Positions 1 through 64,000 of a DNA stretch of 64,000 bases are shown in pieces. The stretch spans positions 124,001 to 188,000 of the forward strand of contig NZ_JAHNZT010000003.1 in the NCBI RefSeq assembly GCF_019039035.1, written 5' to 3'. The position numbers were made by a program, and so were the translations under genes. Each line of letters starts with the position of its first letter. The first letter of the stretch is position 1. The notes beneath the pieces were generated by a model that saw only the letters and a list, made by a program, of their open reading frames with translations, did no database searches and had not been told where the DNA came from. The DNA comes from Citreicoccus inhibens (GTDB lineage: Bacteria; Myxococcota; Myxococcia; Myxococcales; Myxococcaceae).

Positions 1-1481
1 TGGAGGGCCTGCCCGGCGTGGGCTGGGGCACGGCGGAGGAGCTGCGGCAGGCGTTCCTCCGGCTGCGCGCCGCGGGGAAGAAGGTCGTGGCGGTGTTGCT
101 GTCCGCGGACGACAAGGCGTACCTGGCCGCGTCCTCGGCGGATGGGGTGTACGCGCTGACCGAGGCGTCGCTGCCCATCAACGGGCTGGCCGTGTCCATG
201 ATTTCGCTGGGCGGCACGATGGAGAAGCTGGGCGTCACCTGGGACGTGGCGCGCGTGGGCGAGTTCAAGACCGCGCCCGAGCAGTTCACCCGCACGGACC
301 TGAGCCCCGCGCAGCGAGAGACCATCAACGGCTACCTGGACACGCAGGTGGCGCACTACGAGCAAGCCGTGGAGGCCGGGCGCAAGCTGTCCCCCGAGCG
401 TCAGCGCGCCGCGTGGGCCCAAGGGCTGCTGTCACCTCGGCGCGCGTTGGCCGCGGGCCTGCTGGACGGCGTCATCTCCGCCACGGAGCTGGACGCGCGC
501 GTGGCCGAGTGGGTCCCCGGCGCGAGTTTCGATCCGACCTACTCCCCGCGCGACGAGCGAGAGAACCGCTGGGGCCACCGCCGCCGCATCGCCATCGTCC
601 CGGTGATGGGCGACATCACGGGGGGCAGCAGCCGCGAGGATCCGTTCGGACTGGCGCGCATCGCGGGCGCGGAGACGGTGCTGCGCGGGCTGCAGGACGC
701 GCAGGATGACCCGTCCGTCGTCGCCATCGTCGTGCGCGTGGACTCGCCGGGCGGTGACGTGCTCGCCTCGGACCTCATCTACCGCGCGGTGCTCGAGGCC
801 CGGAAGCACAAGCCCGTCATCGCCTCCATGGGCGACGTGGCCGGCTCGGGCGGCTACTACGCCGCGGTGGGCGCCGACGAAATCCTCGCCGAGCCCACCA
901 CGCTCACCGGCAGCATCGGCGTCTACTACATCAAGCCCGCGCTCCAGGGGCTGGGCGCCAAGCTGGGCGTGAACGAGGAGACCGTGGTGCGCGGCCCCAT
1001 GGCGGACCTGCTCGGCACGTGGCGGCCGTGGACTCCCGACGAGCAGGCCGCGGTGCAACGGTGGGTGGAGGACTCCTACGACGTGTTCATCACCGAGGTC
1101 GCGGCCCGTCGGAAGCTGGACAAGGCGCGGGTGGACGCGGTCGCGCGCGGGCGCGTCTGGAGCGGCCAGGACGCGTTGGCCCGAGGACTCGTGGATGGCA
1201 TGGGCGGCCTCTTCGATGCCGAGGCCGCGGCGCGCAAGCGGGCGGGCGTGAAGGAGTCAGAGGAGTTGGACGTGGTGGTGATGGGCGGCGCCAAGGGGCT
1301 CCTGTCCCGATTGGACGGAGAGCCGGGCGTGCACATGCTGGCGGGCCTGCTGCTCCCCCGCCCGCCCCCGGGTCCCCCGGAGGCCTTGTCCGCGCTCGCC
1401 CGCGAGCTGGGGTTGGACTCTCCCGAGGTGCTGCGCGGGGGCCTCAAGGCCATGGTCCCCTTCACGCTCACCTTGCACTGA
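1..1481 (+). CDS. sppA: Signal peptide peptidase SppA, 67K type (5' end outside window)
   Basis: Membrane-anchored serine protease that degrades released signal peptides. The frame is open from the first base (codons begin at base 3), so the N-terminal membrane anchor lies outside the window and GTG at 18 is only an internal codon. Counting from that GTG, the general-base lysine sits in GEFKTAPEQF (Lys84) and the nucleophile serine in GDVAGSGGYYAA (Ser277). They are about 190 residues apart, as expected for the two-lobed E. coli-type enzyme rather than the short SppA 36K form. The segment DSPGGDVLASDLI and the following TGSIGVYY are also family hallmarks. The C-terminus is Pro-rich. Rho follows on the same strand after a 240-base gap, so a shared transcript is not evident. 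Confidence 0.93.
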   Translation, partial: EGLPGVGWGTAEELRQAFLRLRAAGKKVVAVLLSADDKAYLAASSADGVYALTEASLPINGLAVSMISLGGTMEKLGVTWDVARVGEFKTAPEQFTRTDLSPAQRETINGYLDTQVAHYEQAVEAGRKLSPERQRAAWAQGLLSPRRALAAGLLDGVISATELDARVAEWVPGASFDPTYSPRDERENRWGHRRRIAIVPVMGDITGGSSREDPFGLARIAGAETVLRGLQDAQDDPSVVAIVVRVDSPGGDVLASDLIYRAVLEARKHKPVIASMGDVAGSGGYYAAVGADEILAEPTTLTGSIGVYYIKPALQGLGAKLGVNEETVVRGPMADLLGTWRPWTPDEQAAVQRWVEDSYDVFITEVAARRKLDKARVDAVARGRVWSGQDALARGLVDGMGGLFDAEAAARKRAGVKESEELDVVVMGGAKGLLSRLDGEPGVHMLAGLLLPRPPPGPPEALSALARELGLDSPEVLRGGLKAMVPFTLTLH

Positions 1482-1721
1482 AGAGGTCCGACGGCGAACA
1501 CGCACGCCGGGAACGCGAAATTCTGGGAGCCCCCGGCCCCGGCCTCTGTTAGGGTTGCGAATGCCTCCCGGCCGGCTCTCGGGCCGCCGGGGTGCTCCAG
1601 GGACGGGCGGTTCGGCCTCCTCGAAGGCCCCGCGTCCGTCACCCTGTCCCACCAACCTGCATCCTGGCGTCCCCGGCCTCCCTACGGGAGCGCCCACGCA
1701 AGACGCGCAGCGTGGAGCCTC
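1482..1721 (+). other. Gene-free rho leader region
   Basis: This 240-base stretch between sppA and rho holds no supportable ORF. It has a G+C-rich inverted repeat (CCCGGC at 1567-1572 with GCCGGG at 1586-1591) that could fold in RNA. It probably contains the rho promoter and a long 5' leader; rho is often autoregulated through its leader in other bacteria, but no specific attenuator can be assigned from the sequence. Confidence 0.35.
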
Positions 1722-3281
<1,560 letters not shown>

Positions 3282-3330
3282 CCCCTCGCGGGGGTGGTGT
3301 GGCGGGCCCGGGTGTGCGTAAGGTGGAGCC

Positions 3331-3597
3331 ATGATTCAGGGCTCGGGCCGCTGCCACTACCACCCGGACCGCGCCGGCCTCGGCGTCTGCGTGGAGTGCC
3401 GGCGGGTCATCTGCCGCGAGTGCACCACGCAGTTCGAGGGCATCAATCGCTGCGCCACCTGCCTCCAGCGTCGCCTCCAGGCGATGGAGGGGCCGGCCGC
3501 GCGCAGCGATTGGAGCGCGGGCCATGTCCTGCTGGCCTTGGTGGGCGTGGCCCTCGTCTGGGGCGGCATCTTCCTCGCCGCGCACGTGGTGAGCTGA
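3331..3597 (+). CDS. Small B-box zinc-finger protein with C-terminal membrane helix
   Basis: The 88-residue product has an N-terminal B-box type zinc-binding pattern (residues about 8-44: C-x2-H early, then CVEC, CREC and CATC pairs) and one C-terminal membrane helix (about 64-86). The zinc finger would face the cytoplasm. It lies 3 bases upstream of the DUF4129 gene, so the two are probably co-transcribed. Similar small B-box membrane proteins are common in deltaproteobacteria, but no biochemical role is established. The ATG at 3331 gives a protein that starts just before the zinc ligands. Confidence 0.8.
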   Translation: MIQGSGRCHYHPDRAGLGVCVECRRVICRECTTQFEGINRCATCLQRRLQAMEGPAARSDWSAGHVLLALVGVALVWGGIFLAAHVVS

Positions 3598-3600
3598 GCG

Positions 3601-5442
3601 ATGGCCGTCTCCGCCCTCGAGCTGCGCCCCCGAGGCGCGGTGGACCTGATGGACGCGGCGGTGCGCCTGTGCTCGCGCAACAGCGGCGTGTGGGCCCTCA
3701 CCCTCCCGGGCGGCGCCGCCGTGGTGGCCGCCCTGCTGCACCTGGTGGACGCGGTGAAGCGGGGCTTGCCGCTCGCGCTGCCGGCGCTGGGCCTCACGCT
3801 CGCGTGGTTCCTGCGGGGACTCTGCCAGGGCGCCGCCACGCACTATGTGCAGGAGCTCCTGCTGGGGAAGCAAACCGAGGTCGCGCTGGGCCCCTCGCTG
3901 CGCGCGGCGCTGGACCGCGCGCCCAGCCTCTTCATCGCGGTGGCGTACCTCGCCCTGTTCCAGGTCATCACCGTGCCCCTGACGCTGGGCATCTCGCTCA
4001 TCGTGATGTCCGCGCAGTCCGTGGGCTACGCGGTGACCATGCACGGACGTGGCAATCCGCTGCGGCTCTATTCCTTGTGCACCCAGCTGCTCGGCCCGGC
4101 CCGAGGCACGGCGGTGGGCGTGCGCTTGCTCATGACCGTGCAGCTGTTCGCCCTGCTCAACCTTCACATCGGCGCCAACTTCCTGCTGCTGCTCGGGCGT
4201 CAGCTCCTGGGCGTCGACCTCACCTTCGCCGAGCGCTTCGCCTCGCTGGACAACACGTCCTGGCTGCTGTTCCTCGCGGCCATCACCTTCGCGTTGTTCG
4301 AGCCCGTGCGCGCGACCACCGCCACCCTGTTGCTGGTGGATGGGCGCGTGCGGCAGGAAGGGTTGGATCTCCTCGCCGCCGTGCAACAGCTCCCGCCGCG
4401 GAGCGCCGCGCGCTCGCACTCGGGTGTGGCCGCGCTGGTGTTGGTGCTGGTGGGCGCGCTCTTCGTGGGCACGCCCGCGAACGCCGAGACCGCGCCGAGC
4501 GTGCGCGAGCGCCTGGAGGCCGTGGCGCGCGCCTGCGAGGCCCCCGAAGTTGCGCAGGACGCGCGGCTGGGCACGGTGGACGCGCTGCAAGCCACCGAGC
4601 GAGGGGCGCTGGAGCGACTCGCCAGCCGTGTGGAGCAGCTCGCCCAGGACGACGAGGACTGTGACACCGCGCTGAGCGTGATGGAGCAAGGTCTGGAGCA
4701 GGCCCTGGCCACCGCGAAGCTGACGCCGCACACCGATTCACGGAACGCGGCCGAGCGCGCGCGCGACATCCTGGCGAGGCCCGAGTTCCAGGTCGCGCCT
4801 GCCGACGAACCCAAGCTCGACGACCCGGCGCAGCCTCCTCCTCCCGGCTGGCTCAATCGCTTCATCGACTGGCTGAACGAGTTCTTCAAGCGCCAGAAAC
4901 CGCCCCCAGCGCCCGACATCCCCATGTCGCCGTGGGTGTCCGGAGACACCATGGCCAACGGGCTGGTGGTGGTGCTCGTCGGCGCGACGCTGTGCGTGCT
5001 GGCGTGGGTGCTGATCCGCACCCTGCGCTCGCGCACACCCCAGGATGCCGAGGGCGCGCTGGACGTCACGGCGAACGCCACCGACTCGCAGGCCGCGAAT
5101 ACGCAGAACGCGCTGTCCCGGCCGCCCGAGAGCTGGGCCCACCTCGCGGACGAGCTGGCCGCGCGCGGCGAATACCGCGAGGCGGTGCGAAGCCTCTACC
5201 TGGCGCTGCTGTCCCGGCTCCATCGCGACGGCGCCATCTTGTACGACGTGACGCTGAGCAACTGGGACTACCTGCGCACCTTCCGGGGCCGCGCGGAGTG
5301 GAAGCCCTCCTTCCGAGAGCTGACGTACCGCTTCGACTTCGCGTGGTACGGCAACACGGCCGTGGGGGCCGAGGGCTATCGCGAGTTCCGCGCGCTCACC
5401 TCCCCCTTCCTCGCGCCAGCGCCGGAGGTCTCCGGTGCGTGA
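3601..5442 (+). CDS. DUF4129 multi-pass membrane protein
   Basis: The 613-residue protein has several hydrophobic membrane segments in its first ~240 residues, then a hydrophobic stretch ending in a signal-like NAETAP near residue 300, a soluble helical part, another membrane helix around 455-480 and a C-terminal DUF4129 domain (about 505-605, containing DELAARGEYREAVRSLYLAL and FRELTYRFDFAWYG). DUF4129 proteins are typically encoded with MoxR, DUF58 and DUF4350 proteins, exactly the genes that follow. Their shared role is not settled, but an envelope- or stress-related complex assembled by the MoxR ATPase is the usual suggestion. The stop overlaps the next start by 8 bases, suggesting translational coupling. 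Confidence 0.85.
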   Translation: MAVSALELRPRGAVDLMDAAVRLCSRNSGVWALTLPGGAAVVAALLHLVDAVKRGLPLALPALGLTLAWFLRGLCQGAATHYVQELLLGKQTEVALGPSLRAALDRAPSLFIAVAYLALFQVITVPLTLGISLIVMSAQSVGYAVTMHGRGNPLRLYSLCTQLLGPARGTAVGVRLLMTVQLFALLNLHIGANFLLLLGRQLLGVDLTFAERFASLDNTSWLLFLAAITFALFEPVRATTATLLLVDGRVRQEGLDLLAAVQQLPPRSAARSHSGVAALVLVLVGALFVGTPANAETAPSVRERLEAVARACEAPEVAQDARLGTVDALQATERGALERLASRVEQLAQDDEDCDTALSVMEQGLEQALATAKLTPHTDSRNAAERARDILARPEFQVAPADEPKLDDPAQPPPPGWLNRFIDWLNEFFKRQKPPPAPDIPMSPWVSGDTMANGLVVVLVGATLCVLAWVLIRTLRSRTPQDAEGALDVTANATDSQAANTQNALSRPPESWAHLADELAARGEYREAVRSLYLALLSRLHRDGAILYDVTLSNWDYLRTFRGRAEWKPSFRELTYRFDFAWYGNTAVGAEGYREFRALTSPFLAPAPEVSGA

Positions 5443-6712
5443 CCGTTTCCCACTGCTCGTCATCGGGGCCCTGCTGCTGACGGCGGTGCTGGGCACGCTC
5501 CTGGTGCGGAGCGCCGCGCGCGCGAGCTTCGCGGATCCGTTGTCGACCTACCGCGCGGAACAGAACGGCACGCGCGCGCTGTTCCTGCTCGCGAAAGAGA
5601 GTGGCCTGCCGGTGGTCCGCCGCATGTCGGACCTGCGCCTCCTCAACGGCCCCGCGTCGCTGGTGCTGCTGTCGGTGGAGATGAACGAGGCGCACGAGCA
5701 GGACCCCGACCAGACGCAGCTCGCCGCGCAGAACGACGCGGGGCTGAGTGACGAAGAGACGCCCCATACGGGCTTCAACACGTACCGCGCCCACCCCGTG
5801 GACGCCGCGGAGCTGAAGCAGCTGCTCGCGAGCGTGGAGGCGGGTGGCACGCTCGTGTACGTGCCGTGGGGCTCACAGGAGAACGCGCTGCTCGACGCCC
5901 TCCACGTCACGCTGGACAAGGCGGACACCTCACTGCCCATGCGCACGCTGGTGCCGGCCATGCCCACGCCCTACACACGCGGCGTGGAGCGCGTGGAAGC
6001 GCGAGTGCAGGCGTATCTGCGGCTGCCGGAGGACGCCATCCCGGTGCTCGACGACGAGCGGTTGGACCGGCCCGTCGCGGCGCTCGTGCCGCATGGAGAG
6101 GGACAGGTGCTCATCCTCGGCGCGCCCGAACTGGCGATGAACCAGGCCCTCGCGCGCGCGGACAACGCGCAGTTCTGGTTGAGCACGCTCGCCGCGATGG
6201 GCTCGCGCCCCATTGAGTTCGACGAGTACCACCACGGCTTCACCAACGAGCGCTCCATCATCGACTTCGCGCGCCGGTATGGCCTGCACTTCGCCGTCGC
6301 GCAGCTCCTGCTCGGCGTGGCGCTGTGGGCCGTGTCGCTCAAGCGCTTTGGCCGGCCGCTTCCTCCCGCGGAGGCCGTGCGCGTGGGCTCCACCGATGCC
6401 CTCTTCGCCATGGGGCGGCTGTACCGCGAGGGGCGCCACCACGCCTTCGCGGCCGGGCTCATCGCCCAAGGGCTGACCCAACAGCTCGCCCTGTACGCGG
6501 GGATGCCGGCCCAGTCGCCGGCGCGCGCGGTCTCGCAGGGCCTCTCCGCGCGAGGGCGCGAGGACCTGGCCCAGGGACTCCTGGCCGTCGCGAATGCCGC
6601 CTCCTCCGCGACCACCGACACCGCCCTCCAGCACCTCGCCGCGCATGCCGCCCGCGTGCGTGAGCGCATCCACCCGGCCGGGGACTCCCGGCCCCTCACT
6701 GGTACGCCATGA
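5435..6712 (+). CDS. DUF4350 domain protein
   Basis: Starts at a GTG overlapping the DUF4129 gene by 8 bases. The 425 residues begin with a signal-anchor helix (5-24), followed by an extracytoplasmic DUF4350 domain. Its typical opening, [20 protein letters not shown], sits near residues 39-58. A second hydrophobic helix lies around 285-305 ([17 protein letters not shown]), and a cytoplasmic helical tail follows. DUF4350 proteins occur in MoxR-DUF58-DUF4129 operons. No enzymatic motif is visible. The end overlaps the MoxR start by 4 bases (ATGA). Confidence 0.85.
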
Positions 6713-7707
6713 ACGCCACCCCTCCCGTCCCCTCCTTCGTCCCGGCCGGTTCCGCCGTGCAGGCGGCCCACGCCATCCGCGAGGGCGTGCTCGCCGAGGT
6801 GCGCAAGGCCGTCGTCGGTCAGGACGAGCCGCTGGAGCTGATGCTGTGCGGCCTGCTCGCGGGCGGCCACGTGCTGTTGGAGGGCGTGCCGGGCGTGGCC
6901 AAGACGCTGATGGCCAAGGCGCTCGCGCGCAGCGTCAGCGCGGACTTCAAGCGCATCCAGTTCACGCCGGACCTGATGCCCACGGACATCCTGGGCACGA
7001 GCGTGTTCGACCTGAAGTCCCAGTCCTTCGTGCTGGTGCGCGGCCCCATCTTCACGGACCTGCTGCTGGCGGATGAAATCAACCGCGCGCCCGCCAAGAC
7101 GCAGTCCGCCCTGCTGGAGGCCATGCAGGAGCGCGGCGTGTCGCTGGAGGGCCGCCACCTGGCGCTCTCTCCCCTCTTCACCGTGTTCGCCACGCAGAAC
7201 CCGGTGGAGTCCGAGGGCACCTATCCGCTGCCCGAGGCGCAGCTCGACCGCTTCCTGCTCAAGATTGACGTGGGCTACCCCGCCCCTGACGAGGAGGACG
7301 CCATCCTCGCGTCGGTGCACCGAGGCTTCGACTCGGGCGACCTGGCGCGCGCGGGCGTGAACCCGGCGGTGACGAAGGAGGGCTTGCTCGCGGCCCGTGC
7401 GGCGCTGAGCGAGGTCAACGTGGAGGCGCCCGTCCTGGCCTACATCCGCAAGCTGGTGTCCGCGACGCGGACCTCCAGTCGGATCCGCCTGGGCGCCGGC
7501 CCGCGCGCGGGCGTGCACCTGTTGCTGGCCGCCAAGGCCCTGGCGGCGCTGCGAGGCCGAGGCTTCGTCACGCCGGACGACGTGCGCTTCCTGGCGGGCC
7601 CCGTGCTCAAGCACCGCCTGCTCCTGTCGCCGGACGCGGAGCTGGACGGCGCCACGCCCTCGGACGTGCTGCGCGAGGTGGTGCAGAGCGTGGAGGTCCC
7701 GCGGTGA
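6709..7707 (+). CDS. MoxR-family AAA+ ATPase
   Basis: Cytoplasmic chaperone-like ATPase of 332 residues. Walker A is GVPGVAKT (59-66), Walker B is LLLADEIN (118-125), and sensor 1 lies in [20 protein letters not shown]. The C-terminal lid helices are complete. MoxR ATPases are thought to remodel partner proteins bearing VWA-like domains; the downstream DUF58 protein is the expected partner. It sits between DUF4350 (4-base overlap) and DUF58 (GTGA overlap), so all are probably made from one transcript. Motifs make the family assignment firm; the substrate is unknown. Confidence 0.95.
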
Positions 7708-9011
7708 TTCCCACCGGGCGCCTGTGGGCGCTCCTCGCGCTGCTGGCGCTGCCCATGGCGGCGGCGGGCTTCTTCCCGGGGTTGGGAGGCGCGGTGCTGG
7801 CCATGGACGCGGTGGCGCTCGCGCTCGCCGCGCTCGACCTGGGGCTCGCGCGACGGGTGCGCCTGACGGTCGAGCGCGCCCTCCCGCAGCGCCTCAACGT
7901 CGGTGTGCCCAACAAGGTCGAGCTGCGCTTCGTGCTGCGCTCGGAGCGCCCGGTGGTGGCGCACGTGAAGGACGACGTCCCCGCGTCCTTCACCGCCGTT
8001 CCCGAGGACGCCCTGCTGCGCCTCGCGCCCGACAGCCAGACGCGCTGGATGTACCGGGTGACGCCCGAGCGCCGAGGCCGATTCGGCTTCGGCGACGTGC
8101 ATGTGCGCGTCGCGGGTCCCCTGGGGCTGATGCTCCACGAGCGCACCTATCCGTCCGCCCAGAGCATCTCCGTCTACCCGGACCTGCGCGGTGCCAGTCG
8201 GCTCCTCTTGTCCGGCGCGGCGCTGGACCTGGTGAACCTGGGCCTGCGGCAACTTCGCCGCGACGGGCGCGGCAGCGAGTTCGCGCGCCTGCGGGACTAC
8301 GCGCAAGGCGACAGCGTGCGCGACGTGGACTGGAAGGCCACCGCGCGCCGAGGCAAGCCCGTCACGCGGGTGATGGAGGCGGAGCGCTCGCAGACGCTGC
8401 TCATCTGCGTCGACTCGGGCCGCGCGATGGCCGCGCGGGTGGACGGGCTCACCAAGCTGGACCACGCGGTGAACGCGGCCCTGTTCCTGGCCTTCGTGGC
8501 GGTGCGCAACGGAGACCGCGTGGGACTGGCCGTCTTCGCGGACGGCGTGAAGACATACCTGCCGCCAGCGGCGGGGCGCGGGCAGTACCGGAAGATTGTC
8601 GACGCGCTCTACTCCGTCACGCCGAGCCTCACGTACGTGGACTACCTGGCGCTCTTCAAGGAGTTGAACGTCCGGCTCACGCGGCGCAGCTTGCTGTGCG
8701 TCTTCACGGACTTCCTCGACGAGGAGCAGTCCTCCACGCTCGTGGCCCCGCTGCATCGACTGGCGCGGCGCCACGTGCCGCTGTGCCTGTCGGTGAAGGA
8801 CACCGCGCTGCAGAAGCTGCTGGCCACGCCGCCGCCCAGCGCGGAGGAGGCCTTCCAGCACGCGGTCGCCTCGGAGCTGCTCGCGGACCGCGAGGTGCTC
8901 AAGGCCCGGGTGAGCCAGGGCGGCGTGCAGATGCTGGACGTCCAGCCGGACGAGCTGCATCTGGCCGCCGTGAACCGCTACCTGGACATCAAGGCCCGAG
9001 GCGTCCTGTAG
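7704..9011 (+). CDS. DUF58 domain protein (VWA-like partner of MoxR)
   Basis: The 435-residue protein starts at a GTG that overlaps the MoxR stop. Two N-terminal hydrophobic segments (about 5-45) precede an immunoglobulin-like region. The DUF58 core is marked by [20 protein letters not shown] and DWKATAR (about 195-215). The following VWA-like fold opens with [14 protein letters not shown], which is close to a metal-binding DxSxSM site but lacks a complete one. This is the last gene of the MoxR group. Its 3' end overlaps the convergent pyrophosphatase gene by 23 bases. Confidence 0.9.
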
Positions 9012-9465
9012 CGCCCTCGGCCCGCAGCTCGGGCAGCGGCAGCCACCCCACGAAGCGCGTGTCCGTGGCGTTGCCGCGCGCCAGGTGCAGCACGCGCTTG
9101 AAGATGGCGTAGATGCGGAAGAACGCCTCCAGCCCCAGGCGCTGGACGCGGCTCATGTCCTGAGCGCTGCACACCACCTTCGGGTCTCCGCGCCCCGCAT
9201 CGATGAAGCCCAGCACCGCGACGACGCGCAGGCGCACATGGCTTCCCCGGCGCAGCCGAGCGCCCAGCACGATGGCATCCAACGGGTCGCCATCGTCCGC
9301 CACGAGGCCGGGGATGGAGCCGTAGTTGTACGGGCACGGCACGGGGGACACGAAGTCGACGGTGCCGTCGGAGCGGCGCTTCATGAACGAGAAGCGCGGG
9401 CACTCGATGACGACCTCCGGCGCAACGGGCAGCGGAGGCAGGGACAGGCGAGGCGACTCGGGCAC
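8989..9465 (-). CDS. ppa: Inorganic pyrophosphatase (class I)
   Basis: Hydrolyses pyrophosphate to phosphate in the cytoplasm, pulling biosynthetic reactions forward. The family signature DDGDPLDAIVLG, with its metal-binding aspartates, lies near residues 58-69. It is preceded by PCPYNYGSIPG and followed by RVVAVLGFIDAGRGDPKVV, as in soluble class I enzymes. At 158 residues from a GTG start it is slightly short for the family, mainly at the N-terminus. It is convergent with DUF58 and shares 23 bases at the 3' end. The C-terminal part is less conserved than the active site, so substrate range could be checked, but the assignment is good. Confidence 0.85.
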   Translation of the reverse strand: MPESPRLSLPPLPVAPEVVIECPRFSFMKRRSDGTVDFVSPVPCPYNYGSIPGLVADDGDPLDAIVLGARLRRGSHVRLRVVAVLGFIDAGRGDPKVVCSAQDMSRVQRLGLEAFFRIYAIFKRVLHLARGNATDTRFVGWLPLPELRAEGATGRLGP

Positions 9466-9515
9466 GCGGGCGGTCCTATCACGGGCTGGGCGCCCTGTCC
9501 GGACACGGCACGCCC

Positions 9516-10514
9516 TCAGCTCCGCGCGCGCTCCGCCTTCGCGCCGCGCAGCCCGTCAGACAACAGGTAGGCGTACACGCCCGCGCCCACCACCAGCGCG
9601 AAGGAGATCTTGAACGCCACCGAGAGCCTCGGCGGGTGGATCTGCGAGATGGAGCCCTCGATGCAGCCCGCCAACACGAACAACGCGAGCGTTCCGAACA
9701 GCAGCTTCACCGCGGTGATGGCCTCCTGCCGGAGCGCCTGGCGGCGAGACAGGCCCCGAGGCGCCACCATTCCCCGCGCGATGACCAACCCCGCCGCGCC
9801 CGCGATGCAGATGGCGGTGAGCTCGGGAATGCCGTGCGGGAGGATCCACGCCCAGAACCAGCCCGCCAATCCCTTGGCCGCGTACACCTGCGCGAGCGCG
9901 CCGAGGAACAGGCCGTTGACGAACAGCATCACCGCGGTGCCCAGCCCGAGCGTCACGCCGAGCGCGAAGCAGAAGAAGGCCACCTGGATGTTGTGCGTGA
10001 AGAGGAAGGACGAGAACTGGGCCTGGTCCTGCACCGTCATGCCCTCGCCCGAGGCCTCGCGGTCGGCGCGCGCGACAGGATCGAGTTCGCGGTGGTCGGC
10101 GGGAACCAGGTACTGCGCGGCGTCGGGGTCCACCAGCATGCCCACGTAGCCGAAGCCCACCCCCGCGAGCATGAGCAGCACCGCGGCCACGTACATGCGC
10201 CACTCGCGATGGAGCACGGCTGGGAAGCCTCGCGACACGAAGCTCCAGACATCCGCCCACCGCGGGCGCTGTCCCGGATACGTGAGCGCATACGCCCGGC
10301 CCACGAGGTCGTTGAGATAGGCGCTCACGTCCGCGGAGCCGCTGCGCGCGCGAACCCAGAGCAAGTCACTGGAGACGGCCCGATAGAGCCTCCCCAACGA
10401 GCGGGCGTCCTCCAGGCTCAAGCCACGCAACCCGCCGCGCTCCGACTGGTCCAGCAGGGACTCCAGCTTCTGCCAGCGCGGCCGGCGCGACTCGATGAAC
10501 TCCGCCATCTCCAT
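9516..10514 (-). CDS. SpoIIM-like (stage II sporulation protein M / DUF95) membrane protein
   Basis: A 332-residue protein with a soluble helical N-terminus (1-100) and about five membrane helices. The SpoIIM-type core includes FTHNIQVAFFCFALGVTLGL and the motif WILPHGIPELTAICIAGAAG. In Bacillus, SpoIIM acts in engulfment; in Gram-negatives this family is widespread and its role is unclear. The start MEMAEFIES at 10514 is chosen because codons further upstream read into the divergent lipoprotein gene and show no family resemblance; an alternative ATG lies at 10508. It is divergent from the TPR/peptidase gene, with 67 bases between starts. Confidence 0.85.
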   Translation of the reverse strand: MEMAEFIESRRPRWQKLESLLDQSERGGLRGLSLEDARSLGRLYRAVSSDLLWVRARSGSADVSAYLNDLVGRAYALTYPGQRPRWADVWSFVSRGFPAVLHREWRMYVAAVLLMLAGVGFGYVGMLVDPDAAQYLVPADHRELDPVARADREASGEGMTVQDQAQFSSFLFTHNIQVAFFCFALGVTLGLGTAVMLFVNGLFLGALAQVYAAKGLAGWFWAWILPHGIPELTAICIAGAAGLVIARGMVAPRGLSRRQALRQEAITAVKLLFGTLALFVLAGCIEGSISQIHPPRLSVAFKISFALVVGAGVYAYLLSDGLRGAKAERARS

Positions 10515-10581
10515 GGCGCGCGAGTCTACCGCATCCGGGTGCTCCTTCCGTCTCGCACGAACCTCGTGCGAAAACCCACGG

Positions 10582-12075
10582 ATGACCTGGCGTTCGACCT
10601 GGCTGTGGGTGGGAATGGTGGCACTGGCGTCCGGCTGCGCGACGTCTCGCGCCCTGTGTCCCGAGGAGGGAGGCCGACCCTGGCGTGAGGTGCGCAGCCA
10701 GCACTTCCGGGTCCAGACGAACCTGGAGTCGAACGCGGCGGCGAAGTCCGCGGTGGAGATGGAGGAGTTCCGCCGCTCGCTGCTCCTCGCCTGGGGCGAT
10801 GAGTTCGATCCGCCCGGAACCCTGGACGTCATCCTCGTGAGCAACCTCGACGAGCTGCGGGAGTTCGCCCACGACCAGGTGGGCGGATTCGTGGCGACCA
10901 CCTCCACGGGCTTGACGATGGTGATGACCGGGGCGGGTGGATACCTGTTCGCGGACACGTCGGGGGACAAGGCCACGCAAGCACACGAGCTGGCGCACTA
11001 CCTGAGCGCGTTCGCGCTGCCTCGCCAGCCGCGTTGGCTCGCGGAGGGACTGGCTGAGTACCTGGAGACCGTCACCATCAAGCCGAGCACCCGCGACGTG
11101 GTCCTCGGCCGCGTCGATTTGCGCAACGTGGGCTACCTGCGTGCCCACGGCTGGTTGAGCGTGGAGGAGCTTTGGGATTGGGACAAGAACACCGATCTCG
11201 ACGCAGCGGAGCAGCGGCGGCACTACGCCTCGGCCTGGCTCTGGGTCCACTACCTCATCAACGAGCACGGCGACCGCTTCGCGGACTTCGAGAACCGGCT
11301 GGCTCGAGGCGAAGAGCCGCGAAACGCCTACAGCGCGGCGTTCAAGGGCGTGCCGAACCCGGGGGAGGGCCTTCCGAACTACATCCAGATTGGTCGCTAC
11401 GCTGTCCTCACCCAGCCGCTTCCCGCGGTGAATTCCCAGGTGGAGGAGCACCCGATGACGCCAGCGGAGGTGCACACCGTCCGAGCGCGCCTGTTCGAGC
11501 TGGCGCCCTCGAAGCGCACGCCCCAGGAGACCCAGATACTCGTCGAGCGAGAGCTGGCCCAGGCACTGAAGGAGGACCCCACGAACGTGACCGCCAACCA
11601 GATGTACGCGGAGACCCTCGATAAGCCCGAGCAGCGGCTGGCGCGCGCCAGGCCCCTCGTTCAGCAGCACCCCGAGGATGGACGGGCGTGGTTGCTCCTC
11701 GCGGAGTCCTTGTTCGCGGCGGGAGGCGACGCCGAGGAGCAGGAGAAGGCCTTCCAGCGCGCGGTGGAGTTGCTCCCCAACAGCCCCACCGCCCACAACG
11801 GCCTCGCCTGGTACTACGCCCACACGACGCACCCCGAGCGCGGCCTCGCCGCCGCGGCCCGCGCGGTCTCGCTCAAGCCAGGGGACTCCGCCATCCTGGA
11901 CACCTACGCGGCGGTGCTCTTCCAGTCCCACCGCTGCCCGGAGGCACTCGCGATCCAGCAGCGCGCCGTGGACATGATTCACGAGCGAGCGTCGGCCAGG
12001 TTCCGAGGCGTCCTGGAGCAGCGCCGCGCGGAGTACGCGGCGGCCTGCGCCAAGCCCACCACCGCGAAGCCCTGA
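10582..12075 (+). CDS. Lipoprotein with peptidase-MA-like zinc site and TPR repeats
   Basis: The 497-residue product starts at ATG 10582, giving a lipoprotein signal ending at ALASGC (Cys19). The longer ORF upstream has no signal peptide. A gluzincin-like zinc motif HELAH (135-139) is followed by WLAEGLAEYLE (153-162), whose glutamates supply a typical third ligand. The C-terminal half (about 330-480) consists of TPR helices. It is probably anchored in the periplasmic or outer-membrane leaflet. Whether it is an active protease or a peptide-binding protein cannot be decided from sequence. A strong hairpin downstream separates it from the convergent nucleotidase gene. Confidence 0.8.
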   Translation: MTWRSTWLWVGMVALASGCATSRALCPEEGGRPWREVRSQHFRVQTNLESNAAAKSAVEMEEFRRSLLLAWGDEFDPPGTLDVILVSNLDELREFAHDQVGGFVATTSTGLTMVMTGAGGYLFADTSGDKATQAHELAHYLSAFALPRQPRWLAEGLAEYLETVTIKPSTRDVVLGRVDLRNVGYLRAHGWLSVEELWDWDKNTDLDAAEQRRHYASAWLWVHYLINEHGDRFADFENRLARGEEPRNAYSAAFKGVPNPGEGLPNYIQIGRYAVLTQPLPAVNSQVEEHPMTPAEVHTVRARLFELAPSKRTPQETQILVERELAQALKEDPTNVTANQMYAETLDKPEQRLARARPLVQQHPEDGRAWLLLAESLFAAGGDAEEQEKAFQRAVELLPNSPTAHNGLAWYYAHTTHPERGLAAAARAVSLKPGDSAILDTYAAVLFQSHRCPEALAIQQRAVDMIHERASARFRGVLEQRRAEYAAACAKPTTAKP

Positions 12076-12107
12076 GGCCCGCGCGGTCTCGCGCACTCCG
12101 CAACGAA

Positions 12108-12148
12108 GAAGCGCCGGGGGTTCCAGTTCGGGAACCCACCGGCGCTTC
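12108..12148. terminator. Bidirectional hairpin terminator
   Basis: Between convergent genes. The left arm GAAGCGCCGG-GGGTTCC (12108-12124) pairs with a right arm ending at 12148 with a single bulged base and a six-base loop. No strong U-tract follows on either strand, which is usual for this GC content. Confidence 0.8.
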
Positions 12149-12192
12149 GGGTGCAACGGGCCTCCCAAGGAATCCCCAAGGGAGGCTGCTGG

Positions 12193-13767
12193 CTACTTCA
12201 GCAGCTTCTCGAGTGGCTTGGCCTCGGTGGTCGCCTGCTTCTGCGTCCAGTCCACCACCGGCGTCTGCCACGCCATGCCCGTCTCGGTCGGCTCGCTGTC
12301 GAACTTCTCGAACTCGAAGCCGTCACCGCCGAAGTAGAGGTACTCGACGGTGGCCACGGTGTACTCGGCCTTCGGGTCGAGCGCCTTGCCCTTCGCGTCC
12401 TTGAACTTGCCCTTGCCCGCCGCGGTGAAGCCCGCGAGCAGCGCGTTCGGGTTCGCCAGTTGGGACACCAGGTCCGAGCCCTTCAGCTTCACGGTCATCA
12501 GCGAGTTCTCGAACGGCATGACCGAGTAGACGGTGCCGCGGGTGATGGGGCCCGCCGGCAGCGCGCCACGGATGCCACCCTTGTTGAGGATGACGCCGTC
12601 CGTGCCGAGCACGTCCCGCACCGAGCCCGCGACCCACTTCGCCATCTGCGGCGAGTCCTGCGCGATGCCCGCCTTGCTGAAGCCGATCTGCTGGCCCAGG
12701 ACCTCGTCGATCTTCGCCTTCCAGCCCGCGATGATCTTCGCCGTCTCGGCGTCGGGCGTGCCACCGGCCACGTCCACCACCTGGGTCTCCGCGGCCTTCA
12801 CCTTCTCGCCCGCGGGCTTCGCCGCGTCGAAGGTGATGCGCGTGCGCGCATAGTTCTCGAACCCGCGGCGCAGGGACACGAACGTGGTGTCCCCCACCTT
12901 CTTGGGCTCGGTCGGCTGATGGCAGCGGCCACCGGCCACGAGCGCCAGCTTCCACTCGGGGTGGCTCGCGACCGCGGCCTCCAGCTCGGTGGGGCACAGG
13001 TCCGCCACGACCACCACGGCGTCGGCGCCCGCCTTGCGCGCCTCGGGAATCGCCACGGCCAGCGCGTCGGCGGCCGGCGTCACCTCGAGGCCCTCGGCGC
13101 GGCCGGACATCGCCGTGCGCACCGTCTTCGGCGAGGTGATGCCCACCACCGCCACCTTGAAGCCCCGGCGCTCGAACACCTGGAACGCAGGAACCGAGAG
13201 GTCACCCGCCAGCGAGGCGTCCTTCACCTTCAGGTTCGCGGCCAGGAACGGGAAGCCGCCCGCGGCCCGGTTCTTGAGGAAGGGCTCCTTGCCGAACGAC
13301 AGCTCGTGGTTGCCCAGCGCGGAGGCCGCATAGCCCATGTGGCCCATGACCTCGGCCATCGGGGCGCCCAGGAAGAAGGACGAGATGGCCGGTCCGTTCC
13401 AGTGGTCACCCGTCGCGAGCGCCAGCGTCCCGGAGTCCGGGCACGAGGCCTGGCCATCCTTCAGCGGGCCCGGACAGTGCTTCTCCTCGGTCACCCAGCG
13501 CCCCATGAGCTCAGCCGCGCCACCCTTGCCATCGGCGGGCAGCAGCTGCCCCCACGCCCCCCCCGTCACCAGCAACGTGACCTCGGGAGGAACCGTAGGC
13601 TTGGCCTGCGCCTCGGCCTGCGCCGCGGCGGGCGGAGGCGGTGCCGGAGGAGCACTCTTCTCACAGCCAACGAGCGCGCCCAGGGCGAGGACCAGCGCGC
13701 CGGACGACAGCCGAGGCTGGCTTGGGGAACGACGGGACGGACGGAAGGGAGGAAGTTTCTGGCTCAC
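12193..13767 (-). CDS. 5'-nucleotidase/metallophosphatase-family lipoprotein with degenerate metal site
   Basis: The 524-residue product from GTG 13767 has a lipoprotein signal ending ALGALVGC. It has the two-domain layout of UshA-type 5'-nucleotidases. The N-terminal part carries LATGDHWNG and the GNHELSFGK motif. The C-terminal 5'-nucleotidase domain carries NKGGIRGALPAG and PFENSLMTVKL plus YFGGDGFEF. The first metal motif, normally TNDxHG, reads VTGGAWGQLLP, and the late GHTH motif reads GGRCH, so several metal ligands are missing. It may be inactive or altered in activity. The start at 13767 is preferred because the longer ORF lacks a signal sequence. It is divergent from the gene at 13811, with 43 bases between them. 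Confidence 0.8.
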   Translation of the reverse strand: MSQKLPPFRPSRRSPSQPRLSSGALVLALGALVGCEKSAPPAPPPPAAAQAEAQAKPTVPPEVTLLVTGGAWGQLLPADGKGGAAELMGRWVTEEKHCPGPLKDGQASCPDSGTLALATGDHWNGPAISSFFLGAPMAEVMGHMGYAASALGNHELSFGKEPFLKNRAAGGFPFLAANLKVKDASLAGDLSVPAFQVFERRGFKVAVVGITSPKTVRTAMSGRAEGLEVTPAADALAVAIPEARKAGADAVVVVADLCPTELEAAVASHPEWKLALVAGGRCHQPTEPKKVGDTTFVSLRRGFENYARTRITFDAAKPAGEKVKAAETQVVDVAGGTPDAETAKIIAGWKAKIDEVLGQQIGFSKAGIAQDSPQMAKWVAGSVRDVLGTDGVILNKGGIRGALPAGPITRGTVYSVMPFENSLMTVKLKGSDLVSQLANPNALLAGFTAAGKGKFKDAKGKALDPKAEYTVATVEYLYFGGDGFEFEKFDSEPTETGMAWQTPVVDWTQKQATTEAKPLEKLLK

Positions 13768-13810
13768 GGCACCGCCTTTAGCACATTCAAGGCATGGTAG
13801 CGTGAGGGCG

Positions 13811-15310
13811 ATGGCCGGTACGGAAGGCAAGAATTCCAGGCATTTACGAGGTAACGGAGACGTCTCGGCACGTGCCCAGCAGCTCTGGGCTGAGGTGCGG
13901 GATGGAGCGGGTCACTTCCAGTCCTGGAGAGGCCAGACGCCGCGCGGTTGGCTGCGGCAGTTCGTCCATGGGTTGAGTCTGCCCTTCCATATCGTGCGTG
14001 AGGTCCTGCGCACCCCGGAGGCGCAGCGCCGCTACCTGCGCGTCTGTCTGACACAGACAGCCGCGACGCTGCTCGTGGCGCTCGTCTTCACGGGCGTCAA
14101 CAACAGCGACAACGACTCGGACGACGACGTCCCCCGGAAGAACATCCAGGCGCAGGTCGAGAAGCAGCGCAAGCGGGCCGAGATCCTGCGCCAGCGCGCC
14201 CATGCCCGCGCCCAGGCGAAGGACCCCAAGCTGGAGGCGGCGGCGCTCGCCACGCAGCGCTCGGCGGAGGCCCTGGCGGATGGCGGCTCGCCGCTCGCGC
14301 TGGCACAGGCGGTCAGCGCGCTGGTCCAGGAGGCCACCCGCTCCGCCGCGGAGTCCGCGCAACAGGAGCACGACGCGTCTGGCACGCACGGCCCCCAGGC
14401 CGGAGCGACGCCGCTCGAGGGCGAAGCGCTCCCCGCCCCGTCCACGGCGCCGCCACACGCGAACGCCGACGACGAACGCCCCCACTCGAAAGCCCCCGAA
14501 GCCGACTCGGACGACGGCGAGGACGACAACGAGGACGGGGCGGACCTGGATGAAGCCATCAACGCGGCAGCGAACTCCCTTGAAGCCAGGATCGACAAGC
14601 CGCCCTCGCACGGCTTCACGACCGGGAGCCTCGCGTTCTGGGCCGCGCTCTTCGGCACCATGCACATCGCGCAGTGGATCGTCCTCGCGCTGTCGCGGGA
14701 CTACCACACGGCCATCGCCCGCGACGCGAGCCTGCTGACCGGAGTCCCTCCCGAGGACGACGACTTCTCGCCGCGCGTCCGCCTCAACACGGTGTGGCTG
14801 CGCAGCAAGCTGAAGCGGAGGATCCGCGCACTGCTCCACTTCGCCGTAGGACTCCCCTTCGCCGCGCTGGTGGCGGCGCCCTTCCCGTTCAAGCACGAGG
14901 TCTTCACCACCCTCAGCTCGCTCTGGGGACTCTGGTGGCTGTGCGTCTACACCACGGCCAAGAGCGCGCGCGCCTGGGAGAACCCGACGCCCAGGGACCC
15001 CTGGTTCCTGCGTGGCTGGGATTGGGTCACCACGCACGTGCCCGGCTTTCGGTGGGGGCTGCCACGCGCCTACGGGAGACTCTTGCGGCGCCTGACCCAG
15101 GAGGTCCGCTCCCCCATGGCAGCGATGGAGCGGCTGCCCTGGTCCTACGCGGGACTGGCGCTGGTGCGGTTTGTCGGCTCGGTGCCGCCGCTCAAGTTCT
15201 TCACCCGGCCCCTCATCCCCGTCTCCTCGGCCCACCTGCTCGTGGCGCAGAACGCCAGCAAGCCCATCGCGCCCGAAGCCATCTCCTCGGCCGAAGCCAC
15301 GCTGGAGTAG
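13811..15310 (+). CDS. Unknown membrane protein with acidic, disordered middle
   Basis: Not recognised. The 499-residue protein has a hydrophobic helix near residues 80-96 (TAATLLVALVFTGV). A charged coiled-coil-like Arg/Lys/Ala segment and a long Asp/Glu/Ala/Pro-rich disordered region (about 180-255) follow. After these come further hydrophobic helices around 275-300 and 345-385. The C-terminal 100 residues are basic and contain WDWVTTHVPGFRWGLPRAYG. Start ATG 13811 is chosen; an in-frame GTG at 13802 is possible. The ORF continues upstream but overlaps the divergent nucleotidase gene. Probably a myxobacterial lineage protein; no function can be assigned. Confidence 0.7.
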   Translation: MAGTEGKNSRHLRGNGDVSARAQQLWAEVRDGAGHFQSWRGQTPRGWLRQFVHGLSLPFHIVREVLRTPEAQRRYLRVCLTQTAATLLVALVFTGVNNSDNDSDDDVPRKNIQAQVEKQRKRAEILRQRAHARAQAKDPKLEAAALATQRSAEALADGGSPLALAQAVSALVQEATRSAAESAQQEHDASGTHGPQAGATPLEGEALPAPSTAPPHANADDERPHSKAPEADSDDGEDDNEDGADLDEAINAAANSLEARIDKPPSHGFTTGSLAFWAALFGTMHIAQWIVLALSRDYHTAIARDASLLTGVPPEDDDFSPRVRLNTVWLRSKLKRRIRALLHFAVGLPFAALVAAPFPFKHEVFTTLSSLWGLWWLCVYTTAKSARAWENPTPRDPWFLRGWDWVTTHVPGFRWGLPRAYGRLLRRLTQEVRSPMAAMERLPWSYAGLALVRFVGSVPPLKFFTRPLIPVSSAHLLVAQNASKPIAPEAISSAEATLE

Positions 15311-15326
15311 GCGCCGAGCCGCCTAC
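15307..15326. terminator. Hairpin formed by two convergent stop codons
   Basis: GTAGGCG (15307-15313) and CGCCTAC (15320-15326) form a perfect seven-base stem with a six-base loop. One arm holds the TAG of the upstream + gene and the other holds the TAG of the - gene, so the hairpin can serve both directions. Confidence 0.6.
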
Positions 15327-18300
15327 GCCTCGGGAGTCGTGCCGCCCGAGGGCCCCCCCCCGCCCTGAGCCGTCGGGGCGGGCTGAGCCGCCGCCGGCTG
15401 GGTGCCCAGCTCCAGGCGTCCACCCGCCTCGCGAAGCGCGGGCAGGTCGATGACGCTCTGCAACTGCTGGCTCACCGAGCGGAAGAAGCCGGTGAGCAAC
15501 TCCGGCCGGTCCGCCAAGAGGTCGAGGAAGTCTCGTCGGTCGATGACGAGCACCCGCGTGTCCAGCGCCGCCACCATGTCCGTGGGCCGCGGAGCGCCAT
15601 CCAGGAGGCTGACCTCACCGATGGCCTCCTTGCTCTGGAAGCGCAGCACGTGCTCGCCGTTGCGCAGGGCATCCACGGCGCCATCGACGATGACGTAGAG
15701 CGCGTCGCCGGGGTCGCCCTGGCTGTAGATGCGCTCTCCCGCGCGGAACGAAGCCTCGCGAGCCACGGCGGCGATGGCCGCGATGTCATCCACGTCGCTC
15801 TGCGAGAAGACACTCACGCCCTCGAGGGCGAACATCCGTTGGACCACGCGGTCGCTCAAGTCACCCTCCTGCGGCAACACATCCAGCCCGTTCAACCGCG
15901 CCACGTGCCGCGCGCACGCACGCAGCACCACGTCCTCGCTCTGCACCAGCGCGGCCAGCCTGCGCCACAGTCGGCCCGGCGCTCCAGGCGGCAATTCGCG
16001 GTGATGGGCCTCCACCTGCTCCATCACCAGCTCGCGGTCCGCCTCGTCGACCAGGTTCTCCATCAACTCCAGCGCGTACGCCCGGCGCCGGCCGTCGTGC
16101 CCCACGAGGTGCTGGTGGATGCGGCGCATGGCCTGCGGTGGATGCAGGAGTCCCAGCAAGAAGAAGGACAACTCCAGCGCCTGGTCGAGCCGGTCTCCCA
16201 CCGCGCGCGTCAACAGTGAGCGGTCCCCCAGCGCCGCGCGCACATCGCGGAACACCCCCACCAGCTGCCGGTACGCATCGCGCCGGCGGCCCAGCGCCTC
16301 GCGCACGCGCTCGACATCCACCGGATGCTCGGGGTGCTCATCCCGCAGTCGAGACAGCTGCGCGCCGATGCGGAAGTGCAGGCTCGCGTCGTCGCGGACG
16401 TTGGAGAACAGCAGCGCGTTGAGCGCGGCCGAGGAGCCGATGCCCCGCAGGACGCGAGGCAGTTGCAGCCGCATGGCCAGGGGCGCGCCCTTGTTGTTGA
16501 GCTGAAGCTCCAGCAAGGGAGTCAGCGCGTCTCCCAACTCGACGAGCGCCTCGCGGGCCGCGCGCCGCTCCTCGCGCCACGTGAGGAACGGCAGGAGCCG
16601 CGGAGCCAGCTCCACGTAGCCGCCCTCCCCCACCGCCGCCAGCGCCACGCGCCGCACGGACACGTCCATGTCATCCAGGTAGCGCGACAACGGCGACGCG
16701 AAGCGCGTGTCCTTGAGCCGCCCGAGCAGCTTCGCCACCTCGCGCCGCTCCGCCACGGGCGCTTGCTCGCCACGCGCCAGCAGCTCCTGCAAGGACTCCA
16801 GCGCGGCGGCGCTCCCCTGGGTGCGCACGAGCGCGCCAATGGCCGCGCATCGGAGCCCCGCGTCTGGACTGCTCAGCAAGGGCGGCAGCAGTCGCGCGGC
16901 GCGCTCCGGGGACAGGCGCGCCAGGGCCCAGACCGCCAGGTCTCGCGGGCGCCGAGGCCCCTCTTCGACCAACCGCTCCAACGTGGGCGCCAGCTCCCGC
17001 GCGTCCAGGTCCAGCGCCAGTTGGACGCCGCGCTCCATCACCCGCTCGTGCGGGTGGCGCAGCAGCGCGGGCAAGTGGGCCCGCAGCGGCACTTCCGCCT
17101 GCGTCAGCATGTCCAGCGCGCGCAGCACACGCTCGGGCGAGCTGGCGTTGAGCGACTCCACCAGCAGCCGCTCCTCCTCGCCGCGCAGCTCGACGTCTTC
17201 CTCCTCGTGCGCGCCCACCTGCTCGCCCAGCGCGGACACGTACGCGGGCTTGAGGCGCACGAGCAGCAGCACGCCGAGCGCCGCGCACAGGGCCACCACC
17301 GCCACCGCCATGGTCAGACCATTGGCGGCGCGCCCCGCGCCGATGAGCAGCAGGCCCGCCAGCACCACGCCGCCCTTGCGCAGCAGCCCATCCACCGCGC
17401 TGCGAAGCCCTTCACGGTGGCCATCCGGCAGCGCCGCGTAGAGCAGTTGGATGCCCACCGGAAGGATGGAGTAGCTGACGGCCGTCTCCACCAGCCGCAA
17501 CAGGTGCACGGGCCACAGGCGCGGCGTGACGAGCGTGGCGATGGCGAGTGGCGCGAGCACCATCGGCACCAAGGACAAGTACGTGAGCAGCCCGAGCCGC
17601 TTGAGGAGGCGCTCCGCCGCCAAGAGCTGGAAGGCGACGCAGAAGAGGCCAATCCAGAGCTGGAGCTGCCCGAAGAGCGCCGCCAGCCCGTCCTCGCTCA
17701 GCGTCCCCTCCACGCGGAGCCGGAACAGGTAGTCCACGAAGGACGACAGCACCGCGAACGCGATGCCCAGCGCCGCCAACACCTGCGCGTACGGGCTCTG
17801 CGCCAGATAGCCCCAGGCCGCGAACGAAGCCGCCAGCGGGCGCGTACCGGGCGGCGGAGGCGGGGGCGCAGTCTTGTACAGGTGATGGAAGATGGCTCCG
17901 GCCGCCAGCAGGCTGAGCGCGCCGCTGGCCACCACCGCGGGCGTGCCCAGGGGAAGCGCCAGCCCCTGCACGAGCAGACCGCCCACGATGCCGCCGCCCA
18001 TCGCGAAACCATTGAGCGCGGTGAAGGCCCGGCGCGCCTCGCGCGCATCGAACGCGGAGGCCATCCGTCCCCAGAAGCGCAGCGACACGAACGTGCTGAA
18101 CGTGTCCGCGAACAGGTACAGCGCGATCGCCGGCATGCGCTGCCCCGTGGACAGCGCGGCGGCCAGCCCCAGCGCGATGAGCCCGCCCAGGCCCGTCAGG
18201 AGGCCGGGAGACTCCGTGGCGGACGACGGCCTCGCCCGGGGCAGCATGGTGAGCGCCGCCGTCATCAACGCCCCGAGCAGGTACAGATACGGCAGGGCCT

Positions 18301-18436
18301 GGGACTCAAAGCGCGACAACACCAACGCGTTGGCGGCCGTCTTCAACTGGGTCACGCCCGCGATGAGCGCGAACTGGAAGGCGGCCGCCGGCACGATGCG
18401 GCGGTTCCAGGCGGATGAGGGGGTCGGGGCGGCCAC
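15323..18436 (-). CDS. Nucleotide-transporter-like membrane domain fused to HEAT repeats and a cyclic-nucleotide-binding domain
   Basis: A 1037-residue fusion. The N-terminal ~400 residues form about 11-12 membrane helices resembling MFS/ATP-ADP-translocase (Npt/TLC) carriers. Residues about 440-760 are HEAT repeats (for example ALARLSPERAARLLPPLLSS and VRRVALAAVGEGGYVELAPR). Residues about 890-1000 form a cNMP-binding domain with SQGDPGDALYVIVDGAV and GEVSLLDGAPRPTDMVAA. The tail is Pro/Ala/Gly-rich. GTG 18436 is preferred, with a weak AGGA upstream; in-frame starts at 18469, 18529 and 18535 would add up to 33 residues without known similarity. It suggests a signal-responsive membrane protein, but transport has not been shown for this type and the ligand is unknown. 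Confidence 0.8.
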   Translation of the reverse strand: MAAPTPSSAWNRRIVPAAAFQFALIAGVTQLKTAANALVLSRFESQALPYLYLLGALMTAALTMLPRARPSSATESPGLLTGLGGLIALGLAAALSTGQRMPAIALYLFADTFSTFVSLRFWGRMASAFDAREARRAFTALNGFAMGGGIVGGLLVQGLALPLGTPAVVASGALSLLAAGAIFHHLYKTAPPPPPPGTRPLAASFAAWGYLAQSPYAQVLAALGIAFAVLSSFVDYLFRLRVEGTLSEDGLAALFGQLQLWIGLFCVAFQLLAAERLLKRLGLLTYLSLVPMVLAPLAIATLVTPRLWPVHLLRLVETAVSYSILPVGIQLLYAALPDGHREGLRSAVDGLLRKGGVVLAGLLLIGAGRAANGLTMAVAVVALCAALGVLLLVRLKPAYVSALGEQVGAHEEEDVELRGEEERLLVESLNASSPERVLRALDMLTQAEVPLRAHLPALLRHPHERVMERGVQLALDLDARELAPTLERLVEEGPRRPRDLAVWALARLSPERAARLLPPLLSSPDAGLRCAAIGALVRTQGSAAALESLQELLARGEQAPVAERREVAKLLGRLKDTRFASPLSRYLDDMDVSVRRVALAAVGEGGYVELAPRLLPFLTWREERRAAREALVELGDALTPLLELQLNNKGAPLAMRLQLPRVLRGIGSSAALNALLFSNVRDDASLHFRIGAQLSRLRDEHPEHPVDVERVREALGRRRDAYRQLVGVFRDVRAALGDRSLLTRAVGDRLDQALELSFFLLGLLHPPQAMRRIHQHLVGHDGRRRAYALELMENLVDEADRELVMEQVEAHHRELPPGAPGRLWRRLAALVQSEDVVLRACARHVARLNGLDVLPQEGDLSDRVVQRMFALEGVSVFSQSDVDDIAAIAAVAREASFRAGERIYSQGDPGDALYVIVDGAVDALRNGEHVLRFQSKEAIGEVSLLDGAPRPTDMVAALDTRVLVIDRRDFLDLLADRPELLTGFFRSVSQQLQSVIDLPALREAGGRLELGTQPAAAQPAPTAQGGGGPSGGTTPEA

Positions 18437-18578
18437 GGGTACGGGAGTCCTGGGAGGATAGACCAACACCCCGACAGCCGGGAATAACACCCGGCCCCCC
18501 TCCAGGGGCGGGGTGCTCGGAACGAACATCGACACCGTGGACCGCCACGGCGCGCGGCGGCTGCCCTACACTGGTCCG

Positions 18579-19412
18579 GTGACGCCCGCCAGCGATACCC
18601 TGCTCGACGGCACCCACACGGTGCTGACTCCTGAATACGTAGAATTCCGCTTCACGCTCGCGGGCGTCTATTCGCGCTTCCTCGCCTGGCTGCTGGACGC
18701 GCTGCTCGTCCTCGTCGGGACGGGGGCGGTGCTCATCGTGCTCCAGTTCGCGATGGTCGTCTTCCCGGGCTTCGCGAGCGCCATGGCCATCGTCGTCTAC
18801 TTCCTGATCGACTGGGGCTATGCCATCGCGCTGGAGTCGGTGTGGAGTGGCCAGACGGTGGGCAAGCGCATCATGGGCCTGCGCGTCATCCAGGAGAGCG
18901 GCGTGCGCATCGGGTTCTACCACGCGGCGCTGCGCAACCTGGCGCGGCCGGTGGACCGCCTGCCGCTCTTCTATCTGGTGGGCGGCGTGGCCGCGATGGC
19001 CTCGCGCGCCAACCAGCGGCTGGGCGATCTGCTGGCGGGGACCATCGTCGTGCGCGAGCGGCGCCTCAAGGTGCCCTCGGCGCTGGGCACCACGGGGGAC
19101 GAGGGGCTCTTGGCGGATCCGCTGTTCGTCTCGCGGGTGAAGCGGCTCACCACCGAGGAGCGGGAGCTGGTGCTGTCAGCCGCGGTGCGCCGCGAGGAGC
19201 TGGGCATCGAGGCCCGCCTCCGGTTGTTCTCCGCGCTCGGGGCGCGGCTACAAGATGCCCTGGCGATGGAGAAGCCGGCCCACCTCTCGGACGAGAAATG
19301 GGCGCTCCTGGTGGCCACGGCCCTGCTGCCGCGCCCGGCGCGCAACGCAGGAACTAGAAGTACGCCGCCACGCCCGCCGAGGCCGTCAGCGACTTCTGCG
19401 TCTTCTCGTTGA
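18579..19412 (+). CDS. RDD-family membrane protein
   Basis: The 277-residue protein begins at GTG 18579. An RDD domain with three to four membrane helices spans about residues 20-170. Its hallmarks are the early Arg in FRFTLAGVYSRFLAWLLDA, the central GQTVGKRIMGLRV and the later ANQRLGDLLAGTIVV. A soluble tail follows. The last ~25 residues are Pro/Ser/Arg-rich and read antisense across the end of the neighbouring barrel gene (59-base convergent overlap), which looks like a read-through extension. RDD proteins are of mixed function; some are linked to ion or solute transport. Upstream it is divergent from the transporter-HEAT fusion gene. Confidence 0.8.
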   Translation: MTPASDTLLDGTHTVLTPEYVEFRFTLAGVYSRFLAWLLDALLVLVGTGAVLIVLQFAMVVFPGFASAMAIVVYFLIDWGYAIALESVWSGQTVGKRIMGLRVIQESGVRIGFYHAALRNLARPVDRLPLFYLVGGVAAMASRANQRLGDLLAGTIVVRERRLKVPSALGTTGDEGLLADPLFVSRVKRLTTEERELVLSAAVRREELGIEARLRLFSALGARLQDALAMEKPAHLSDEKWALLVATALLPRPARNAGTRSTPPRPPRPSATSASSR

Positions 19413-19866
19413 GGGCGATGTAGAAGTTGTACTGCGCGCGCAGGCCCATGCTCACGGTGTCGCTGACGAAGTAGTCCACGCCGATGTTGGGCCCGATGCC
19501 CACGAAGTTGCTCGTCGTGTTCTTGAGGACCACCAGGTAGCTGATGTCCGAACCGATGTAGGGCCGGATCGACTCCTCCATGAACAGGTAGCGGATGCCC
19601 AGGGAGGGGGCCAGTCCCACCACGCGCTTATCGTCGGCGACGGAGCGGGGGAACATGATCTTCGTGAGCGACACCAACTCGAAGCCGCTCTCGATGTAGA
19701 GGCTCGCGTCAATCCCGAGGAACGGAGTGCCCTCGAGGCCCGCGGTGCGCTTGAAGTCCATGTAGCCGAGCGAGACGCCGATGCTGTGATTGGCGAACTG
19801 CGCCCGAGCGGGAGTCGCGCCCAGCAGAGCAGCGACGATGGCAACGGAGAAGAAGAAGGTACGCAT
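19354..19866 (-). CDS. Small outer-membrane beta-barrel protein
   Basis: The 170-residue protein has a clear signal peptide (MRTFFFSVAIVAALLGATPARAQ by composition, cleavage after ARA). Alternating amphipathic strands follow, ending in an aromatic C-terminus (Tyr-Phe), typical of an eight-stranded outer-membrane barrel. Start ATG 19866 is chosen because it begins the signal peptide; the ORF extends 19 codons further without resemblance. It is convergent and overlapping with the RDD gene, and divergent from the TPR lipoprotein. Ligand or role unknown. Confidence 0.75.
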   Translation of the reverse strand: MRTFFFSVAIVAALLGATPARAQFANHSIGVSLGYMDFKRTAGLEGTPFLGIDASLYIESGFELVSLTKIMFPRSVADDKRVVGLAPSLGIRYLFMEESIRPYIGSDISYLVVLKNTTSNFVGIGPNIGVDYFVSDTVSMGLRAQYNFYIALNEKTQKSLTASAGVAAYF

Positions 19867-19969
19867 GGCAGCGGACTCTAACGCCAGCCTAACCCTCGGA
19901 AAACAGCTCGGATTCGAGCCCACCCGGACGTTGCTTCACGGGGGGGCGCTCTCCTACACTCTGCCCGCC

Positions 19970-21031
19970 ATGCGTCTTCACCGCCTTGTCCTCGCGCTGT
20001 CGGTCGCCGCCATGCTGCCCTTGGCTGCTTGCTTGAATACCCCTCCGCCGCATGAACGGGCGTTGATCAACAACGAGCTGTGCGCCCAGGAGCTCCAAAA
20101 GGGGGACTACCAGCGCGCGACCGTCTACTGCGATCTCGGTCTGGAGTTCTCGCCGCAGTACGCGGACCTCTGGGCGAACAAGGGCATCATCGCCATGGCC
20201 CTCGACGACAAGAAGCGGGCCAAGGAGTATTTCATCAAGGCCCTGCGCTACAACCAGGAGCACCTTCAGTCGTACCAGAACCTGGGCACCATCTACTTGG
20301 AGGAAGGCGCCTACGGGAAGGCGCACGACAACTTCCGCCGCGCCCTGCAGGTGAACCCGGACAACCTGGAGTCGCGTTACGACCTCGGGCTCACCTTCAT
20401 GAAGATGGACAAGCTGGACAAGGCGAAGAAGGAGTTCAACACCATCCTCGCCGTCAATCCGAACGTCTCCAACGCGCACCACAACCTGGGCATCATCGCC
20501 TTCCAGGAGCACGACCTGGACACGGCCGCGGACCACCTCGCCCAGGCCGCGCAGCTGACCCCGGACGCGTCGGAAGTGTGGCACGACCTGGGCACGGTGC
20601 TGTTGGACCAGAGCCGCTTCGTCGAGGCCCGCGAGGCCTTCGGCAACTGCGTGCGGCTGGATGAGCAGAACTCGAGCTGTCTCAACAACCTGGCGGTCGC
20701 CCAGCGCAAGGCGGCGCTGACGGACTCGGCCCTCAAGGAGCTGAAGGACACGCAGACGGCGGAGAACAGCGCGCCGGCGCTGTATCTGCTCGCGCGGCAG
20801 TACAAGGACAAGGGCCTGCTCTCCGAGGAGGAAAGCGCTTACAAGAAGTGCGTGAAGCTGGACGCGAAGTTCGCGCCCTGCCACTTCGGCCTCTTCCAGA
20901 TCTTCTCGGAGGCGCACAAGCAGCCGCACGCCGAGGCCGCGTGCAAGAACTTCATGAAGTACGGCACGGCCGAGGAGTTCCCTACCGAGTACCAGACGTG
21001 CGAGAAGTTCCTCAACAGCGCCGCCTTCTAG
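19970..21031 (+). CDS. TPR-repeat lipoprotein
   Basis: The 353-residue protein has a lipoprotein signal (lipobox LAAC, Cys21) and then about eight TPR units covering nearly the whole chain, for example LWANKGIIAMALDDKKRAKE and YQNLGTIYLEEGAYGKAHDN. The architecture resembles PilF/Tgl-type outer-membrane pilotins but is longer. It sits 34 bases upstream of the double-FHA gene on the same strand, so the two may form an operon. Both lie beside the type III secretion locus. Start ATG 19970 is the one that begins the signal peptide. A scaffold or pilotin role is inference. Confidence 0.85.
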   Translation: MRLHRLVLALSVAAMLPLAACLNTPPPHERALINNELCAQELQKGDYQRATVYCDLGLEFSPQYADLWANKGIIAMALDDKKRAKEYFIKALRYNQEHLQSYQNLGTIYLEEGAYGKAHDNFRRALQVNPDNLESRYDLGLTFMKMDKLDKAKKEFNTILAVNPNVSNAHHNLGIIAFQEHDLDTAADHLAQAAQLTPDASEVWHDLGTVLLDQSRFVEAREAFGNCVRLDEQNSSCLNNLAVAQRKAALTDSALKELKDTQTAENSAPALYLLARQYKDKGLLSEEESAYKKCVKLDAKFAPCHFGLFQIFSEAHKQPHAEAACKNFMKYGTAEEFPTEYQTCEKFLNSAAF

Positions 21032-21065
21032 GCCCGCCCGTTCCCTCCGGTATCGACTCTTCGCG

Positions 21066-22133
21066 ATGAGCGTTCGTCTGACCGTCACGCAGCGCAGCGA
21101 CGCAGGGGCGAGCCCAGGCACCGAGGTCGTCCTTGACGACGCGGTCATCACCCTGGGCCGGGACAAGTCCTGCCAGGTCGTGCTCCCGCAGCAGGCCGTG
21201 TCGCGCAACCATGCGCGCATCGTCCAGGAGGGAAGCATCTACTTCCTGGAGGACCTCGGCAGCGCCTACGGCACGCAGATCAACGGCAAGGCCCTGCCCA
21301 AGGGCGAGAAGCGCCTGCTGCGCAACGGGGACGTCATCGCCGTCGCGCAGTATGATGTGCGCTTCGAGCGCGTGACGGAGCTGGCCGCGGAGTCGGGCTC
21401 GGAGAAGACGTCCTTCATCGCCCGAGGCATGGTGAAGGATGTCATGCGCGGGCTGGCCAACTCGGACGAGCGTTACCTGCGCTACATGAACGGGCCGCGC
21501 GAGGGCCAGCGCATCGAGATCTCCGACGCCAAGGAGTTCGTCTTCGGCCGGGACGACAAGGATGCGGACATCGTCCTGAAGGACGACCTCGTCTCGCGTC
21601 GCCACGCCAAGGTTCGCCGCGACTGGTCCGGCACGCACGTCGAGGACCTGGGCAGCCGCAACGGCATTCGCGTCAACAAGAAGCGGGTCAACCGCAAGGC
21701 GCTCAAGGACGGAGACGAGTTGGAGGTGGGCAGCACGCGGCTGCTCTACGTGGACCCCACCGAGCCCGCGGAAGAGTCCGTCTCGCTGTCGGCGGATGTT
21801 GCCGCACCGGCCCCAGCCCCCTCCCCGCCTCGGCCGTCCGCGGTGCGCCGCGACGCCAAGGCCACGGAGGCTTCCGAAGAGTCCGCCCCTGTCGCCGAGG
21901 AGCCCGCCCCAGAGCCCGTCGCCGAGGAGCCCGCCCCGCCCGCGGAAGAACCCGCCCCGGAGCCGCCCCCCGAGCCCGAGCCGCCCCCCCCGGAGCCCGA
22001 GCCCGAGCCCGCCGCCCCCAGCGGCATCCGGGCCGCCCTGGGAGACAAGCAGAAGCTCGTGCCGCTCGTCGTGATGGGCGTCGTGGGGCTCGTCTTCCTC
22101 ATCCTGATGATCGCCGTGCTCGTCGGAGCCTGA
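21066..22133 (+). CDS. Double-FHA, C-terminally membrane-anchored protein
   Basis: The 355-residue protein has two phosphothreonine-binding FHA domains. The first has LGRDKSCQ and AVSRNHARI (about 31-53). The second has FGRDDKDADI and VSRRHAKV (about 160-182), with a conserved GSRNGIRVN loop. A Pro/Glu/Ala-rich linker (about 235-320) leads to a single C-terminal membrane helix (about 331-353), so the FHA domains face the cytoplasm. Tail anchoring leaves almost nothing outside. FHA domains also occur in the cytoplasmic part of SctD of type III systems, but the periplasmic ring domains of SctD are absent here. It follows the TPR lipoprotein gene. Confidence 0.85.
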   Translation: MSVRLTVTQRSDAGASPGTEVVLDDAVITLGRDKSCQVVLPQQAVSRNHARIVQEGSIYFLEDLGSAYGTQINGKALPKGEKRLLRNGDVIAVAQYDVRFERVTELAAESGSEKTSFIARGMVKDVMRGLANSDERYLRYMNGPREGQRIEISDAKEFVFGRDDKDADIVLKDDLVSRRHAKVRRDWSGTHVEDLGSRNGIRVNKKRVNRKALKDGDELEVGSTRLLYVDPTEPAEESVSLSADVAAPAPAPSPPRPSAVRRDAKATEASEESAPVAEEPAPEPVAEEPAPPAEEPAPEPPPEPEPPPPEPEPEPAAPSGIRAALGDKQKLVPLVVMGVVGLVFLILMIAVLVGA

Positions 22134-22451
22134 GCGCTTCGGCGCCGCCCGCACGAACGCGGACAGCGCGCGTCGCAAACCGGCTCCGCACGCGGCGCGC
22201 ACGGGCGCCTCGCACATGAACGTGTGCTGGGCGGCCAGCACGGCCCACACGCGGACACCTCAGCGTGCCCGCAGGCCGTGCGAGCACGTGGCCTTCAGCG
22301 CCTCGCACATGAACGCGTGCGGAGCACGACACGGGCAACGCAGCGTGCTCGAAGGCCGTGCGAGCGACCTCCCCTGTGTTGAGACAGGCTGGAGTCCGCG
22401 AGGCAGCGCGGGCCGGCCCACCACGAAGGGGGCCGGCCATCGCGCGAGGCG
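22134..22451. other. Convergent intergenic region with imperfect duplication
   Basis: A 318-base gap between the FHA gene and the convergent sctV gene. No ORF is supported. It contains two imperfect copies of a block about 90 bases long. A 23-mer at 22205-22227 recurs at 22298-22320 with one change, and a 25-mer at 22261-22285 recurs at 22341-22365 with two changes. Otherwise nothing recognisable. Confidence 0.6.
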
Positions 22452-24578
22452 CTACCGCGAGGTCGAGATACGGGCGACCGGCTGGATGTTCAGGTCCGGC
22501 GACAGCTCCTGGTAGCTGAGCACGGAGAACGACGGCGTGAACTCGTACTCGAGCAGCTTGCGGACGTAGCGCCGGATGTCCATGGCGGTCAGGATGACCG
22601 GGCGCTGCGCGCTGGGCGGCAGGTGTCCGCACTCCGAGCGCACGGCCTGCACAATCTCCGCGGCGATCTCCGGCTCCAGCGCGAGGTGCGCGCCCGCCGA
22701 GGTCCGCTTGATGGAGCTGCGGATCGCCTCTTCAATCTGCGGGTCCAACAGGTAGACGACCAACGTCCCCGTTCCACGCGCGTACTTGTGCGAGATGTAC
22801 CGGCGCAGCGAGGCACGGACATGCTCGGTGAGCATGACGTTGTCCGCCTCCACCTGCCCGTACTCCGCCAGCGCCTGGAGGATGCCACGCAGGTCGCGGA
22901 TGGAGATCTCCTCCTCCGTCAGGCGGCTCAGGATGTCCGTCAGCTTGAGCACGTTGACGACCTTCGGCACCACCTCCTTGACGATGGCGGGGAAGGCCTT
23001 CTCCAACTGCTCCAGCATCGTCTGCGTCTCCTGCACTCCCACGAACTCGCGAGCGTTCTTCCGCAGCAGCGCGGCCATGTGCAGGATGATGTAGCCGGGC
23101 ACGTCCCACGTGGTGAGGCCCGCGGCCTCCAGCGTCTCGCGGTACTGCTCCGGCACCCACGCGGCGGGCTGACGCGTGGCGGGGTTCACCGCCTCGAAGC
23201 CCTGGATGTTCATCAACCGCAGGCGCTCCACCGTGTCGTTGACCAGGATGTGGCCCAGCGTGGCCTGGCCCGTGACGATGGGGACTTCGTTGAGTTGAAT
23301 CTGATACGCGCCCGGCGGCAGCGAGCCGTTACCGCGCGCCCGCACGCCCGGGAAGCGAACACCCAGCTCCACGAAGAGACCGTCGCGCATGAACGGGACG
23401 AGCTCGAAGAGGAACTTGCCGTTGTCCTGCCGCGAGTCCACGTAGGGCACGAGGGCATCGGACACCTCGAGCACGATGGGCGTGACCACCGGGATGAACA
23501 GCTCGGAGTCCGGATTCATCGACTCCTTGGGCGCCGGCTCCGACGACATCGGCGTGCCGTTCTCCATCTCCATGGACGGCGGCGCGTCCTCGCCGGCGGC
23601 CTCGGCATCCTTCGCCTTCAGCATCTTCCAAGCGCCAAAGCCCGCGCCCGCGCCCAGGAAGAAGAACGGAATCTTGGGCAGACCGGGGATGAGGCCGAGC
23701 GCGATGAGCATGCCCGAGGCGATGGCGATGGCCTTCGGGTACGCGGTGAGCTGGCTGCCCACGTCCTTGCCAAGGTGGGCTCCCTCCTCCTCGCCACCGA
23801 CGCGCGTCACGATGATGCCGGCGCAGGTGGAGATGAGGATGGCCGGAATCATGCCGACCAGACCGTCACCGATGGTGAGCAGCGTGTACTTCTGCGCCGC
23901 GTCGCCGACCGCCAACCCCTTCTGGGTCACGCCGATGATGAGGCCACCGACGATGTTGATGACGGTGATGATGATGGACGCGATGGCGTCGCCCTTCACG
24001 AACTTCATGGCGCCGTCCATGGCGCCGAAGAGCTGACTTTCTCGCTCCAGGTCGCGGCGCTTCTTCTTGCCCTGGTCCTGATCGATGACGCCCGCGCGCA
24101 GGTCCGCGTCGATGGACATCTGCTTGCCGGGCATGGCGTCGAGGGTGAAGCGGGCGGCCACTTCGGCCACGCGCTCCGAGCCCTTCGAGATGACGATGAA
24201 GTTCACCACCACCAGGATGAGGAAGATGATCATCCCGACGATGAAGTTGCCCTGCACCACGAACTTTCCGAACGCCACGACCACCTCACCCGGGTCGCCG
24301 GTGAGGAGGATGAGTCGGGTGGTGGAGATGGTCAGTGCCAGCCGGAACATCGTGGTGATGAGCAGCAGCGTCGGGAACACCGACAGGTGCAGCGCGGCGG
24401 GCACGTAGAGCGAGATGAGGAGCAGGACCACCGAGATGCTGATGTTGAGCGTCAGCAGCACGTCCAGCAGCAGTGTGGGCAGCGGGACGATCATCATCCC
24501 GACGATGGCCACGACCACGATCGCCAGGACGATGTCGGAGTACTTGGACAGGAAGCTGTTCGGGTTGGCGGTAGCCAT
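22452..24578 (-). CDS. sctV: Type III secretion export gate protein SctV (FHIPEP family)
   Basis: The largest export-apparatus protein, forming the nonameric ring below the gate and receiving substrates from chaperones. The 708 residues comprise about eight N-terminal membrane helices (to ~330), with the FHIPEP region around TTMFRLALTISTTRLIL and the charged loop RFTLDAMPGKQMSIDADLR, then a large cytoplasmic domain (about 370-708). Proton-path charged residues in the FHIPEP loop are present. It is the last gene of the minus-strand T3SS locus, separated from the other gate genes (sctRSTU) by the needle-like cluster. ATG 24578 is the natural start. It could be mistaken for FlhA, but no flagellar structural genes are nearby. 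Confidence 0.93.
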   Translation of the reverse strand: MATANPNSFLSKYSDIVLAIVVVAIVGMMIVPLPTLLLDVLLTLNISISVVLLLISLYVPAALHLSVFPTLLLITTMFRLALTISTTRLILLTGDPGEVVVAFGKFVVQGNFIVGMIIFLILVVVNFIVISKGSERVAEVAARFTLDAMPGKQMSIDADLRAGVIDQDQGKKKRRDLERESQLFGAMDGAMKFVKGDAIASIIITVINIVGGLIIGVTQKGLAVGDAAQKYTLLTIGDGLVGMIPAILISTCAGIIVTRVGGEEEGAHLGKDVGSQLTAYPKAIAIASGMLIALGLIPGLPKIPFFFLGAGAGFGAWKMLKAKDAEAAGEDAPPSMEMENGTPMSSEPAPKESMNPDSELFIPVVTPIVLEVSDALVPYVDSRQDNGKFLFELVPFMRDGLFVELGVRFPGVRARGNGSLPPGAYQIQLNEVPIVTGQATLGHILVNDTVERLRLMNIQGFEAVNPATRQPAAWVPEQYRETLEAAGLTTWDVPGYIILHMAALLRKNAREFVGVQETQTMLEQLEKAFPAIVKEVVPKVVNVLKLTDILSRLTEEEISIRDLRGILQALAEYGQVEADNVMLTEHVRASLRRYISHKYARGTGTLVVYLLDPQIEEAIRSSIKRTSAGAHLALEPEIAAEIVQAVRSECGHLPPSAQRPVILTAMDIRRYVRKLLEYEFTPSFSVLSYQELSPDLNIQPVARISTSR

Positions 24579-24657
24579 CGGCGGGCTGCCATCCTAGTCC
24601 GCGCGGGCCATCAACCCCAAGGGGCAGCCCGCGGCGGAGAGAGGAAGTTCCTGGACC

Positions 24658-25134
24658 TCAGGAACGGGAGGCGGCGCCCGAGGCACCGTCGGAGGCCTGA
24701 GCCTCCTCGGCGCTCTCCAGCGCTGCGGCGGCGAGCATCCGGGCGCGGTTGCTCAAGGGGTCCTTGTTCTCCGGGTCCAGCGACACGGCGTGCTGGAAAT
24801 CCTGGGCCGCGTCCATCACCCGCCCTTGCCGGAGATACGCCTCGCCCCGGTTCACGAACGGCGTGAGGTCCGTGGGATCCAACTCGATGGCGCGGTTGAA
24901 ATACGACACGGCCTGATCCAGGTCCTCGAGCGCCAGGTAGCACGCGCCCAGGGCGGTCTGGAAATACGCCTCCGTCGAGTCCATGGCCGCCAGCGTCTGG
25001 AAGATCGCGAGCGACTCGCTGAACTGCCCATCCTGGAACAGGTTGAAGCCCTCAGTGGCCCGCTCGAGCATCTCGGGGCCGGAGAGCGGCTTCGGGGTGT
25101 CGTTCGACAGGGGGTCCTTCGATTCAGTCGTCAT
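24658..25134 (-). CDS. TPR protein, SycD/LcrH-type class II chaperone-like
   Basis: The 158-residue protein contains about three TPR units: FNLFQDGQFSESLAIFQTLA, then AYFQTALGACYLALEDLDQA, then the next pair. The size and repeat number match SycD/LcrH-like type III chaperones, which hold translocator or filament proteins in the cytoplasm. It lies between sctV and the gene at 25230 on the same strand. Start MTTESKD at 25134 is chosen because upstream codons are Ala/Pro-rich without a TPR match. The partner is unknown; one of three similar genes in the locus. Confidence 0.7.
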   Translation of the reverse strand: MTTESKDPLSNDTPKPLSGPEMLERATEGFNLFQDGQFSESLAIFQTLAAMDSTEAYFQTALGACYLALEDLDQAVSYFNRAIELDPTDLTPFVNRGEAYLRQGRVMDAAQDFQHAVSLDPENKDPLSNRARMLAAAALESAEEAQASDGASGAASRS

Positions 25135-25229
25135 CTGCGCGTTCACCGGGGCGAGGGCAGCAGCGGCCGGGAGTCTAGCGTGAGGCCCCCGCGCATCCAA
25201 ACGGGGGCAACTCGGAAGCGATTCTCCGG

Positions 25230-25700
25230 CTACCAGGACTGCTCGGCCTGCGCCTTCGCCTTCGCCATGATGTCGTTCATCGACTTGTCGATGATCGACT
25301 TGAAGATGTAGGCCGAGGAGGACTCCTTGCTGTAGATGTCCTTCACGTTCTTCTTGATGTCGTCGAGCGACGCGTTGGGGTGGTCACGAAGATACTCGTT
25401 GACCTTCTTGTCGATCTTCTCCTGCGTCGCCTTGCCCGTCGCCTCGCCCAGGTTGCCCATGAAGCTGGCGTAGGCGTTCTTCGTCTGGCCGACGACCGCC
25501 TGGGTGTACTGCTCCCGGTTCTCCGGCGTCAGGCTCTCCGAGGGGGAGCTCTCCATCATCTTCTGGTAGGCCTGGAAGACCGCGTCCTGCGAAGCCGCCG
25601 TCGGATCCGCGCTGTTCGACTTCGGAGCCGGCGTGGTGCGGTTGGTCGCCGTGGTCGCGGTGGTGCGGGGAGCGGAGCTCGAAACCGAAGGGGGAGCCAT
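25230..25700 (-). CDS. Unknown helical T3SS-locus protein, possible secretion substrate
   Basis: Not recognised. The 156 residues have a Ser/Thr/Pro/Ala-rich disordered head (1-35), typical of type III signals, and then amphipathic helices ending in IIDKSMNDIMAKAKAQAEQ. There is no signal peptide or membrane helix. ATG 25700 has an upstream AGGA. About 39 bases further upstream lies a good sigma-28-like promoter (25739-25768), the same kind found before the needle-like genes. It is followed by the SycD-like chaperone gene at 24658, a common substrate-chaperone order. A substrate role is inference. Confidence 0.65.
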   Translation of the reverse strand: MAPPSVSSSAPRTTATTATNRTTPAPKSNSADPTAASQDAVFQAYQKMMESSPSESLTPENREQYTQAVVGQTKNAYASFMGNLGEATGKATQEKIDKKVNEYLRDHPNASLDDIKKNVKDIYSKESSSAYIFKSIIDKSMNDIMAKAKAQAEQSW

Positions 25701-25738
25701 GGATTGCTTCCTCGTTTTCCGATGATGCGTTTTCCTGA

Positions 25739-25768
25739 TTATCGCTCGGACTGGCGGAGAAGTTGCCA
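25739..25768 (-). promoter_or_regulatory. Sigma-28-like promoter for the gene at 25230
   Basis: On the minus strand, TGGCAAC (25762-25768) and AGCGATAA (25739-25746) are 15 bases apart. This matches the sigma-28/sigma-D pattern (TAAA, about 15 bases, GCCGATAA/T) at the -10 and in spacing. The start codon is 39 bases downstream. Confidence 0.55.
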
Positions 25769-25895
25769 GTCCCACAGGGCACATACGCGAGCAGGCACGC
25801 GGGCTGGCGCTGGGCCCCGAAACGCCGCCGGCCCCGCCCCAGCATCCCCAGGAGGGACGCCAGAACAGGGCCGGAAGGTGCCGACTCGAACCTGA

Positions 25896-26117
25896 TTACT
25901 TCAGGTTGCCGATGGCCGCCTTCGCCATCTCGTCCATCTTCTTCATCAGGTTGGTGATCATCTCCATCACCTGCGAGTCCTGCTGAACCTTCTTCTGCGC
26001 CTCCAGGAAGCCACGCTGCTCCGGCGGGGCCTGGGCGATCATCGCATCCATCGAGGACTTCTGGGACGACGCGGTCGAGATGGCGGTGGAAACGATGTTG
26101 CTCATGCCGCTGGCCAT
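25896..26117 (-). CDS. SctF-like (needle/filament-type) small protein, copy 1
   Basis: A 73-residue helical protein without signal peptide. Its second half (FLEAQKKVQQDS through IGNLK) has the pattern of type III needle subunits: Leu-x-x-Gln near the turn, Ser-Asn-like spacing and a C-terminal Ile-x-Asn-hydrophobic-basic end. It shares 13 of 37 positions with the C-terminus of the protein at 43323. It differs from copies 2 and 3 at three residues (Ala16, Lys20, Ala25 instead of Ser, Arg, Glu). Length fits SctF (about 70-85 residues). It could instead be an abundant early substrate. A promoter lies at 26164-26192. Confidence 0.65.
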   Translation of the reverse strand: MASGMSNIVSTAISTASSQKSSMDAMIAQAPPEQRGFLEAQKKVQQDSQVMEMITNLMKKMDEMAKAAIGNLK

Positions 26118-26163
26118 GGATTTGCCCTCTGTCTGCGAGAAGTGTGGAGAAGCTTTGAAGAGG

Positions 26164-26192
26164 TTATCGCAACGGCCTCCGCAGTGTTGCGT
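26164..26192 (-). promoter_or_regulatory. Sigma-28-like promoter of needle-like copy 1
   Basis: Minus strand ACGCAAC (26186-26192), 14 bases, TGCGATAA (26164-26171). An A-rich tract (26199-26218 on this strand) lies just upstream of the -35, like an UP element. The start codon is about 47 bases downstream. Confidence 0.55.
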
Positions 26193-26344
26193 ACTCGATA
26201 TTTTTTCTTTGTTTTTGTCCGCGCCGTGGATCAGCCGGGCCCCTTGAGCGCCCAGGGGTCCGGGCCCCGAAACGCCGCCGGCCCCGCCCCAGCCTCCCCG
26301 AAGGGACGCCAGAACAGGGCCGGAAGGTGCTGACTCGAACCTGA

Positions 26345-26566
26345 TTACTTCAGGTTGCCGATGGCCGCCTTCGCCATCTCGTCCATCTTCTTCATCAGGT
26401 TGGTGATCATCTCCATCACCTGCGAGTCCTGCTGAACCTTCTTCTGCGCCTCCAGGAAGCCGCGCTGCTCCGGCGGGGCCTGGGCGATCATCTCGTCCAT
26501 CGAGGAGCGCTGCGACGACGACGTCGAGATGGCGGTGGAGACGATGTTGCTCATTCCGCTGGCCAT
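26345..26566 (-). CDS. SctF-like (needle/filament-type) small protein, copy 2
   Basis: The 73-residue product is identical in protein sequence to copy 3 and differs from copy 1 at three positions (Ser16, Arg20, Glu25). The N-terminal third is Ser/Thr/Ala-rich; the rest is a helical hairpin broken by QAPPEQRGF (about 28-36), as expected for a needle-type helix-turn-helix with Pro in the turn. The TAA stop sits in a small perfect hairpin (AACCTGA / TCAGGTT) conserved in all three copies. It has its own sigma-28-like promoter. Confidence 0.65.
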   Translation of the reverse strand: MASGMSNIVSTAISTSSSQRSSMDEMIAQAPPEQRGFLEAQKKVQQDSQVMEMITNLMKKMDEMAKAAIGNLK

Positions 26567-26613
26567 GATTTTTACCCTCTGGATTCGAGATGCGTTGGGA
26601 AGCTTTGTACTGA

Positions 26614-26642
26614 TTATCGGTGAAGCCTCGGGGCAGTTGCGT
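26614..26642 (-). promoter_or_regulatory. Sigma-28-like promoter of needle-like copy 2
   Basis: Minus strand ACGCAAC (26636-26642), 14 bases, ACCGATAA (26614-26621). The -10 matches seven of eight positions of GCCGATAA. An A-rich stretch lies upstream. The start codon is about 48 bases downstream. Confidence 0.6.
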
Positions 26643-26806
26643 CCTCCCGATTTTCCCCGCCTTTTTCACCCTACCCCCTGGATCAGCCAGAGCCCGCAGG
26701 GGCGCGGGGCTCCAGAACGGCCCGGGCCCCGAAACGCCGCCGGCCCCGCCCCAGCCTCCCCGAAGGGACGCCAGCACAGGGCCGGAAGGTGCCGACTCGA
26801 ACCTGA

Positions 26807-27028
26807 TTACTTCAGGTTGCCGATGGCCGCCTTCGCCATCTCGTCCATCTTCTTCATCAGGTTGGTGATCATCTCCATCACCTGCGAGTCCTGCTGAACC
26901 TTCTTCTGCGCCTCCAGGAAGCCGCGCTGCTCGGGGGGAGCCTGGGCGATCATCTCGTCCATCGAGGAACGCTGCGACGACGACGTCGAGATGGCGGTGG
27001 AGACGATGTTGCTCATTCCGCTGGCCAT
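26807..27028 (-). CDS. SctF-like (needle/filament-type) small protein, copy 3
   Basis: The 73-residue product is identical in amino acids to copy 2, but the genes differ by several silent bases, which suggests selection on the protein or gene conversion. Start MASGMSN at 27028 is chosen to match the other copies; an in-frame start five codons upstream exists. It is the first copy in transcription order. Its promoter (27089-27117) is the most divergent of the three. The upstream gene at 27179 is on the same strand, 150 bases away. Confidence 0.65.
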   Translation of the reverse strand: MASGMSNIVSTAISTSSSQRSSMDEMIAQAPPEQRGFLEAQKKVQQDSQVMEMITNLMKKMDEMAKAAIGNLK

Positions 27029-27088
27029 GGTTCTACCCTCCAAGAAAGTGCAGCGAGTGGTTTGGAACGCGAGGAAGCTACAAGCAGA

Positions 27089-27117
27089 TTATCCGAGGGC
27101 GCCGCTGGGAGTTTCGT
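27089..27117 (-). promoter_or_regulatory. Sigma-28-like promoter of needle-like copy 3
   Basis: Minus strand ACGAAAC (27111-27117), 14 bases, TCGGATAA (27089-27096). The weaker -10 is offset by the same spacing and A-rich upstream tract as in copies 1 and 2. The start codon is about 61 bases downstream. Confidence 0.45.
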
Positions 27118-27178
27118 GGGGATTTTCCAGTTTTCTTCTTTCCCACGTTCAGCGGGTCTCCAGCCGCGCCCTGGTCGC

Positions 27179-27769
27179 CTAACCCTTCAACTTTCCGAGG
27201 CTCGGGTTCTTCATCCAGGCCTTGAAGGACTCGAGCTGCTGCTGCTCCGCCTTTGGATCAGACGAAGGCGCGGTCGAGGTGCCGTCCAGCGACATCGGAC
27301 GCTTACCACCTGACTCGAAGCCGTCCTTGGCCCCCGTCGCCGGACGGTTGCCGGCGGCCGGAGCCGGGGCGGCGGGCGCGGCACCCGCGGGAGGCGTGAT
27401 CGCCAGCTTCGCGCCGATCTCCGGGTTCATCTGCATGACCGCCGTCTGGATGGTCATGCCGTAGGTGGTGATGCGGTACTGGAGGTACTCCACCACCTGG
27501 CCGAGGATGGGCGGCGGCGGCAGGATGGGGTCCTTCATGAAGCGGTTGAGCGCGTCCTTCACGTCACCGTAGAGCTGCTGATCCAGCGGCGCCGTGGGGG
27601 CCGTCGCGGCCACCAGCTTGCGCATGTTGCGCAGGACCTGCTGGAAGGTCCCCGTGGCCACCTTGGCCTGGGCCTCCAGGTCGACCAGCAGCTTCTCGCG
27701 CTTCACGGCCAGCTCCGGCGGCTCCGGCGGAAGCGGCGGGGGCTGCTTGGCATTCGTCGGGGTGGTCAT
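27179..27769 (-). CDS. Unknown T3SS-locus protein with Pro/Ala-rich ends
   Basis: Not recognised. The 196 residues start with a Pro-rich segment, then a helical core (about 20-112, including LLVDLEAQAKVATGTFQQVL and LGQVVEYLQYRITTYGMTIQ). An Ala/Pro-rich linker and a charged tail ending WMKNPSLGKLKG follow. There is no signal peptide. It lies directly upstream of the needle-like triplication and downstream of the SycD-like gene at 27846, so it may be a substrate, a chaperone partner or an assembly factor. ATG 27769 is the first in frame. No convincing promoter; AGGATAG at about 27811-27817 is only a weak sigma-28 match. Confidence 0.6.
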   Translation of the reverse strand: MTTPTNAKQPPPLPPEPPELAVKREKLLVDLEAQAKVATGTFQQVLRNMRKLVAATAPTAPLDQQLYGDVKDALNRFMKDPILPPPPILGQVVEYLQYRITTYGMTIQTAVMQMNPEIGAKLAITPPAGAAPAAPAPAAGNRPATGAKDGFESGGKRPMSLDGTSTAPSSDPKAEQQQLESFKAWMKNPSLGKLKG

Positions 27770-27845
27770 TGCCTCTCCAATGGGTTGAGGTGATTACTCC
27801 AAGCTTAACAGACTATCCTGGACTCACATTCATTCGCGCGTCCGC

Positions 27846-28322
27846 TCACCGACGCCCGAGGGCGGAGAGCATGGCGCCGGCCTTGCGGATGACGGGATCG
27901 TCCTGCGGGGTCATTGCCGCGGCACGCCGCAGGTCCTCCATGGCCTGCTGCTTCTGGCCCATGGCCAGCTTGACCTCGGCGCGCCCGACGTAGACAGAGG
28001 CGTCCTGCGGGGCGAGCTTGGCGGCGACGTCAAAGGCGGCCAGCGCGCCCTGCCCGTTTCCAGCGGCCATCTCCACCACGCCCAGCGCCTTGGCGAAGTA
28101 CACGTCGGTGGGGTTCACCGCATACAGCCCCTGGAAGAGCGTGCGCGCCTCGCTCACCCGGCCTTGGTAGAAGAAGTAGTAGGCCGTCTTGGCGATGGCG
28201 TGCAGCTCCTCGTCCGAGTAGCCGCGGACGTCGCGCAGCGTGGCCTTGCCATCGGCCCACCGCTGCAGCGACGCGACGAGCTTCGCCTCGTCCTGGGGAT
28301 TCTCCGGGTCCAGCACCGCCAT
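27846..28322 (-). CDS. TPR protein, SycD/LcrH-type class II chaperone
   Basis: The 158-residue protein has the classic SycD layout: a leader with YSDEELHAIAKTAYYFFYQG, then three TPRs (ARTLFQGLYAVNPTDVYFAK, ALGVVEMAAGNGQGALAAFD, and YVGRAEVKLAMGQKQQAMED). In known systems such chaperones bind hydrophobic translocators. Start MAVLDPEN at 28322 lies 2 bases after the stop of the upstream gene, indicating co-translation. It is the closest of the three TPR genes here to true LcrH proteins. Confidence 0.8.
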   Translation of the reverse strand: MAVLDPENPQDEAKLVASLQRWADGKATLRDVRGYSDEELHAIAKTAYYFFYQGRVSEARTLFQGLYAVNPTDVYFAKALGVVEMAAGNGQGALAAFDVAAKLAPQDASVYVGRAEVKLAMGQKQQAMEDLRRAAAMTPQDDPVIRKAGAMLSALGRR

Positions 28323-28324
28323 GC

Positions 28325-28804
28325 TCAGAAGCCCTCGTCCTTCTGCTCCGCCCACATGCGGCGGAGGATCTCCTGCGTCTCGCTGTTCACCTGGCCCACC
28401 AGGTTGAGCATGGCGGACTCGCGGCTGAGCAGCGCCTTGAGGCGGTCCAGGCGGTCCGGCGGCGCGTTCACCTTGGAGAGTCCGCGCTCCAGCATCCGGC
28501 GCTGATCGCCATCGCCTCGGCCCGCCACGCTGGCCAGTTGGGGCCGGTCACTGAAGCCCTCCAGGTCCGCGTCGTGCCCCTCGGGGTGCGGTGGCAGCGG
28601 CAGCCGCAGCTCCTCGGAGGAGTGCGCCGGCCCGATGAAGTCCAGCAGGGCCGCGGAGGCCAGGGCCGGGTTCTTCGGGTTGCCCGCCTTGCGAAGCTTC
28701 TTGCGCTCGAGCTGGGCCGGATCCACCAGCCGCTCGCGCACGCTGCGAGGTCCCCCCCAGGGCCACAGGGGCGCCTTGGGAGGCTGGTTGTTGATTCTGG
28801 ACAT
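28325..28804 (-). CDS. Unknown T3SS-locus protein
   Basis: Not recognised. The 159-residue hydrophilic protein has a Pro-rich N-terminus (PPKAPLWPWGGPRS), a middle with DFIGPAHSSEELRLPLPPHP and a helical C-terminus (about 105-155, LDRLKALLSRESAMLNLVGQ). There are no membrane helices. It is immediately followed by the SycD-like gene, and its C-terminal helices could be its partner. It is translationally linked to the neighbours in the gate-gene operon. Confidence 0.6.
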   Translation of the reverse strand: MSRINNQPPKAPLWPWGGPRSVRERLVDPAQLERKKLRKAGNPKNPALASAALLDFIGPAHSSEELRLPLPPHPEGHDADLEGFSDRPQLASVAGRGDGDQRRMLERGLSKVNAPPDRLDRLKALLSRESAMLNLVGQVNSETQEILRRMWAEQKDEGF

Positions 28805-28850
28805 GGTGGGAGAACCTCACTCCAGGTGGGGGGGTGGCGTCCAGTCCCGT

Positions 28851-29132
28851 TCAGCTCCCGCCCGCCTGCTCATTCTGGAGGGCGAAGACGAAGTTGAGGA
28901 CCTCGGCGACCGCGTCATACAGCTCTTCGGGAACCTCTTGTCCCACGTCCACCCGATACAGGGCGTTGGCCAGGGACACGTTGCGCATGACGGGGATGCC
29001 GTACTGCTTGGCAATCTCACGGATCTTCTCCGCCTTGAGGCGCATCCCCTTGGCCACGACGCGAGGGGCGCCGTCGGTCTGCTTGTCGTACTTGAGCGCG
29101 ATCGCAAGCTCGGCCTCGTCTTCACTGCTCAT
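28851..29132 (-). CDS. FlhX-like protein: free C-terminal domain of SctU/FlhB family
   Basis: The 93-residue protein is clearly homologous to the last ~85 residues of the adjacent SctU (for example GAPRVVAKGMRLKAEKIREI and VPEELYDAVAEVLNFVFAL). It lacks the membrane domain and the autocleavage site; the position of NPDH in SctU reads EAEL. Flagellar systems sometimes have such a free FlhB C-terminal homologue (FlhX) that can replace the cleaved domain in substrate switching. It lies 40 bases downstream of sctU, evidently a partial duplication kept under selection. Confidence 0.85.
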   Translation of the reverse strand: MSSEDEAELAIALKYDKQTDGAPRVVAKGMRLKAEKIREIAKQYGIPVMRNVSLANALYRVDVGQEVPEELYDAVAEVLNFVFALQNEQAGGS

Positions 29133-29172
29133 GGCGCCCTCTTCTGGATGGCGATGATAGCCGCATGGCCGC

Positions 29173-30246
29173 TCACGCGCGCGCGGCCGGCGACGGGTTC
29201 TTCAACCCGTAGACGAAGTTGAGGACCTCGGCCACCGCGTCATACAGCTCCTCGGGGACCTCATGGCCCACCTCCACGCGCAGGAGCGCGTGGGCCAGGG
29301 GAACGTTGCGCAGGGCGGGCACGTCCGCCTCCCGGGCAAGGGCCTTGATGCGCTCGGCCCGCGAGTCCATGCCCTTGGCCAGCACCCGAGGCGCGCCGTC
29401 CGCGTCCCGGTCGTACTTGAGCGCCACGGCGACGTGGTCCGGGTTGGTCACGATGACGTCCGCGTCCTTCACGGCCTCCATCTGCGCGCCCTCCATGATC
29501 TCCTGATGGAGTTCCTTGCGCTTGGCCTTGTGGTGGGGGTCGCCCTCGCTCTCCTTGTACTCCTTCTTCACCTCCTCCTTCGTCATCATCATGTCCTTCA
29601 TGAAGGACTTGCGCTGCCACCAGATGTCGAAGATGCCGAAGAGGAGGAACAGGAGGCCGATGCGAACGCAGACCCGGTACACCAGCTCGCCCATGATGCC
29701 CATGATGGCGCGCGTGTCCTGACGCACCGTCTCCACCACCAGGGGCATCGCGTCACGCACGACGCCGTAGACGACGTAGGCCGCGACGGTGATCTTGATG
29801 AGGTTCTTGAGCAGCTCGACGATGGCCTTCTTGTTGAACATGTTCTTCAAGCCGGCCAACGGGTTGAGCTTGTCGAACTTGGGGATCAGCGGATCCATGG
29901 TGAAGAGCGAGCCCACCTGGAGAAACTCCAGCAGGCCCCCCATCACCGCCGCGCCACCGGCCACCGGAACCGTGAGCACGAGCAGCGTCCGCACCGCCAG
30001 ATACAGCGACTGCGAGGTCGCCTCGGCCAGCGTCTCGGGATGCGCGATGTGATCGAACGTGAAGTGGAACAGCGAGGTGACTTCCTGCTCCACCGAACTC
30101 CACGTGCCCTTCACGATGCCCAGGCCCGCGATGAACACGGCCACGCCAGTCAGGTCCTTGCTCTTCCAGACCTGACCCTTCTTGCGCGCGTCATCGAGCT
30201 TCTTTTGCGACGGTTCTTCTGTCTTGTCGCCACTCTCGTCGGACAT
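29173..30246 (-). CDS. sctU: Type III secretion switch protein SctU (FlhB/YscU family)
   Basis: The 357-residue gate protein controls substrate switching. It has four membrane helices (about 30-50, 85-110, 145-165 and 188-208) preceded by the typical GDKTEEPSQKKLDDARKKGQ, a linker helix and the cytoplasmic domain. The self-cleavage motif, usually NPTH, reads NPDH at residues 268-271 inside VTNPDHVAVALKYD. The Asn-Pro pair that breaks is kept, while Thr is replaced by Asp. It ends with the same helices seen in the FlhX-like neighbour. Gene order SctR-S-T-U matches non-flagellar and flagellar systems. Confidence 0.94.
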   Translation of the reverse strand: MSDESGDKTEEPSQKKLDDARKKGQVWKSKDLTGVAVFIAGLGIVKGTWSSVEQEVTSLFHFTFDHIAHPETLAEATSQSLYLAVRTLLVLTVPVAGGAAVMGGLLEFLQVGSLFTMDPLIPKFDKLNPLAGLKNMFNKKAIVELLKNLIKITVAAYVVYGVVRDAMPLVVETVRQDTRAIMGIMGELVYRVCVRIGLLFLLFGIFDIWWQRKSFMKDMMMTKEEVKKEYKESEGDPHHKAKRKELHQEIMEGAQMEAVKDADVIVTNPDHVAVALKYDRDADGAPRVLAKGMDSRAERIKALAREADVPALRNVPLAHALLRVEVGHEVPEELYDAVAEVLNFVYGLKNPSPAARA

Positions 30247-30266
30247 GGAAGAGCCCTCGGGAGCGC

Positions 30267-31085
30267 CTAGGCGAGCAGCCGGATGGCGTCCTGCAGCATG
30301 CGCAGCATGCCGGCCATCTCCGTCTGCATCCGCTCGATGACGAGCTGGATGGCGATGAACGCGATGAGCACGCCCACCAGCGGCTTGATGGACATGGAAA
30401 TGAAGAAGACCTGAATCTGCGGCGCCACGCGGTTGATGGCCCCCAGCGCCAGGTCCGTGAGGAACGTGGCCAGCATGGACGGCGCGGCCAGCGCGAGGCT
30501 CACCTTCAGCAGGTCCGCGAACACGCGCATGATGACGTTGAAGAACGGCCAGATGCCGTGGCTGAAGTGAGGGAAGCCGTACAACGGCACCGTCATGAAG
30601 CTCTCCGCCAGCGCCCGGATGACCATGTGGTGGCCATCCAAGGTGAGGAACAGCACCACGGACAGCTGCACGTTGAGGCTGGAGAAGAGCGAGACCTGCT
30701 GGCCGAGCTGCGGCACGTAGAGCTGTGCGTTGTTGCTGCCCGCCATGGTGTCCGCGAGCGTCCCCGCCACGCGGGCCGCGTCAAAGACGGTGTTGACGAT
30801 GAACGCCAGCGCCATCCCGAGGAAGACCTCTTTGATCAGCAGCGCCATGTACGGCAGCGCGCGGACGGGGATGTTCTCCATGCCCTCGCTGGCCACCGGG
30901 AAGAGCACGACGGCGAGCAGCAGGCCCACGCCCATCTTCACTTCGGACGGGACAACCTCTCCGCCCAGGAAGGGGCTGAAGATGAGCACGGGCATCACCC
31001 GGCACATCACCAGCGCCACCGTGAAGATGACGAGCGAGAGGTTGGTGCGCCCGCTCAGCTGGGCGAGGGCTTCCGCGACGTTCAT
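30267..31085 (-). CDS. sctT: Export gate protein SctT (FliR/YscT family)
   Basis: The 272-residue inner-membrane protein has about six helices, with FliR/SctT features: RVMPVLIFSPFLGGEVVPSE near the N-terminus and FFISMSIKPLVGVLIAFIAI near the C-terminus. It forms part of the export pore with SctR and SctS. Its ATG overlaps the sctS stop by 4 bases (ATGA), so translation is probably coupled. Confidence 0.93.
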   Translation of the reverse strand: MNVAEALAQLSGRTNLSLVIFTVALVMCRVMPVLIFSPFLGGEVVPSEVKMGVGLLLAVVLFPVASEGMENIPVRALPYMALLIKEVFLGMALAFIVNTVFDAARVAGTLADTMAGSNNAQLYVPQLGQQVSLFSSLNVQLSVVLFLTLDGHHMVIRALAESFMTVPLYGFPHFSHGIWPFFNVIMRVFADLLKVSLALAAPSMLATFLTDLALGAINRVAPQIQVFFISMSIKPLVGVLIAFIAIQLVIERMQTEMAGMLRMLQDAIRLLA

Positions 31086-31348
31086 CGGGAAATGAGGGCC
31101 GGGAACCGGTCAAACACGTGGAACGTGAAGCGCAGCAGCTGACTGCCAATCCACGGCCCCGTCATCGCCAGCACTCCGAAGACGATGATGACCTTGGGCG
31201 CGAACGTGAGCGTCTGCTCTTGAATCTGCGTGGTGGCCTGGAACAGCGAGATGAGGAAGCCCACCAGCAAGCTGATGAGCACCGGCGGCGCCGAGACGAC
31301 GAGCACCAGGAACAGCGCCTCCTGGGTGACGACCGTGAGCTGATTCAT
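31082..31348 (-). CDS. sctS: Export gate protein SctS (FliQ/YscS family)
   Basis: The 88-residue protein has two membrane helices forming a hairpin and the family motif SLFQATTQIQEQTLTFAPK (about 34-52). Size and motif are exactly as in FliQ/SctS. It lies between sctR and sctT with short or overlapping junctions. Confidence 0.94.
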   Translation of the reverse strand: MNQLTVVTQEALFLVLVVSAPPVLISLLVGFLISLFQATTQIQEQTLTFAPKVIIVFGVLAMTGPWIGSQLLRFTFHVFDRFPALISR

Positions 31349-31363
31349 GGGGGCGAGTGCTCC

Positions 31364-32197
31364 TTACAGGTAGCCGATGACCAGGCCCTTGGCGATGAGG
31401 TACCAGCCATCCACGAGCACGAAGAGCAGCAGCTTGAAGGGCATGGAGATGGTCGTGGGCGACAACATGTGCATGCCCAGGGCGAGCAGGATGTTGGCCA
31501 CCACCATGTCGATGACGATGAACGGCACGAAGAGCAAGAAGCCGATCTGGAAGGACTCCTTCAGCTCGGAGACGACGAAGGCCGGGACGATGACCATGAA
31601 GTCCTTCTCCTGCACGTCCTGGCGGTCCTCCTCCTTCCGCATCTTCTTGGCGAGGCTGTAGAAGAGCGTGCGGTCCTTCAGGGTGACCTTCTTCAAGAGG
31701 AAGTCGCGCAGAGGCTCCTTGGAGCGGTCCGCCGCGCTGAGCATGGTGCCCACCGTCTCCGAGGAGAAGACCCCGGGCCCCCGCGCCCAGATGTCCACAC
31801 CACCCGCCCGGTACATCTCCTGTCCCACCGGGGCCATGATGTAGACGGTGAGGATGACCGCCAGGCCGGTGATGACCTGGGTGGGCGGAATCTGCTGGGT
31901 GCCCAGCGCCGAGCGGACGATGGAGAGCACCACGGAAATCTTCACGAAGCTGGTGACCATCATCAGCGCGAACGGCACCAGCGACAGCGCCGCGAGCGCC
32001 AGGACGAGGATGAGTGGGCGCGACGTGAAGGAGTCGGAGCTCACCGTCTCGTTGACGACGTGGTCCGGAACCACCGGCCCTCCTGCGCCGGGCTTCTTGG
32101 CCGCCAGCGCGACGAGGGGGTGCAGCGAGACAGCGGCCGCGAACAGCCACGGCGAGACGCGGGAGACACGGCGGGCTGCGGGCGACGAGGAGTTCAC
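31364..32197 (-). CDS. sctR: Export gate protein SctR (FliP/YscR family)
   Basis: The 277-residue pentameric pore protein of the gate. GTG 32197 is chosen because it follows the fliO-like stop by 10 bases and has GAAGG upstream; an ORF start at 32233 would overlap the neighbour. An N-terminal signal-like helix and a spacer (to ~65) resemble FliP more than short SctR proteins. The core has FVKISVVLSIVRSALGTQQI, PVGQEMYRAG and the C-terminal membrane pair with NILLALGMHMLSPTTISMPF, all diagnostic. Confidence 0.94.
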   Translation of the reverse strand: MNSSSPAARRVSRVSPWLFAAAVSLHPLVALAAKKPGAGGPVVPDHVVNETVSSDSFTSRPLILVLALAALSLVPFALMMVTSFVKISVVLSIVRSALGTQQIPPTQVITGLAVILTVYIMAPVGQEMYRAGGVDIWARGPGVFSSETVGTMLSAADRSKEPLRDFLLKKVTLKDRTLFYSLAKKMRKEEDRQDVQEKDFMVIVPAFVVSELKESFQIGFLLFVPFIVIDMVVANILLALGMHMLSPTTISMPFKLLLFVLVDGWYLIAKGLVIGYL

Positions 32198-32207
32198 GTG
32201 ACGACCT

Positions 32208-32888
32208 TCAGACTCCCGGCGGCGTCGAGCCACCGGTCCGGCGGGAGAGGAGCTTCTGGAGGAAGGGACTCAGGGACACCACGTTGGAGGGCGGGCGCTC
32301 GGCGCGGATGCGCTCCACGGCCTCCCGGTCCAACTTCGACAACAACTGGAGGCCGCTCTCGCCGCCTCCGCCGCCCACGAGCAGGTATTCGTCCGCGGCC
32401 TTCACCACGAACAGCGTGCGGCGCTGATCCAACGGGACGCGCTCCAGCACCGAGATGACCGAGGGACGCCCCATGGGCACGCCCTGCAAGCCCATCAGCC
32501 GGCGCAGGCCCACGTTCAGCGTCAGGTAGATGGACGCCACCACCGCGCCGAGCACGGCCAGCGTGCGCACCAGCGTCCACGCGAGACTCTCGGGCTCCTC
32601 GCTCACGCCGGGAGGCGCGCCCGCGCCCAGCTCCTGGGCCAGCTCCGCCTGGCGCGCCGCCGCCGAGTTCGCCCCATCCACCGCGGCGGGCGAGGCCACT
32701 GGGGCACTTGCTGGCGCATGCGCTTCACCGACACCCGCATCCACGACGGCCGTGGGCACAGGGGTGGGGACCGAGGGACGGGCCGCGGATGCGCCGGGGG
32801 CGGGGGCCTGAGCCAGCACACCCGACGGAGCGAGCACCAGCGCGGCGCCGATCGACAGGCGCGACAAGAAGAGACGGAACACTGCCAT
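32208..32888 (-). CDS. FliO-like membrane protein in the T3SS gate operon
   Basis: The 226-residue protein has a signal peptide (cleavage near VLAQAP), an Ala/Pro-rich periplasmic segment, one membrane helix (about 105-125, LVRTLAVLGAVVASIYLTLN) and a cytoplasmic domain with SVLERVPLDQRRTLFVVKAA and EYLLVGGGG. This is the pattern of FliO, the flagellar helper that stabilises FliP. FliO is normally absent from non-flagellar systems. Position directly before sctR supports the call. Sequence similarity is moderate. Confidence 0.75.
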   Translation of the reverse strand: MAVFRLFLSRLSIGAALVLAPSGVLAQAPAPGASAARPSVPTPVPTAVVDAGVGEAHAPASAPVASPAAVDGANSAAARQAELAQELGAGAPPGVSEEPESLAWTLVRTLAVLGAVVASIYLTLNVGLRRLMGLQGVPMGRPSVISVLERVPLDQRRTLFVVKAADEYLLVGGGGGESGLQLLSKLDREAVERIRAERPPSNVVSLSPFLQKLLSRRTGGSTPPGV

Positions 32889-32982
32889 GGCTGGGGGGCG
32901 AGCCTAGTTCACCGGACGACGGACCGCCACGGTCCCCCACCCTTCCCGAGCGGTCCTGGCCGCCTGCCCGGGTCCACCCGGC

Positions 32983-34332
32983 TCACCCCGCCAGGGAGAG
33001 GATCCGCACGCCAAGCTGGCCCTCCATCTCGACCAGCTCGCCTCGCGCCACGACCTTGCCGTTGACGGACAGCTCCACGGGCTCACCCGGCCCGCGGTGC
33101 AGCTCGATGACCTGACCCGAGCGCAGCCCCACCACCTGCTCGGCGGTGACCGGCACCCGCGCCAGCTCCACGGCGACCTGCAAGGGCACATCGCCCAACA
33201 AGTCGCTTCCCTCCGGCTTGTTCACGTCGTCCAAGGCCGCCCCTTCGAGTTCCGGAGGCATGTCCAGCTCCGGGTTGGTGAACTCCTCGTCTTCTTCGCC
33301 CTGCGCGCCCCCCTCGGCCTCCACCACCGCGCGCGGGTGGCCCGGCTCTCCGAGGATGACGTCCGTGATGCGCGCCTGGTACTGCCCGTCCTCGAGGATG
33401 ACCTCGGCGGCCATGTAGCCAGCGCGCCCCGAGCCCAACCGCAGCTCCGCGGTGCCGTTCTCGCCCCGGTCGGGCCGCGCCGACAGCGCGTCCACCAGCA
33501 GCACGTCCTTGACGCGGAGGCTCGCCAGGTCCTGGCCGGAGATCTCCGCCACGCCAATCTCCGCGCGCAACCAGTCCCGCAGTGTGGACAGCCGCCGGGC
33601 ATGGGCCGCCCAGTCCGCCCGGGCCTGGGTCCGCCGCTGCTCGCTCTCCACGGTGGGCTCGGCCGCCGCCAGCACCGCGGACGGCACCACGAAGCGAATC
33701 ATCCCGGAGTGCGCCCCGAGCGACGCTTGCAGGTGCACGGCCAACATGGGGCCGTCCTCACCGAGCCGCGCGGAGACCTCATCCACGCCTCGCGACATGC
33801 CATCCAGCCGAGGCCGGGGCACTCCGGGCTGGAGTCCGGGCGACAGCACCTTGAGCGCCTCGAGGATGACGTAGCCCATCACGCCCTCCTCGATGTCCGT
33901 CAGCGGCCTCAGGCCCACCGTCTCACCGGCGCCCCCCAGGAGCAGGTCCACGGTGGCGTGCGCCAGGGCCAGCTCGACTTCCATGACGGCGCGGCCCTTG
34001 AGGGCGCCCGGAGCCAGCACCGCGAGGAACGCGGGGTCGCCCAGGAACCGGCGCAGCTCCGCCATGGGCCGCACCTGCACGGACTCCACCGACAGGCGCA
34101 CCTCGACGTCGAAGAGGGCCTTGAGGCGCGCGGCCACCGCCGCCAGCGTTCCCTCGGCGGGCTGCAACCAGCGCAGGCGCTCCGCCAGGAGGCCCTGCTC
34201 GCGCGACACCTTCTCCAGGTTCTGGAACGTGAAGGGCCGCCACGCCTTCTCCGGAGGCCGCAGCTTCCGGAGGTCCACCAGCATGGTGCGCTCGTTGACT
34301 CCCGGCTCCTCGTCGGGCCCGCCCATGCTCAT
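32983..34332 (-). CDS. sctQ: C-ring/sorting platform protein SctQ (FliM-FliN/YscQ family)
   Basis: The 449-residue protein has a long N-terminal part and a C-terminal SpoA (FliN-type) domain (about 375-447). The latter contains VPLQVAVELARVPVTAEQV, GLRSGQVIEL and the final LGVRILSLA. A second SpoA-like region may lie around 245-330. SctQ forms the cytoplasmic sorting platform. Its ATG overlaps the sctP-like stop (ATGA), so the two are coupled. It is longer than YscQ (about 310 residues), mostly by an acidic linker around 330-360. Confidence 0.88.
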   Translation of the reverse strand: MSMGGPDEEPGVNERTMLVDLRKLRPPEKAWRPFTFQNLEKVSREQGLLAERLRWLQPAEGTLAAVAARLKALFDVEVRLSVESVQVRPMAELRRFLGDPAFLAVLAPGALKGRAVMEVELALAHATVDLLLGGAGETVGLRPLTDIEEGVMGYVILEALKVLSPGLQPGVPRPRLDGMSRGVDEVSARLGEDGPMLAVHLQASLGAHSGMIRFVVPSAVLAAAEPTVESEQRRTQARADWAAHARRLSTLRDWLRAEIGVAEISGQDLASLRVKDVLLVDALSARPDRGENGTAELRLGSGRAGYMAAEVILEDGQYQARITDVILGEPGHPRAVVEAEGGAQGEEDEEFTNPELDMPPELEGAALDDVNKPEGSDLLGDVPLQVAVELARVPVTAEQVVGLRSGQVIELHRGPGEPVELSVNGKVVARGELVEMEGQLGVRILSLAG

Positions 34333-35273
34333 GCCTTGGCCTCGAACTTCAGCTGCTCCAAGGTCAGGCCGCGGCCGCCCAGCGCGCTGCGCAGGCCCTC
34401 ACCTTGCTCCTCCAGCATCTTCAGCACCTGGCGATCGCTGCCGCTGAAGACCGCGCTGATCTTCCCGTTGCGCGCACTGACCTTGATGGACAGGCCGTTG
34501 AGCACATCGCCGCGCAGGTCGAGCTGGAACTCCGCGTTGCCCGCCGCGTTGGTGCCAATGCGCACGCGCTCCACGATCTTCTGGGCGATCTCACTCGCCA
34601 TCGCGCGCAACCGCTCCGAGCCCGCCGCGGACGGCTTGGGCTTGGCCACTGGCACGGGCGCCATCAGCGCCGGATTGAAGCGGAACCCCGCGGCCACCTC
34701 GCCGCCGCCCTCCTTCTTGCCGTCCTTGCCGCCCCCGCCGCCGCCCTTGCTCCCGCCCGAGTCCGACTCGGCCTTGAGTTCGCCCTTCTCCGAGCTGGCG
34801 CGTCCGGCGCTGGCGCTCGCCTTGGACAGGTCACCGTCGCGGGTCTCGGTGCTGCGGCGGTCCTCACGCGACTCGACGTGACGGGACTCGGCGCGCGCCT
34901 CGGCGCTGCTCGCGTTGGCGGAGGCCTGCTGGCTGGCGCTGCTCGTCCCCTCGCGCCCCGAGGTGCTCTCCGTCTGGGACTTGCCGCCCTGGTTGGCGCG
35001 CTCGGCCTCGCCAGACTGCTTCTGGGCCACGCGCTCGTCGAAGGTCTTCCCCTGCGTCAAGCCGCTCTGCGTGGCGCGCGCGAGCACCGCCCGGGCCAGG
35101 CCCTGGGGCTGGTGCGTCTGGGTGGCCTTCTCGGCCTGTCCCTGCTGGACGAGCTTGGAGAAGACGGACTCGCCTTCCTGGCGCTTCTTGGTCTTGGCCT
35201 CGGCGAGCTTGCGCTCCTGGATGAGGCGCTCGGCCAGCCTCGCTGCATCGCGATCGTCGTCGACTCGGCTCAT
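34329..35273 (-). CDS. sctP: SctP/FliK-like length-control protein
   Basis: The 314-residue protein consists of a long disordered Ser/Glu/Gly/Lys-rich region (about 30-200, with a Gly run near 178) and a C-terminal FliK-type domain (about 225-312, including AEFQLDLRGDVLNGLSIKVS and GLRSALGGRGLTLEQLKFEA). Such proteins measure needle or hook length and trigger the switch through SctU/FlhB. Position between sctO and sctQ matches SctP in other systems. The disordered region is the expected ruler. The call rests mainly on the C-terminal domain and position. Confidence 0.75.
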   Translation of the reverse strand: MSRVDDDRDAARLAERLIQERKLAEAKTKKRQEGESVFSKLVQQGQAEKATQTHQPQGLARAVLARATQSGLTQGKTFDERVAQKQSGEAERANQGGKSQTESTSGREGTSSASQQASANASSAEARAESRHVESREDRRSTETRDGDLSKASASAGRASSEKGELKAESDSGGSKGGGGGGKDGKKEGGGEVAAGFRFNPALMAPVPVAKPKPSAAGSERLRAMASEIAQKIVERVRIGTNAAGNAEFQLDLRGDVLNGLSIKVSARNGKISAVFSGSDRQVLKMLEEQGEGLRSALGGRGLTLEQLKFEAKA

Positions 35274-35309
35274 GGCGTCATACCCGGGTACGAGGGGAGC
35301 GCGGGGAGG

Positions 35310-35798
35310 TTACTTGCGCTGGCGTGCCAGGAACAAGGCATTGCCAATCTCCTCCTGCGTCAGCTCCTCGCGCTGCTGGCGCTCGGCCCGGACCTGTTTC
35401 TGCCAGGTCTCCTTGTTCTTCTCGATGGCCTTCAGCTCCTTGGCGGCCTCGGCCATGACGTACCGGCGCTGCTCCACGGCCCGTTCGGCGGCCTTCACCA
35501 GTTCCTTCTGGTGATCAATCTGGAGCGCCACCTGCGCCTCGTCGTCCTTGAGGCGCTCCTCGAACCGGTTCATCAGGTTCATGCCGTTGATGCCGGCGCC
35601 CTTGGCCATGACCTGCTGGAGGTACTCGGCCACGCGCGCCTTGCGCTCACGCTTGCGGCGCTCCAGGTCGGCCTCCAGGCGCTGCTGCTCGACCTTCTCC
35701 TTCTCCAAGACCTTGAGGGCGGCGGAGAAGGCCTGCTCCGCCTCCTCCTTGGCCTTGGTGCGCATGTCCAACAGGGCTTGCAACCGATACGGGGGCAT
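35310..35798 (-). CDS. sctO: ATPase stalk protein SctO (FliJ/YscO family)
   Basis: The 162-residue protein is almost entirely a charged antiparallel coiled coil (Glu/Lys/Arg/Gln-rich), starting with PPYRLQALLDMRTKAKEEAE, which is typical of FliJ/SctO. It acts as the central stalk linking the SctN ATPase to SctV and recycles chaperones. It lies between sctN and sctP, the conserved position. Confidence 0.88.
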   Translation of the reverse strand: MPPYRLQALLDMRTKAKEEAEQAFSAALKVLEKEKVEQQRLEADLERRKRERKARVAEYLQQVMAKGAGINGMNLMNRFEERLKDDEAQVALQIDHQKELVKAAERAVEQRRYVMAEAAKELKAIEKNKETWQKQVRAERQQREELTQEEIGNALFLARQRK

Positions 35799-35861
35799 GG
35801 GGTCCCCATCCTATCCCGGATTGCGGCGCGCGCGGGCCTCCCCGTGGACGGAAGGGGTCCC

Positions 35862-37172
35862 TCAGTCCTGGAACAGCTGGATGAGCTGCTCCACCGTGTC
35901 CTCGTAGGCCGAGTTCGAGTGGGTGTCCTGCTTGAGGAACTCGATGATGGAGTCGTACTTCTCGATGGCGTAGTCGGTGCGCGCGTCCGCGCCGGACTGG
36001 TAGGCGCCCAGCAGGATGAGGTCGCGCTGCTTCTCGTAGGTGGCGAGCGTCTCGCGCAGCTTCCCGGCCGCCTTCTTGTGGTCCTTGGAGACGATGCCGC
36101 TCATCACACGGCTGAGGCTGGCCAGCACGTCCATGGCGGGCCACTGGTTTCGCTCGCCCAGGGCGCGGTTGAGGATGAAGTGGCCGTCGAGAATACCGCG
36201 GACCTCGTCCGCGATGGGCTCCTCCATGTCACCGCCGGCCACGAGGCACGTGTAGATGGCGGTGCACTTGCCCTTCTCCGAGTTGCCCGTGCGCTCCAGG
36301 ATGCGCGGCAGCATGGAGAACACACTGGGCGGGTAGCCCTGGCGGGCCGGCGGCTCGCCCACCGCGAGGCCAATCTCACGCTGGGCACGCGCCAGACGCG
36401 TCACCGTGTCGAGCATGAACAGCACGTTGCCGCCCCGCTCGCGGAAGTACTCGGCGATGGCCGTGGCGACGTAGGCGGCGCGCAAGCGCACGAGGCTCGG
36501 CTGATCCGACGTGGCGCACACGAGCACGGAGCGCTTCATGCCCTCCTCGCCCATGGCGTCTTCGATGAACTCGCGAACCTCGCGACCACGCTCGCCGATC
36601 AGCGCGACGACGCAGAGGTCGGCTTGGGTGTTGCGGGCGATCTGCCCCATGAGGGTGGACTTACCGACGCCGGAGCCGGCGAAGAGTCCCACGCGCTGGC
36701 CCTCGCCCACCGTCAGCAGGCCGTCGATGCAGCGCACGCCCAGGGGCAACGGGCGCTCGATGCGCTGGCGCGTGAAGGGGTCCGGACAGTCGCGGTCCAC
36801 GGACCAGTCGATCATCCCTTCCGGCAGGGGGCTGCCGTCCATGGGCTCGCCGATGCCGTTGAGCACGCGCCCCAGGAGCCCCTCGCCGCACTTGATGCTC
36901 AAGGGGCGCCCGGTGGGGATGACCTCGCTGTCGGGGCCGATGCCGAACAGCTCGCCCAGGGGCATCAGCATGACCTCGTCGCCCTGGAAGCCCACGACCT
37001 CGGCCTTCACGGCGCCGCGCGTGCGGCTCTTGATGAGGACCAGCTCGCCCACGCGGACGTTGGGCACGCTCGCCTTGATGACCAGTCCGGTCAGCTCGGT
37101 GACGCGACCGCGGACGCGCACGAGCGAGGCGTCCTTGATCAGCTCGAAGTAGCGCGACAGGTCGATGGCCAT
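35862..37172 (-). CDS. sctN: Type III secretion ATPase SctN (FliI/YscN family)
   Basis: The 436-residue hexameric ATPase releases substrates from chaperones. Walker A is GLFAGSGVGKST (162-173) and the following VVALIGERGREVREFIED is diagnostic of the FliI/SctN group rather than F1-beta. DSVTR-like Walker B reads FMLDTVTRLARAQ. An N-terminal beta-barrel domain (to ~85) and C-terminal helices complete the protein. Length is normal. It is followed by sctO and preceded by sctL. Confidence 0.96.
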   Translation of the reverse strand: MAIDLSRYFELIKDASLVRVRGRVTELTGLVIKASVPNVRVGELVLIKSRTRGAVKAEVVGFQGDEVMLMPLGELFGIGPDSEVIPTGRPLSIKCGEGLLGRVLNGIGEPMDGSPLPEGMIDWSVDRDCPDPFTRQRIERPLPLGVRCIDGLLTVGEGQRVGLFAGSGVGKSTLMGQIARNTQADLCVVALIGERGREVREFIEDAMGEEGMKRSVLVCATSDQPSLVRLRAAYVATAIAEYFRERGGNVLFMLDTVTRLARAQREIGLAVGEPPARQGYPPSVFSMLPRILERTGNSEKGKCTAIYTCLVAGGDMEEPIADEVRGILDGHFILNRALGERNQWPAMDVLASLSRVMSGIVSKDHKKAAGKLRETLATYEKQRDLILLGAYQSGADARTDYAIEKYDSIIEFLKQDTHSNSAYEDTVEQLIQLFQD

Positions 37173-37191
37173 GGCGGTCGCCTCCGCCGGC

Positions 37192-37863
37192 CTAGGCCGG
37201 CCCTTCCTTCTTGGCCGAGTCCGGCAGGAGGATGTTCTGGAGCATCTCGAACTGGGTGGGCAGCTGCGCGTCCACCGTGCCGAACTCCGTCTGGACGATG
37301 CAGCCCACCGGAGCGACCTCCTGGTCCTCCTTGATGGCCAGGTCGACCGCGCGGCCGATGAGCTCCATCAGCACTGGCTTCTTGGCGCGCAGCACCGCCG
37401 CCGTCTTGGGGTGCACGCGCAGGACCATGGAGCGGGCGTTGCGCAGGTTGTCGATGGCGGACGCGCACATGTCCACCAGCAGCTCCGGATCGCGCTCCAG
37501 GTCGCGGCCGAGAATCTTCTGGGCCACCTTGAGCGCCAGCTCGATGACGTCGCGCTCGTGTGAGGCGAGGATCTCCCCAGCCTGCATCTTCGCGCGGAGG
37601 ATGATCTCCGAGGCCTGGGCGAGGCCCTCCTGACGGCCCTGCTCCCGAGCCCGGGCGATCGTCTCCTCACGCTCGCGCTGGGCCTCCGCGAGGATGCGCT
37701 CCTTCTCGCGCTGGGCATCTTCCAGGATGCCATGCGCGCCCTGGCGGGCCTCAAAGACCTCGGCGTTCATCACGCCGGCGCGGGGAGGACGCAGCACGGG
37801 CCGCTCCGCCGGAATGGCTGGCTCCGCGGTCCCATCCCCCTTGATTACCTTGCCGATCGCCAT
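37192..37863 (-). CDS. sctL: ATPase regulator/stator SctL (FliH/YscL family)
   Basis: The 223-residue protein has a coiled-coil N-terminal half rich in Glu/Arg/Gln (QREKERILAEAQREREETIA) and a globular C-terminal half (DVIELALKVAQKILGRDLER, VGCIVQTEFGTVDAQL), the standard FliH/SctL layout. It links SctN to SctQ and regulates ATPase activity. It ends 19 bases before the sctN start. Confidence 0.88.
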   Translation of the reverse strand: MAIGKVIKGDGTAEPAIPAERPVLRPPRAGVMNAEVFEARQGAHGILEDAQREKERILAEAQREREETIARAREQGRQEGLAQASEIILRAKMQAGEILASHERDVIELALKVAQKILGRDLERDPELLVDMCASAIDNLRNARSMVLRVHPKTAAVLRAKKPVLMELIGRAVDLAIKEDQEVAPVGCIVQTEFGTVDAQLPTQFEMLQNILLPDSAKKEGPA

Positions 37864-37887
37864 GGGCTGCTCCTTGGGGGCTCGATG

Positions 37888-40086
37888 CTAGCGCGTTCCG
37901 CCGCGCGGTCCACGCCCTCCTGGAGGCGGAGGTCCCTGCCGCTCGACACCCGAGGACCCTCGGCGCCGCCCCACCGCGGTCCCCTCGTGGCCCGGGCGCA
38001 GCGCGGCCATGGACGCCGACGTGGCGGAGCGCCCCGCCACCACCCGTGGAGGACGCTCGGGCTCCTCGGCCGGGCGCGCCACGGGACGAGAACCGCTGCG
38101 TGAGCGGAACACCCGCGAGCCATCCGGATCGCCCTCGGGGGCAGGTGCATCCGGACGCCGCTGGACACGAGAGCCGGCGTCAGGCTCGGCCGCCCCCGGA
38201 CGACCCGGCCGCCCCACCCGCGACGCCGTCCCCTCCTCACGACTTGGAGGCGCCCCCCGAGCGGCCCCGAGCCGAGACGGAGGCGGTCCGATGCGCGCGC
38301 CATCGGGATCCGGCCGCGCGGCGCGCCCCTCACGCGCGGGGATCTCGCGGCGAGGCGGCGGTCCAATCGACGAACCCTTGTCGGCAGGAGGAGGACGGCG
38401 CACGCGAGAGCCATCCGCCGCCCCCTCGCTCTCCGGCCGAGGCATCGCCGAAATCGCCGAGCCCCGCTCCAGAGGCAGGGGACGGCGCACGCGAGAACCA
38501 TCCGCCGCGCCTTCGCCCTCCGGTCGTGGCATCGCAGACACCGCGGAGCCTCGGTCCGGGGGGGGACGCCGCACCCTCGAGCCATCCGCATCGTCCTGCC
38601 GGGGCATCGAGGAGACCGCCGAGCCCCGCTCCGGAGGCAGGGGACGACGCACGCGAGAACCATCCGCCGCGCCTTCACCCTCCGGTCGTGGCATCGCCGA
38701 GACCGCCGAGCCGCGCTCCGCCGACGGACGCGGACGTGACTCATCCGCCCCACCCTCGGGACGTCCCCCTGGACGGAACGAGGCGGCTCCAGCGCGGCGC
38801 GCGGCGCGCTCGGCCATGAAGTCACGCCGAGGCTCGCCTTCCGCGCTGCTCGCCGTCTCGCTCCGCGCGCCCACGCCCCGCTGGGCGGAAGGTGGCCGCA
38901 GGGCCCCCGCAGGTCCGCGCAGCGCCCCAGCGGGTGCGCGCAGAGCGCCCCCCGGCCCTCTCGCCGCCGGGTTGGCCCCGCGCTCCGCCTCGCCCGGAGC
39001 ACCCGCCGCGGGACGCGCAGGAGCGGCGCTGGGCGCCTCCGCGCGAGAGACCTCCGCCCGAGGCGGCGCACCGGCCGCGGGCTTGCGGGCACCGGGAGGC
39101 GGCGGCAGGACGGCCATGGGACGCGGCGGAGGAACCATGAGCCGAACAGGCCGCTCGATGAGGCCGCGCGCCACGAGCCGCTCCAGGTCCATCACGATGT
39201 CCGTGCGGCCGCCATCACCGCGCGCCGTCGGGCGAGAGCGCTCCTCTCGAACCCAGCGCGCGAGCAGCTGCCCGAACTCCCCGCGGTGCTTCTCCAACAT
39301 GCGCGCGGCGAACTCAGGGTTCTGGGCCACGCACGCACGCGCGAGGCGCTGCACGCCCGCGCTTCGGATGGCCCCCGCCAGGCTCGCCACACCGCCGTGC
39401 GCGTCCAGCTGCGCCCGCGACTCCTCCTCGGGGAGCTTGCGCGGAGCGTTGGCGGCCACGGACTTGGTCGCGAGCACGCGCAGGTCCGGAGGCAACTGCT
39501 CGATGGAACCGTCACGCTCGCCCTCGGGCAAGCCCGCGAGGGCGGGCCCCAGCACGCGGGCCCCGAGCCGATCACACACGGTCAGGAGCTCTCGTGTCTG
39601 GAGCAGCAGCACGTCCACGAACTTGAAGCCCGCCGCGGCGGCCCCACCCGCTTGCCGGGCCAGGACCTCCTCGAGCTTCCACCGGACGATGTCGAGGACC
39701 TGCGGCCGGACCTCTCGCGTGAGCTTCACGCGGGACGGCGGCAGGTGCGAACGGACCGCCTCCGCCACCGAGCCCGGGAGCGCGCGCAGCACCACCTCGG
39801 CCAGGGCACCACGCTCTCGCTGGAGCAGCGCCGCCACGCGCTCCGGATCCGCGCTCCAGAGCTGGCCTCGGCGGTCCTTCACCAGGCGCTTGATCTCTTG
39901 CACCAGCGCCGGCAGGCGCTTCTCACGGGGGACCTGGAGGAGTTCCTGCGCGCGATGCCGCAAGAGGTCTCCCTCTTCCTCCGGGAGATGCTCCAGCGCC
40001 GACAGGCTCTCCTGTCCACCGAACGTGACGGCGGTCAGCAAGAGCATCGTCTGGCGCTTGTTGAGCGAGGTGAAGAACGTGTCCAA
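37888..40086 (-). CDS. FliG-like T3SS protein with long repeat-rich disordered tail
   Basis: The 732-residue protein starts at TTG 40086 with a GAGG ribosome site upstream. The first ~320 residues are helical and resemble FliG N and middle domains (KRQTMLLLTAVTFGGQ; DPERVAALLQRERGALAEVV; LRALPGSVAEAVRSHLP). The rest is disordered and Pro/Arg/Gly/Ala-rich, with about four imperfect repeats of roughly 29 residues built on RGSAVSAMPRPEGEGAADGS and RVRRPLPPE. Position between sctJ and sctL is where SctK or FliG is found. It could join the SctJ ring to SctQ. Similarity to FliG is weak and judged by eye. Confidence 0.6.
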   Translation of the reverse strand: MDTFFTSLNKRQTMLLLTAVTFGGQESLSALEHLPEEEGDLLRHRAQELLQVPREKRLPALVQEIKRLVKDRRGQLWSADPERVAALLQRERGALAEVVLRALPGSVAEAVRSHLPPSRVKLTREVRPQVLDIVRWKLEEVLARQAGGAAAAGFKFVDVLLLQTRELLTVCDRLGARVLGPALAGLPEGERDGSIEQLPPDLRVLATKSVAANAPRKLPEEESRAQLDAHGGVASLAGAIRSAGVQRLARACVAQNPEFAARMLEKHRGEFGQLLARWVREERSRPTARGDGGRTDIVMDLERLVARGLIERPVRLMVPPPRPMAVLPPPPGARKPAAGAPPRAEVSRAEAPSAAPARPAAGAPGEAERGANPAARGPGGALRAPAGALRGPAGALRPPSAQRGVGARSETASSAEGEPRRDFMAERAARRAGAASFRPGGRPEGGADESRPRPSAERGSAVSAMPRPEGEGAADGSRVRRPLPPERGSAVSSMPRQDDADGSRVRRPPPDRGSAVSAMPRPEGEGAADGSRVRRPLPLERGSAISAMPRPESEGAADGSRVRRPPPADKGSSIGPPPRREIPAREGRAARPDPDGARIGPPPSRLGAARGAPPSREEGTASRVGRPGRPGAAEPDAGSRVQRRPDAPAPEGDPDGSRVFRSRSGSRPVARPAEEPERPPRVVAGRSATSASMAALRPGHEGTAVGRRRGSSGVERQGPPPPGGRGPRGGTR
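38390..38735 (-). repeat. Imperfect 87-base coding repeats in the FliG-like gene
   Basis: About four imperfect tandem units of roughly 29 codons encode the repeating RGSAVSAMPRPEGEGAADGS-RVRRP pattern. One unit, with MPRQDDADGS, is shortened. The repeats lie in the disordered tail. Confidence 0.75.
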
Positions 40087-40178
40087 CAGTCACCTCGCGG
40101 GCCCGGCTGGAGCCCGCTGGAGGGGGGAGAGGCGGCCCAGGAAGAAGCCGCGGTGGATGCCCGGCGGAAGGGCTCGCG

Positions 40179-40994
40179 TCATCCCTCCGGAGGACGGCCC
40201 CGTCCCCGAGCAGGCCGCGCGGCGGGAGCGGCGCTCGCGCCTCCGCGCATGAAGGTCCACGCCGTGAGGCCCAGCATCGCCAGGACGAGCAGGAAGGCCC
40301 CGCCCATCATCATCTTGAAGGTCCCCGCGCTGGAGGCCGTCATGCGCAGGCCCAGCACGTCCTGAAGCCGGCTCTCCGAGTCCGTCTCCGCCGACGGAGG
40401 CAGCGCCTGCGTCATCAGCACCGTCACCGCGTCCGGCTTCATCTCCGGCACCGCCGTGGCGACGAACTGCTTCACCGCGTTCGGCTCGATGGGCGGCTTG
40501 CCGCCATCCCCCGGCCGGTACTTGATGAACACGGAGGCCGACGGCATGGGCCGGTTCTCCGGCTGCGTGAGGTCGTTGTTCTCCGGCACCATCACGATGG
40601 CGCGCGCTTCCAGCACGCCGTCGATCTGGTTGAGCGCATTGGAGACCTCGCCACCCATCGCCTTGAGGAGCATCGCGCGCTCCTCGGTGGCGGTGGGCAC
40701 CATGCTGCCCTTGGCGAAGTGAGACAGGCCCTTCTCCACCGGCCGCGGCAACGAGTTGAGCTTGAGCAGCTCCGCGGCCTGCGCCGCGTCCGTCTTGGGC
40801 ACGGTGATCATGAACCGGACTTCGTTGCCTCCCTCCTCCTTCTCCTTCTTGGCGTTGATGCCGTTCTTGCTGAGCAGGACGTAGATCTCGTTGGCGTCCG
40901 CCTCGTTCAGCTCATGCTGAAGCTCGATGGAGCAACCCGTGACGAACAGCAAGGCGAGGAGCGGCGCGGCAAACGCGGACGGTCGGCGATTCAT
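40179..40994 (-). CDS. sctJ: Inner-membrane ring lipoprotein SctJ (YscJ/PrgK family)
   Basis: The 271-residue protein has a lipoprotein signal (lipobox VTGC, Cys21) followed by the typical SIELQHELNEADANEIYVLL. The two ring-building domains carry GDVSN-like GGEVSNALNQIDGVLEARAI and PSASVFIKYRP. A C-terminal membrane helix (about 225-248) and a basic tail follow. It is SctJ rather than full-length FliF because it is short and lipidated. A terminator-like hairpin lies upstream of its start region, separating it from sctI. Confidence 0.92.
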   Translation of the reverse strand: MNRRPSAFAAPLLALLFVTGCSIELQHELNEADANEIYVLLSKNGINAKKEKEEGGNEVRFMITVPKTDAAQAAELLKLNSLPRPVEKGLSHFAKGSMVPTATEERAMLLKAMGGEVSNALNQIDGVLEARAIVMVPENNDLTQPENRPMPSASVFIKYRPGDGGKPPIEPNAVKQFVATAVPEMKPDAVTVLMTQALPPSAETDSESRLQDVLGLRMTASSAGTFKMMMGGAFLLVLAMLGLTAWTFMRGGASAAPAARPARGRGRPPEG

Positions 40995-41031
40995 GGGCGG
41001 AACGTAGCTTACAGGCGCCCTGGAAAACGCG

Positions 41032-41066
41032 GAAGGGCGACCCCTCGTGTCGAGGGACCGCCCTTC
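41032..41066 (-). terminator. Hairpin terminator after the sctI-like gene
   Basis: GAAGGGCG (41032-41039) pairs with CGCCCTTC (41059-41066), and inner CCCTCG pairs with CGAGGG around a TGT loop. It lies between the sctI-like stop and the sctJ start on the minus strand. Confidence 0.65.
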
Positions 41067-41096
41067 GCTTCCGCCAGGGACCGGCGGGTGGATGAC

Positions 41097-41663
41097 TCAG
41101 ACCTGCGTCTTGACGACGTCCTTCAGGCCGCTGGTGGCCTTCTCCACGACCTTGGAGGTCAGGTCCATCTCCTGGGAGTACTTGTACATGGACGCCTGGA
41201 GGGACAGCAGCTCGCCGTTGGAGAAGTTCTTGCCGGAGCCGGCCTGGCTGATGAGCTTCTCGAGGTTGAGCTGACCCTTCTCCAGGTCACCCACCATCTT
41301 CGACATCATCTCGCCGCCGCGCGACGTGCCGGCCTTCGCCGTCTCCGTCTTGGCGTCCACGGGCTCAGCGCCGCGAGCGGTGGCCGGATCCTGCGCCGCG
41401 CCGCTGACCTTGTTCAGGCCCGCCTTCTCCGTCTTGTTGACCGTCTCCACCTGGCGCACGGCGTCCGCGCGCTGCGTGGCCTGAGCCGCCTGGGCCTTGT
41501 TCACGCCCTGGGCCGCGTCCACCTGCCCCGCGCCCTGGGCCTTGTTAGCGAGAACTCCGTCGAACTTCGAGGCGCCCTGCTTGTTCGTCTGCTGCGCGCC
41601 CTGATCCTGCAGCTTTTGCTGCGCTACCTGACCCGCGGAGATGCCGCTCATCGGAGCCGCCAT
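41097..41663 (-). CDS. sctI: SctI-like inner-rod protein
   Basis: The 188-residue protein has a Gln/Ala/Lys-rich disordered N-terminal part and a conserved C-terminal helix GELLSLQASMYKYSQEMDLT followed by SKVVEKATSGLKDVVKTQ. This is the signature of SctI/YscI inner-rod proteins, which connect the gate to the needle. It is longer than most SctI (about 80-140 residues). ATG 41663 has an excellent AAGGAGG seven bases upstream and lies inside the sigma-factor gene (119-base same-strand overlap). Position just before sctJ agrees. Confidence 0.75.
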   Translation of the reverse strand: MAAPMSGISAGQVAQQKLQDQGAQQTNKQGASKFDGVLANKAQGAGQVDAAQGVNKAQAAQATQRADAVRQVETVNKTEKAGLNKVSGAAQDPATARGAEPVDAKTETAKAGTSRGGEMMSKMVGDLEKGQLNLEKLISQAGSGKNFSNGELLSLQASMYKYSQEMDLTSKVVEKATSGLKDVVKTQV

Positions 41664-42378
41664 GTGACACCCTCCTTGCATCCGCCGAGGGAGGAAGTTC
41701 CTCTTCCTCGGTCAAAAGTTCCTTGAGCCTATCAATGGCGCGCGCGTGAAGCCGCGACGCCCAGCTCTTCGATTGCCCAATCTCCGCGCCCGCTTCTTCC
41801 AGTGTACGGCCCTGGAAGTAATACCCCTGCAGGAGCTTGCGCTCCTTCTCCGGCAGCTTCTCGATGGCCGAGCGGACCCGGTTCTTCAGTTGCTCGGCCT
41901 CCATCCGCTGATCCGCCGGAAGAGACTCGTCCACATACCCCGCCGCCTCCGCCCCATCCTGGCCCGCAGCGAAAACCAGGGCCAGCCCCGCGACAGCATT
42001 CGAGATGTCACTGACATCATCGTCAAATGAGGTGCCGCGGTTGCTTGCGCCCTGCTCACGATCGGAAAGATTTCCGAGATACGCCGCCGCCCGCTCGCCT
42101 TGGTACGCCGTGCGGGCGTCCGCGCCCCGCAACACGCCCATCTTCCTCAGGCCGTCAAAGATGGCGCCCTTGATGCGGTAGTGGGCAAAGGTGAGGAAGT
42201 TGGCGCCGACCTTCGCGTCAAAGCGCTCGGCGGCCTCCAGCAGGCCAATCTGTCCATAGGCCATCAGTTCATCCAGCTCGAGCTGGGCACTGAACTGCTT
42301 GCGCACGGTCGCCGCGAGCGACCGTACGTAGGGCCCGTACTTCTCCAGGATGACCTTCCTGTCTTCACCCAGAGGCAA
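41545..42378 (-). CDS. FliA-like sigma-70 family factor of the T3SS locus
   Basis: The 277-residue sigma factor starts at TTG 42378, 9 bases after the upstream stop in the same frame. Region 2 contains YGPYVRSLAATVRKQF and LELDELMAYGQIGLLEAAER, then FLTFAHYRIKGAIFDGLRKM, the form seen in FliA/WhiG-type factors. Region 4 contains LPEKERKLLQGYYFQGRTLE and GQSKSWASRLHARAIDRL. A 50-residue basic tail follows and overlaps sctI out of frame. It is the natural candidate to read the GCAAC-N14/15-CGATAA promoters in this locus. Confidence 0.85.
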   Translation of the reverse strand: MPLGEDRKVILEKYGPYVRSLAATVRKQFSAQLELDELMAYGQIGLLEAAERFDAKVGANFLTFAHYRIKGAIFDGLRKMGVLRGADARTAYQGERAAAYLGNLSDREQGASNRGTSFDDDVSDISNAVAGLALVFAAGQDGAEAAGYVDESLPADQRMEAEQLKNRVRSAIEKLPEKERKLLQGYYFQGRTLEEAGAEIGQSKSWASRLHARAIDRLKELLTEEEELPPSADARRVSHGGSDERHLRGSGSAAKAAGSGRAADEQAGRLEVRRSSR

Positions 42379-42387
42379 GCGGAGCGC

Positions 42388-42783
42388 TCACTCGGCCTTG
42401 GACCACAGCCGCTCGAGAACCTGGTTCAGCCGGGGATCATCCTGCAACGCATCCGCGATCCGGCTCGTCAAGGCGTCCGACTTCATGCGCAGTTTCTCCT
42501 CAAGCACCTCGGAGACGAGCGCCTTCGTCGCCTCTTCCTTGTTCTTGAAGCCCCCGTTCTTCAGCCGCCGGGCGATGGCGAACGCCTGCGCCGCGATCGG
42601 ATCCATGGGCTGGGGGCCCTGAACGTTGCTGGAGCCTACCAGACCTGAGGGCCCGACAAGAGACTCCGCGCGGTCCACCTTGGCGCCAAAGGACGCGCCC
42701 GCCGCGGGTGCGCCACCGGACGCCCCCTTCGCGCCACCCGCGCGGCCCTTTCCACCCCCACGTCCGACGCCACCGACAGCCAT
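42388..42783 (-). CDS. Unknown small T3SS-locus protein
   Basis: Not recognised. The 131 residues have a Gly/Ala/Lys-rich head (1-35) and a helical C-terminal half (about 62-130, AQAFAIARRLKNGGFKNKEE and EVLEEKLRMKSDALTSRIAD). It stops 9 bases before the sigma-factor start and is in the same frame, so the two may be co-translated. A role as regulator or anti-sigma partner is possible, since FlgM-like proteins are small and helical, but no FlgM motif is seen. Confidence 0.6.
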   Translation of the reverse strand: MAVGGVGRGGGKGRAGGAKGASGGAPAAGASFGAKVDRAESLVGPSGLVGSSNVQGPQPMDPIAAQAFAIARRLKNGGFKNKEEATKALVSEVLEEKLRMKSDALTSRIADALQDDPRLNQVLERLWSKAE

Positions 42784-42795
42784 CAGCGCACCCCC

Positions 42796-43227
42796 TTACT
42801 TCTTGGGCGGAGGCAGGGCCCCCGCGTCCTTGGCCTGGATGAGCGCCTGGGCCAGACGACCGCCGTCACCCTCCGGATCCAGATCCATGGCGGACTTCAG
42901 CTCCTTGAGCGCCTCGGGCACCTTCCCCATGAAGAGGAGCGCCTCGCCGGCGTGGGCGCGCGGCAGCGCGGAGTGCGGCGCGAGCCGCTGGGCGGCGCGG
43001 TACGCCTGGAGCGCCTTGTCATGCTTGCCCTGCGCGAACTCCACCGCGCCCAGGCCAATCTGGGGGACCTCGCTGCGCGGCATCAGCACCGCGGCGCCCG
43101 CGAACAGCTCGCGCGCCTTGTCGTAGTGGCCCATGTCCAGCCACAGATAGCCCGACTCCAACAGCACCATGGCCTGCTGGCGCGTGAGGGGGACGAAGCT
43201 GTTCGAGATCTCCGAGGTCTCCGCCAT
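42796..43227 (-). CDS. TPR protein, SycD/LcrH-like chaperone
   Basis: The 143-residue protein carries about three TPRs (LESGYLWLDMGHYDKARELF; IGLGAVEFAQGKHDKALQAY; AHAGEALLFMGKVPEALKEL). Start MAETSEIS at 43227 is chosen over an upstream in-frame codon without TPR context. It follows the needle-like gene at 43323 on the same strand, a plausible chaperone-substrate pair, as needle and filament proteins elsewhere use TPR chaperones. Confidence 0.75.
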   Translation of the reverse strand: MAETSEISNSFVPLTRQQAMVLLESGYLWLDMGHYDKARELFAGAAVLMPRSEVPQIGLGAVEFAQGKHDKALQAYRAAQRLAPHSALPRAHAGEALLFMGKVPEALKELKSAMDLDPEGDGGRLAQALIQAKDAGALPPPKK

Positions 43228-43267
43228 GGGACGCCGCGCTTCCTTTCCAAGGGCCGGAAGCACGGAA

Positions 43268-43286
43268 GGCGGCCGTCGTGGCCGCC
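43268..43286 (-). terminator. Hairpin after the needle-like gene at 43323
   Basis: GGCGGCC (43268-43274), loop GTCGT, GGCCGCC (43280-43286): a perfect seven-base stem flanked by purine/pyrimidine tracts, between the genes at 43323 and 42796 on the minus strand. Confidence 0.55.
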
Positions 43287-43322
43287 CTCCTTGCTCCGGT
43301 CAGTCGCCGCCAGCCGTTGAGG

Positions 43323-43886
43323 CTAGCGGACGTTGCCGATCGAGTTCTTGATCGTATCGTGCCGCGACTTCATCACGTTGGAAACCGCCGTGAAGACCTG
43401 CGACTCGTGCTGCATCGCGGCCTGCAGGTTGAGCAGCTTCACGTTGTCGTTCTGCATCTGGCCCAGGCTGAAGTTTCCGTTCACCTGGTCACCGACGCTG
43501 CCGCCCACGCCGCTGGTGCCCAGCGTGCTGGGGCTGCCCGTGGAGCCGCCCACATTGGTGGACGCCACCGCGCCGGAGCCGGCCAGCAGCGACGCCGAGC
43601 CCGCGCCCGCGCTCATGGTGCCCGCGTACGGACCGCCCGCGATGCCCGAGCCCGCGCTGCCGGAGAACGTCTGCGCGGACGACACCGCCGCCGAGACGAT
43701 GCTGCCGCCGGGGACCATGCCGGCCACCGCGCCGACGCCCGCGCCCACCGCACCCGCCGCGTTGTTCAGGCCCGACTGAACCCGAGCGCCGAAGGTGGTG
43801 TTCGGGGTCTGACGCGCCGTCGTCATCTGGGTGTTCAGGCGCATGTTGCTGGGGCCCATCATACCGCCGTCGATCTTCACGCTCAT
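43323..43886 (-). CDS. Needle/rod-like protein with Gly/Ala/Ser-rich body
   Basis: The 187-residue protein has no signal peptide. Residues about 40-140 are Gly/Ala/Ser/Val-rich and hydrophobic. The C-terminal ~40 residues (VKLLNLQAAMQHESQVFTAV, then SNVMKSRHDTIKNSIGNVR) follow the needle/rod pattern and match the 73-residue proteins at 13 of 37 positions. ATG 43886 has a GGAGG five bases upstream. A sigma-28-like promoter lies at 43956-43985. It may be a tip, filament or translocator protein built on a needle-type helix. Confidence 0.7.
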   Translation of the reverse strand: MSVKIDGGMMGPSNMRLNTQMTTARQTPNTTFGARVQSGLNNAAGAVGAGVGAVAGMVPGGSIVSAAVSSAQTFSGSAGSGIAGGPYAGTMSAGAGSASLLAGSGAVASTNVGGSTGSPSTLGTSGVGGSVGDQVNGNFSLGQMQNDNVKLLNLQAAMQHESQVFTAVSNVMKSRHDTIKNSIGNVR

Positions 43887-43955
43887 CACTGCCTCCACGC
43901 GCTGGTGCCAGCGAAAACCGGGAACCGCTGGATGATCCAGTGGCTCTTTTCTGAA

Positions 43956-43985
43956 TTATCGGTCCGAGGGGATTTCAGGTTGCTT
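43956..43985 (-). promoter_or_regulatory. Sigma-28-like promoter for the gene at 43323
   Basis: Minus strand AAGCAAC (43979-43985), 15 bases, ACCGATAA (43956-43963), seven of eight matches to GCCGATAA. The start codon is about 70 bases downstream. Confidence 0.55.
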
Positions 43986-44026
43986 GGTGCGGATGAGAAA
44001 AGTGCCCGGGCTCACCCGACCCCCAG

Positions 44027-44299
44027 TCATTTCTTGCCTTTACCGCTCTTCGATTCCGCCACGAGGCGCTCGCGGACGTCCACGAGCATGCCGAGCAGTT
44101 CCTCGGAGCGGGCGATCGCAGCCTGGACTTTCTTGCCCTGCTCGGCGCGCGGGCCCTTGAGGTCCGTGAGGGCCGTCTTCACCGAGCCGAAGAAGGCGCC
44201 GACCTCCTCCGGGGTGGCCCGCTCGATGTACGACTCGATGGCGGGATAGGACGGAACCGGCAGCTCCGGGGCGGGCGACGGCTTGGCGGGCGGGGGCAT
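44027..44299 (-). CDS. Unknown small protein at the head of the T3SS locus
   Basis: Not recognised. The 90-residue protein has a Pro/Ala-rich start and a helical body (YIERATPEEVGAFFGSVKTA; AIARSEELLGMLVDVRERLV) with a Lys/Gly-rich tail. There is no signal or membrane helix. It is the first minus-strand gene of the locus, so it may be the start of a transcript. Could be a small chaperone or needle-partner (SctE/SctG-type), but this is a guess from size and position only. Confidence 0.55.
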   Translation of the reverse strand: MPPPAKPSPAPELPVPSYPAIESYIERATPEEVGAFFGSVKTALTDLKGPRAEQGKKVQAAIARSEELLGMLVDVRERLVAESKSGKGKK

Positions 44300-44573
44300 C
44301 GCGGGGACGGTCTCCTGGCAAGGTGCCGGCCAAGAGGCCGGGAATGCACGTCTTGCGAACGGTAGGGGAAAGCCCCGTCCGCATCAAGCCACCCCGGCGC
44401 CTGCGTTCGACTCACCGACACGCGCGCCGGGCCCCTGGCCCGTGGGCCGGTGTGGGGGCGGACGCGCGACCCGGGCGCCCGGGGCCTGTGCCCTCCACAC
44501 CCCGCACCTAGCTTTGACCTGGCGGGGGGCCCACGCCCCCCTCCCGTCCCACGTCACCACGAGGAGAGATTCC

Positions 44574-45212
44574 ATGAAGAAGCTGGTTGGGGTGTTCGTA
44601 TCGATGGCCATGTTGGGCTCGGGCGCGGCCCTGGCGCAGGGAGACAGCGCCAGCCAGGACACGCAGCAGCAACAGTCTTCGGGCGCGGCGCAAGGTGGCT
44701 CCGGCGCGGCGGGCTCGGACAGCATGCAGGGCACGTCCGGCTCGGGCTCGATGGATCAGGGCGGCAGCGGCAGCGCGGGCAGCGCCAGCAGCATGACCCA
44801 GGACTCCATGGGCCAGCAGGAGTTGACGGGCAAGGTCGTCAAGGCGAACAGCAAGATGGTCTGGGTGGACCACATGGGCGCCGTCGTCCCACTCGAGGTG
44901 GACAGCAAGACGCAGTTCACCGACCCGAGCCTCAAGGCCGCCAAGAACCTGAAGGAAGGCCAGGAGATCCGCGCCAGCTTCGAGGTGAAGGACACCAAGA
45001 ACGTGGCCAAGAGCATCGCGCCGAGCAGCGCGCCGAGCAGCGGCTCCAACACGACGGAGGGCACCTCACCCGACTCATCGCTCCACCACGGCACCGGTGG
45101 CTCGGGGATGGGCACGTCGCCCGAGGACCAGGGCACGAGCGGCTCCAGCCACGACAAGGGCATGAACCCCGACACGAAGTCGGGTTCGTCCAACTCGCCC
45201 GACACGTACTAG
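44574..45212 (+). CDS. Secreted Ser/Gly-rich protein with small beta domain
   Basis: The 212-residue protein begins at ATG 44574 with GAGGAGA upstream and has a signal peptide (cleavage after ALAQ). A Ser/Gly/Gln-rich spacer surrounds a compact domain at about 85-145 (ELTGKVVKANSKMVWVDHMG and EGQEIRASFEVKDTKN), which resembles the small OB-like DUF5666-type fold. The tail is again Ser/Gly-rich. Probably periplasmic or released. A strong terminator follows directly. Confidence 0.75.
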   Translation: MKKLVGVFVSMAMLGSGAALAQGDSASQDTQQQQSSGAAQGGSGAAGSDSMQGTSGSGSMDQGGSGSAGSASSMTQDSMGQQELTGKVVKANSKMVWVDHMGAVVPLEVDSKTQFTDPSLKAAKNLKEGQEIRASFEVKDTKNVAKSIAPSSAPSSGSNTTEGTSPDSSLHHGTGGSGMGTSPEDQGTSGSSHDKGMNPDTKSGSSNSPDTY

Positions 45213-45239
45213 CGGCGCCGCGCTCACGCCGCCCCCGAG

Positions 45240-45276
45240 ACCCCTCGTCTCCTCCGTGGAGACGAGGGGTTTCGCT
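45240..45276 (+). terminator. Rho-independent terminator
   Basis: A perfect 13-base stem (45240-45252 with 45258-45270) around loop TCCGT, followed by TTCGCT. It closes the gene at 44574. Confidence 0.85.
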
Positions 45277-45306
45277 TGTCCAGAGGTCGCGCATTCGTGA
45301 CACGGC

Positions 45307-45352
45307 GTTCAGTTCATTCAGTCTTGACTGAACGAACTGAACTCAATAAACG
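45307..45352 (+). promoter_or_regulatory. Palindromic operator over the promoter of the GbsR-ABC operon
   Basis: GTTCAGTTCATTCAGTC (45307-45323) and GACTGAACGAACTGAAC (45326-45342) form an inverted repeat with one mismatch around a TT centre. TTGACT (45324-45329) in its middle resembles a -35 box, with TAAACG at 45347-45352 as a weak -10 (17-base spacing). Binding here would block transcription of the regulator gene at 45397, suggesting autorepression. Confidence 0.7.
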
Positions 45353-45396
45353 CGGCACTCGGCGTTGAGTGACGCGAGGGGCGGCTCGGAGGCGAC

Positions 45397-45873
45397 ATGC
45401 AGCAGTTGAAGGCGGCTGAGCAACGCTTGGTCGAGGCCATGGGACTGCACTTCGAGGCGCAGGGTGCCACGCGCATCGCGGGGCGCATCCATGGCTTGCT
45501 GATGCTCGCGGACGAGCCGCTGTCGCTGGACCGCATCGGGCGACTGCTCAAGGTGAGCGCCGCCTCGGTCTCCACCAACATCCGTCAGTGCCTGGCCGCA
45601 GGGTTGGTGGAGCCCGTGAGCGTGCCCGGCGACCGCAAGCACTACTACGTCATCAGCACCCAGGGCTGGGAGACGCGGATGCGCAGCGCGGAGGAGTCGC
45701 TCAAGCGCTTCATCCGACTGTGCAAGGAAGCCCTGGACAACCCCTCGCTCGGCAACAAGCCGCACGTGCGCGAGGCGTGTGACTTTGGAGAATTCTACCT
45801 GGCCGAGATGGCCGGCATTTCCGAGCGGTGGCGCGCCACCCGAGGGAAGGCCTCGAAAGGACGTACGTCATGA
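45397..45873 (+). CDS. GbsR/MarR-family transcriptional regulator
   Basis: The 158-residue winged-helix protein has RIAGRIHGLLMLADEPLSLD and IGRLLKVSAASVSTNIRQCL as the helix-turn-helix (about 28-68) and the wing VSVPGDRKHYYVI. This arrangement is GbsR-like: a MarR relative with helices on both ends for dimerisation. GGAGG lies six bases before ATG 45397. The stop overlaps the ABC ATPase start (ATGA). It probably binds the palindrome at 45307-45342 and controls its own operon; the inducer is unknown. Confidence 0.88.
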   Translation: MQQLKAAEQRLVEAMGLHFEAQGATRIAGRIHGLLMLADEPLSLDRIGRLLKVSAASVSTNIRQCLAAGLVEPVSVPGDRKHYYVISTQGWETRMRSAEESLKRFIRLCKEALDNPSLGNKPHVREACDFGEFYLAEMAGISERWRATRGKASKGRTS

Positions 45874-46613
45874 GCGCCGGACAGTCCCCCATTGTTTCCA
45901 TCTTCGATGTCACAAAGGACTACAGCCTGGGGAAGGTGGTGGTTCCCGCGCTGCGAGGCGTGGACCTGAAGGTGTTCCCCGGGGAGTTCATCTCCATCGC
46001 GGGCCCCTCGGGCAGCGGAAAGACGACGCTGCTCAACCTCATTGGCTGCGTAGACACGGCCACCGCGGGCGTGGTGAGCGTGGCGGGCCAGGACACCAAG
46101 AAGCTGACAGAGAAGGAGCTGACGAACCTGCGGCTGCACACCATCGGGTTCATCTTCCAGAGCTTCAACTTGGTGTCGGTGCTCAGCGTCTTCCAGAACG
46201 TGGAGTTCCCGCTCCTGCTGCAGCGCAAGCTGAACAAGGCCGAGCGCAAGGACCGCGTGATGCAGCTGCTCGAGCAGGTGGGGCTCGCGCAGCACGAGAA
46301 GCACCGCCCCAACGAGCTGTCCGGCGGTCAGCGTCAGCGTGTCGCCGTGGCGCGCGCGCTCGTCACCCGGCCCCAGTTGGTGCTGGCGGACGAGCCGACC
46401 GCCAACCTGGACTCGGTGACGGGCCAGCACATCATCGACTTGATGAAGGAGCTCAACCAGAAGGAGGGCACCACCTTCATCTTCTCCACCCACGACGCGA
46501 AGGTGATGAACCACGCGAACGCCGTGGTGAGACTGGCGGACGGGAAGATCCTCGACCGGGTCACCTCCGCCGAGGCCCAGCGCGCGATGGCCGCGGGCGC
46601 GGAGGGCCACTAG
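45870..46613 (+). CDS. ABC transporter ATPase (LolD/MacB type)
   Basis: The 247-residue protein has Walker A GPSGSGKTT (about 44-52), signature LSGGQRQRVAVARAL, Walker B LVLADEPTANLD and switch His in FIFSTHDAK. The group is the LolD/MacB/FtsE type that serves FtsX-fold permeases, consistent with the next two genes. ATG 45870 overlaps the regulator stop; the longer ORF upstream is out of frame with the regulator and not supported. Confidence 0.93.
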   Translation: MSAGQSPIVSIFDVTKDYSLGKVVVPALRGVDLKVFPGEFISIAGPSGSGKTTLLNLIGCVDTATAGVVSVAGQDTKKLTEKELTNLRLHTIGFIFQSFNLVSVLSVFQNVEFPLLLQRKLNKAERKDRVMQLLEQVGLAQHEKHRPNELSGGQRQRVAVARALVTRPQLVLADEPTANLDSVTGQHIIDLMKELNQKEGTTFIFSTHDAKVMNHANAVVRLADGKILDRVTSAEAQRAMAAGAEGH

Positions 46614-46616
46614 GCC

Positions 46617-48719
46617 ATGGGACAGCTCAGACTCTTGATTCAGGTCGCGTTTCGCAACCTGTTCGCCAGCCGCATCAACCTGCTCATCGGGGCCATCATC
46701 TTCTTCGGCACCCTGCTCGTCGTCGTGGGCGGCGGGTTGGTGGACAGCGTCGACACGGCCATGAGCCGCAGCATCATCGGCAGCATCGCCGGGCACCTGC
46801 AGGTCTACTCGGACCACTCGAAGGACGAGCTGGGCCTCTTCGGGCAGATGGGCGGCGAGCCGGACCTGGCGGCGGTGGATGACTTCAGCGTCATCAAGCC
46901 GCTGCTGGAGAAGCACCCCAACGTGAAGACGGTGGTGCCCATGGGCACCAGCGGCGCCATGGTGACCTCCGGCAACACCGTGGACCTGCTGCTGGCGCGG
47001 CTGCGTGAGCTGTATCGCCAGCGCGTGGACCACGGCGAGACGCCGGAGCTGCGCGAGCAGCTCGACAGCCTCAAGGGACACGTGCGGCACATCGTCACGC
47101 TGCTGGAGTCCGACCTGGCCAACAAGGACACCCTCCTGTCCGACGGCGCGCTGGAGCCCGCGGACGAAGAGGCCATCGCGAAGGCCCGTTCGGACGCGTT
47201 CTGGGCCGGGTTCGAGCAGGACCCCTTCAGCGCGCTGGAGTTCCTCGAGAACCGCATCGCCCCCCTGCTCCCAGACGGCACCATGCTCTACCTGCGCTAC
47301 GCGGGCACGGACCTGGAGTCCTTCCAGAAGAGCTTTGACCGCATGGAGCTGGTGGATGGTCAGCCGGTGCCCCCGGGCAAGCGCGGCATGCTGCTGTCCA
47401 AGTTCTTCTACGAGGAGTTCCTCAAGCTGAAGACGGCGCGCCGCCTGGACCTCATCAAGCGCGAGCGCGACATCAACAAGAAGCGCATCGCCGAGGATCC
47501 GGAGATGCAGCGCTGGGTGAAGGAGAACACGCAGCAGCTTCGCGAGTTCGCCCTGCAGTTGGATCCGCTCAAGACGAAGCTGGCCATCGAGCGCCTGCAG
47601 AACCACCTCGGGACGAAGGAGCCCAACCTGGAGAAGCTCCTGGCGTCGTTCTTCGCCACGACCGACGACAACTTCGATGCGCGCTACGCCACGTTCTACA
47701 AGGACCTGGCGCCACTGCTGGAGCTGTACCGGCTGCGCCTGGGTGACTCGCTCACCATCACCGCCTTCACGCGCACGGGCTACGTGCAGAGCGTGAACGT
47801 CCGCATCTACGGCACCTACCAGTTCAAGGGCCTGGAGGAGTCGCAGCTCGCCGGCGGGCTGAACCTCATGGACCTGATGACGTTCCGCGACCTGTACGGC
47901 TACCTCACGCCGGACCGGAAGGCGGAGATCGCCGAGATCCAGAAGAAGAGCGGCGTGACGGCGGTGGCTCGCGAGAACGCCGAGGACGCCCTCTTCGGCA
48001 GCAGCGCGGCGCCCCTGGTGGCCGACGCGACGCCGGGCCTGCTCAACGACAAGGAAGGCATGGACGGCATGGGCCACCTGCGGCGCGAGGACCTGGCTGA
48101 GCGCGTCTACAACCAGCAGGAGCTCGAGAAGGGCATGGTGCTGAGCGCGGCCGTCATCCTCAAGGACCCCTCGAAGTTGAAGGAGACGATGGCCGAGTTG
48201 CAGCAGTCCGCGAAGGACGCCAACCTGCCCCTGCGCGTGGTGTCGTGGCAGCAGGCGGCGGGCATCATCGGGCAGTTCGTGATGATGGCGAAGATGGTGC
48301 TCGCCATCGCCGTGCTCATCATCTTCGTGGTCGCCCTGGTCATCATCAACAACGCCATGATGATGGCGACCCTGCAGCGCGTGCGTGAGATTGGCACCAT
48401 GCGCGCCATCGGGGCGCAGCGCTCGCTGGTGCTCAACATGGTGCTGGTGGAGACGCTGGTGCTGGGGCTCGTCTTCGGCGCGGCCGGCGCGCTCCTCGGC
48501 AGTGGCCTCATCGCGATGTGGGGGCACGCGGGCATCCCCGCGGGCAACCCCACCCTGTACTTCTTCTTCTCCGGTCCCCGCCTCCACCCGACGCTCAGCC
48601 TGGGAATCCTCGCGGCCGCGTTCGTCATCGTGCTGGTGGTGTCCGCGCTGTCCACCCTCTACCCCGCGTTCCTCGCGGCGCGCGTGTCGCCCCTCCGGGC
48701 GATGCAGACGGACGAGTGA
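46617..48719 (+). CDS. ABC permease, FtsX type, with large periplasmic domain
   Basis: The 700-residue protein has one N-terminal membrane helix (about 20-45), a ~500-residue extracytoplasmic domain rich in charged helices and three C-terminal helices (about 555-580, 605-635 and 660-690). The latter carry the FtsX motif TLQRVREIGTMRAIGAQRSL. This is the MacB/LolC-E topology, but the periplasmic domain is about twice as large as usual. It starts 3 bases after the ATPase gene. It would extract or push substrates from the inner membrane into the periplasm. Confidence 0.88.
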   Translation: MGQLRLLIQVAFRNLFASRINLLIGAIIFFGTLLVVVGGGLVDSVDTAMSRSIIGSIAGHLQVYSDHSKDELGLFGQMGGEPDLAAVDDFSVIKPLLEKHPNVKTVVPMGTSGAMVTSGNTVDLLLARLRELYRQRVDHGETPELREQLDSLKGHVRHIVTLLESDLANKDTLLSDGALEPADEEAIAKARSDAFWAGFEQDPFSALEFLENRIAPLLPDGTMLYLRYAGTDLESFQKSFDRMELVDGQPVPPGKRGMLLSKFFYEEFLKLKTARRLDLIKRERDINKKRIAEDPEMQRWVKENTQQLREFALQLDPLKTKLAIERLQNHLGTKEPNLEKLLASFFATTDDNFDARYATFYKDLAPLLELYRLRLGDSLTITAFTRTGYVQSVNVRIYGTYQFKGLEESQLAGGLNLMDLMTFRDLYGYLTPDRKAEIAEIQKKSGVTAVARENAEDALFGSSAAPLVADATPGLLNDKEGMDGMGHLRREDLAERVYNQQELEKGMVLSAAVILKDPSKLKETMAELQQSAKDANLPLRVVSWQQAAGIIGQFVMMAKMVLAIAVLIIFVVALVIINNAMMMATLQRVREIGTMRAIGAQRSLVLNMVLVETLVLGLVFGAAGALLGSGLIAMWGHAGIPAGNPTLYFFFSGPRLHPTLSLGILAAAFVIVLVVSALSTLYPAFLAARVSPLRAMQTDE

Positions 48720-48722
48720 GCC

Positions 48723-50024
48723 ATGTTCCAACTCTTCCTGATCGCCTTTCGTAACCTCGGCACGCATCGGCGGCGCACGCTCTTGTTGGGCGGCGCCATC
48801 GCGGGCGTCACCGCGCTGCTCGTCATCCTGCAAGGCCTGTCCAGCGGCATGCAGGAGTCGATGCTGCGCTCGGCCACCACGCTGATGACCGGCCACGTCA
48901 ACGTGGGCGGTTTCTACAAGCTCGCCGCCGGCCAGTCCGCCCCGGTGGTCACCAGCGCTCCCAAGGTGATGGAGCTCATCCACAAGGAAGTGCCCGAGCT
49001 GGACTACGCGGTACAGCGCGGGCGCGGGTGGGCCAAGGTCGTCAGCGAGACCGGCTCCGTGCAGGCCGGTATCGGCGGCATCGACGTGTCCACCGAGACG
49101 GGCTTCCGCAAGGTCCTCCAGATTCGCGAGGGCACCCTGGATGGATTGAACGAGCCCAACACACTGCTCGTCTTCCAGCAGCAGGCGGAGAAGCTCGGCG
49201 TGAAGGTGGGTGACACCGTCACCATCGTCGCGCCCACGATGCGCGGCATCAACAACACGGTGGACGTGCGCGTGGTGGCCATCGCGGCCAACGTGGGCAT
49301 GCTGAGCAGCTTCAACGTCTACGTCCCGTCTGCGACGTTGCGCTCGCTCTACCGGCTGAAGGACGACACCACGGGGGCCATCTTCCTGTACTTGAAGGAC
49401 CTCAAGCAGGTGCCCGCGGTGCAGGCGCGGCTGCGGCAGACGCTCGCGGCGGCGGGCTACGAGTTGATGGACAATGATCCGCGCGCCTTCTGGATGAAGT
49501 TCGACACCGTCAACCGCGAGGCGTGGACCGGGCAGAAGCTGGACATCACCAACTGGGAGGACGAGATCTCCTTCGTCAAGTGGACGGTGACCGCGCTCAA
49601 CATCCTCTCCGGCCTGCTCATCTCCATCCTGCTCGTCATCATCTGCGTGGGCATCATGAACACGCTGTGGATCGCCATCCGTGAGCGCACGCGAGAGATT
49701 GGCACCCTGCGCGCCATTGGCATGCAGCGCTCTCGCGTCGTGTGGATGTTCCTCCTGGAGGCCCTGACGCTGGGCTCCCTGGGCACGCTGGTGGGCGCGG
49801 GGTTGGGGCTTGTCGTGTGCACCCTCGTCAACGCCGCGCAGATCGCCGTGCCCAAGGTGGTCGCGGTGTTCATCCTCAGTGAGACGCTGAACCTGGCGGT
49901 GAGTCCGAAGGTGATTCTGGGCTCGATGCTGTTCATCACCGCGTGCACCACCGCCATTTCGCTCATCCCCTCCTTCCTCGCCGCGCGGCTCAAGCCGGTC
50001 ACGGCGATGCACCACATCGGGTGA
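48723..50024 (+). CDS. ABC permease, FtsX type
   Basis: The 433-residue protein has the same topology as its neighbour: a first membrane helix (about 18-40), a periplasmic domain, then three helices with the motif RERTREIGTLRAIGMQRSRV (about 317-336). It probably forms a heterodimer with the 700-residue permease, as LolC and LolE do. It starts 3 bases after the previous stop. Confidence 0.9.
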   Translation: MFQLFLIAFRNLGTHRRRTLLLGGAIAGVTALLVILQGLSSGMQESMLRSATTLMTGHVNVGGFYKLAAGQSAPVVTSAPKVMELIHKEVPELDYAVQRGRGWAKVVSETGSVQAGIGGIDVSTETGFRKVLQIREGTLDGLNEPNTLLVFQQQAEKLGVKVGDTVTIVAPTMRGINNTVDVRVVAIAANVGMLSSFNVYVPSATLRSLYRLKDDTTGAIFLYLKDLKQVPAVQARLRQTLAAAGYELMDNDPRAFWMKFDTVNREAWTGQKLDITNWEDEISFVKWTVTALNILSGLLISILLVIICVGIMNTLWIAIRERTREIGTLRAIGMQRSRVVWMFLLEALTLGSLGTLVGAGLGLVVCTLVNAAQIAVPKVVAVFILSETLNLAVSPKVILGSMLFITACTTAISLIPSFLAARLKPVTAMHHIG

Positions 50025-50029
50025 ACCCC

Positions 50030-50812
50030 ATGTCGCTCTCGAAACTGCTGTCCGCCGCGGTGGTGGCCGCGGCGTTGCTGTCCGCCCGCGCGGCGTCTGC
50101 CCTGGACACGCCCGCGATGACGAAGATGCTGCAGGTCATCGACGACCGGCAGCGAAATGGCGGCGACTACAAGGCGCTCGTCTATCTGGAGCAGAAGGAG
50201 AAGGACAAGACAGACGTGGCCCGCGAGGCGTGGGTGTACCGGCGCGACGCGGACGACAAGCTGATGATCCTCTTCTCCAAGCCCAAGGGCGAGGCTGGCA
50301 AGGGTTACCTGCGGCTGGACAAGAACCTCTGGAGCTACGACCCCAACGTGGGCAAGTGGGAGCGGCGCACAGAGCGCGAGCGCATCGCGGGCACCGACAG
50401 CCGCCGCGCCGACTTCGACGAGTCTCGACTGGCCGAGGAGTTCGAGCCGTCGGACAAGGGCGAGGAGACGCTCGGCAAGTACAAGGTCCACCATCTGATC
50501 CTCAAGGCGAAGGCCAACATCGACGTGGCCTATCCCCTGGTGGAGCTGTGGATCGACGTGGAGTCGGGCAACATCCTCAAGCGGCAGGAGTTCGCCCTCT
50601 CCGGGCGGCTGATGCGCACGCTGTACTATCCGACGTGGCGCAAGCTGTTCAGCGAGTCCAAGAACGCCGACGTGTGGTTCCCGGACCAGATCCGCATCTA
50701 TGACGAGGTGGAGAAGGCCAACTCCACGGTCATCGCCATCAAGAGCGTGGACCTCCACTCGCTGGAGGCGAACCTCTTCACCAAGGCCTGGCTCGAGAGC
50801 AAGAGCCGATGA
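50030..50812 (+). CDS. LolA-like periplasmic lipid/lipoprotein carrier
   Basis: The 260-residue protein has a signal peptide (cleavage near ASALDT). Its sequence fits the LolA-like outer-membrane lipoprotein-sorting family: EAWVYRRDADDKLMILFSKP, GYLRLDKNLWSYDPNVGKWE and VELWIDVESGNILKRQEFAL. These proteins have a half-barrel that holds lipid chains. It lies after the two permeases and overlaps the barrel gene by 4 bases (ATGA). It would carry material released by the ABC complex to the outer membrane. Confidence 0.85.
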   Translation: MSLSKLLSAAVVAAALLSARAASALDTPAMTKMLQVIDDRQRNGGDYKALVYLEQKEKDKTDVAREAWVYRRDADDKLMILFSKPKGEAGKGYLRLDKNLWSYDPNVGKWERRTERERIAGTDSRRADFDESRLAEEFEPSDKGEETLGKYKVHHLILKAKANIDVAYPLVELWIDVESGNILKRQEFALSGRLMRTLYYPTWRKLFSESKNADVWFPDQIRIYDEVEKANSTVIAIKSVDLHSLEANLFTKAWLESKSR

Positions 50813-52443
50813 GCGCCCTCACCCTTGGCAGGGCCACCGCGCTGGCCCTGGCGCTCGCGCACGTGAGCGCGCGAGCCCAGGAGCCGGCGTCGCGGCCGGA
50901 TGAGCGCGCGATGTTCGGCGGCGACGCGCCGGCGCCCGCTCCGGCCGCGACTTCTTCCGACGCGCGCCCCTCCGAGGACAACCTCTTTGGAGGAAGCTCG
51001 GGCGGGAACTCGGCGTCCCCTGCCGAGGCCGCGGCGACGCCAGCGGATACGAACGACTCGGCGCCCGACCGGACCGGCTCCGCGCAGGCGCCGGATCTGG
51101 TGGACCGCGACGCGGCGTCGCTGTCCGGAGGCGCCGCGCGCAACGCGTTCGACACCGCCGAGACCACGGATGATCCGCTGAAGATTGGCGGTCAGTTCTA
51201 CCTGCGCGCCAGCGCGTCTGGCGCGGCGGGCCGCTCGTTCTCCAACACGAGCCTCACCGCGCCCACGCTGGTGGATGGGTACTTCGACGCCCGCCCCACC
51301 GAGCGGCTGCGCGGCATGGTGGTGGGCCGGCTGAGCTACGACCCCACCCGTCCCTCGGGCGCCGTGGATGCCACGGCCACGGGCGGCAGCTCCTTGTCGC
51401 TGGCGGGGGTGGCCGCGGCGAATCCTCGCGTGCTGTTGGACCAAGCGTGGCTTCGCTTCGACATCGAGCGCACGGTGTTCCTCACCGTGGGCAAGCAGCA
51501 CGTGAAGTGGGGCACCGGCACCATCTGGAATCCCACCGACTTCCTGTCGCCGCAGCGCAGGGATCCGCTGGCCTTCGTGGACCTGCGTACGGGCGCGTCC
51601 ATGATCAAGGTTCACGTGCCCTGGGAGTCCAAGGGTTGGAACTTCTACGGCATCGCGATGCTGGACAACGCGGGGCCGGCGGACAGCCTGGGCAAGATTG
51701 GTGGCGCGCTGCGCGCGGAAGCCGTGTTCGGTCCCGCCGAGGTGGGCGTCAGCGCGGTGGCGCAGAAGGGGCGCAAGACGCGGCTCGGCATCGATGTGTC
51801 GTCAGCGGTGGGTCCCATCGACATGTATGGGGAACTCGCGCTCAAGCGCGGCTCCGATGTCCCGGTCTACAAGCTGCCCGACGGGGTCTCTGTTCATGAC
51901 GTGCTGAGCAGCGGCAACCTGGGGCTCATCACCGAGGACACGCCGACGGGGCTCACGCCCCAGGCGACCCTGGGCGCGAACCACACGTTTGCCTATTCGG
52001 AGAACGACACCGCCGTGGTCGGCGTGGAGTACTTCTACAACTCCACCGGCTACACCACGCGCGAGGCGTATCCCTATCTGCTGTTCGTCAACCAGTTCGA
52101 TCCGTTCTACGCGGCTCGGCACTACGCGGCGCTCTACCTGCTGCTGGCCCAGCCGGGGTCCCTGGACAAGACGACGTTCAACCTGTTCACGCTCGGGAAC
52201 TTGTCCGACCGCTCCTTCACCACGCGACTGAACGTGGTGCATCGCGCGCTCTCCTACCTCACGGTGGAGGCCTACGGCTCCGTCTACTACGGGCAGAAGG
52301 GCGGCACGTTCCGACTCGCCATGGACCTGCCGGAGATCCGCCGCCTCAATCCGGAGACCCAGCAGTCCGAGGTCATCCTGAAGCAGACCTCCGTGCCCGC
52401 GCCCACGTTCGACCTGGGCGTGGGGCTGCGCATCAACATCTGA
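50809..52443 (+). CDS. Outer-membrane beta-barrel protein of the ABC-LolA operon
   Basis: The 544-residue protein has a signal peptide (cleavage near ARAQ), a Pro/Ala/Asp-rich disordered stretch to about residue 115, and then amphipathic strands to the end (LGVGLRINI), giving an estimated 14-18 strand barrel. LTVGKQHVKWGTGTIWNPTD resembles DUF1302-type barrels, which are usually encoded beside LolA-like proteins and exporters. It completes a possible inner-membrane to outer-membrane path. Confidence 0.78.
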   Translation: MSALTLGRATALALALAHVSARAQEPASRPDERAMFGGDAPAPAPAATSSDARPSEDNLFGGSSGGNSASPAEAAATPADTNDSAPDRTGSAQAPDLVDRDAASLSGGAARNAFDTAETTDDPLKIGGQFYLRASASGAAGRSFSNTSLTAPTLVDGYFDARPTERLRGMVVGRLSYDPTRPSGAVDATATGGSSLSLAGVAAANPRVLLDQAWLRFDIERTVFLTVGKQHVKWGTGTIWNPTDFLSPQRRDPLAFVDLRTGASMIKVHVPWESKGWNFYGIAMLDNAGPADSLGKIGGALRAEAVFGPAEVGVSAVAQKGRKTRLGIDVSSAVGPIDMYGELALKRGSDVPVYKLPDGVSVHDVLSSGNLGLITEDTPTGLTPQATLGANHTFAYSENDTAVVGVEYFYNSTGYTTREAYPYLLFVNQFDPFYAARHYAALYLLLAQPGSLDKTTFNLFTLGNLSDRSFTTRLNVVHRALSYLTVEAYGSVYYGQKGGTFRLAMDLPEIRRLNPETQQSEVILKQTSVPAPTFDLGVGLRINI

Positions 52444-52530
52444 AGTCCTGGGCTCGCTCCCCCGCGCGACAAGCGGGCGGAGCGGCCCTTGTCGATGGGC
52501 GAAGCGTCGCCGCGTGAACACCTTCGCGGC

Positions 52531-53937
52531 ATGCCTCTGTGGATCGCCATCGCCGCCAGTCTGTACCTCGGCCAGACGCAAGACACGCCTCCCAGCCCGC
52601 CCGAGGACCCAGGCATCCGCGCCCCCGCCGCCGCCGCGCTCCAGGACTCTTATGAGCAGGCGCAGGACACGGTGGACGGCTATCGCCCGCCCGAGGGCTA
52701 CACGGTGCAGGTCCCCGAGGATCCCTATACGGCCGCGGGAGCCGTCGTTCCCCTGCTCCCCAATGGAGAGCCGCCTGTCACAGCGGGCGAGGTTGCCAAT
52801 CAGGAGGCCGCGGCCCCGATCGCCCCACCTGTCATCCGCGAGCCCGCCACCGGAGGCAGTGGCTCAACGGACGCCTCCGCGAATCCCTCGGACGCGGAAG
52901 CCGCCACGGGCACGGACACGGGACAGTCGCCCGCCTCGAGTGGATACGGCGCCCAGGCGGACACCTCCGCGCAGACTTCGAGCGAAGCCACCGCACCTGC
53001 CGATGTGACCGACACGACGCCGGATGGGTCCGCCGTTCCGACCGACACCTCGGCGCAGGCTCCGAATGGCGCGACCGCGCCAGCCAGCAATCCCGGGCAG
53101 ACTTCAAACGGAGCCACCGAGCAATCCGGTGCGCCCCAGGCGACGAGCAGCGCGCCATCTGTCGCGACGCAAGAGTCAGCGACAACGCAGGCGGCGGGCA
53201 CGGGCGGATCCGGCGCGGCGCAGGTGTCCGCGACGGGGCAAGTGGCGGGCACGGGCGGATCCGGCGCGGCGCAGGGCAGCTCCGCGCCCCATGCGAATGG
53301 CGCATCGACCGGCACCGCTGCTTCGGGCCAGAACTCCGCTTCGCAGGACTTGAACGCGGCGGGCTTCGGGGGCGCAACGGTCGTCGAACCCTCGCAGCCG
53401 GGCGCGCCCACTGCGTCTTCCGCCACCCAGCAGGAGAACGCTCCCGCGACGCAGGACGAGGTCGAACGACTGCGCGCGCGTGTGAATGAGTTGGAGCAGG
53501 ACGTCGCCCAGCGCGATGCCCAAGCCCAGGCGCGCACGGGCGCCGTGCAGAGTCAGGTGGACACCTACGAGCAGCGCGCCTACTCCGACGAACGGGCTCG
53601 ACAGGGGCGGCTCGCACGCATCCAGTCCGCGGGGCAATGGATGGTCGCGGCCGATCAAGCCCTGGAGCAAGGCGAACTGGACGTGGGCAACGCCCTCGAC
53701 GTCGCGGACCAGAGCTTCGCCTCGGTCCGCGAGAGCGCCTCCGGCGCGGGACAGGGACTCGTCGTCGTCCACTCCGAACGAGCCCGCGCCCTCATCCAGA
53801 CGGCGCGGGACGCCGCCGAGCGCCAGGATGTCTATGCCGCGCGGCTTGCCTTGCAGAGCGCTGGCTACGAGTTGGCCCAGGCTCGCGCCGCCAGCCTGGA
53901 CCGTCCCGGTTCGAGCAACACGTTCCTCGAACGCTGA
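52531..53937 (+). CDS. Low-complexity secreted protein with C-terminal coiled coil
   Basis: Not recognised. From ATG 52531 the 468-residue protein has a short signal-like helix (MPLWIAIAASLYLG), then Pro-rich and long Thr/Ser/Ala/Gly/Gln-rich segments (about 90-310). These contain repeats of QAAGTGGSGAAQ and related TGGSGAAQ units. The C-terminal ~150 residues are Glu/Gln/Arg/Ala-rich with a coiled coil (VERLRARVNELEQDVAQRDA) and further helices. Upstream in-frame ATG 52489 would precede the signal. Possibly a cell-surface or spore-associated protein. Confidence 0.65.
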   Translation: MPLWIAIAASLYLGQTQDTPPSPPEDPGIRAPAAAALQDSYEQAQDTVDGYRPPEGYTVQVPEDPYTAAGAVVPLLPNGEPPVTAGEVANQEAAAPIAPPVIREPATGGSGSTDASANPSDAEAATGTDTGQSPASSGYGAQADTSAQTSSEATAPADVTDTTPDGSAVPTDTSAQAPNGATAPASNPGQTSNGATEQSGAPQATSSAPSVATQESATTQAAGTGGSGAAQVSATGQVAGTGGSGAAQGSSAPHANGASTGTAASGQNSASQDLNAAGFGGATVVEPSQPGAPTASSATQQENAPATQDEVERLRARVNELEQDVAQRDAQAQARTGAVQSQVDTYEQRAYSDERARQGRLARIQSAGQWMVAADQALEQGELDVGNALDVADQSFASVRESASGAGQGLVVVHSERARALIQTARDAAERQDVYAARLALQSAGYELAQARAASLDRPGSSNTFLER

Positions 53938-53959
53938 CGCGCCGAGGAACAGCACGCGA

Positions 53960-55402
53960 CTACGGCGTCTTGCGGAACACGAGCATGCCGCGCGCCGTGT
54001 CCACGCCGTACACGCGCCCGTCCGGAGCCACGCGGACGGCGGCCAGTCCCTCGTAGTACGCCGCCCCGCGCTTCTCGTTCTCTTCCCAGGTGTTGTAGTA
54101 GCCGGTCAGCTTGGGCGCCCCCGGCGTCGAGACGTCATACACGCGCAGACCGTCCTGGAAGTTGGCGACGTACAGCGTCGTGCCCGACAGCGCCATCCCG
54201 CTCACCGAGACCTCCGGACGCGACGAGAACTGCGCGACCTGCGCGATGGACGTCGGCGTTGTCACGTCCAACGACAGCACCGTGCCGCCCCACGAATCCG
54301 AGCCCTGGAAGGCCACGGTGCGGTTGCCCATCGCGCCCACCGCCAGCGAGTTCGTCGCCGGGCCCGCGAAGCGCCCCACCAACTTCGGCGTCTTCGGCGT
54401 GCTCACATCCGAGACCGTGAGCCCGAACGTCCAATGGCTCACATAGAGCTTGTTGTTCACCACCGCGAGCCCCAGCGGCCGGTCGCCCACCAACGGCTGG
54501 CTGCCCTCCACCGTGTAGCGCGCCACCAGCACCGGCGACGCAGGCGTGCTCACGTCGTGGATGATGACGTCCGCGTTGGGCGTGGGCGACGCCGAGTACA
54601 GCAGGTTGCCGTCCAGCACCATCGACTCGACCGCGACCGACTTGTCGGCCAGCAGCGTCTTGTCGCAGTGCGGCTGCGTGGGGTCCGCCACGTCGCAGAT
54701 GCGGATCCCCTTCCCGTTGGTGCCCACGTAGAGCGTGGTGCCCGTCGCCACCGCGTCGTTCCAGGTCTCGCCGGAGATCTTCTGCTCGGCCACCTGCACC
54801 GGATGCGCCGGGTCGGACACGTTGTAGACGAAGAGGCCTTCCTCGCGCGCCGTCACGTAGGCGTAGTTGCCGGAGACGAACACGCTCGACGGCGCGCCGC
54901 GCGGCAGCGGCGTCTCGGAGACCAGGTCCACCCCTGAGCCCACGGACTCACCGGCCTTGCGCACGACGCGCGTGGCCTCGAAGGTGCCACGGCGCGTCAG
55001 CGCGCCATCGCGGCACACGCGCAGGAGGCCGGACATATGGGTCGGGCTCGTCGCGCGGCAACCCGCGAAGGCGTAGGTGAGCGGCGTCCCGTCGGTCGCC
55101 GCCAGCTCACTGGTGACGAACACCGTGTCCGGAGTGACCTGCTTGCTGGAGACCGCCAGTCCGATGACCAACGGCGCACCCGGCGAATAGCGCAGGGTCG
55201 CGGGCGCGATGAGACCATCATCGAACGTGAGGTTCATGTTCCAGATGCCTTCGCTCTGCAACGTCGCGAGGCTGGAACGGTCACAGGCCGACAGGTCGAT
55301 GGCGTCAAGCTGACACTCGGCCTTCGTTTGGGGGGTGGAGTCCTTGCCGCAACCCACGACGAGCGCCACGGTGCCAGTCAATGCAAGAAGGCTGTTCTTC
55401 AT
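53960..55402 (-). CDS. LVIVD-repeat lipoprotein
   Basis: The 480-residue protein has a lipoprotein signal (ALVVGC). From about residue 170 it is made of LVIVD-type repeats forming a beta-propeller, for example YVTAREEGLFVYNVSDPAHP, LLYSASPTPNADVIIHDVST, and LYVANFQDGLRVYDVSTPGA. Such propellers are often surface-exposed in myxobacteria. Start MKNSLLAL at 55402 is chosen; MGV at 55411 is an alternative. It is divergent from the 1165-residue gene, with 182 bases between starts. Function unknown. Confidence 0.83.
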   Translation of the reverse strand: MKNSLLALTGTVALVVGCGKDSTPQTKAECQLDAIDLSACDRSSLATLQSEGIWNMNLTFDDGLIAPATLRYSPGAPLVIGLAVSSKQVTPDTVFVTSELAATDGTPLTYAFAGCRATSPTHMSGLLRVCRDGALTRRGTFEATRVVRKAGESVGSGVDLVSETPLPRGAPSSVFVSGNYAYVTAREEGLFVYNVSDPAHPVQVAEQKISGETWNDAVATGTTLYVGTNGKGIRICDVADPTQPHCDKTLLADKSVAVESMVLDGNLLYSASPTPNADVIIHDVSTPASPVLVARYTVEGSQPLVGDRPLGLAVVNNKLYVSHWTFGLTVSDVSTPKTPKLVGRFAGPATNSLAVGAMGNRTVAFQGSDSWGGTVLSLDVTTPTSIAQVAQFSSRPEVSVSGMALSGTTLYVANFQDGLRVYDVSTPGAPKLTGYYNTWEENEKRGAAYYEGLAAVRVAPDGRVYGVDTARGMLVFRKTP

Positions 55403-55584
55403 GACCCCCATCCATACCGGGCGGGCCGACCCAACGAAAGTCCCGTCAACCCGAGCAAGCCGGCCCGGTGGACGTACACCGTAACGCAAAGAAACAATCG
55501 AGCCGCTTGTACGTTCCGAGGAGGCGAGCGAGCCTTCTCCCAAGCCGTCGATACGCCTGTCTCCTCTACCCCAGAGGTGCCTTC

Positions 55585-58500
55585 GTGAACCCCCGTTCCA
55601 GCCTGACCGCCTTGCTGCTGGCCCTCCTCCTTCCGGGGGTGGCCGCCGCCCAGGTGTTCGTCATCCCCCGTCAGGCGGGCAAGACCCCCATCAACACGTT
55701 TGATCTCGCCTGGCGCCACGTGGACATCCTCGTGGGTCCGGACGCGGAGGGGCTCGCCAAGCCCCCGGAGCACACCGCGCACGATCAACCCGGGGCCCCC
55801 CAGGATGTGAGCACCGCCGCGGCGCCCATCGCGACGAAGTCGGGCGACGCCACCTCCACGCCGATGGCGCCTCCGGCGGACAGCAAGCCCATCCCCAGCG
55901 CGAACATCCCCGTCGACACGACGGACGCGGGCCCGCTGCCCCAGGAGATCGCCGCGGCCAGCGCGGACGGAGGCGTGCCCTACGCCGATGGGGGCGTCGT
56001 CGCGCAAGCAGGTGGAGACGGTGGCACCTCGGTGGTCAGCGGCCCGCTGCTGCTGGGCGACTCGGACGCGGGCTTCAACTACACCTACGCGAAGACGTTG
56101 GGCGCGAAGACCGGCGGCGTGCGCTTCTACTTCTACGAGCGCGAGCGCGAGGTCGCCGAGCGCGCCGTGCCCGTCATCGAGGAGGCGTATCGCTACCTCG
56201 TGGGACGCTTCAAGTACGTGCCCACCCAGACGTTCCCGTACATCCTCTACAACAGCTACGCGGAGTTCCTTCAGACCAACGTGTTCCCCGTGTCCGAGGG
56301 AACGCTGGGAGTCACCAGCACGGAGGACCTCAAGCTGACCCTGCCGTACCTGGGGGACCATCGCCTCTTCGAGGAGATCAGCAGCCACGAACTGACGCAC
56401 CAGTTCACCATCCAGAAGGTCCGCACCGTGGCCGAGCAGGCCAAGGTGTTCGGGGATCCGCTGAGCAACATGCCGCTGTGGTTCGTCGAGGGACTCGCTG
56501 AGTTCTACGCCAAGCGCGGCCTGGACCCCGAGACCGAGATGCTGGTGCGCGACCTCCTGGTCAACCCGGACCTGATGAGGGGCTACGCGTTCCTCGACTT
56601 CTTCTCGCCCGGGCCCTACGGCTACCTGTGGATCTACAAGGTGGGCCAGACCCGCGTGGCCTTCCTCGAGGACGAGTACGGAGACGGCATCTCGCAGCGC
56701 ATCCTGGAGGAGTCGCCGCGGCTGGTGGGCGGCTCGCGTGACTCGCCGTCGCTCAAGTTCGAGGAGTTGCTGGAGCGGCTGACCGGAGATGATCCGAAGC
56801 GGCTGGCGGCGCGCTTCGAGAACTGGCTGAAGCGGCGTGCGTTCAAGACATACCTGGGCTCCGAGCAGTCCGCGCCCGCGCTCGACTCGCTCTCGGATCT
56901 GCCCGGCATCGTCACGGCGATGGCGAGCGGTCCGGATGGCTACGTGCTGGCCGTGCGCACCATCATCCCGGAGACGGGCGAGAGCCGCCTGTACCTGCTG
57001 GATCCGCGCATGCCCGAGAAGACGGTGGAGGTGGCGGCGGATGGTCAGCCCGGCATCGAGTCACTGCATCCGGTCTCCGGCCGCAACTTCGCGCTCGGAA
57101 AAGACAAGCTCGCGTTCGTCGCGGAGGTGACAGGGCGCGACGTGCTGTACGTGCAGGACTTCGGGCACTCGGCGGAGAAACACGCGACGGATGTGCTCGT
57201 TCGCCGCTCGGCGATCCGCACCGGCATCGATCGAGACCCGGGGCTCGCGGTGAAGCTGGAGACCGGCGGTCGGCGAGCGATCCGCGTCGACAAGCAAGGC
57301 GTCGTCGCCGTGTATTCACCCGCGTTCTCGCCTGACGAGCGCTACGTGGCGTTCATCGGCATCGACGACAAGGGCCTGCGCGATGTCTACATGGTGGACC
57401 TGGCCGCGGGGGACAATGCGGCGCCCCGCAAGCTCACGGACGACGTGTTCGCGGAGCGTCAGCTCACCTGGGGTCCCACCGGCATCATCTACACGTCGGA
57501 CGCCACGTCGCATCGCAAGTACAACCTGTTCCGCATCAAGCCCGACGCGCCGGGCCCCGCCGAGCGCCTCACCTCCGAGGACCGCGACGAGGCGGATCCG
57601 GTCGCGCTCCCGGACGGGCGCATCTTCTTCGTCGCGTACACGCACAGCAGCTCGGACCTGCATGAGCGGCTGCCCGATGGCCGGCTGGTGCGGCGCACCG
57701 ACCTGACCACCGGCGTGTTCGAGCCGGGCCCCGGCCCCGAGGGCTCGCTCTGGATGTTGTTCCACCTGTCCGGCGAGAGACGTCCGTCCTTGCTGCGCCC
57801 GCCGCGCATGCTGGCGCTGGAGGAGGAGAAGGAGCCGCCCGCCGAGCCTCCCGGTCCGCTGGCGATCCGCCCGCTGACGGACGCGCAGCAATATCGGCCG
57901 TTCGCCCGGCAGAACCTGGAGTTCGGCCCCATCTTCGGCTTCGCCGGAGCGGGCGGTGGCGGCTTCGTGGGACAGGTCTTCGCCTCCGCCACGGACCGGC
58001 TGCGCAACCACCAGATGATCCTCACCCTGGCGGTGTACGGCTCGTTCGAGCTCACCGACGGCTTGCTGCTCTACGTAAACGACGAGAAGCGCGCGACATG
58101 GGGCGGCGGTCTCTTCCAATCGCTCCGCTTCCGCGTGGATCAGACGTTCAAGGACGTGAACAAGGACCTCTTCTTCACGTCCGCCGAGCGTTACTTCGGC
58201 GTGTTGGGCAGCTACCGCTATCCGCTCAGCACCTTCCTCTACATCCAGGGCGACCTGAGCCTGGGCGGCACGAAGTACTTCCTGGATGATCCGGTCGAGT
58301 TCTACCTGGCGTTCCCCGAGCGCAACGAGGCGAACCAGGCGCTGCTCGGCGAGTGGCGGGCGAAGAACCAGGCCATCCGCTTCCAGACCGAGCTGAGCGG
58401 GCGACTGGGCTACGACAGCATCAAGTACCACTACGCCACGGGGCCGCTGTCCGGCAGCAGCGTGTTGATGGAAGCCACGGTGGGCGTGCAGCCCTTCAAC

Positions 58501-59082
58501 GACGAGGCGTACAGCAATGTGCGGCTCGACGCGGAGCGCTACTTCCCCATCTACGGACGGACGAACGTGTTCGCGCGCCTGGGCACCGGCACGACGCTGG
58601 GTGGGCGGTACGCGCGCTCGTACTATCTCTCCAGCTTCGACACCCTGCGTGGCGTGAACTTCGGCGATGAGCGGTGGCTGCTCGGCCGTCACTTCGTCTA
58701 CTCCACGGTGGAGATGCAGCTGCCGCTCAACGACATCATCCGGGTGGCGTTCCTCAGCGACCTGGAGGCCATCGTGGCGATGGATACCGGTGGCGTGGGT
58801 GACGGCGCGAAGGACTTGTGGGACCACCGCGTCCTCAATGCCGTGGTCGGCTTCAACGTGTCCCTGGGGCCCTTGCTGCTGCGCCTGCACTTCGCGCGGC
58901 CGTTCGACATCAAGGCCGCGGCGGGCAAGCCCGACCCCGGATGGGTGACGAACTTCTCGCTCGGCATCGCGGGGCTCAACGGCTTCTTCGATCAGCGAGA
59001 CACGGGACGGCAGGCGCCTCCTCCCAACCGGGCGGCCCTGCCCGCGCTGGGCGGCGGCTACCTCACGCCTGGGGTGCCCTGA
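55585..59082 (+). CDS. Peptidase-MA / TolB-propeller / outer-membrane barrel fusion
   Basis: The 1165-residue product from GTG 55585 starts with a signal peptide (cleavage near AAAQV) and a Pro/Ala/Asp-rich linker. A zinc peptidase-MA-like domain follows, with HELTH (268-272) and WFVEGLAEF (299-307). Next comes a TolB-like beta-propeller (about 430-730: FSPDERYVAFIGIDDKGLRD, LPDGRIFFVAY). The last ~380 residues form a predicted outer-membrane barrel (strands such as LYIQGDLSLGGTKYFL and FNVSLGPLLLRLHFARPF), followed by a short tail. The long upstream ORF part is non-signal and overlaps the divergent promoter region. The fused layout suggests a surface-located processing or import protein. Confidence 0.8.
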   Translation: MNPRSSLTALLLALLLPGVAAAQVFVIPRQAGKTPINTFDLAWRHVDILVGPDAEGLAKPPEHTAHDQPGAPQDVSTAAAPIATKSGDATSTPMAPPADSKPIPSANIPVDTTDAGPLPQEIAAASADGGVPYADGGVVAQAGGDGGTSVVSGPLLLGDSDAGFNYTYAKTLGAKTGGVRFYFYEREREVAERAVPVIEEAYRYLVGRFKYVPTQTFPYILYNSYAEFLQTNVFPVSEGTLGVTSTEDLKLTLPYLGDHRLFEEISSHELTHQFTIQKVRTVAEQAKVFGDPLSNMPLWFVEGLAEFYAKRGLDPETEMLVRDLLVNPDLMRGYAFLDFFSPGPYGYLWIYKVGQTRVAFLEDEYGDGISQRILEESPRLVGGSRDSPSLKFEELLERLTGDDPKRLAARFENWLKRRAFKTYLGSEQSAPALDSLSDLPGIVTAMASGPDGYVLAVRTIIPETGESRLYLLDPRMPEKTVEVAADGQPGIESLHPVSGRNFALGKDKLAFVAEVTGRDVLYVQDFGHSAEKHATDVLVRRSAIRTGIDRDPGLAVKLETGGRRAIRVDKQGVVAVYSPAFSPDERYVAFIGIDDKGLRDVYMVDLAAGDNAAPRKLTDDVFAERQLTWGPTGIIYTSDATSHRKYNLFRIKPDAPGPAERLTSEDRDEADPVALPDGRIFFVAYTHSSSDLHERLPDGRLVRRTDLTTGVFEPGPGPEGSLWMLFHLSGERRPSLLRPPRMLALEEEKEPPAEPPGPLAIRPLTDAQQYRPFARQNLEFGPIFGFAGAGGGGFVGQVFASATDRLRNHQMILTLAVYGSFELTDGLLLYVNDEKRATWGGGLFQSLRFRVDQTFKDVNKDLFFTSAERYFGVLGSYRYPLSTFLYIQGDLSLGGTKYFLDDPVEFYLAFPERNEANQALLGEWRAKNQAIRFQTELSGRLGYDSIKYHYATGPLSGSSVLMEATVGVQPFNDEAYSNVRLDAERYFPIYGRTNVFARLGTGTTLGGRYARSYYLSSFDTLRGVNFGDERWLLGRHFVYSTVEMQLPLNDIIRVAFLSDLEAIVAMDTGGVGDGAKDLWDHRVLNAVVGFNVSLGPLLLRLHFARPFDIKAAAGKPDPGWVTNFSLGIAGLNGFFDQRDTGRQAPPPNRAALPALGGGYLTPGVP

Positions 59083-59150
59083 ACGGGCAGGCATGGAGCC
59101 TGGGGTGCCCTGAACGGGCAGGCATGGAGCCTGGGGTGCCCTGAACGGGC
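59068..59150 (+). repeat. 31-base tandem repeat spanning a stop codon
   Basis: Units beginning at 59068, 59099 and 59130 (third partial, to 59150), each with CCTGGGGTGCCCTGAACGGG. The TGA of the preceding gene lies in the first unit. Confidence 0.9.
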
Positions 59151-59157
59151 ACCCAGG
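59130..59157. terminator. Hairpin in the last repeat unit
   Basis: CCTGGGGTGCCC (59130-59141) pairs with GGGCACCCAGG (59147-59157) with one bulged G. It lies between convergent genes and could end transcription from both sides. Confidence 0.6.
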
Positions 59158-59161
59158 GGAC

Positions 59162-59632
59162 TCAGGACTGAGCGGCGACGAGGGCGGCGTTGGCGCGAGC
59201 CAGCGGCCCCCCATCGCTGGGAATGCGCTCGAAGTCGCCGCGCAGCGCCTTGAGGGCGAACTTCTCCAGGTCAATCTCCCGGCGCGTGCGCACCCCGAGC
59301 GCACGCATCACCGCGGCGAGCGGCCCGAAGCCCAGCAGCCCGTGCTGAAGCAAGAGCCCCGCGGCCACGCCGCTGAGCACTCGCCACCGGCCGCCGTCCT
59401 GACGGCCCAGCATCAAGCCCAGCACCGCCAGCGCGGAGGCCCCCACGGACACGGCACGGTTGAGGTCCCACTCCCGCTCCAGCTTGGTGAGGTACTGGCT
59501 CATCGCGACCCGGTCACCGCGCTCGGCCATGGAGCGGACGCAGGCCTCCACGTGCGCGTCGATGCGCCGGTTCACCGGAGTCGGAGTGTGGGTCCGCACG
59601 GCATCCGATGACATCTGGTTCCACGTCTCCAT
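59162..59632 (-). CDS. DUF2892-like small membrane protein
   Basis: The 156-residue protein has a soluble start (1-55) and two adjacent hydrophobic segments (about 60-80 and 87-110: AVSVGASALAVLGLMLG and VLSGVAAGLLLQHGLLGFGP). This is the pattern of DUF2892/YgaP-type two-helix membrane domains, and the ending IDLEKFALKALRGDFE is typical. METWNQMS at 59632 has GGAGG upstream. Role unknown. Confidence 0.75.
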   Translation of the reverse strand: METWNQMSSDAVRTHTPTPVNRRIDAHVEACVRSMAERGDRVAMSQYLTKLEREWDLNRAVSVGASALAVLGLMLGRQDGGRWRVLSGVAAGLLLQHGLLGFGPLAAVMRALGVRTRREIDLEKFALKALRGDFERIPSDGGPLARANAALVAAQS

Positions 59633-59653
59633 CGCGCCTCCCTCCGTGAACAC

Positions 59654-59893
59654 GGAGGAGGTCCGTCCCCCGTCGCCTCAAAAATAGGGCGGCCCCCGGG
59701 CGGCTGGCATCGAGGGGCCGCCGCGCTCCGCCGCTCGCCCGGACGCCCTCCACTCCGAGGATGACAGGCTGCCCGGCTTCCGCTGGGCAAGGCGTCAGGC
59801 AAGCGGAGGACAGCCCCCCGACGAAGCCCCCCTCTCGGCCTGGTCACACTCGGCCGCGTCGTCTTCGGAGGGTGGCGATAAGGTGCGCGCCGC
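59654..59893. other. Divergent intergenic region, nothing recognised
   Basis: A 240-base G+C-rich stretch between the divergent DUF2892-like and trmJ genes. No ORF, clear promoter box or repeat can be named. Confidence 0.4.
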
Positions 59894-60646
59894 ATGGTGC
59901 TTCCCATCCGATTCGTCCTGATGCGCCCGCGCAACGCGGAGAACCTTGGCGCCGCCGCCCGCGCGCTGAAGAACTGCGGCCTGGCGGACTGGGCCTGGGT
60001 GACGCCCGAGGCGGAGGACCTCGCGCCTGCTCGTCGCCTCGCGGTCCACGCAGAGGACGTGCTCGAGGGCGTGAAGCGCCCGGACTCGCTGGAGGCGGCC
60101 GTCTCCGACTGCGTCTGGGTGGTGGGCACCAGCTCTCGCAAGGTGGAGGGCAAGCGGCGGATGTCGCCTCGCGCGGTGGGTGAGGAGTTGGTGGCCCGCG
60201 CGGCGCAGGGCCCCGTGGCGCTCGTCTTCGGGGATGAGCGCAGCGGCCTCACCAACGCGGAGGTCGAGCGCTGTCATGACCTGTCCGCCGTGCCCACCGC
60301 CCCCGAGCAGCCGTCCATCAACCTGGCGCAGGCCGTGCTCCTGTACGCGTACGAGGTCCGGATGGCCGTGCTGGAGCAGTCCGCGCCTCCGCCGGGTCCC
60401 CTGCCCGTCGCCGCCACGGACGCGGAGCTGGCGCGCGTGGAGGAGACCCTGGAGACCCTGCTGACGTCCGGTGGCTTCCTCGTCGATGCACACCCAGGCC
60501 GCACCGCCGTGCGTGACCTGCTCGCGCCCCTGCGCCGCTCCCGGCTCACGCGCCACGAAGCTCGCTTGTGGCTGTCCGCGCTGCACACGGTGCGCAAGCG
60601 CTTCCCCTCGCCCATCGCCGTGCGGACAGACGAGAGCGAGGACTGA
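59894..60646 (+). CDS. trmJ: tRNA (cytidine/uridine-2'-O-)-methyltransferase, TrmJ/SpoU family
   Basis: The 250-residue SPOUT-fold enzyme methylates the 2'-OH of a tRNA nucleotide (position 32 in E. coli TrmJ) with S-adenosylmethionine. Three motifs of the family are present: RPRNAENLGAAARALKNCG (about 10-28), LVFGDERSGLTNAEVERC (about 112-129) and PSINLAQAVLLYAYEV (about 138-153). A C-terminal helical extension (about 170-250) matches TrmJ rather than TrmL. ATG 59894 opens the conserved N-terminal strand. Confidence 0.88.
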   Translation: MVLPIRFVLMRPRNAENLGAAARALKNCGLADWAWVTPEAEDLAPARRLAVHAEDVLEGVKRPDSLEAAVSDCVWVVGTSSRKVEGKRRMSPRAVGEELVARAAQGPVALVFGDERSGLTNAEVERCHDLSAVPTAPEQPSINLAQAVLLYAYEVRMAVLEQSAPPPGPLPVAATDAELARVEETLETLLTSGGFLVDAHPGRTAVRDLLAPLRRSRLTRHEARLWLSALHTVRKRFPSPIAVRTDESED

Positions 60647-60746
60647 CGGCCACGGCAGGGGCCCGGCGAGCGTTCCTCCTCGCGGCGTCCTGGAAGCCAG
60701 CCAGCCCGAGCGGCGCGGGCTCTCGTCGCGCTCGCGCGTGCGCAGC

Positions 60747-62717
60747 ATGTCGCGCATGACCTCCGAGAAGACGAAGTTCACGCGCCCGGTGGGGACCGAC
60801 TATCCCCCCATCTCCGACTATGCCTTCGTGAGCGATTGCCACTCGCTCGGCTTGGTGGCTCGGGACGGAACGTGGGAGTGGCTGTGCTTCCACGCGTTCG
60901 ACGCCAGCCCCGTCTTCGCCTGCATGCTCGACCGGGAGCAGGGGGGCTTCTTCCGCATCGCGCCCGTGGGCGAGGCGCGCGTGTCCCGCCGCTACCTGCC
61001 GGACACGAACATCCTGGAGACGCGCTTCGTCACCGACACCGGCGTACTTACCGTGACGGACTGCCTGCCGTGCTGGGAGGACGAGCGCCAGCCCGGGAAG
61101 TTCGTCATCTCGAATCCCCGACACCTGCTCATCCGCCTGGTGCGCTGCGAGCAGGGCGAGGTGGAAGTGGCGCTGACATTCTCGCCTCGCTTCGACTTCG
61201 GTCGCACCACGCCGTTCCTCCATCGGCTGGCGGAGGACCTCGCGGTCATCTTCGGCGGCTCGGACTCGCTGTTGCTCCAAAGCAACCTGGGCCCGCTCGT
61301 TTCGGACGCGAAGGGCGGCGCGGACTCGCGCACGGTGCTCAAGGCGGGCGACGCGCGCGCGGTGGCGCTCACCTGGAGACACCCCCAGGACATGAAGGCC
61401 GAGCGGCTGGAGGCCGATGACCTGCGCACGCGGGTGGAGCGGACCGCTGACTTCTGGCGCTCCTGGGCGGGGCGCTGCACCTACGAGGGACCGCACCGGG
61501 ACGTGGTGGTGCGAAGCCTGTTGGTGCTCAAGGGCCTGACGTACGCGGAGACAGGCGCCGTCATCGCCGCGGGCACCACGTCGCTGCCCGAGGAGATCGG
61601 CGGCGTGCGCAACTGGGACTATCGCTTCAGCTGGCTGCGCGACTCGTCGGCGCTGCTGTGGGCGCTCGGCGCGTTCGGCTACGAGGACGAGGCCCGAGAC
61701 TTCGCGCGGTTCCTGCTGCGCACCACGGCGGGCCGCACCGACGAACTCCAGATTCTCTACGGCATCAACGGCGAGCGACTGCTCCAGGAGACGAACCTCG
61801 GGTTCCTGGAGGGCTATCGAGGCAGCAAGCCCGTGCGCACCGGCAACGGCGCGTTCGATCAATTCCAGATGGACACCTACGGGGAGCTCATCGGGCTGAT
61901 GTTCTTCCTCGTGAAGCGGCTGGGCCTCACGTACTCGGTCCAGCAAGCCAACCCCATCAGCCGCTACTGGATGGAGTTCATCCGGCAGGTGGCCGACACC
62001 GCGGCGCGCCGCTGGAAGGAGCCGGACGACGGCATCTGGGAGACGCGCGGCGGGCGGCAGCACTTCGTGTTCTCCAAGCTGATGGCGTGGGTGGCGTTGG
62101 ATCGCGCCATCCAGCTCTTCGAGCCCGTGCCGGAGATTCCCGCCGACCTGACCGGCTGGAGCCGCGCTCGAGACGAGCTGCGCCAGGCCATCGAGACGCG
62201 CGGCGTGGACCCGAAGACCGGCGCCTTCATGCAGTCCTTCGGCAGCACGGCCCTGGACGCCTCGGCGCTCCAGGTGATGCTCACGGGCTTCCTGCCACCG
62301 GACGACCGCCGCGTGCGCGCCACGGTGGAGCGCATCGACGCGGAGCTGACCCGCGACGGCCATGTGTACCGCTACCTCGACCGCAAGGACGGACTGCCGG
62401 GCGGAGAAGGCACGTTCGTGTTCTGCACGCTGTGGCTCACGAGCTGCTTCGCGCTCAGCGGAGAGGTGGAGCGCGCCGAGGAGCGGCTCGGCCAGGTGCT
62501 GTCCTACGTCAACGACCTGGGGCTCTTGTCCGAGGAGATCGACCCGGAGCGCCAGGAGGTGCTGGGCAACATGCCGCAGGCCTTCAGCCACGTGGGCCTC
62601 ATCCACGCCATCGTCGCCATCGAGCAGGCGCGGGTCGCCCAGAAGCAAGGCACCACCGTGGGCGTGTCCCCCGTCCACCAGGAGGCCATGGAGGAGCCCG
62701 CCCCCGAGTCCCCGTGA
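60747..62717 (+). CDS. Glycoside hydrolase family 15 protein (glucoamylase/trehalase-like)
   Basis: The 656-residue cytoplasmic enzyme has the GH15 two-domain layout. The N-terminal beta domain starts with PISDYAFVSDCHSLGLVARD. The (alpha/alpha)6 catalytic domain has GVRNWDYRFSWLRDSS (about 288-303), MDTYGELIGLMFFL and the C-terminal LLSEEIDPERQEVLGNMPQA and FSHVGLIHA. These are the usual substrate-binding and catalytic-acid regions. Bacterial relatives act on trehalose or malto-oligosaccharides; the substrate here cannot be fixed. No signal peptide. Start MSRMTSEK at 60747; ATG 60756 is also possible. Confidence 0.9.
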   Translation: MSRMTSEKTKFTRPVGTDYPPISDYAFVSDCHSLGLVARDGTWEWLCFHAFDASPVFACMLDREQGGFFRIAPVGEARVSRRYLPDTNILETRFVTDTGVLTVTDCLPCWEDERQPGKFVISNPRHLLIRLVRCEQGEVEVALTFSPRFDFGRTTPFLHRLAEDLAVIFGGSDSLLLQSNLGPLVSDAKGGADSRTVLKAGDARAVALTWRHPQDMKAERLEADDLRTRVERTADFWRSWAGRCTYEGPHRDVVVRSLLVLKGLTYAETGAVIAAGTTSLPEEIGGVRNWDYRFSWLRDSSALLWALGAFGYEDEARDFARFLLRTTAGRTDELQILYGINGERLLQETNLGFLEGYRGSKPVRTGNGAFDQFQMDTYGELIGLMFFLVKRLGLTYSVQQANPISRYWMEFIRQVADTAARRWKEPDDGIWETRGGRQHFVFSKLMAWVALDRAIQLFEPVPEIPADLTGWSRARDELRQAIETRGVDPKTGAFMQSFGSTALDASALQVMLTGFLPPDDRRVRATVERIDAELTRDGHVYRYLDRKDGLPGGEGTFVFCTLWLTSCFALSGEVERAEERLGQVLSYVNDLGLLSEEIDPERQEVLGNMPQAFSHVGLIHAIVAIEQARVAQKQGTTVGVSPVHQEAMEEPAPESP

Positions 62718-62780
62718 GCGGGAGCCGGACACGTCATTGTCCAGCGCCCGGCCACCGGGGCGGGTATGGTGCCGCCCGCC

Positions 62781-63581
62781 ATGTCTCGCAAACCCGAAAA
62801 GCCGAAGCCCCCTCGCGTGAGCCGTTGGGAGGGCCGGGAGAAGCCCGACTGGCTGTCACGCGCGCTGGCGCGGGCCGGCGCGCTGCCCCAAGCGGAGGCC
62901 GAGGCCGCCATCCAGGCCGGTCGAGTGACGGTCAACGGCCGCGTGGTGCGCATGCACCTGGCCCCGGTGCCGCCGGGCGCCGTGTTGCGCCTGGACGGCA
63001 AGCCCGTGTCGACCGAGGCGCCCACGCACGTGCTCGCGTTCCACAAGCCCGCGGGCGTGCTGTCCTCCACCGTGAGGCAGCACCGCGTGGGCACCGTCTT
63101 CGAGCTGCTGCTGCCCCAGCTCCCGGACGAACTCACCGGCTTCACGTGGCACGCGGTGGGCCGGCTCGACGTGGACACCACCGGGCTTTTGCTCTTCACC
63201 AACGATGACAAGTTGGTGGCCCACGCCACCTCGCCGGACTCGCACCTGCCCAAGCGCTACGTGGCCACCGTCTTCGGCGTCGCGGATGACGCGAAGGTGG
63301 AGCCGCTGCGTCAGGGCATGGCGCTGGATGATGGCCCCGCGCGCCCGGCCGAGGTGCGCGTGAGGGATGCGCGCACCGTCGAGGTCAGCATCACCGAGGG
63401 CCGGCACCACCAGGTGAAGCGGATGCTCGGCGCCGTGGGCCTGCCCACCCAGGCGCTCCGGCGCGAGGCCGTGGGGAGCATCGAGTTGCAGGACATCCCC
63501 GAGGGCGGCTTCCGGCTGCTGACGGAGGCCGAGGTGCGCGAGGGCCTGCGGTACGCGGGGCGGGAGCGAAGCGAGCCCTGA
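62781..63581 (+). CDS. Pseudouridine synthase, RsuA/RluB/E/F family
   Basis: The 266-residue enzyme isomerises uridine in rRNA. An N-terminal S4 RNA-binding domain (about 20-75, LSRALARAGALPQAEAEAAI and GRVTVNGRVV) precedes the catalytic domain. The latter carries the motif GRLDVDTTGLLLFTNDD, whose first Asp is the nucleophile, and later GRHHQVKRMLGAVGLPTQAL. ATG 62781 is preferred to an ORF start five codons earlier. Whether the target is 16S or 23S rRNA cannot be told. Confidence 0.9.
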   Translation: MSRKPEKPKPPRVSRWEGREKPDWLSRALARAGALPQAEAEAAIQAGRVTVNGRVVRMHLAPVPPGAVLRLDGKPVSTEAPTHVLAFHKPAGVLSSTVRQHRVGTVFELLLPQLPDELTGFTWHAVGRLDVDTTGLLLFTNDDKLVAHATSPDSHLPKRYVATVFGVADDAKVEPLRQGMALDDGPARPAEVRVRDARTVEVSITEGRHHQVKRMLGAVGLPTQALRREAVGSIELQDIPEGGFRLLTEAEVREGLRYAGRERSEP

Positions 63582-63634
63582 GCGCTTCGCACGAAGTCTT
63601 CTAAGCCGAGGGTGGCTCGCATAGGGTGCCCGGC

Positions 63635-64000
63635 ATGGCGGACTTCGATCTCGTGGTGATGGGCTCTGGCCCCGCGGGTGAATGGGGCGCGGTACAGGCG
63701 GCGTTGCAGGGCAAGCGCGTGGCGGTGGTGGAGCGCGAGCCCGTGCTGGGCGGAACCGCGGCCAACACCGGCACCCTGCCCTCCAAGACGCTCCGGGAGA
63801 CGGCGCTCCACCTCTCGGGGTTCCGGGCCCGCGGCCTCTACAGCGTGGAGGCCACGCTCCGGCACGAGGCCACCGTGTCCGACTTCCTCTACCGGGAGCG
63901 GCGCGTGAAGCTCACCGAGCGCGAGCGCATCGCCCAGAACCTCCAGCGGCACGGCGTGACGCTGTTCCAGGGCGTGGCCTCGCTGGTGGATGCGCACACC
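63635..64000 (+). CDS. Soluble pyridine nucleotide transhydrogenase-like flavoprotein (3' end outside window)
   Basis: The first 122 residues of an FAD-dependent disulfide-reductase-fold protein. The FAD-binding Rossmann motif GSGPAGEWGAV is followed by the glutamate at the end of RVAVVE. GTLPSKTLRETALHLSGF is characteristic of SthA (UdhA), the NAD(P) transhydrogenase. The redox cysteine pair of lipoamide dehydrogenases is absent: the position reads GGTAANTGTLPSK. The gene runs off the window end. ATG 63635 starts a normal N-terminus. Confidence 0.82.
   Translation, partial: MADFDLVVMGSGPAGEWGAVQAALQGKRVAVVEREPVLGGTAANTGTLPSKTLRETALHLSGFRARGLYSVEATLRHEATVSDFLYRERRVKLTERERIAQNLQRHGVTLFQGVASLVDAHT

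What the first reader, a model, noticed from the sequence alone, without database searches (positions are those of the whole stretch)
25812..27117. Tandem triplication of a needle-like 73-residue protein in a reportedly needle-less system
Seen: three head-to-tail units (450 and 462 bases) each encode a 73-residue helix-turn-helix protein with its own promoter. Copies 2 and 3 are identical in protein though not in DNA; copy 1 differs at three residues. Length and the C-terminal pattern (LEAQ, then a MK-rich helix ending IGNLK) resemble SctF needle subunits. Inference: these are the missing needle or a filament subunit that has escaped similarity searches, with copy number raising dose.
Basis: partly seen in the sequence, partly recalled or inferred. 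Interest (0 to 1): 0.88.

Follow-up and report, generated by a model that had tools for sequence, protein, structure and literature searches.

The report
Needle genes of a "needleless" secretion system
A myxobacterial protein-secretion machine, whose relatives in predatory bacteria are described as having no needle, carries three side-by-side genes for a small protein that is a diverged relative of the needle subunit, so the "needleless" label is probably wrong.

Summary
Three 73-codon genes lie head to tail on the minus strand (25896-26117, 26345-26566, 26807-27028). Copies 2 and 3 encode the same protein; copy 1 differs at residues 16, 20 and 25. They lie inside a myxobacterial type III secretion cluster of the kind reported to lack needle, translocon and secretin. 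The window copies match no family model on their own. The family they belong to does. An SctF profile built only from non-myxobacterial needles matches it, and profile-profile comparison gives 94.5% probability, against a best of 3% in 300 shuffles and 0.4% for the reversed profile. The best hit among all PDB sequences is a needle-type C-terminal helix. In every related locus whose slot could be read, the same slot (TPR chaperone - X - TPR chaperone - SctV) holds a needle-type protein: short (71-74 aa, 1-5 copies) or long (about 140-300 aa). An inner-rod gene (SctI) is present; no secretin gene was found in the window. The copies carry flagellar sigma-28-like promoters, and a FliA/WhiG-type sigma gene lies in the cluster. 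Coding sequences are homogenised while promoters differ. I conclude these are diverged SctF needle/filament subunits. Polymerisation, export and surface exposure are untested.

The parts
25896..26117 (-). needle-like gene copy 1 (73 aa)
   Evidence: A16, K20, A25 variant; orthologous variant in the sister genome
26345..26566 (-). needle-like gene copy 2 (73 aa)
   Evidence: SctF HMM E 7.4e-4 at Z=22161 (row m0)
26807..27028 (-). needle-like gene copy 3 (73 aa), protein identical to copy 2
27087..27115 (-). sigma-28-like promoter of copy 3 (GAAACT-N16-GATAATC)
   Evidence: 29.4 bits with a PWM from other genomes; null maximum 11.5; one of three exact matches in 9.05 Mb
26612..26640 (-). sigma-28-like promoter of copy 2 (GCAACT-N16-GATAATC)
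   Evidence: 19.0 bits; exact match
26162..26190 (-). degenerate promoter of copy 1 (GCAACA...GATAACC)
   Evidence: 4.7 bits, within the null range; conserved in position in the sister genome
25230..25706 (-). 158-aa protein of unknown family, same slot and same promoter type (site near 25744)
   Evidence: promoter 16.4 bits; distant relatives in the same slot
24658..25200 (-). LcrH/SycD-like TPR chaperone 1
   Evidence: TIGR02552 E 1.6e-21, below its cut-off
27179..27769 (-). 196-aa proline-rich protein, conserved neighbour
   Evidence: no family match
27846..28355 (-). LcrH/SycD TPR chaperone 2
   Evidence: TIGR02552 115 bits, over its cut-off
22452..24578 (-). SctV export gate
   Evidence: TIGR01399 820.8 bits
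28851..29132 (-). orphan FlhB/SctU C-terminal domain
   Evidence: PF01312 E 3.1e-28
29173..30246 (-). SctU
   Evidence: TIGR01404 392 bits
30267..31085 (-). SctT/FliR
31082..32233 (-). SctS and SctR
   Evidence: position and sequence; conserved in related loci
32208..35273 (-). FliO-like, SctQ (FliM/FliN) and FliK/SctP-like genes
   Evidence: PF04347, PF02154/PF01052, PF02120
35310..37863 (-). SctO, SctN ATPase, SctL
   Evidence: PF16789, PF00006/PF18269, PF02108/PF06635
40179..40994 (-). SctJ inner ring lipoprotein
   Evidence: TIGR02544 E 2.4e-41
41097..41681 (-). SctI inner rod
   Evidence: PF17001 E 8.9e-5, NF038054 E 0.0043, both below cut-off
41545..42378 (-). FliA/WhiG-type sigma factor
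   Evidence: TIGR02479 E 9.4e-34; Sigma70 r2 and r4
42796..43263 (-). LcrH/SycD-like TPR chaperone 3
   Evidence: TIGR02552 E 1.9e-14
43323..43883 (-). longer (186 aa) protein with needle-like C-terminus, next to TPR 3; promoter-like site near 43961
   Evidence: PF09392 E 0.042, TIGR02105 E 0.029; site 10.1 bits, within the null range

Best explanation
The three genes encode a diverged SctF-family needle (filament) subunit of the cluster's own type III secretion system. Shown: homology to SctF by profile; a two-helix hairpin prediction; a fixed position between two translocator-type chaperones and SctV; a separate inner-rod gene; a conserved promoter with flagellar sigma-28 spacing in front of most copies; strong conservation of the protein between copies. 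Inferred: the subunit is exported unfolded by the SctRSTUV gate with help from the flanking TPR chaperones, and polymerises on the SctI rod into a short needle or filament. Its synthesis is driven by the FliA/WhiG-type sigma factor encoded 15 kb away, as flagellin is by sigma-28. Several copies with the same protein but different promoters supply subunit at graded or differently timed levels when the predator contacts prey. How the filament would cross the outer membrane without a dedicated secretin is not known.
For: Pfam T3SS_needle_F is the family matched by most members (6 of 15, best E 4.9e-5), and a genome search with it finds members over positions 4-71 (E 0.00175). The family profile's best PDB match is chain 7y6c_F (E 2.4e-4), a needle-type C-terminal helix from a needle-protein chaperone entry. 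HHalign against 11 non-myxobacterial SctF: probability 94.5%, E 7.8e-8, score 40.8; best of 300 column shuffles 16.0; reversed controls 11; 13 other cluster families at most 23. The non-myxobacterial SctF HMM run over 22,161 ORFs ranks this family directly after true needles (E 2e-9); conversely the family HMM picks the real SctF of Lampropedia (E 0.023). Slot conservation; at least 50 of 66 loci of this SctV type have a hit within 10.5 kb, against about 0.1% expected. SctI present. Promoter and sigma. Copies keep the same protein in five of six arrays compared.
Against: The window copies score no Pfam or NCBIfam hit themselves, and the short family members stay below Pfam's gathering score. 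The local profile alignment covers mainly residues 22-73; the N-terminal helix is weakly supported. Monomer fold search found no needle. No secretin hit lies in the window and no translocon was recognised in the cluster. A second, longer protein with a needle-like C-terminus is encoded nearby (43323-43883) and could be the needle instead.
Confidence: 0.76

Rival explanations
1. The 73-aa proteins are not the needle itself but a needle-extension filament or hydrophilic tip/translocator (EspA/SctA-like), and the 186-aa protein at 43323-43883 is the real SctF.
For: Both flanking chaperones are LcrH/SycD-like, a class that serves translocators (clientship is established knowledge). In several lineages the same slot holds long proteins with only the C-terminal part needle-like. 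The second T3SS of this genome has only the long kind recognised.
Against: Short members align to SctF over positions 4-76, the long ones mostly over the C-terminal 40-50 residues. Length 71-74 aa matches needles. No EspA model matched.
Confidence: 0.12
2. They are small cytoplasmic helical-hairpin factors, such as the needle co-chaperone SctE or an early substrate like SctX, in several copies.
For: SctE and SctX are also helical hairpins of this size; weak structure matches to 2uwj_E and 7qij/8arb chains (Z 3.9-4.7, in the noise).
Against: Sequence profiles choose SctF and no chaperone family was hit. Needing 3-5 identical copies with late-type promoters fits a structural subunit better.
Confidence: 0.06
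3. They are extra inner-rod (SctI) subunits.
For: Rod and needle are related; one member gave a weak SctI hit (E 0.012).
Against: SctI is encoded separately at 41097-41681, and the cluster's SctI alignment does not match this family (0.2%) but matches SctF at 62%.
Confidence: 0.03
4. The SctF resemblance is chance similarity between amphipathic helices.
For: Short helical proteins give spurious matches; the fold search found unrelated coiled coils.
Against: Shuffled and reversed profiles and 13 other families fail; matches are reciprocal and sit at one locus position.
Confidence: 0.03

Closest known systems
SctF needle subunits (PF09392 / TIGR02105: PrgI, MxiH, YscF, SsaG, EscF)
   Same: Size, two helices around a proline-containing turn, C-terminal pattern (L-x-x-Q ... 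K-x-x-x-(D/E)-x-x-x-x-I-x-N), place in a T3SS locus, separate SctI rod
   Different: Window copies fall below Pfam/NCBIfam detection; encoded in 1-5 tandem copies with sigma-28-like promoters; locus has no secretin or recognised translocon
Myxobacterial T3SS* ('Myxo' NF-T3SS; mxan_2434-2464 in M. xanthus)
   Same: Same kind of cluster by gene content and by taxon; contact-dependent predation system (PMC12075869, PMC3459982)
   Different: Published as lacking SctF, which was inferred lost; here a needle-type gene occupies a constant slot. M. xanthus DK1622 itself was not available in the tools
Flagellin genes under sigma-28 (FliA)
   Same: Filament-type subunit, GAAA-N15-NCCGATAA against TAAA-N15-GCCGATAA, FliA/WhiG-type sigma in the cluster
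   Different: G instead of T at the first -35 base; sigma-promoter pairing not shown; an ECF-type sigma is not excluded
EspA/SseB needle-extension filaments
   Same: Needle-like C-terminal helix in a secreted filament; the longer slot proteins have a similar size
   Different: No EspA profile match; the window proteins are only 73 aa

Membership tests
SctF needle subunit | About 70-85 residues, two helices joined by a short proline-containing turn | tested here: met
   73 aa; AlphaFold2 helices 3-29 and 32-72 with break at A30-P31, mean pLDDT 76.6, N-terminal 20 residues below 60
SctF needle subunit | Sequence homology to known needles | tested here: met
   HHalign 94.5%, E 7.8e-8 with shuffle, reversal and family controls; window copy E 7.4e-4 with SctF HMM
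SctF needle subunit | Score over the curated Pfam cut-off (29.4 bits) | tested here: inconclusive
   Window copies give no hit and short relatives at most about 22 bits, but the long slot proteins of G066 and G002 exceed it (33 bits)
SctF needle subunit | Encoded with T3SS export apparatus and inner rod | tested here: met
   SctV, U, T, S, R, Q, O, N, L, J and SctI in the window
SctF needle subunit | Exported by the T3SS and polymerises into a helical needle | not testable with these tools
   needs experiment
Canonical injectisome (secretin-bearing NF-T3SS) | Secretin SctC in the locus | tested here: not met
   Three PF00263 hits in the genome, none inside the window; nearest C57:90737, about 55 kb away
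Canonical injectisome (secretin-bearing NF-T3SS) | Tip and hydrophobic translocon in the locus | tested here: inconclusive
   No Pfam/NCBIfam match for the 158-, 159- and 196-aa genes; these families evolve fast
Sigma-28 (FliA/WhiG) regulon | Promoter TAAA-N15-GCCGATAA | tested here: inconclusive
   Spacing and -10 agree; first -35 base is G. Binding untested

The most novel reading that the evidence does not exclude
Predatory myxobacteria carry a needle-bearing type III system with no secretin of its own. The needle is made from a multicopy gene array with graded flagellar-type promoters and reaches the prey through, or together with, the secretin of the partner Tad/Kil pilus.
Probability: 0.22. 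Interest if true: 0.95.

Novelty: new variant of a known kind. Interest (0 to 1): 0.84.

Why it matters
The T3SS* is required for prey lysis in M. xanthus, yet how it could deliver anything without a needle is open; recent work proposes Kil pilus tips as the substitute (PMC12075869). A standard model of injectisome evolution has the myxobacterial branch losing SctF (PMC3459982). A needle gene in a constant slot of this cluster type would change both accounts and gives a set of small genes to delete, tag and image. The multicopy array with diverged promoters would also be an unusual way to supply a needle subunit, closer to flagellin families.

Tried and rejected
1) Direct hmmscan of the window copies (Pfam, NCBIfam): nothing; only the family alignment gave signal. 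2) Monomer structure search (Foldseek and VIA-align on two models): only generic helical hairpins, no SctF; taken as inconclusive. 4) First promoter pattern had the wrong spacing and found nothing; corrected. 7) DUF1521 effector search in the own genome: none, with no positive control. 8) Considered and rejected: SctI paralogue, co-chaperone, chance helix similarity. 9) The alignment used for HHalign held 8 distinct rows because repeated row names collapsed; this weakens, not inflates, the profile.

Full report
THE OBSERVATION. Three units repeat head to tail at 25812-27040. Each holds a 73-codon gene on the minus strand with a ribosome site: 25896-26117, 26345-26566, 26807-27028. Copies 2 and 3 encode the same protein with four synonymous differences; copy 1 differs at residues 16, 20 and 25. 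A second genome of the genus has four copies in the same place.

SETTING. The cluster encodes SctV, U, T, S, R, Q, O, N, L, J, a FliO-like and a FliK/SctP-like protein, an orphan FlhB C-terminal domain and three LcrH/SycD-like TPR chaperones. An inner rod SctI lies at 41097-41681 (PF17001, E 8.9e-5). A FliA/WhiG-type sigma factor overlaps its end. Secretin hits occur at three places in the genome, none in the window. This matches the myxobacterial T3SS*, described as lacking secretin, needle and translocon (PMC12075869; PMC10849154), with SctF inferred to have been lost (PMC3459982).

HOMOLOGY TO SctF. The window copies match no Pfam or NCBIfam model. Their family does: related genes of 71-74 codons occur widely in Myxococcaceae-type genomes. 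Among 15 members, T3SS_needle_F is the family hit most often (6 members, best E 4.9e-5). A genome search with the Pfam needle model reaches members over positions 4-71 (E 0.00175). The family profile against all PDB sequences has as its best hit 7y6c_F (E 2.4e-4), a 43-residue chain of needle C-terminal type (the depositors' chain name mentions the co-chaperone, so its identity as the needle peptide is my reading of the sequence). I built an SctF profile only from non-myxobacterial needles found with Pfam in named environmental genomes. HHalign gave 94.5% probability, E 7.8e-8, score 40.8; the best of 300 column-shuffled profiles scored 16.0. Reversed profiles scored 11, and 13 other families from the same cluster at most 23. 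Run over 22,161 ORFs, the same SctF HMM ranks this family right after true needles (E 2e-9), and the window copy itself scores E 7.4e-4. In reverse, the family HMM retrieves the real SctF of Lampropedia (E 0.023; PF09392 E 1.1e-18). The local profile alignment covers mainly residues 22-73, so the first helix is less certain.

A CONSTANT SLOT. In each locus of this type whose slot lies within the contig, the stretch between TPR chaperone 2 and TPR chaperone 1/SctV holds a protein with the needle-type C-terminus. In some lineages it is the short protein in 1-5 copies; in others a longer one of roughly 140-300 residues (stop-to-stop frames), sometimes duplicated. Of 66 SctV genes of this type (at least 62% identity), 50 have a listed family hit within 10.5 kb, against a chance expectation near 0.1% per locus. 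The remaining 16 include contigs ending in the slot (for example G055) and long-form loci whose weaker hits fell off the printed list; those inspected, apart from contig-end cases, had a needle-type protein in the slot, the weakest matches being borderline.

PROMOTERS. Upstream regions share AGGAAACTCC ... CCGATAATC-N3-TTGTAG. GAAA and NCCGATAA are 15 bases apart, as in sigma-28 promoters (TAAA-N15-GCCGATAA, established knowledge). A matrix from other genomes applied to the window puts copy 3 (29.4 bits), copy 2 (19.0) and the 158-aa neighbour (16.4) first, above the maximum of 30 Markov-shuffled windows (11.5). The fourth site (10.1, within the null) lies 78 bases upstream of the longer needle-like gene at 43323-43883. 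Copy 1 has only 4.7. The pattern GVAACT-N16-GATAATC occurs exactly three times in 9.05 Mb: copies 2 and 3 and one site on contig C41.

EVOLUTION OF THE ARRAY. Between the two genomes of the genus, promoters are conserved by position (0.88-0.95) but differ between copies (0.62-0.75), while coding sequences are 0.94-1.00 identical throughout. In other genomes five copies can be identical at every coding base while upstream regions differ; five of the six arrays compared encode a single protein, the sixth two variants (the promoter identities there are ungapped and underestimate). This suggests gene conversion or strong purifying selection on the protein together with retained promoter differences, more than simple dose.

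STRUCTURE. AlphaFold2 from the two window sequences gives a hairpin of helices 3-29 and 32-72 (mean pLDDT 76.6); adding canonical needles gives the same topology. Fold searches return only generic helical hairpins and do not discriminate.

MECHANISM. Best reading: export by the SctRSTUV gate, polymerisation on the SctI rod, synthesis controlled by the cluster's sigma factor. Only homology, position and promoter sequence are shown; export, polymerisation, sigma use and function in predation are inferred. The missing secretin is the main open problem. Reported dependence of T3SS* recruitment on the Kil/Tad system (PMC12075869), which has its own secretin KilC, makes a shared outer-membrane route conceivable but untested.

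VERDICT. The novelty is in the variant: a needle in a system considered needleless, in multiple copies under flagellar-type promoters.

Noticed in passing
window 41545-42378: FliA/WhiG-type sigma factor inside the T3SS cluster of a myxobacterium; probable regulator of the needle promoters.
   Followed up: partly
window 43323-43883: 186-aa glycine/alanine-rich protein with a needle-like C-terminus next to a TPR chaperone; a second filament or tip candidate.
   Followed up: partly
window 28851-29132: Free-standing FlhB/SctU C-terminal domain (93 aa) beside full-length SctU, conserved in related loci.
   Followed up: no
L067:7740-9475: Between two identical needle genes sits a DUF1521 protein (E 2.2e-13) with its own TPR chaperone; DUF1521 is known from NopE-type secreted effectors, so this is a candidate T3SS* effector.
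   Followed up: partly
L049:6351-8416 (own genome C90): 509-aa protein with a sub-threshold NolX match, needle-like C-terminus and adjacent TPR chaperone; candidate translocon encoded away from the cluster.
   Followed up: partly
L048 (own genome C45:58000-66000): Second T3SS with SctV, U, T, S, R, Q, J, I and a long needle-like protein next to SctI.
   Followed up: partly
L194:1501-2257 (own genome C41:120433): Third exact promoter match in the genome, upstream of a helical 216+ aa ORF cut by the contig end; possible co-regulated substrate.
   Followed up: partly
L056:8379-8600, L057:8876-9133, L217:7078-7290, L218:6838-7059: Orphan needle-like genes away from any T3SS cluster; the sigma-28-like promoter was not found at the two G079 orphans examined.
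   Followed up: partly
L182, L189 (G129 C35): Two tandem SctF genes in a Verrucomicrobia MAG, so needle duplication is not limited to myxobacteria.
   Followed up: no
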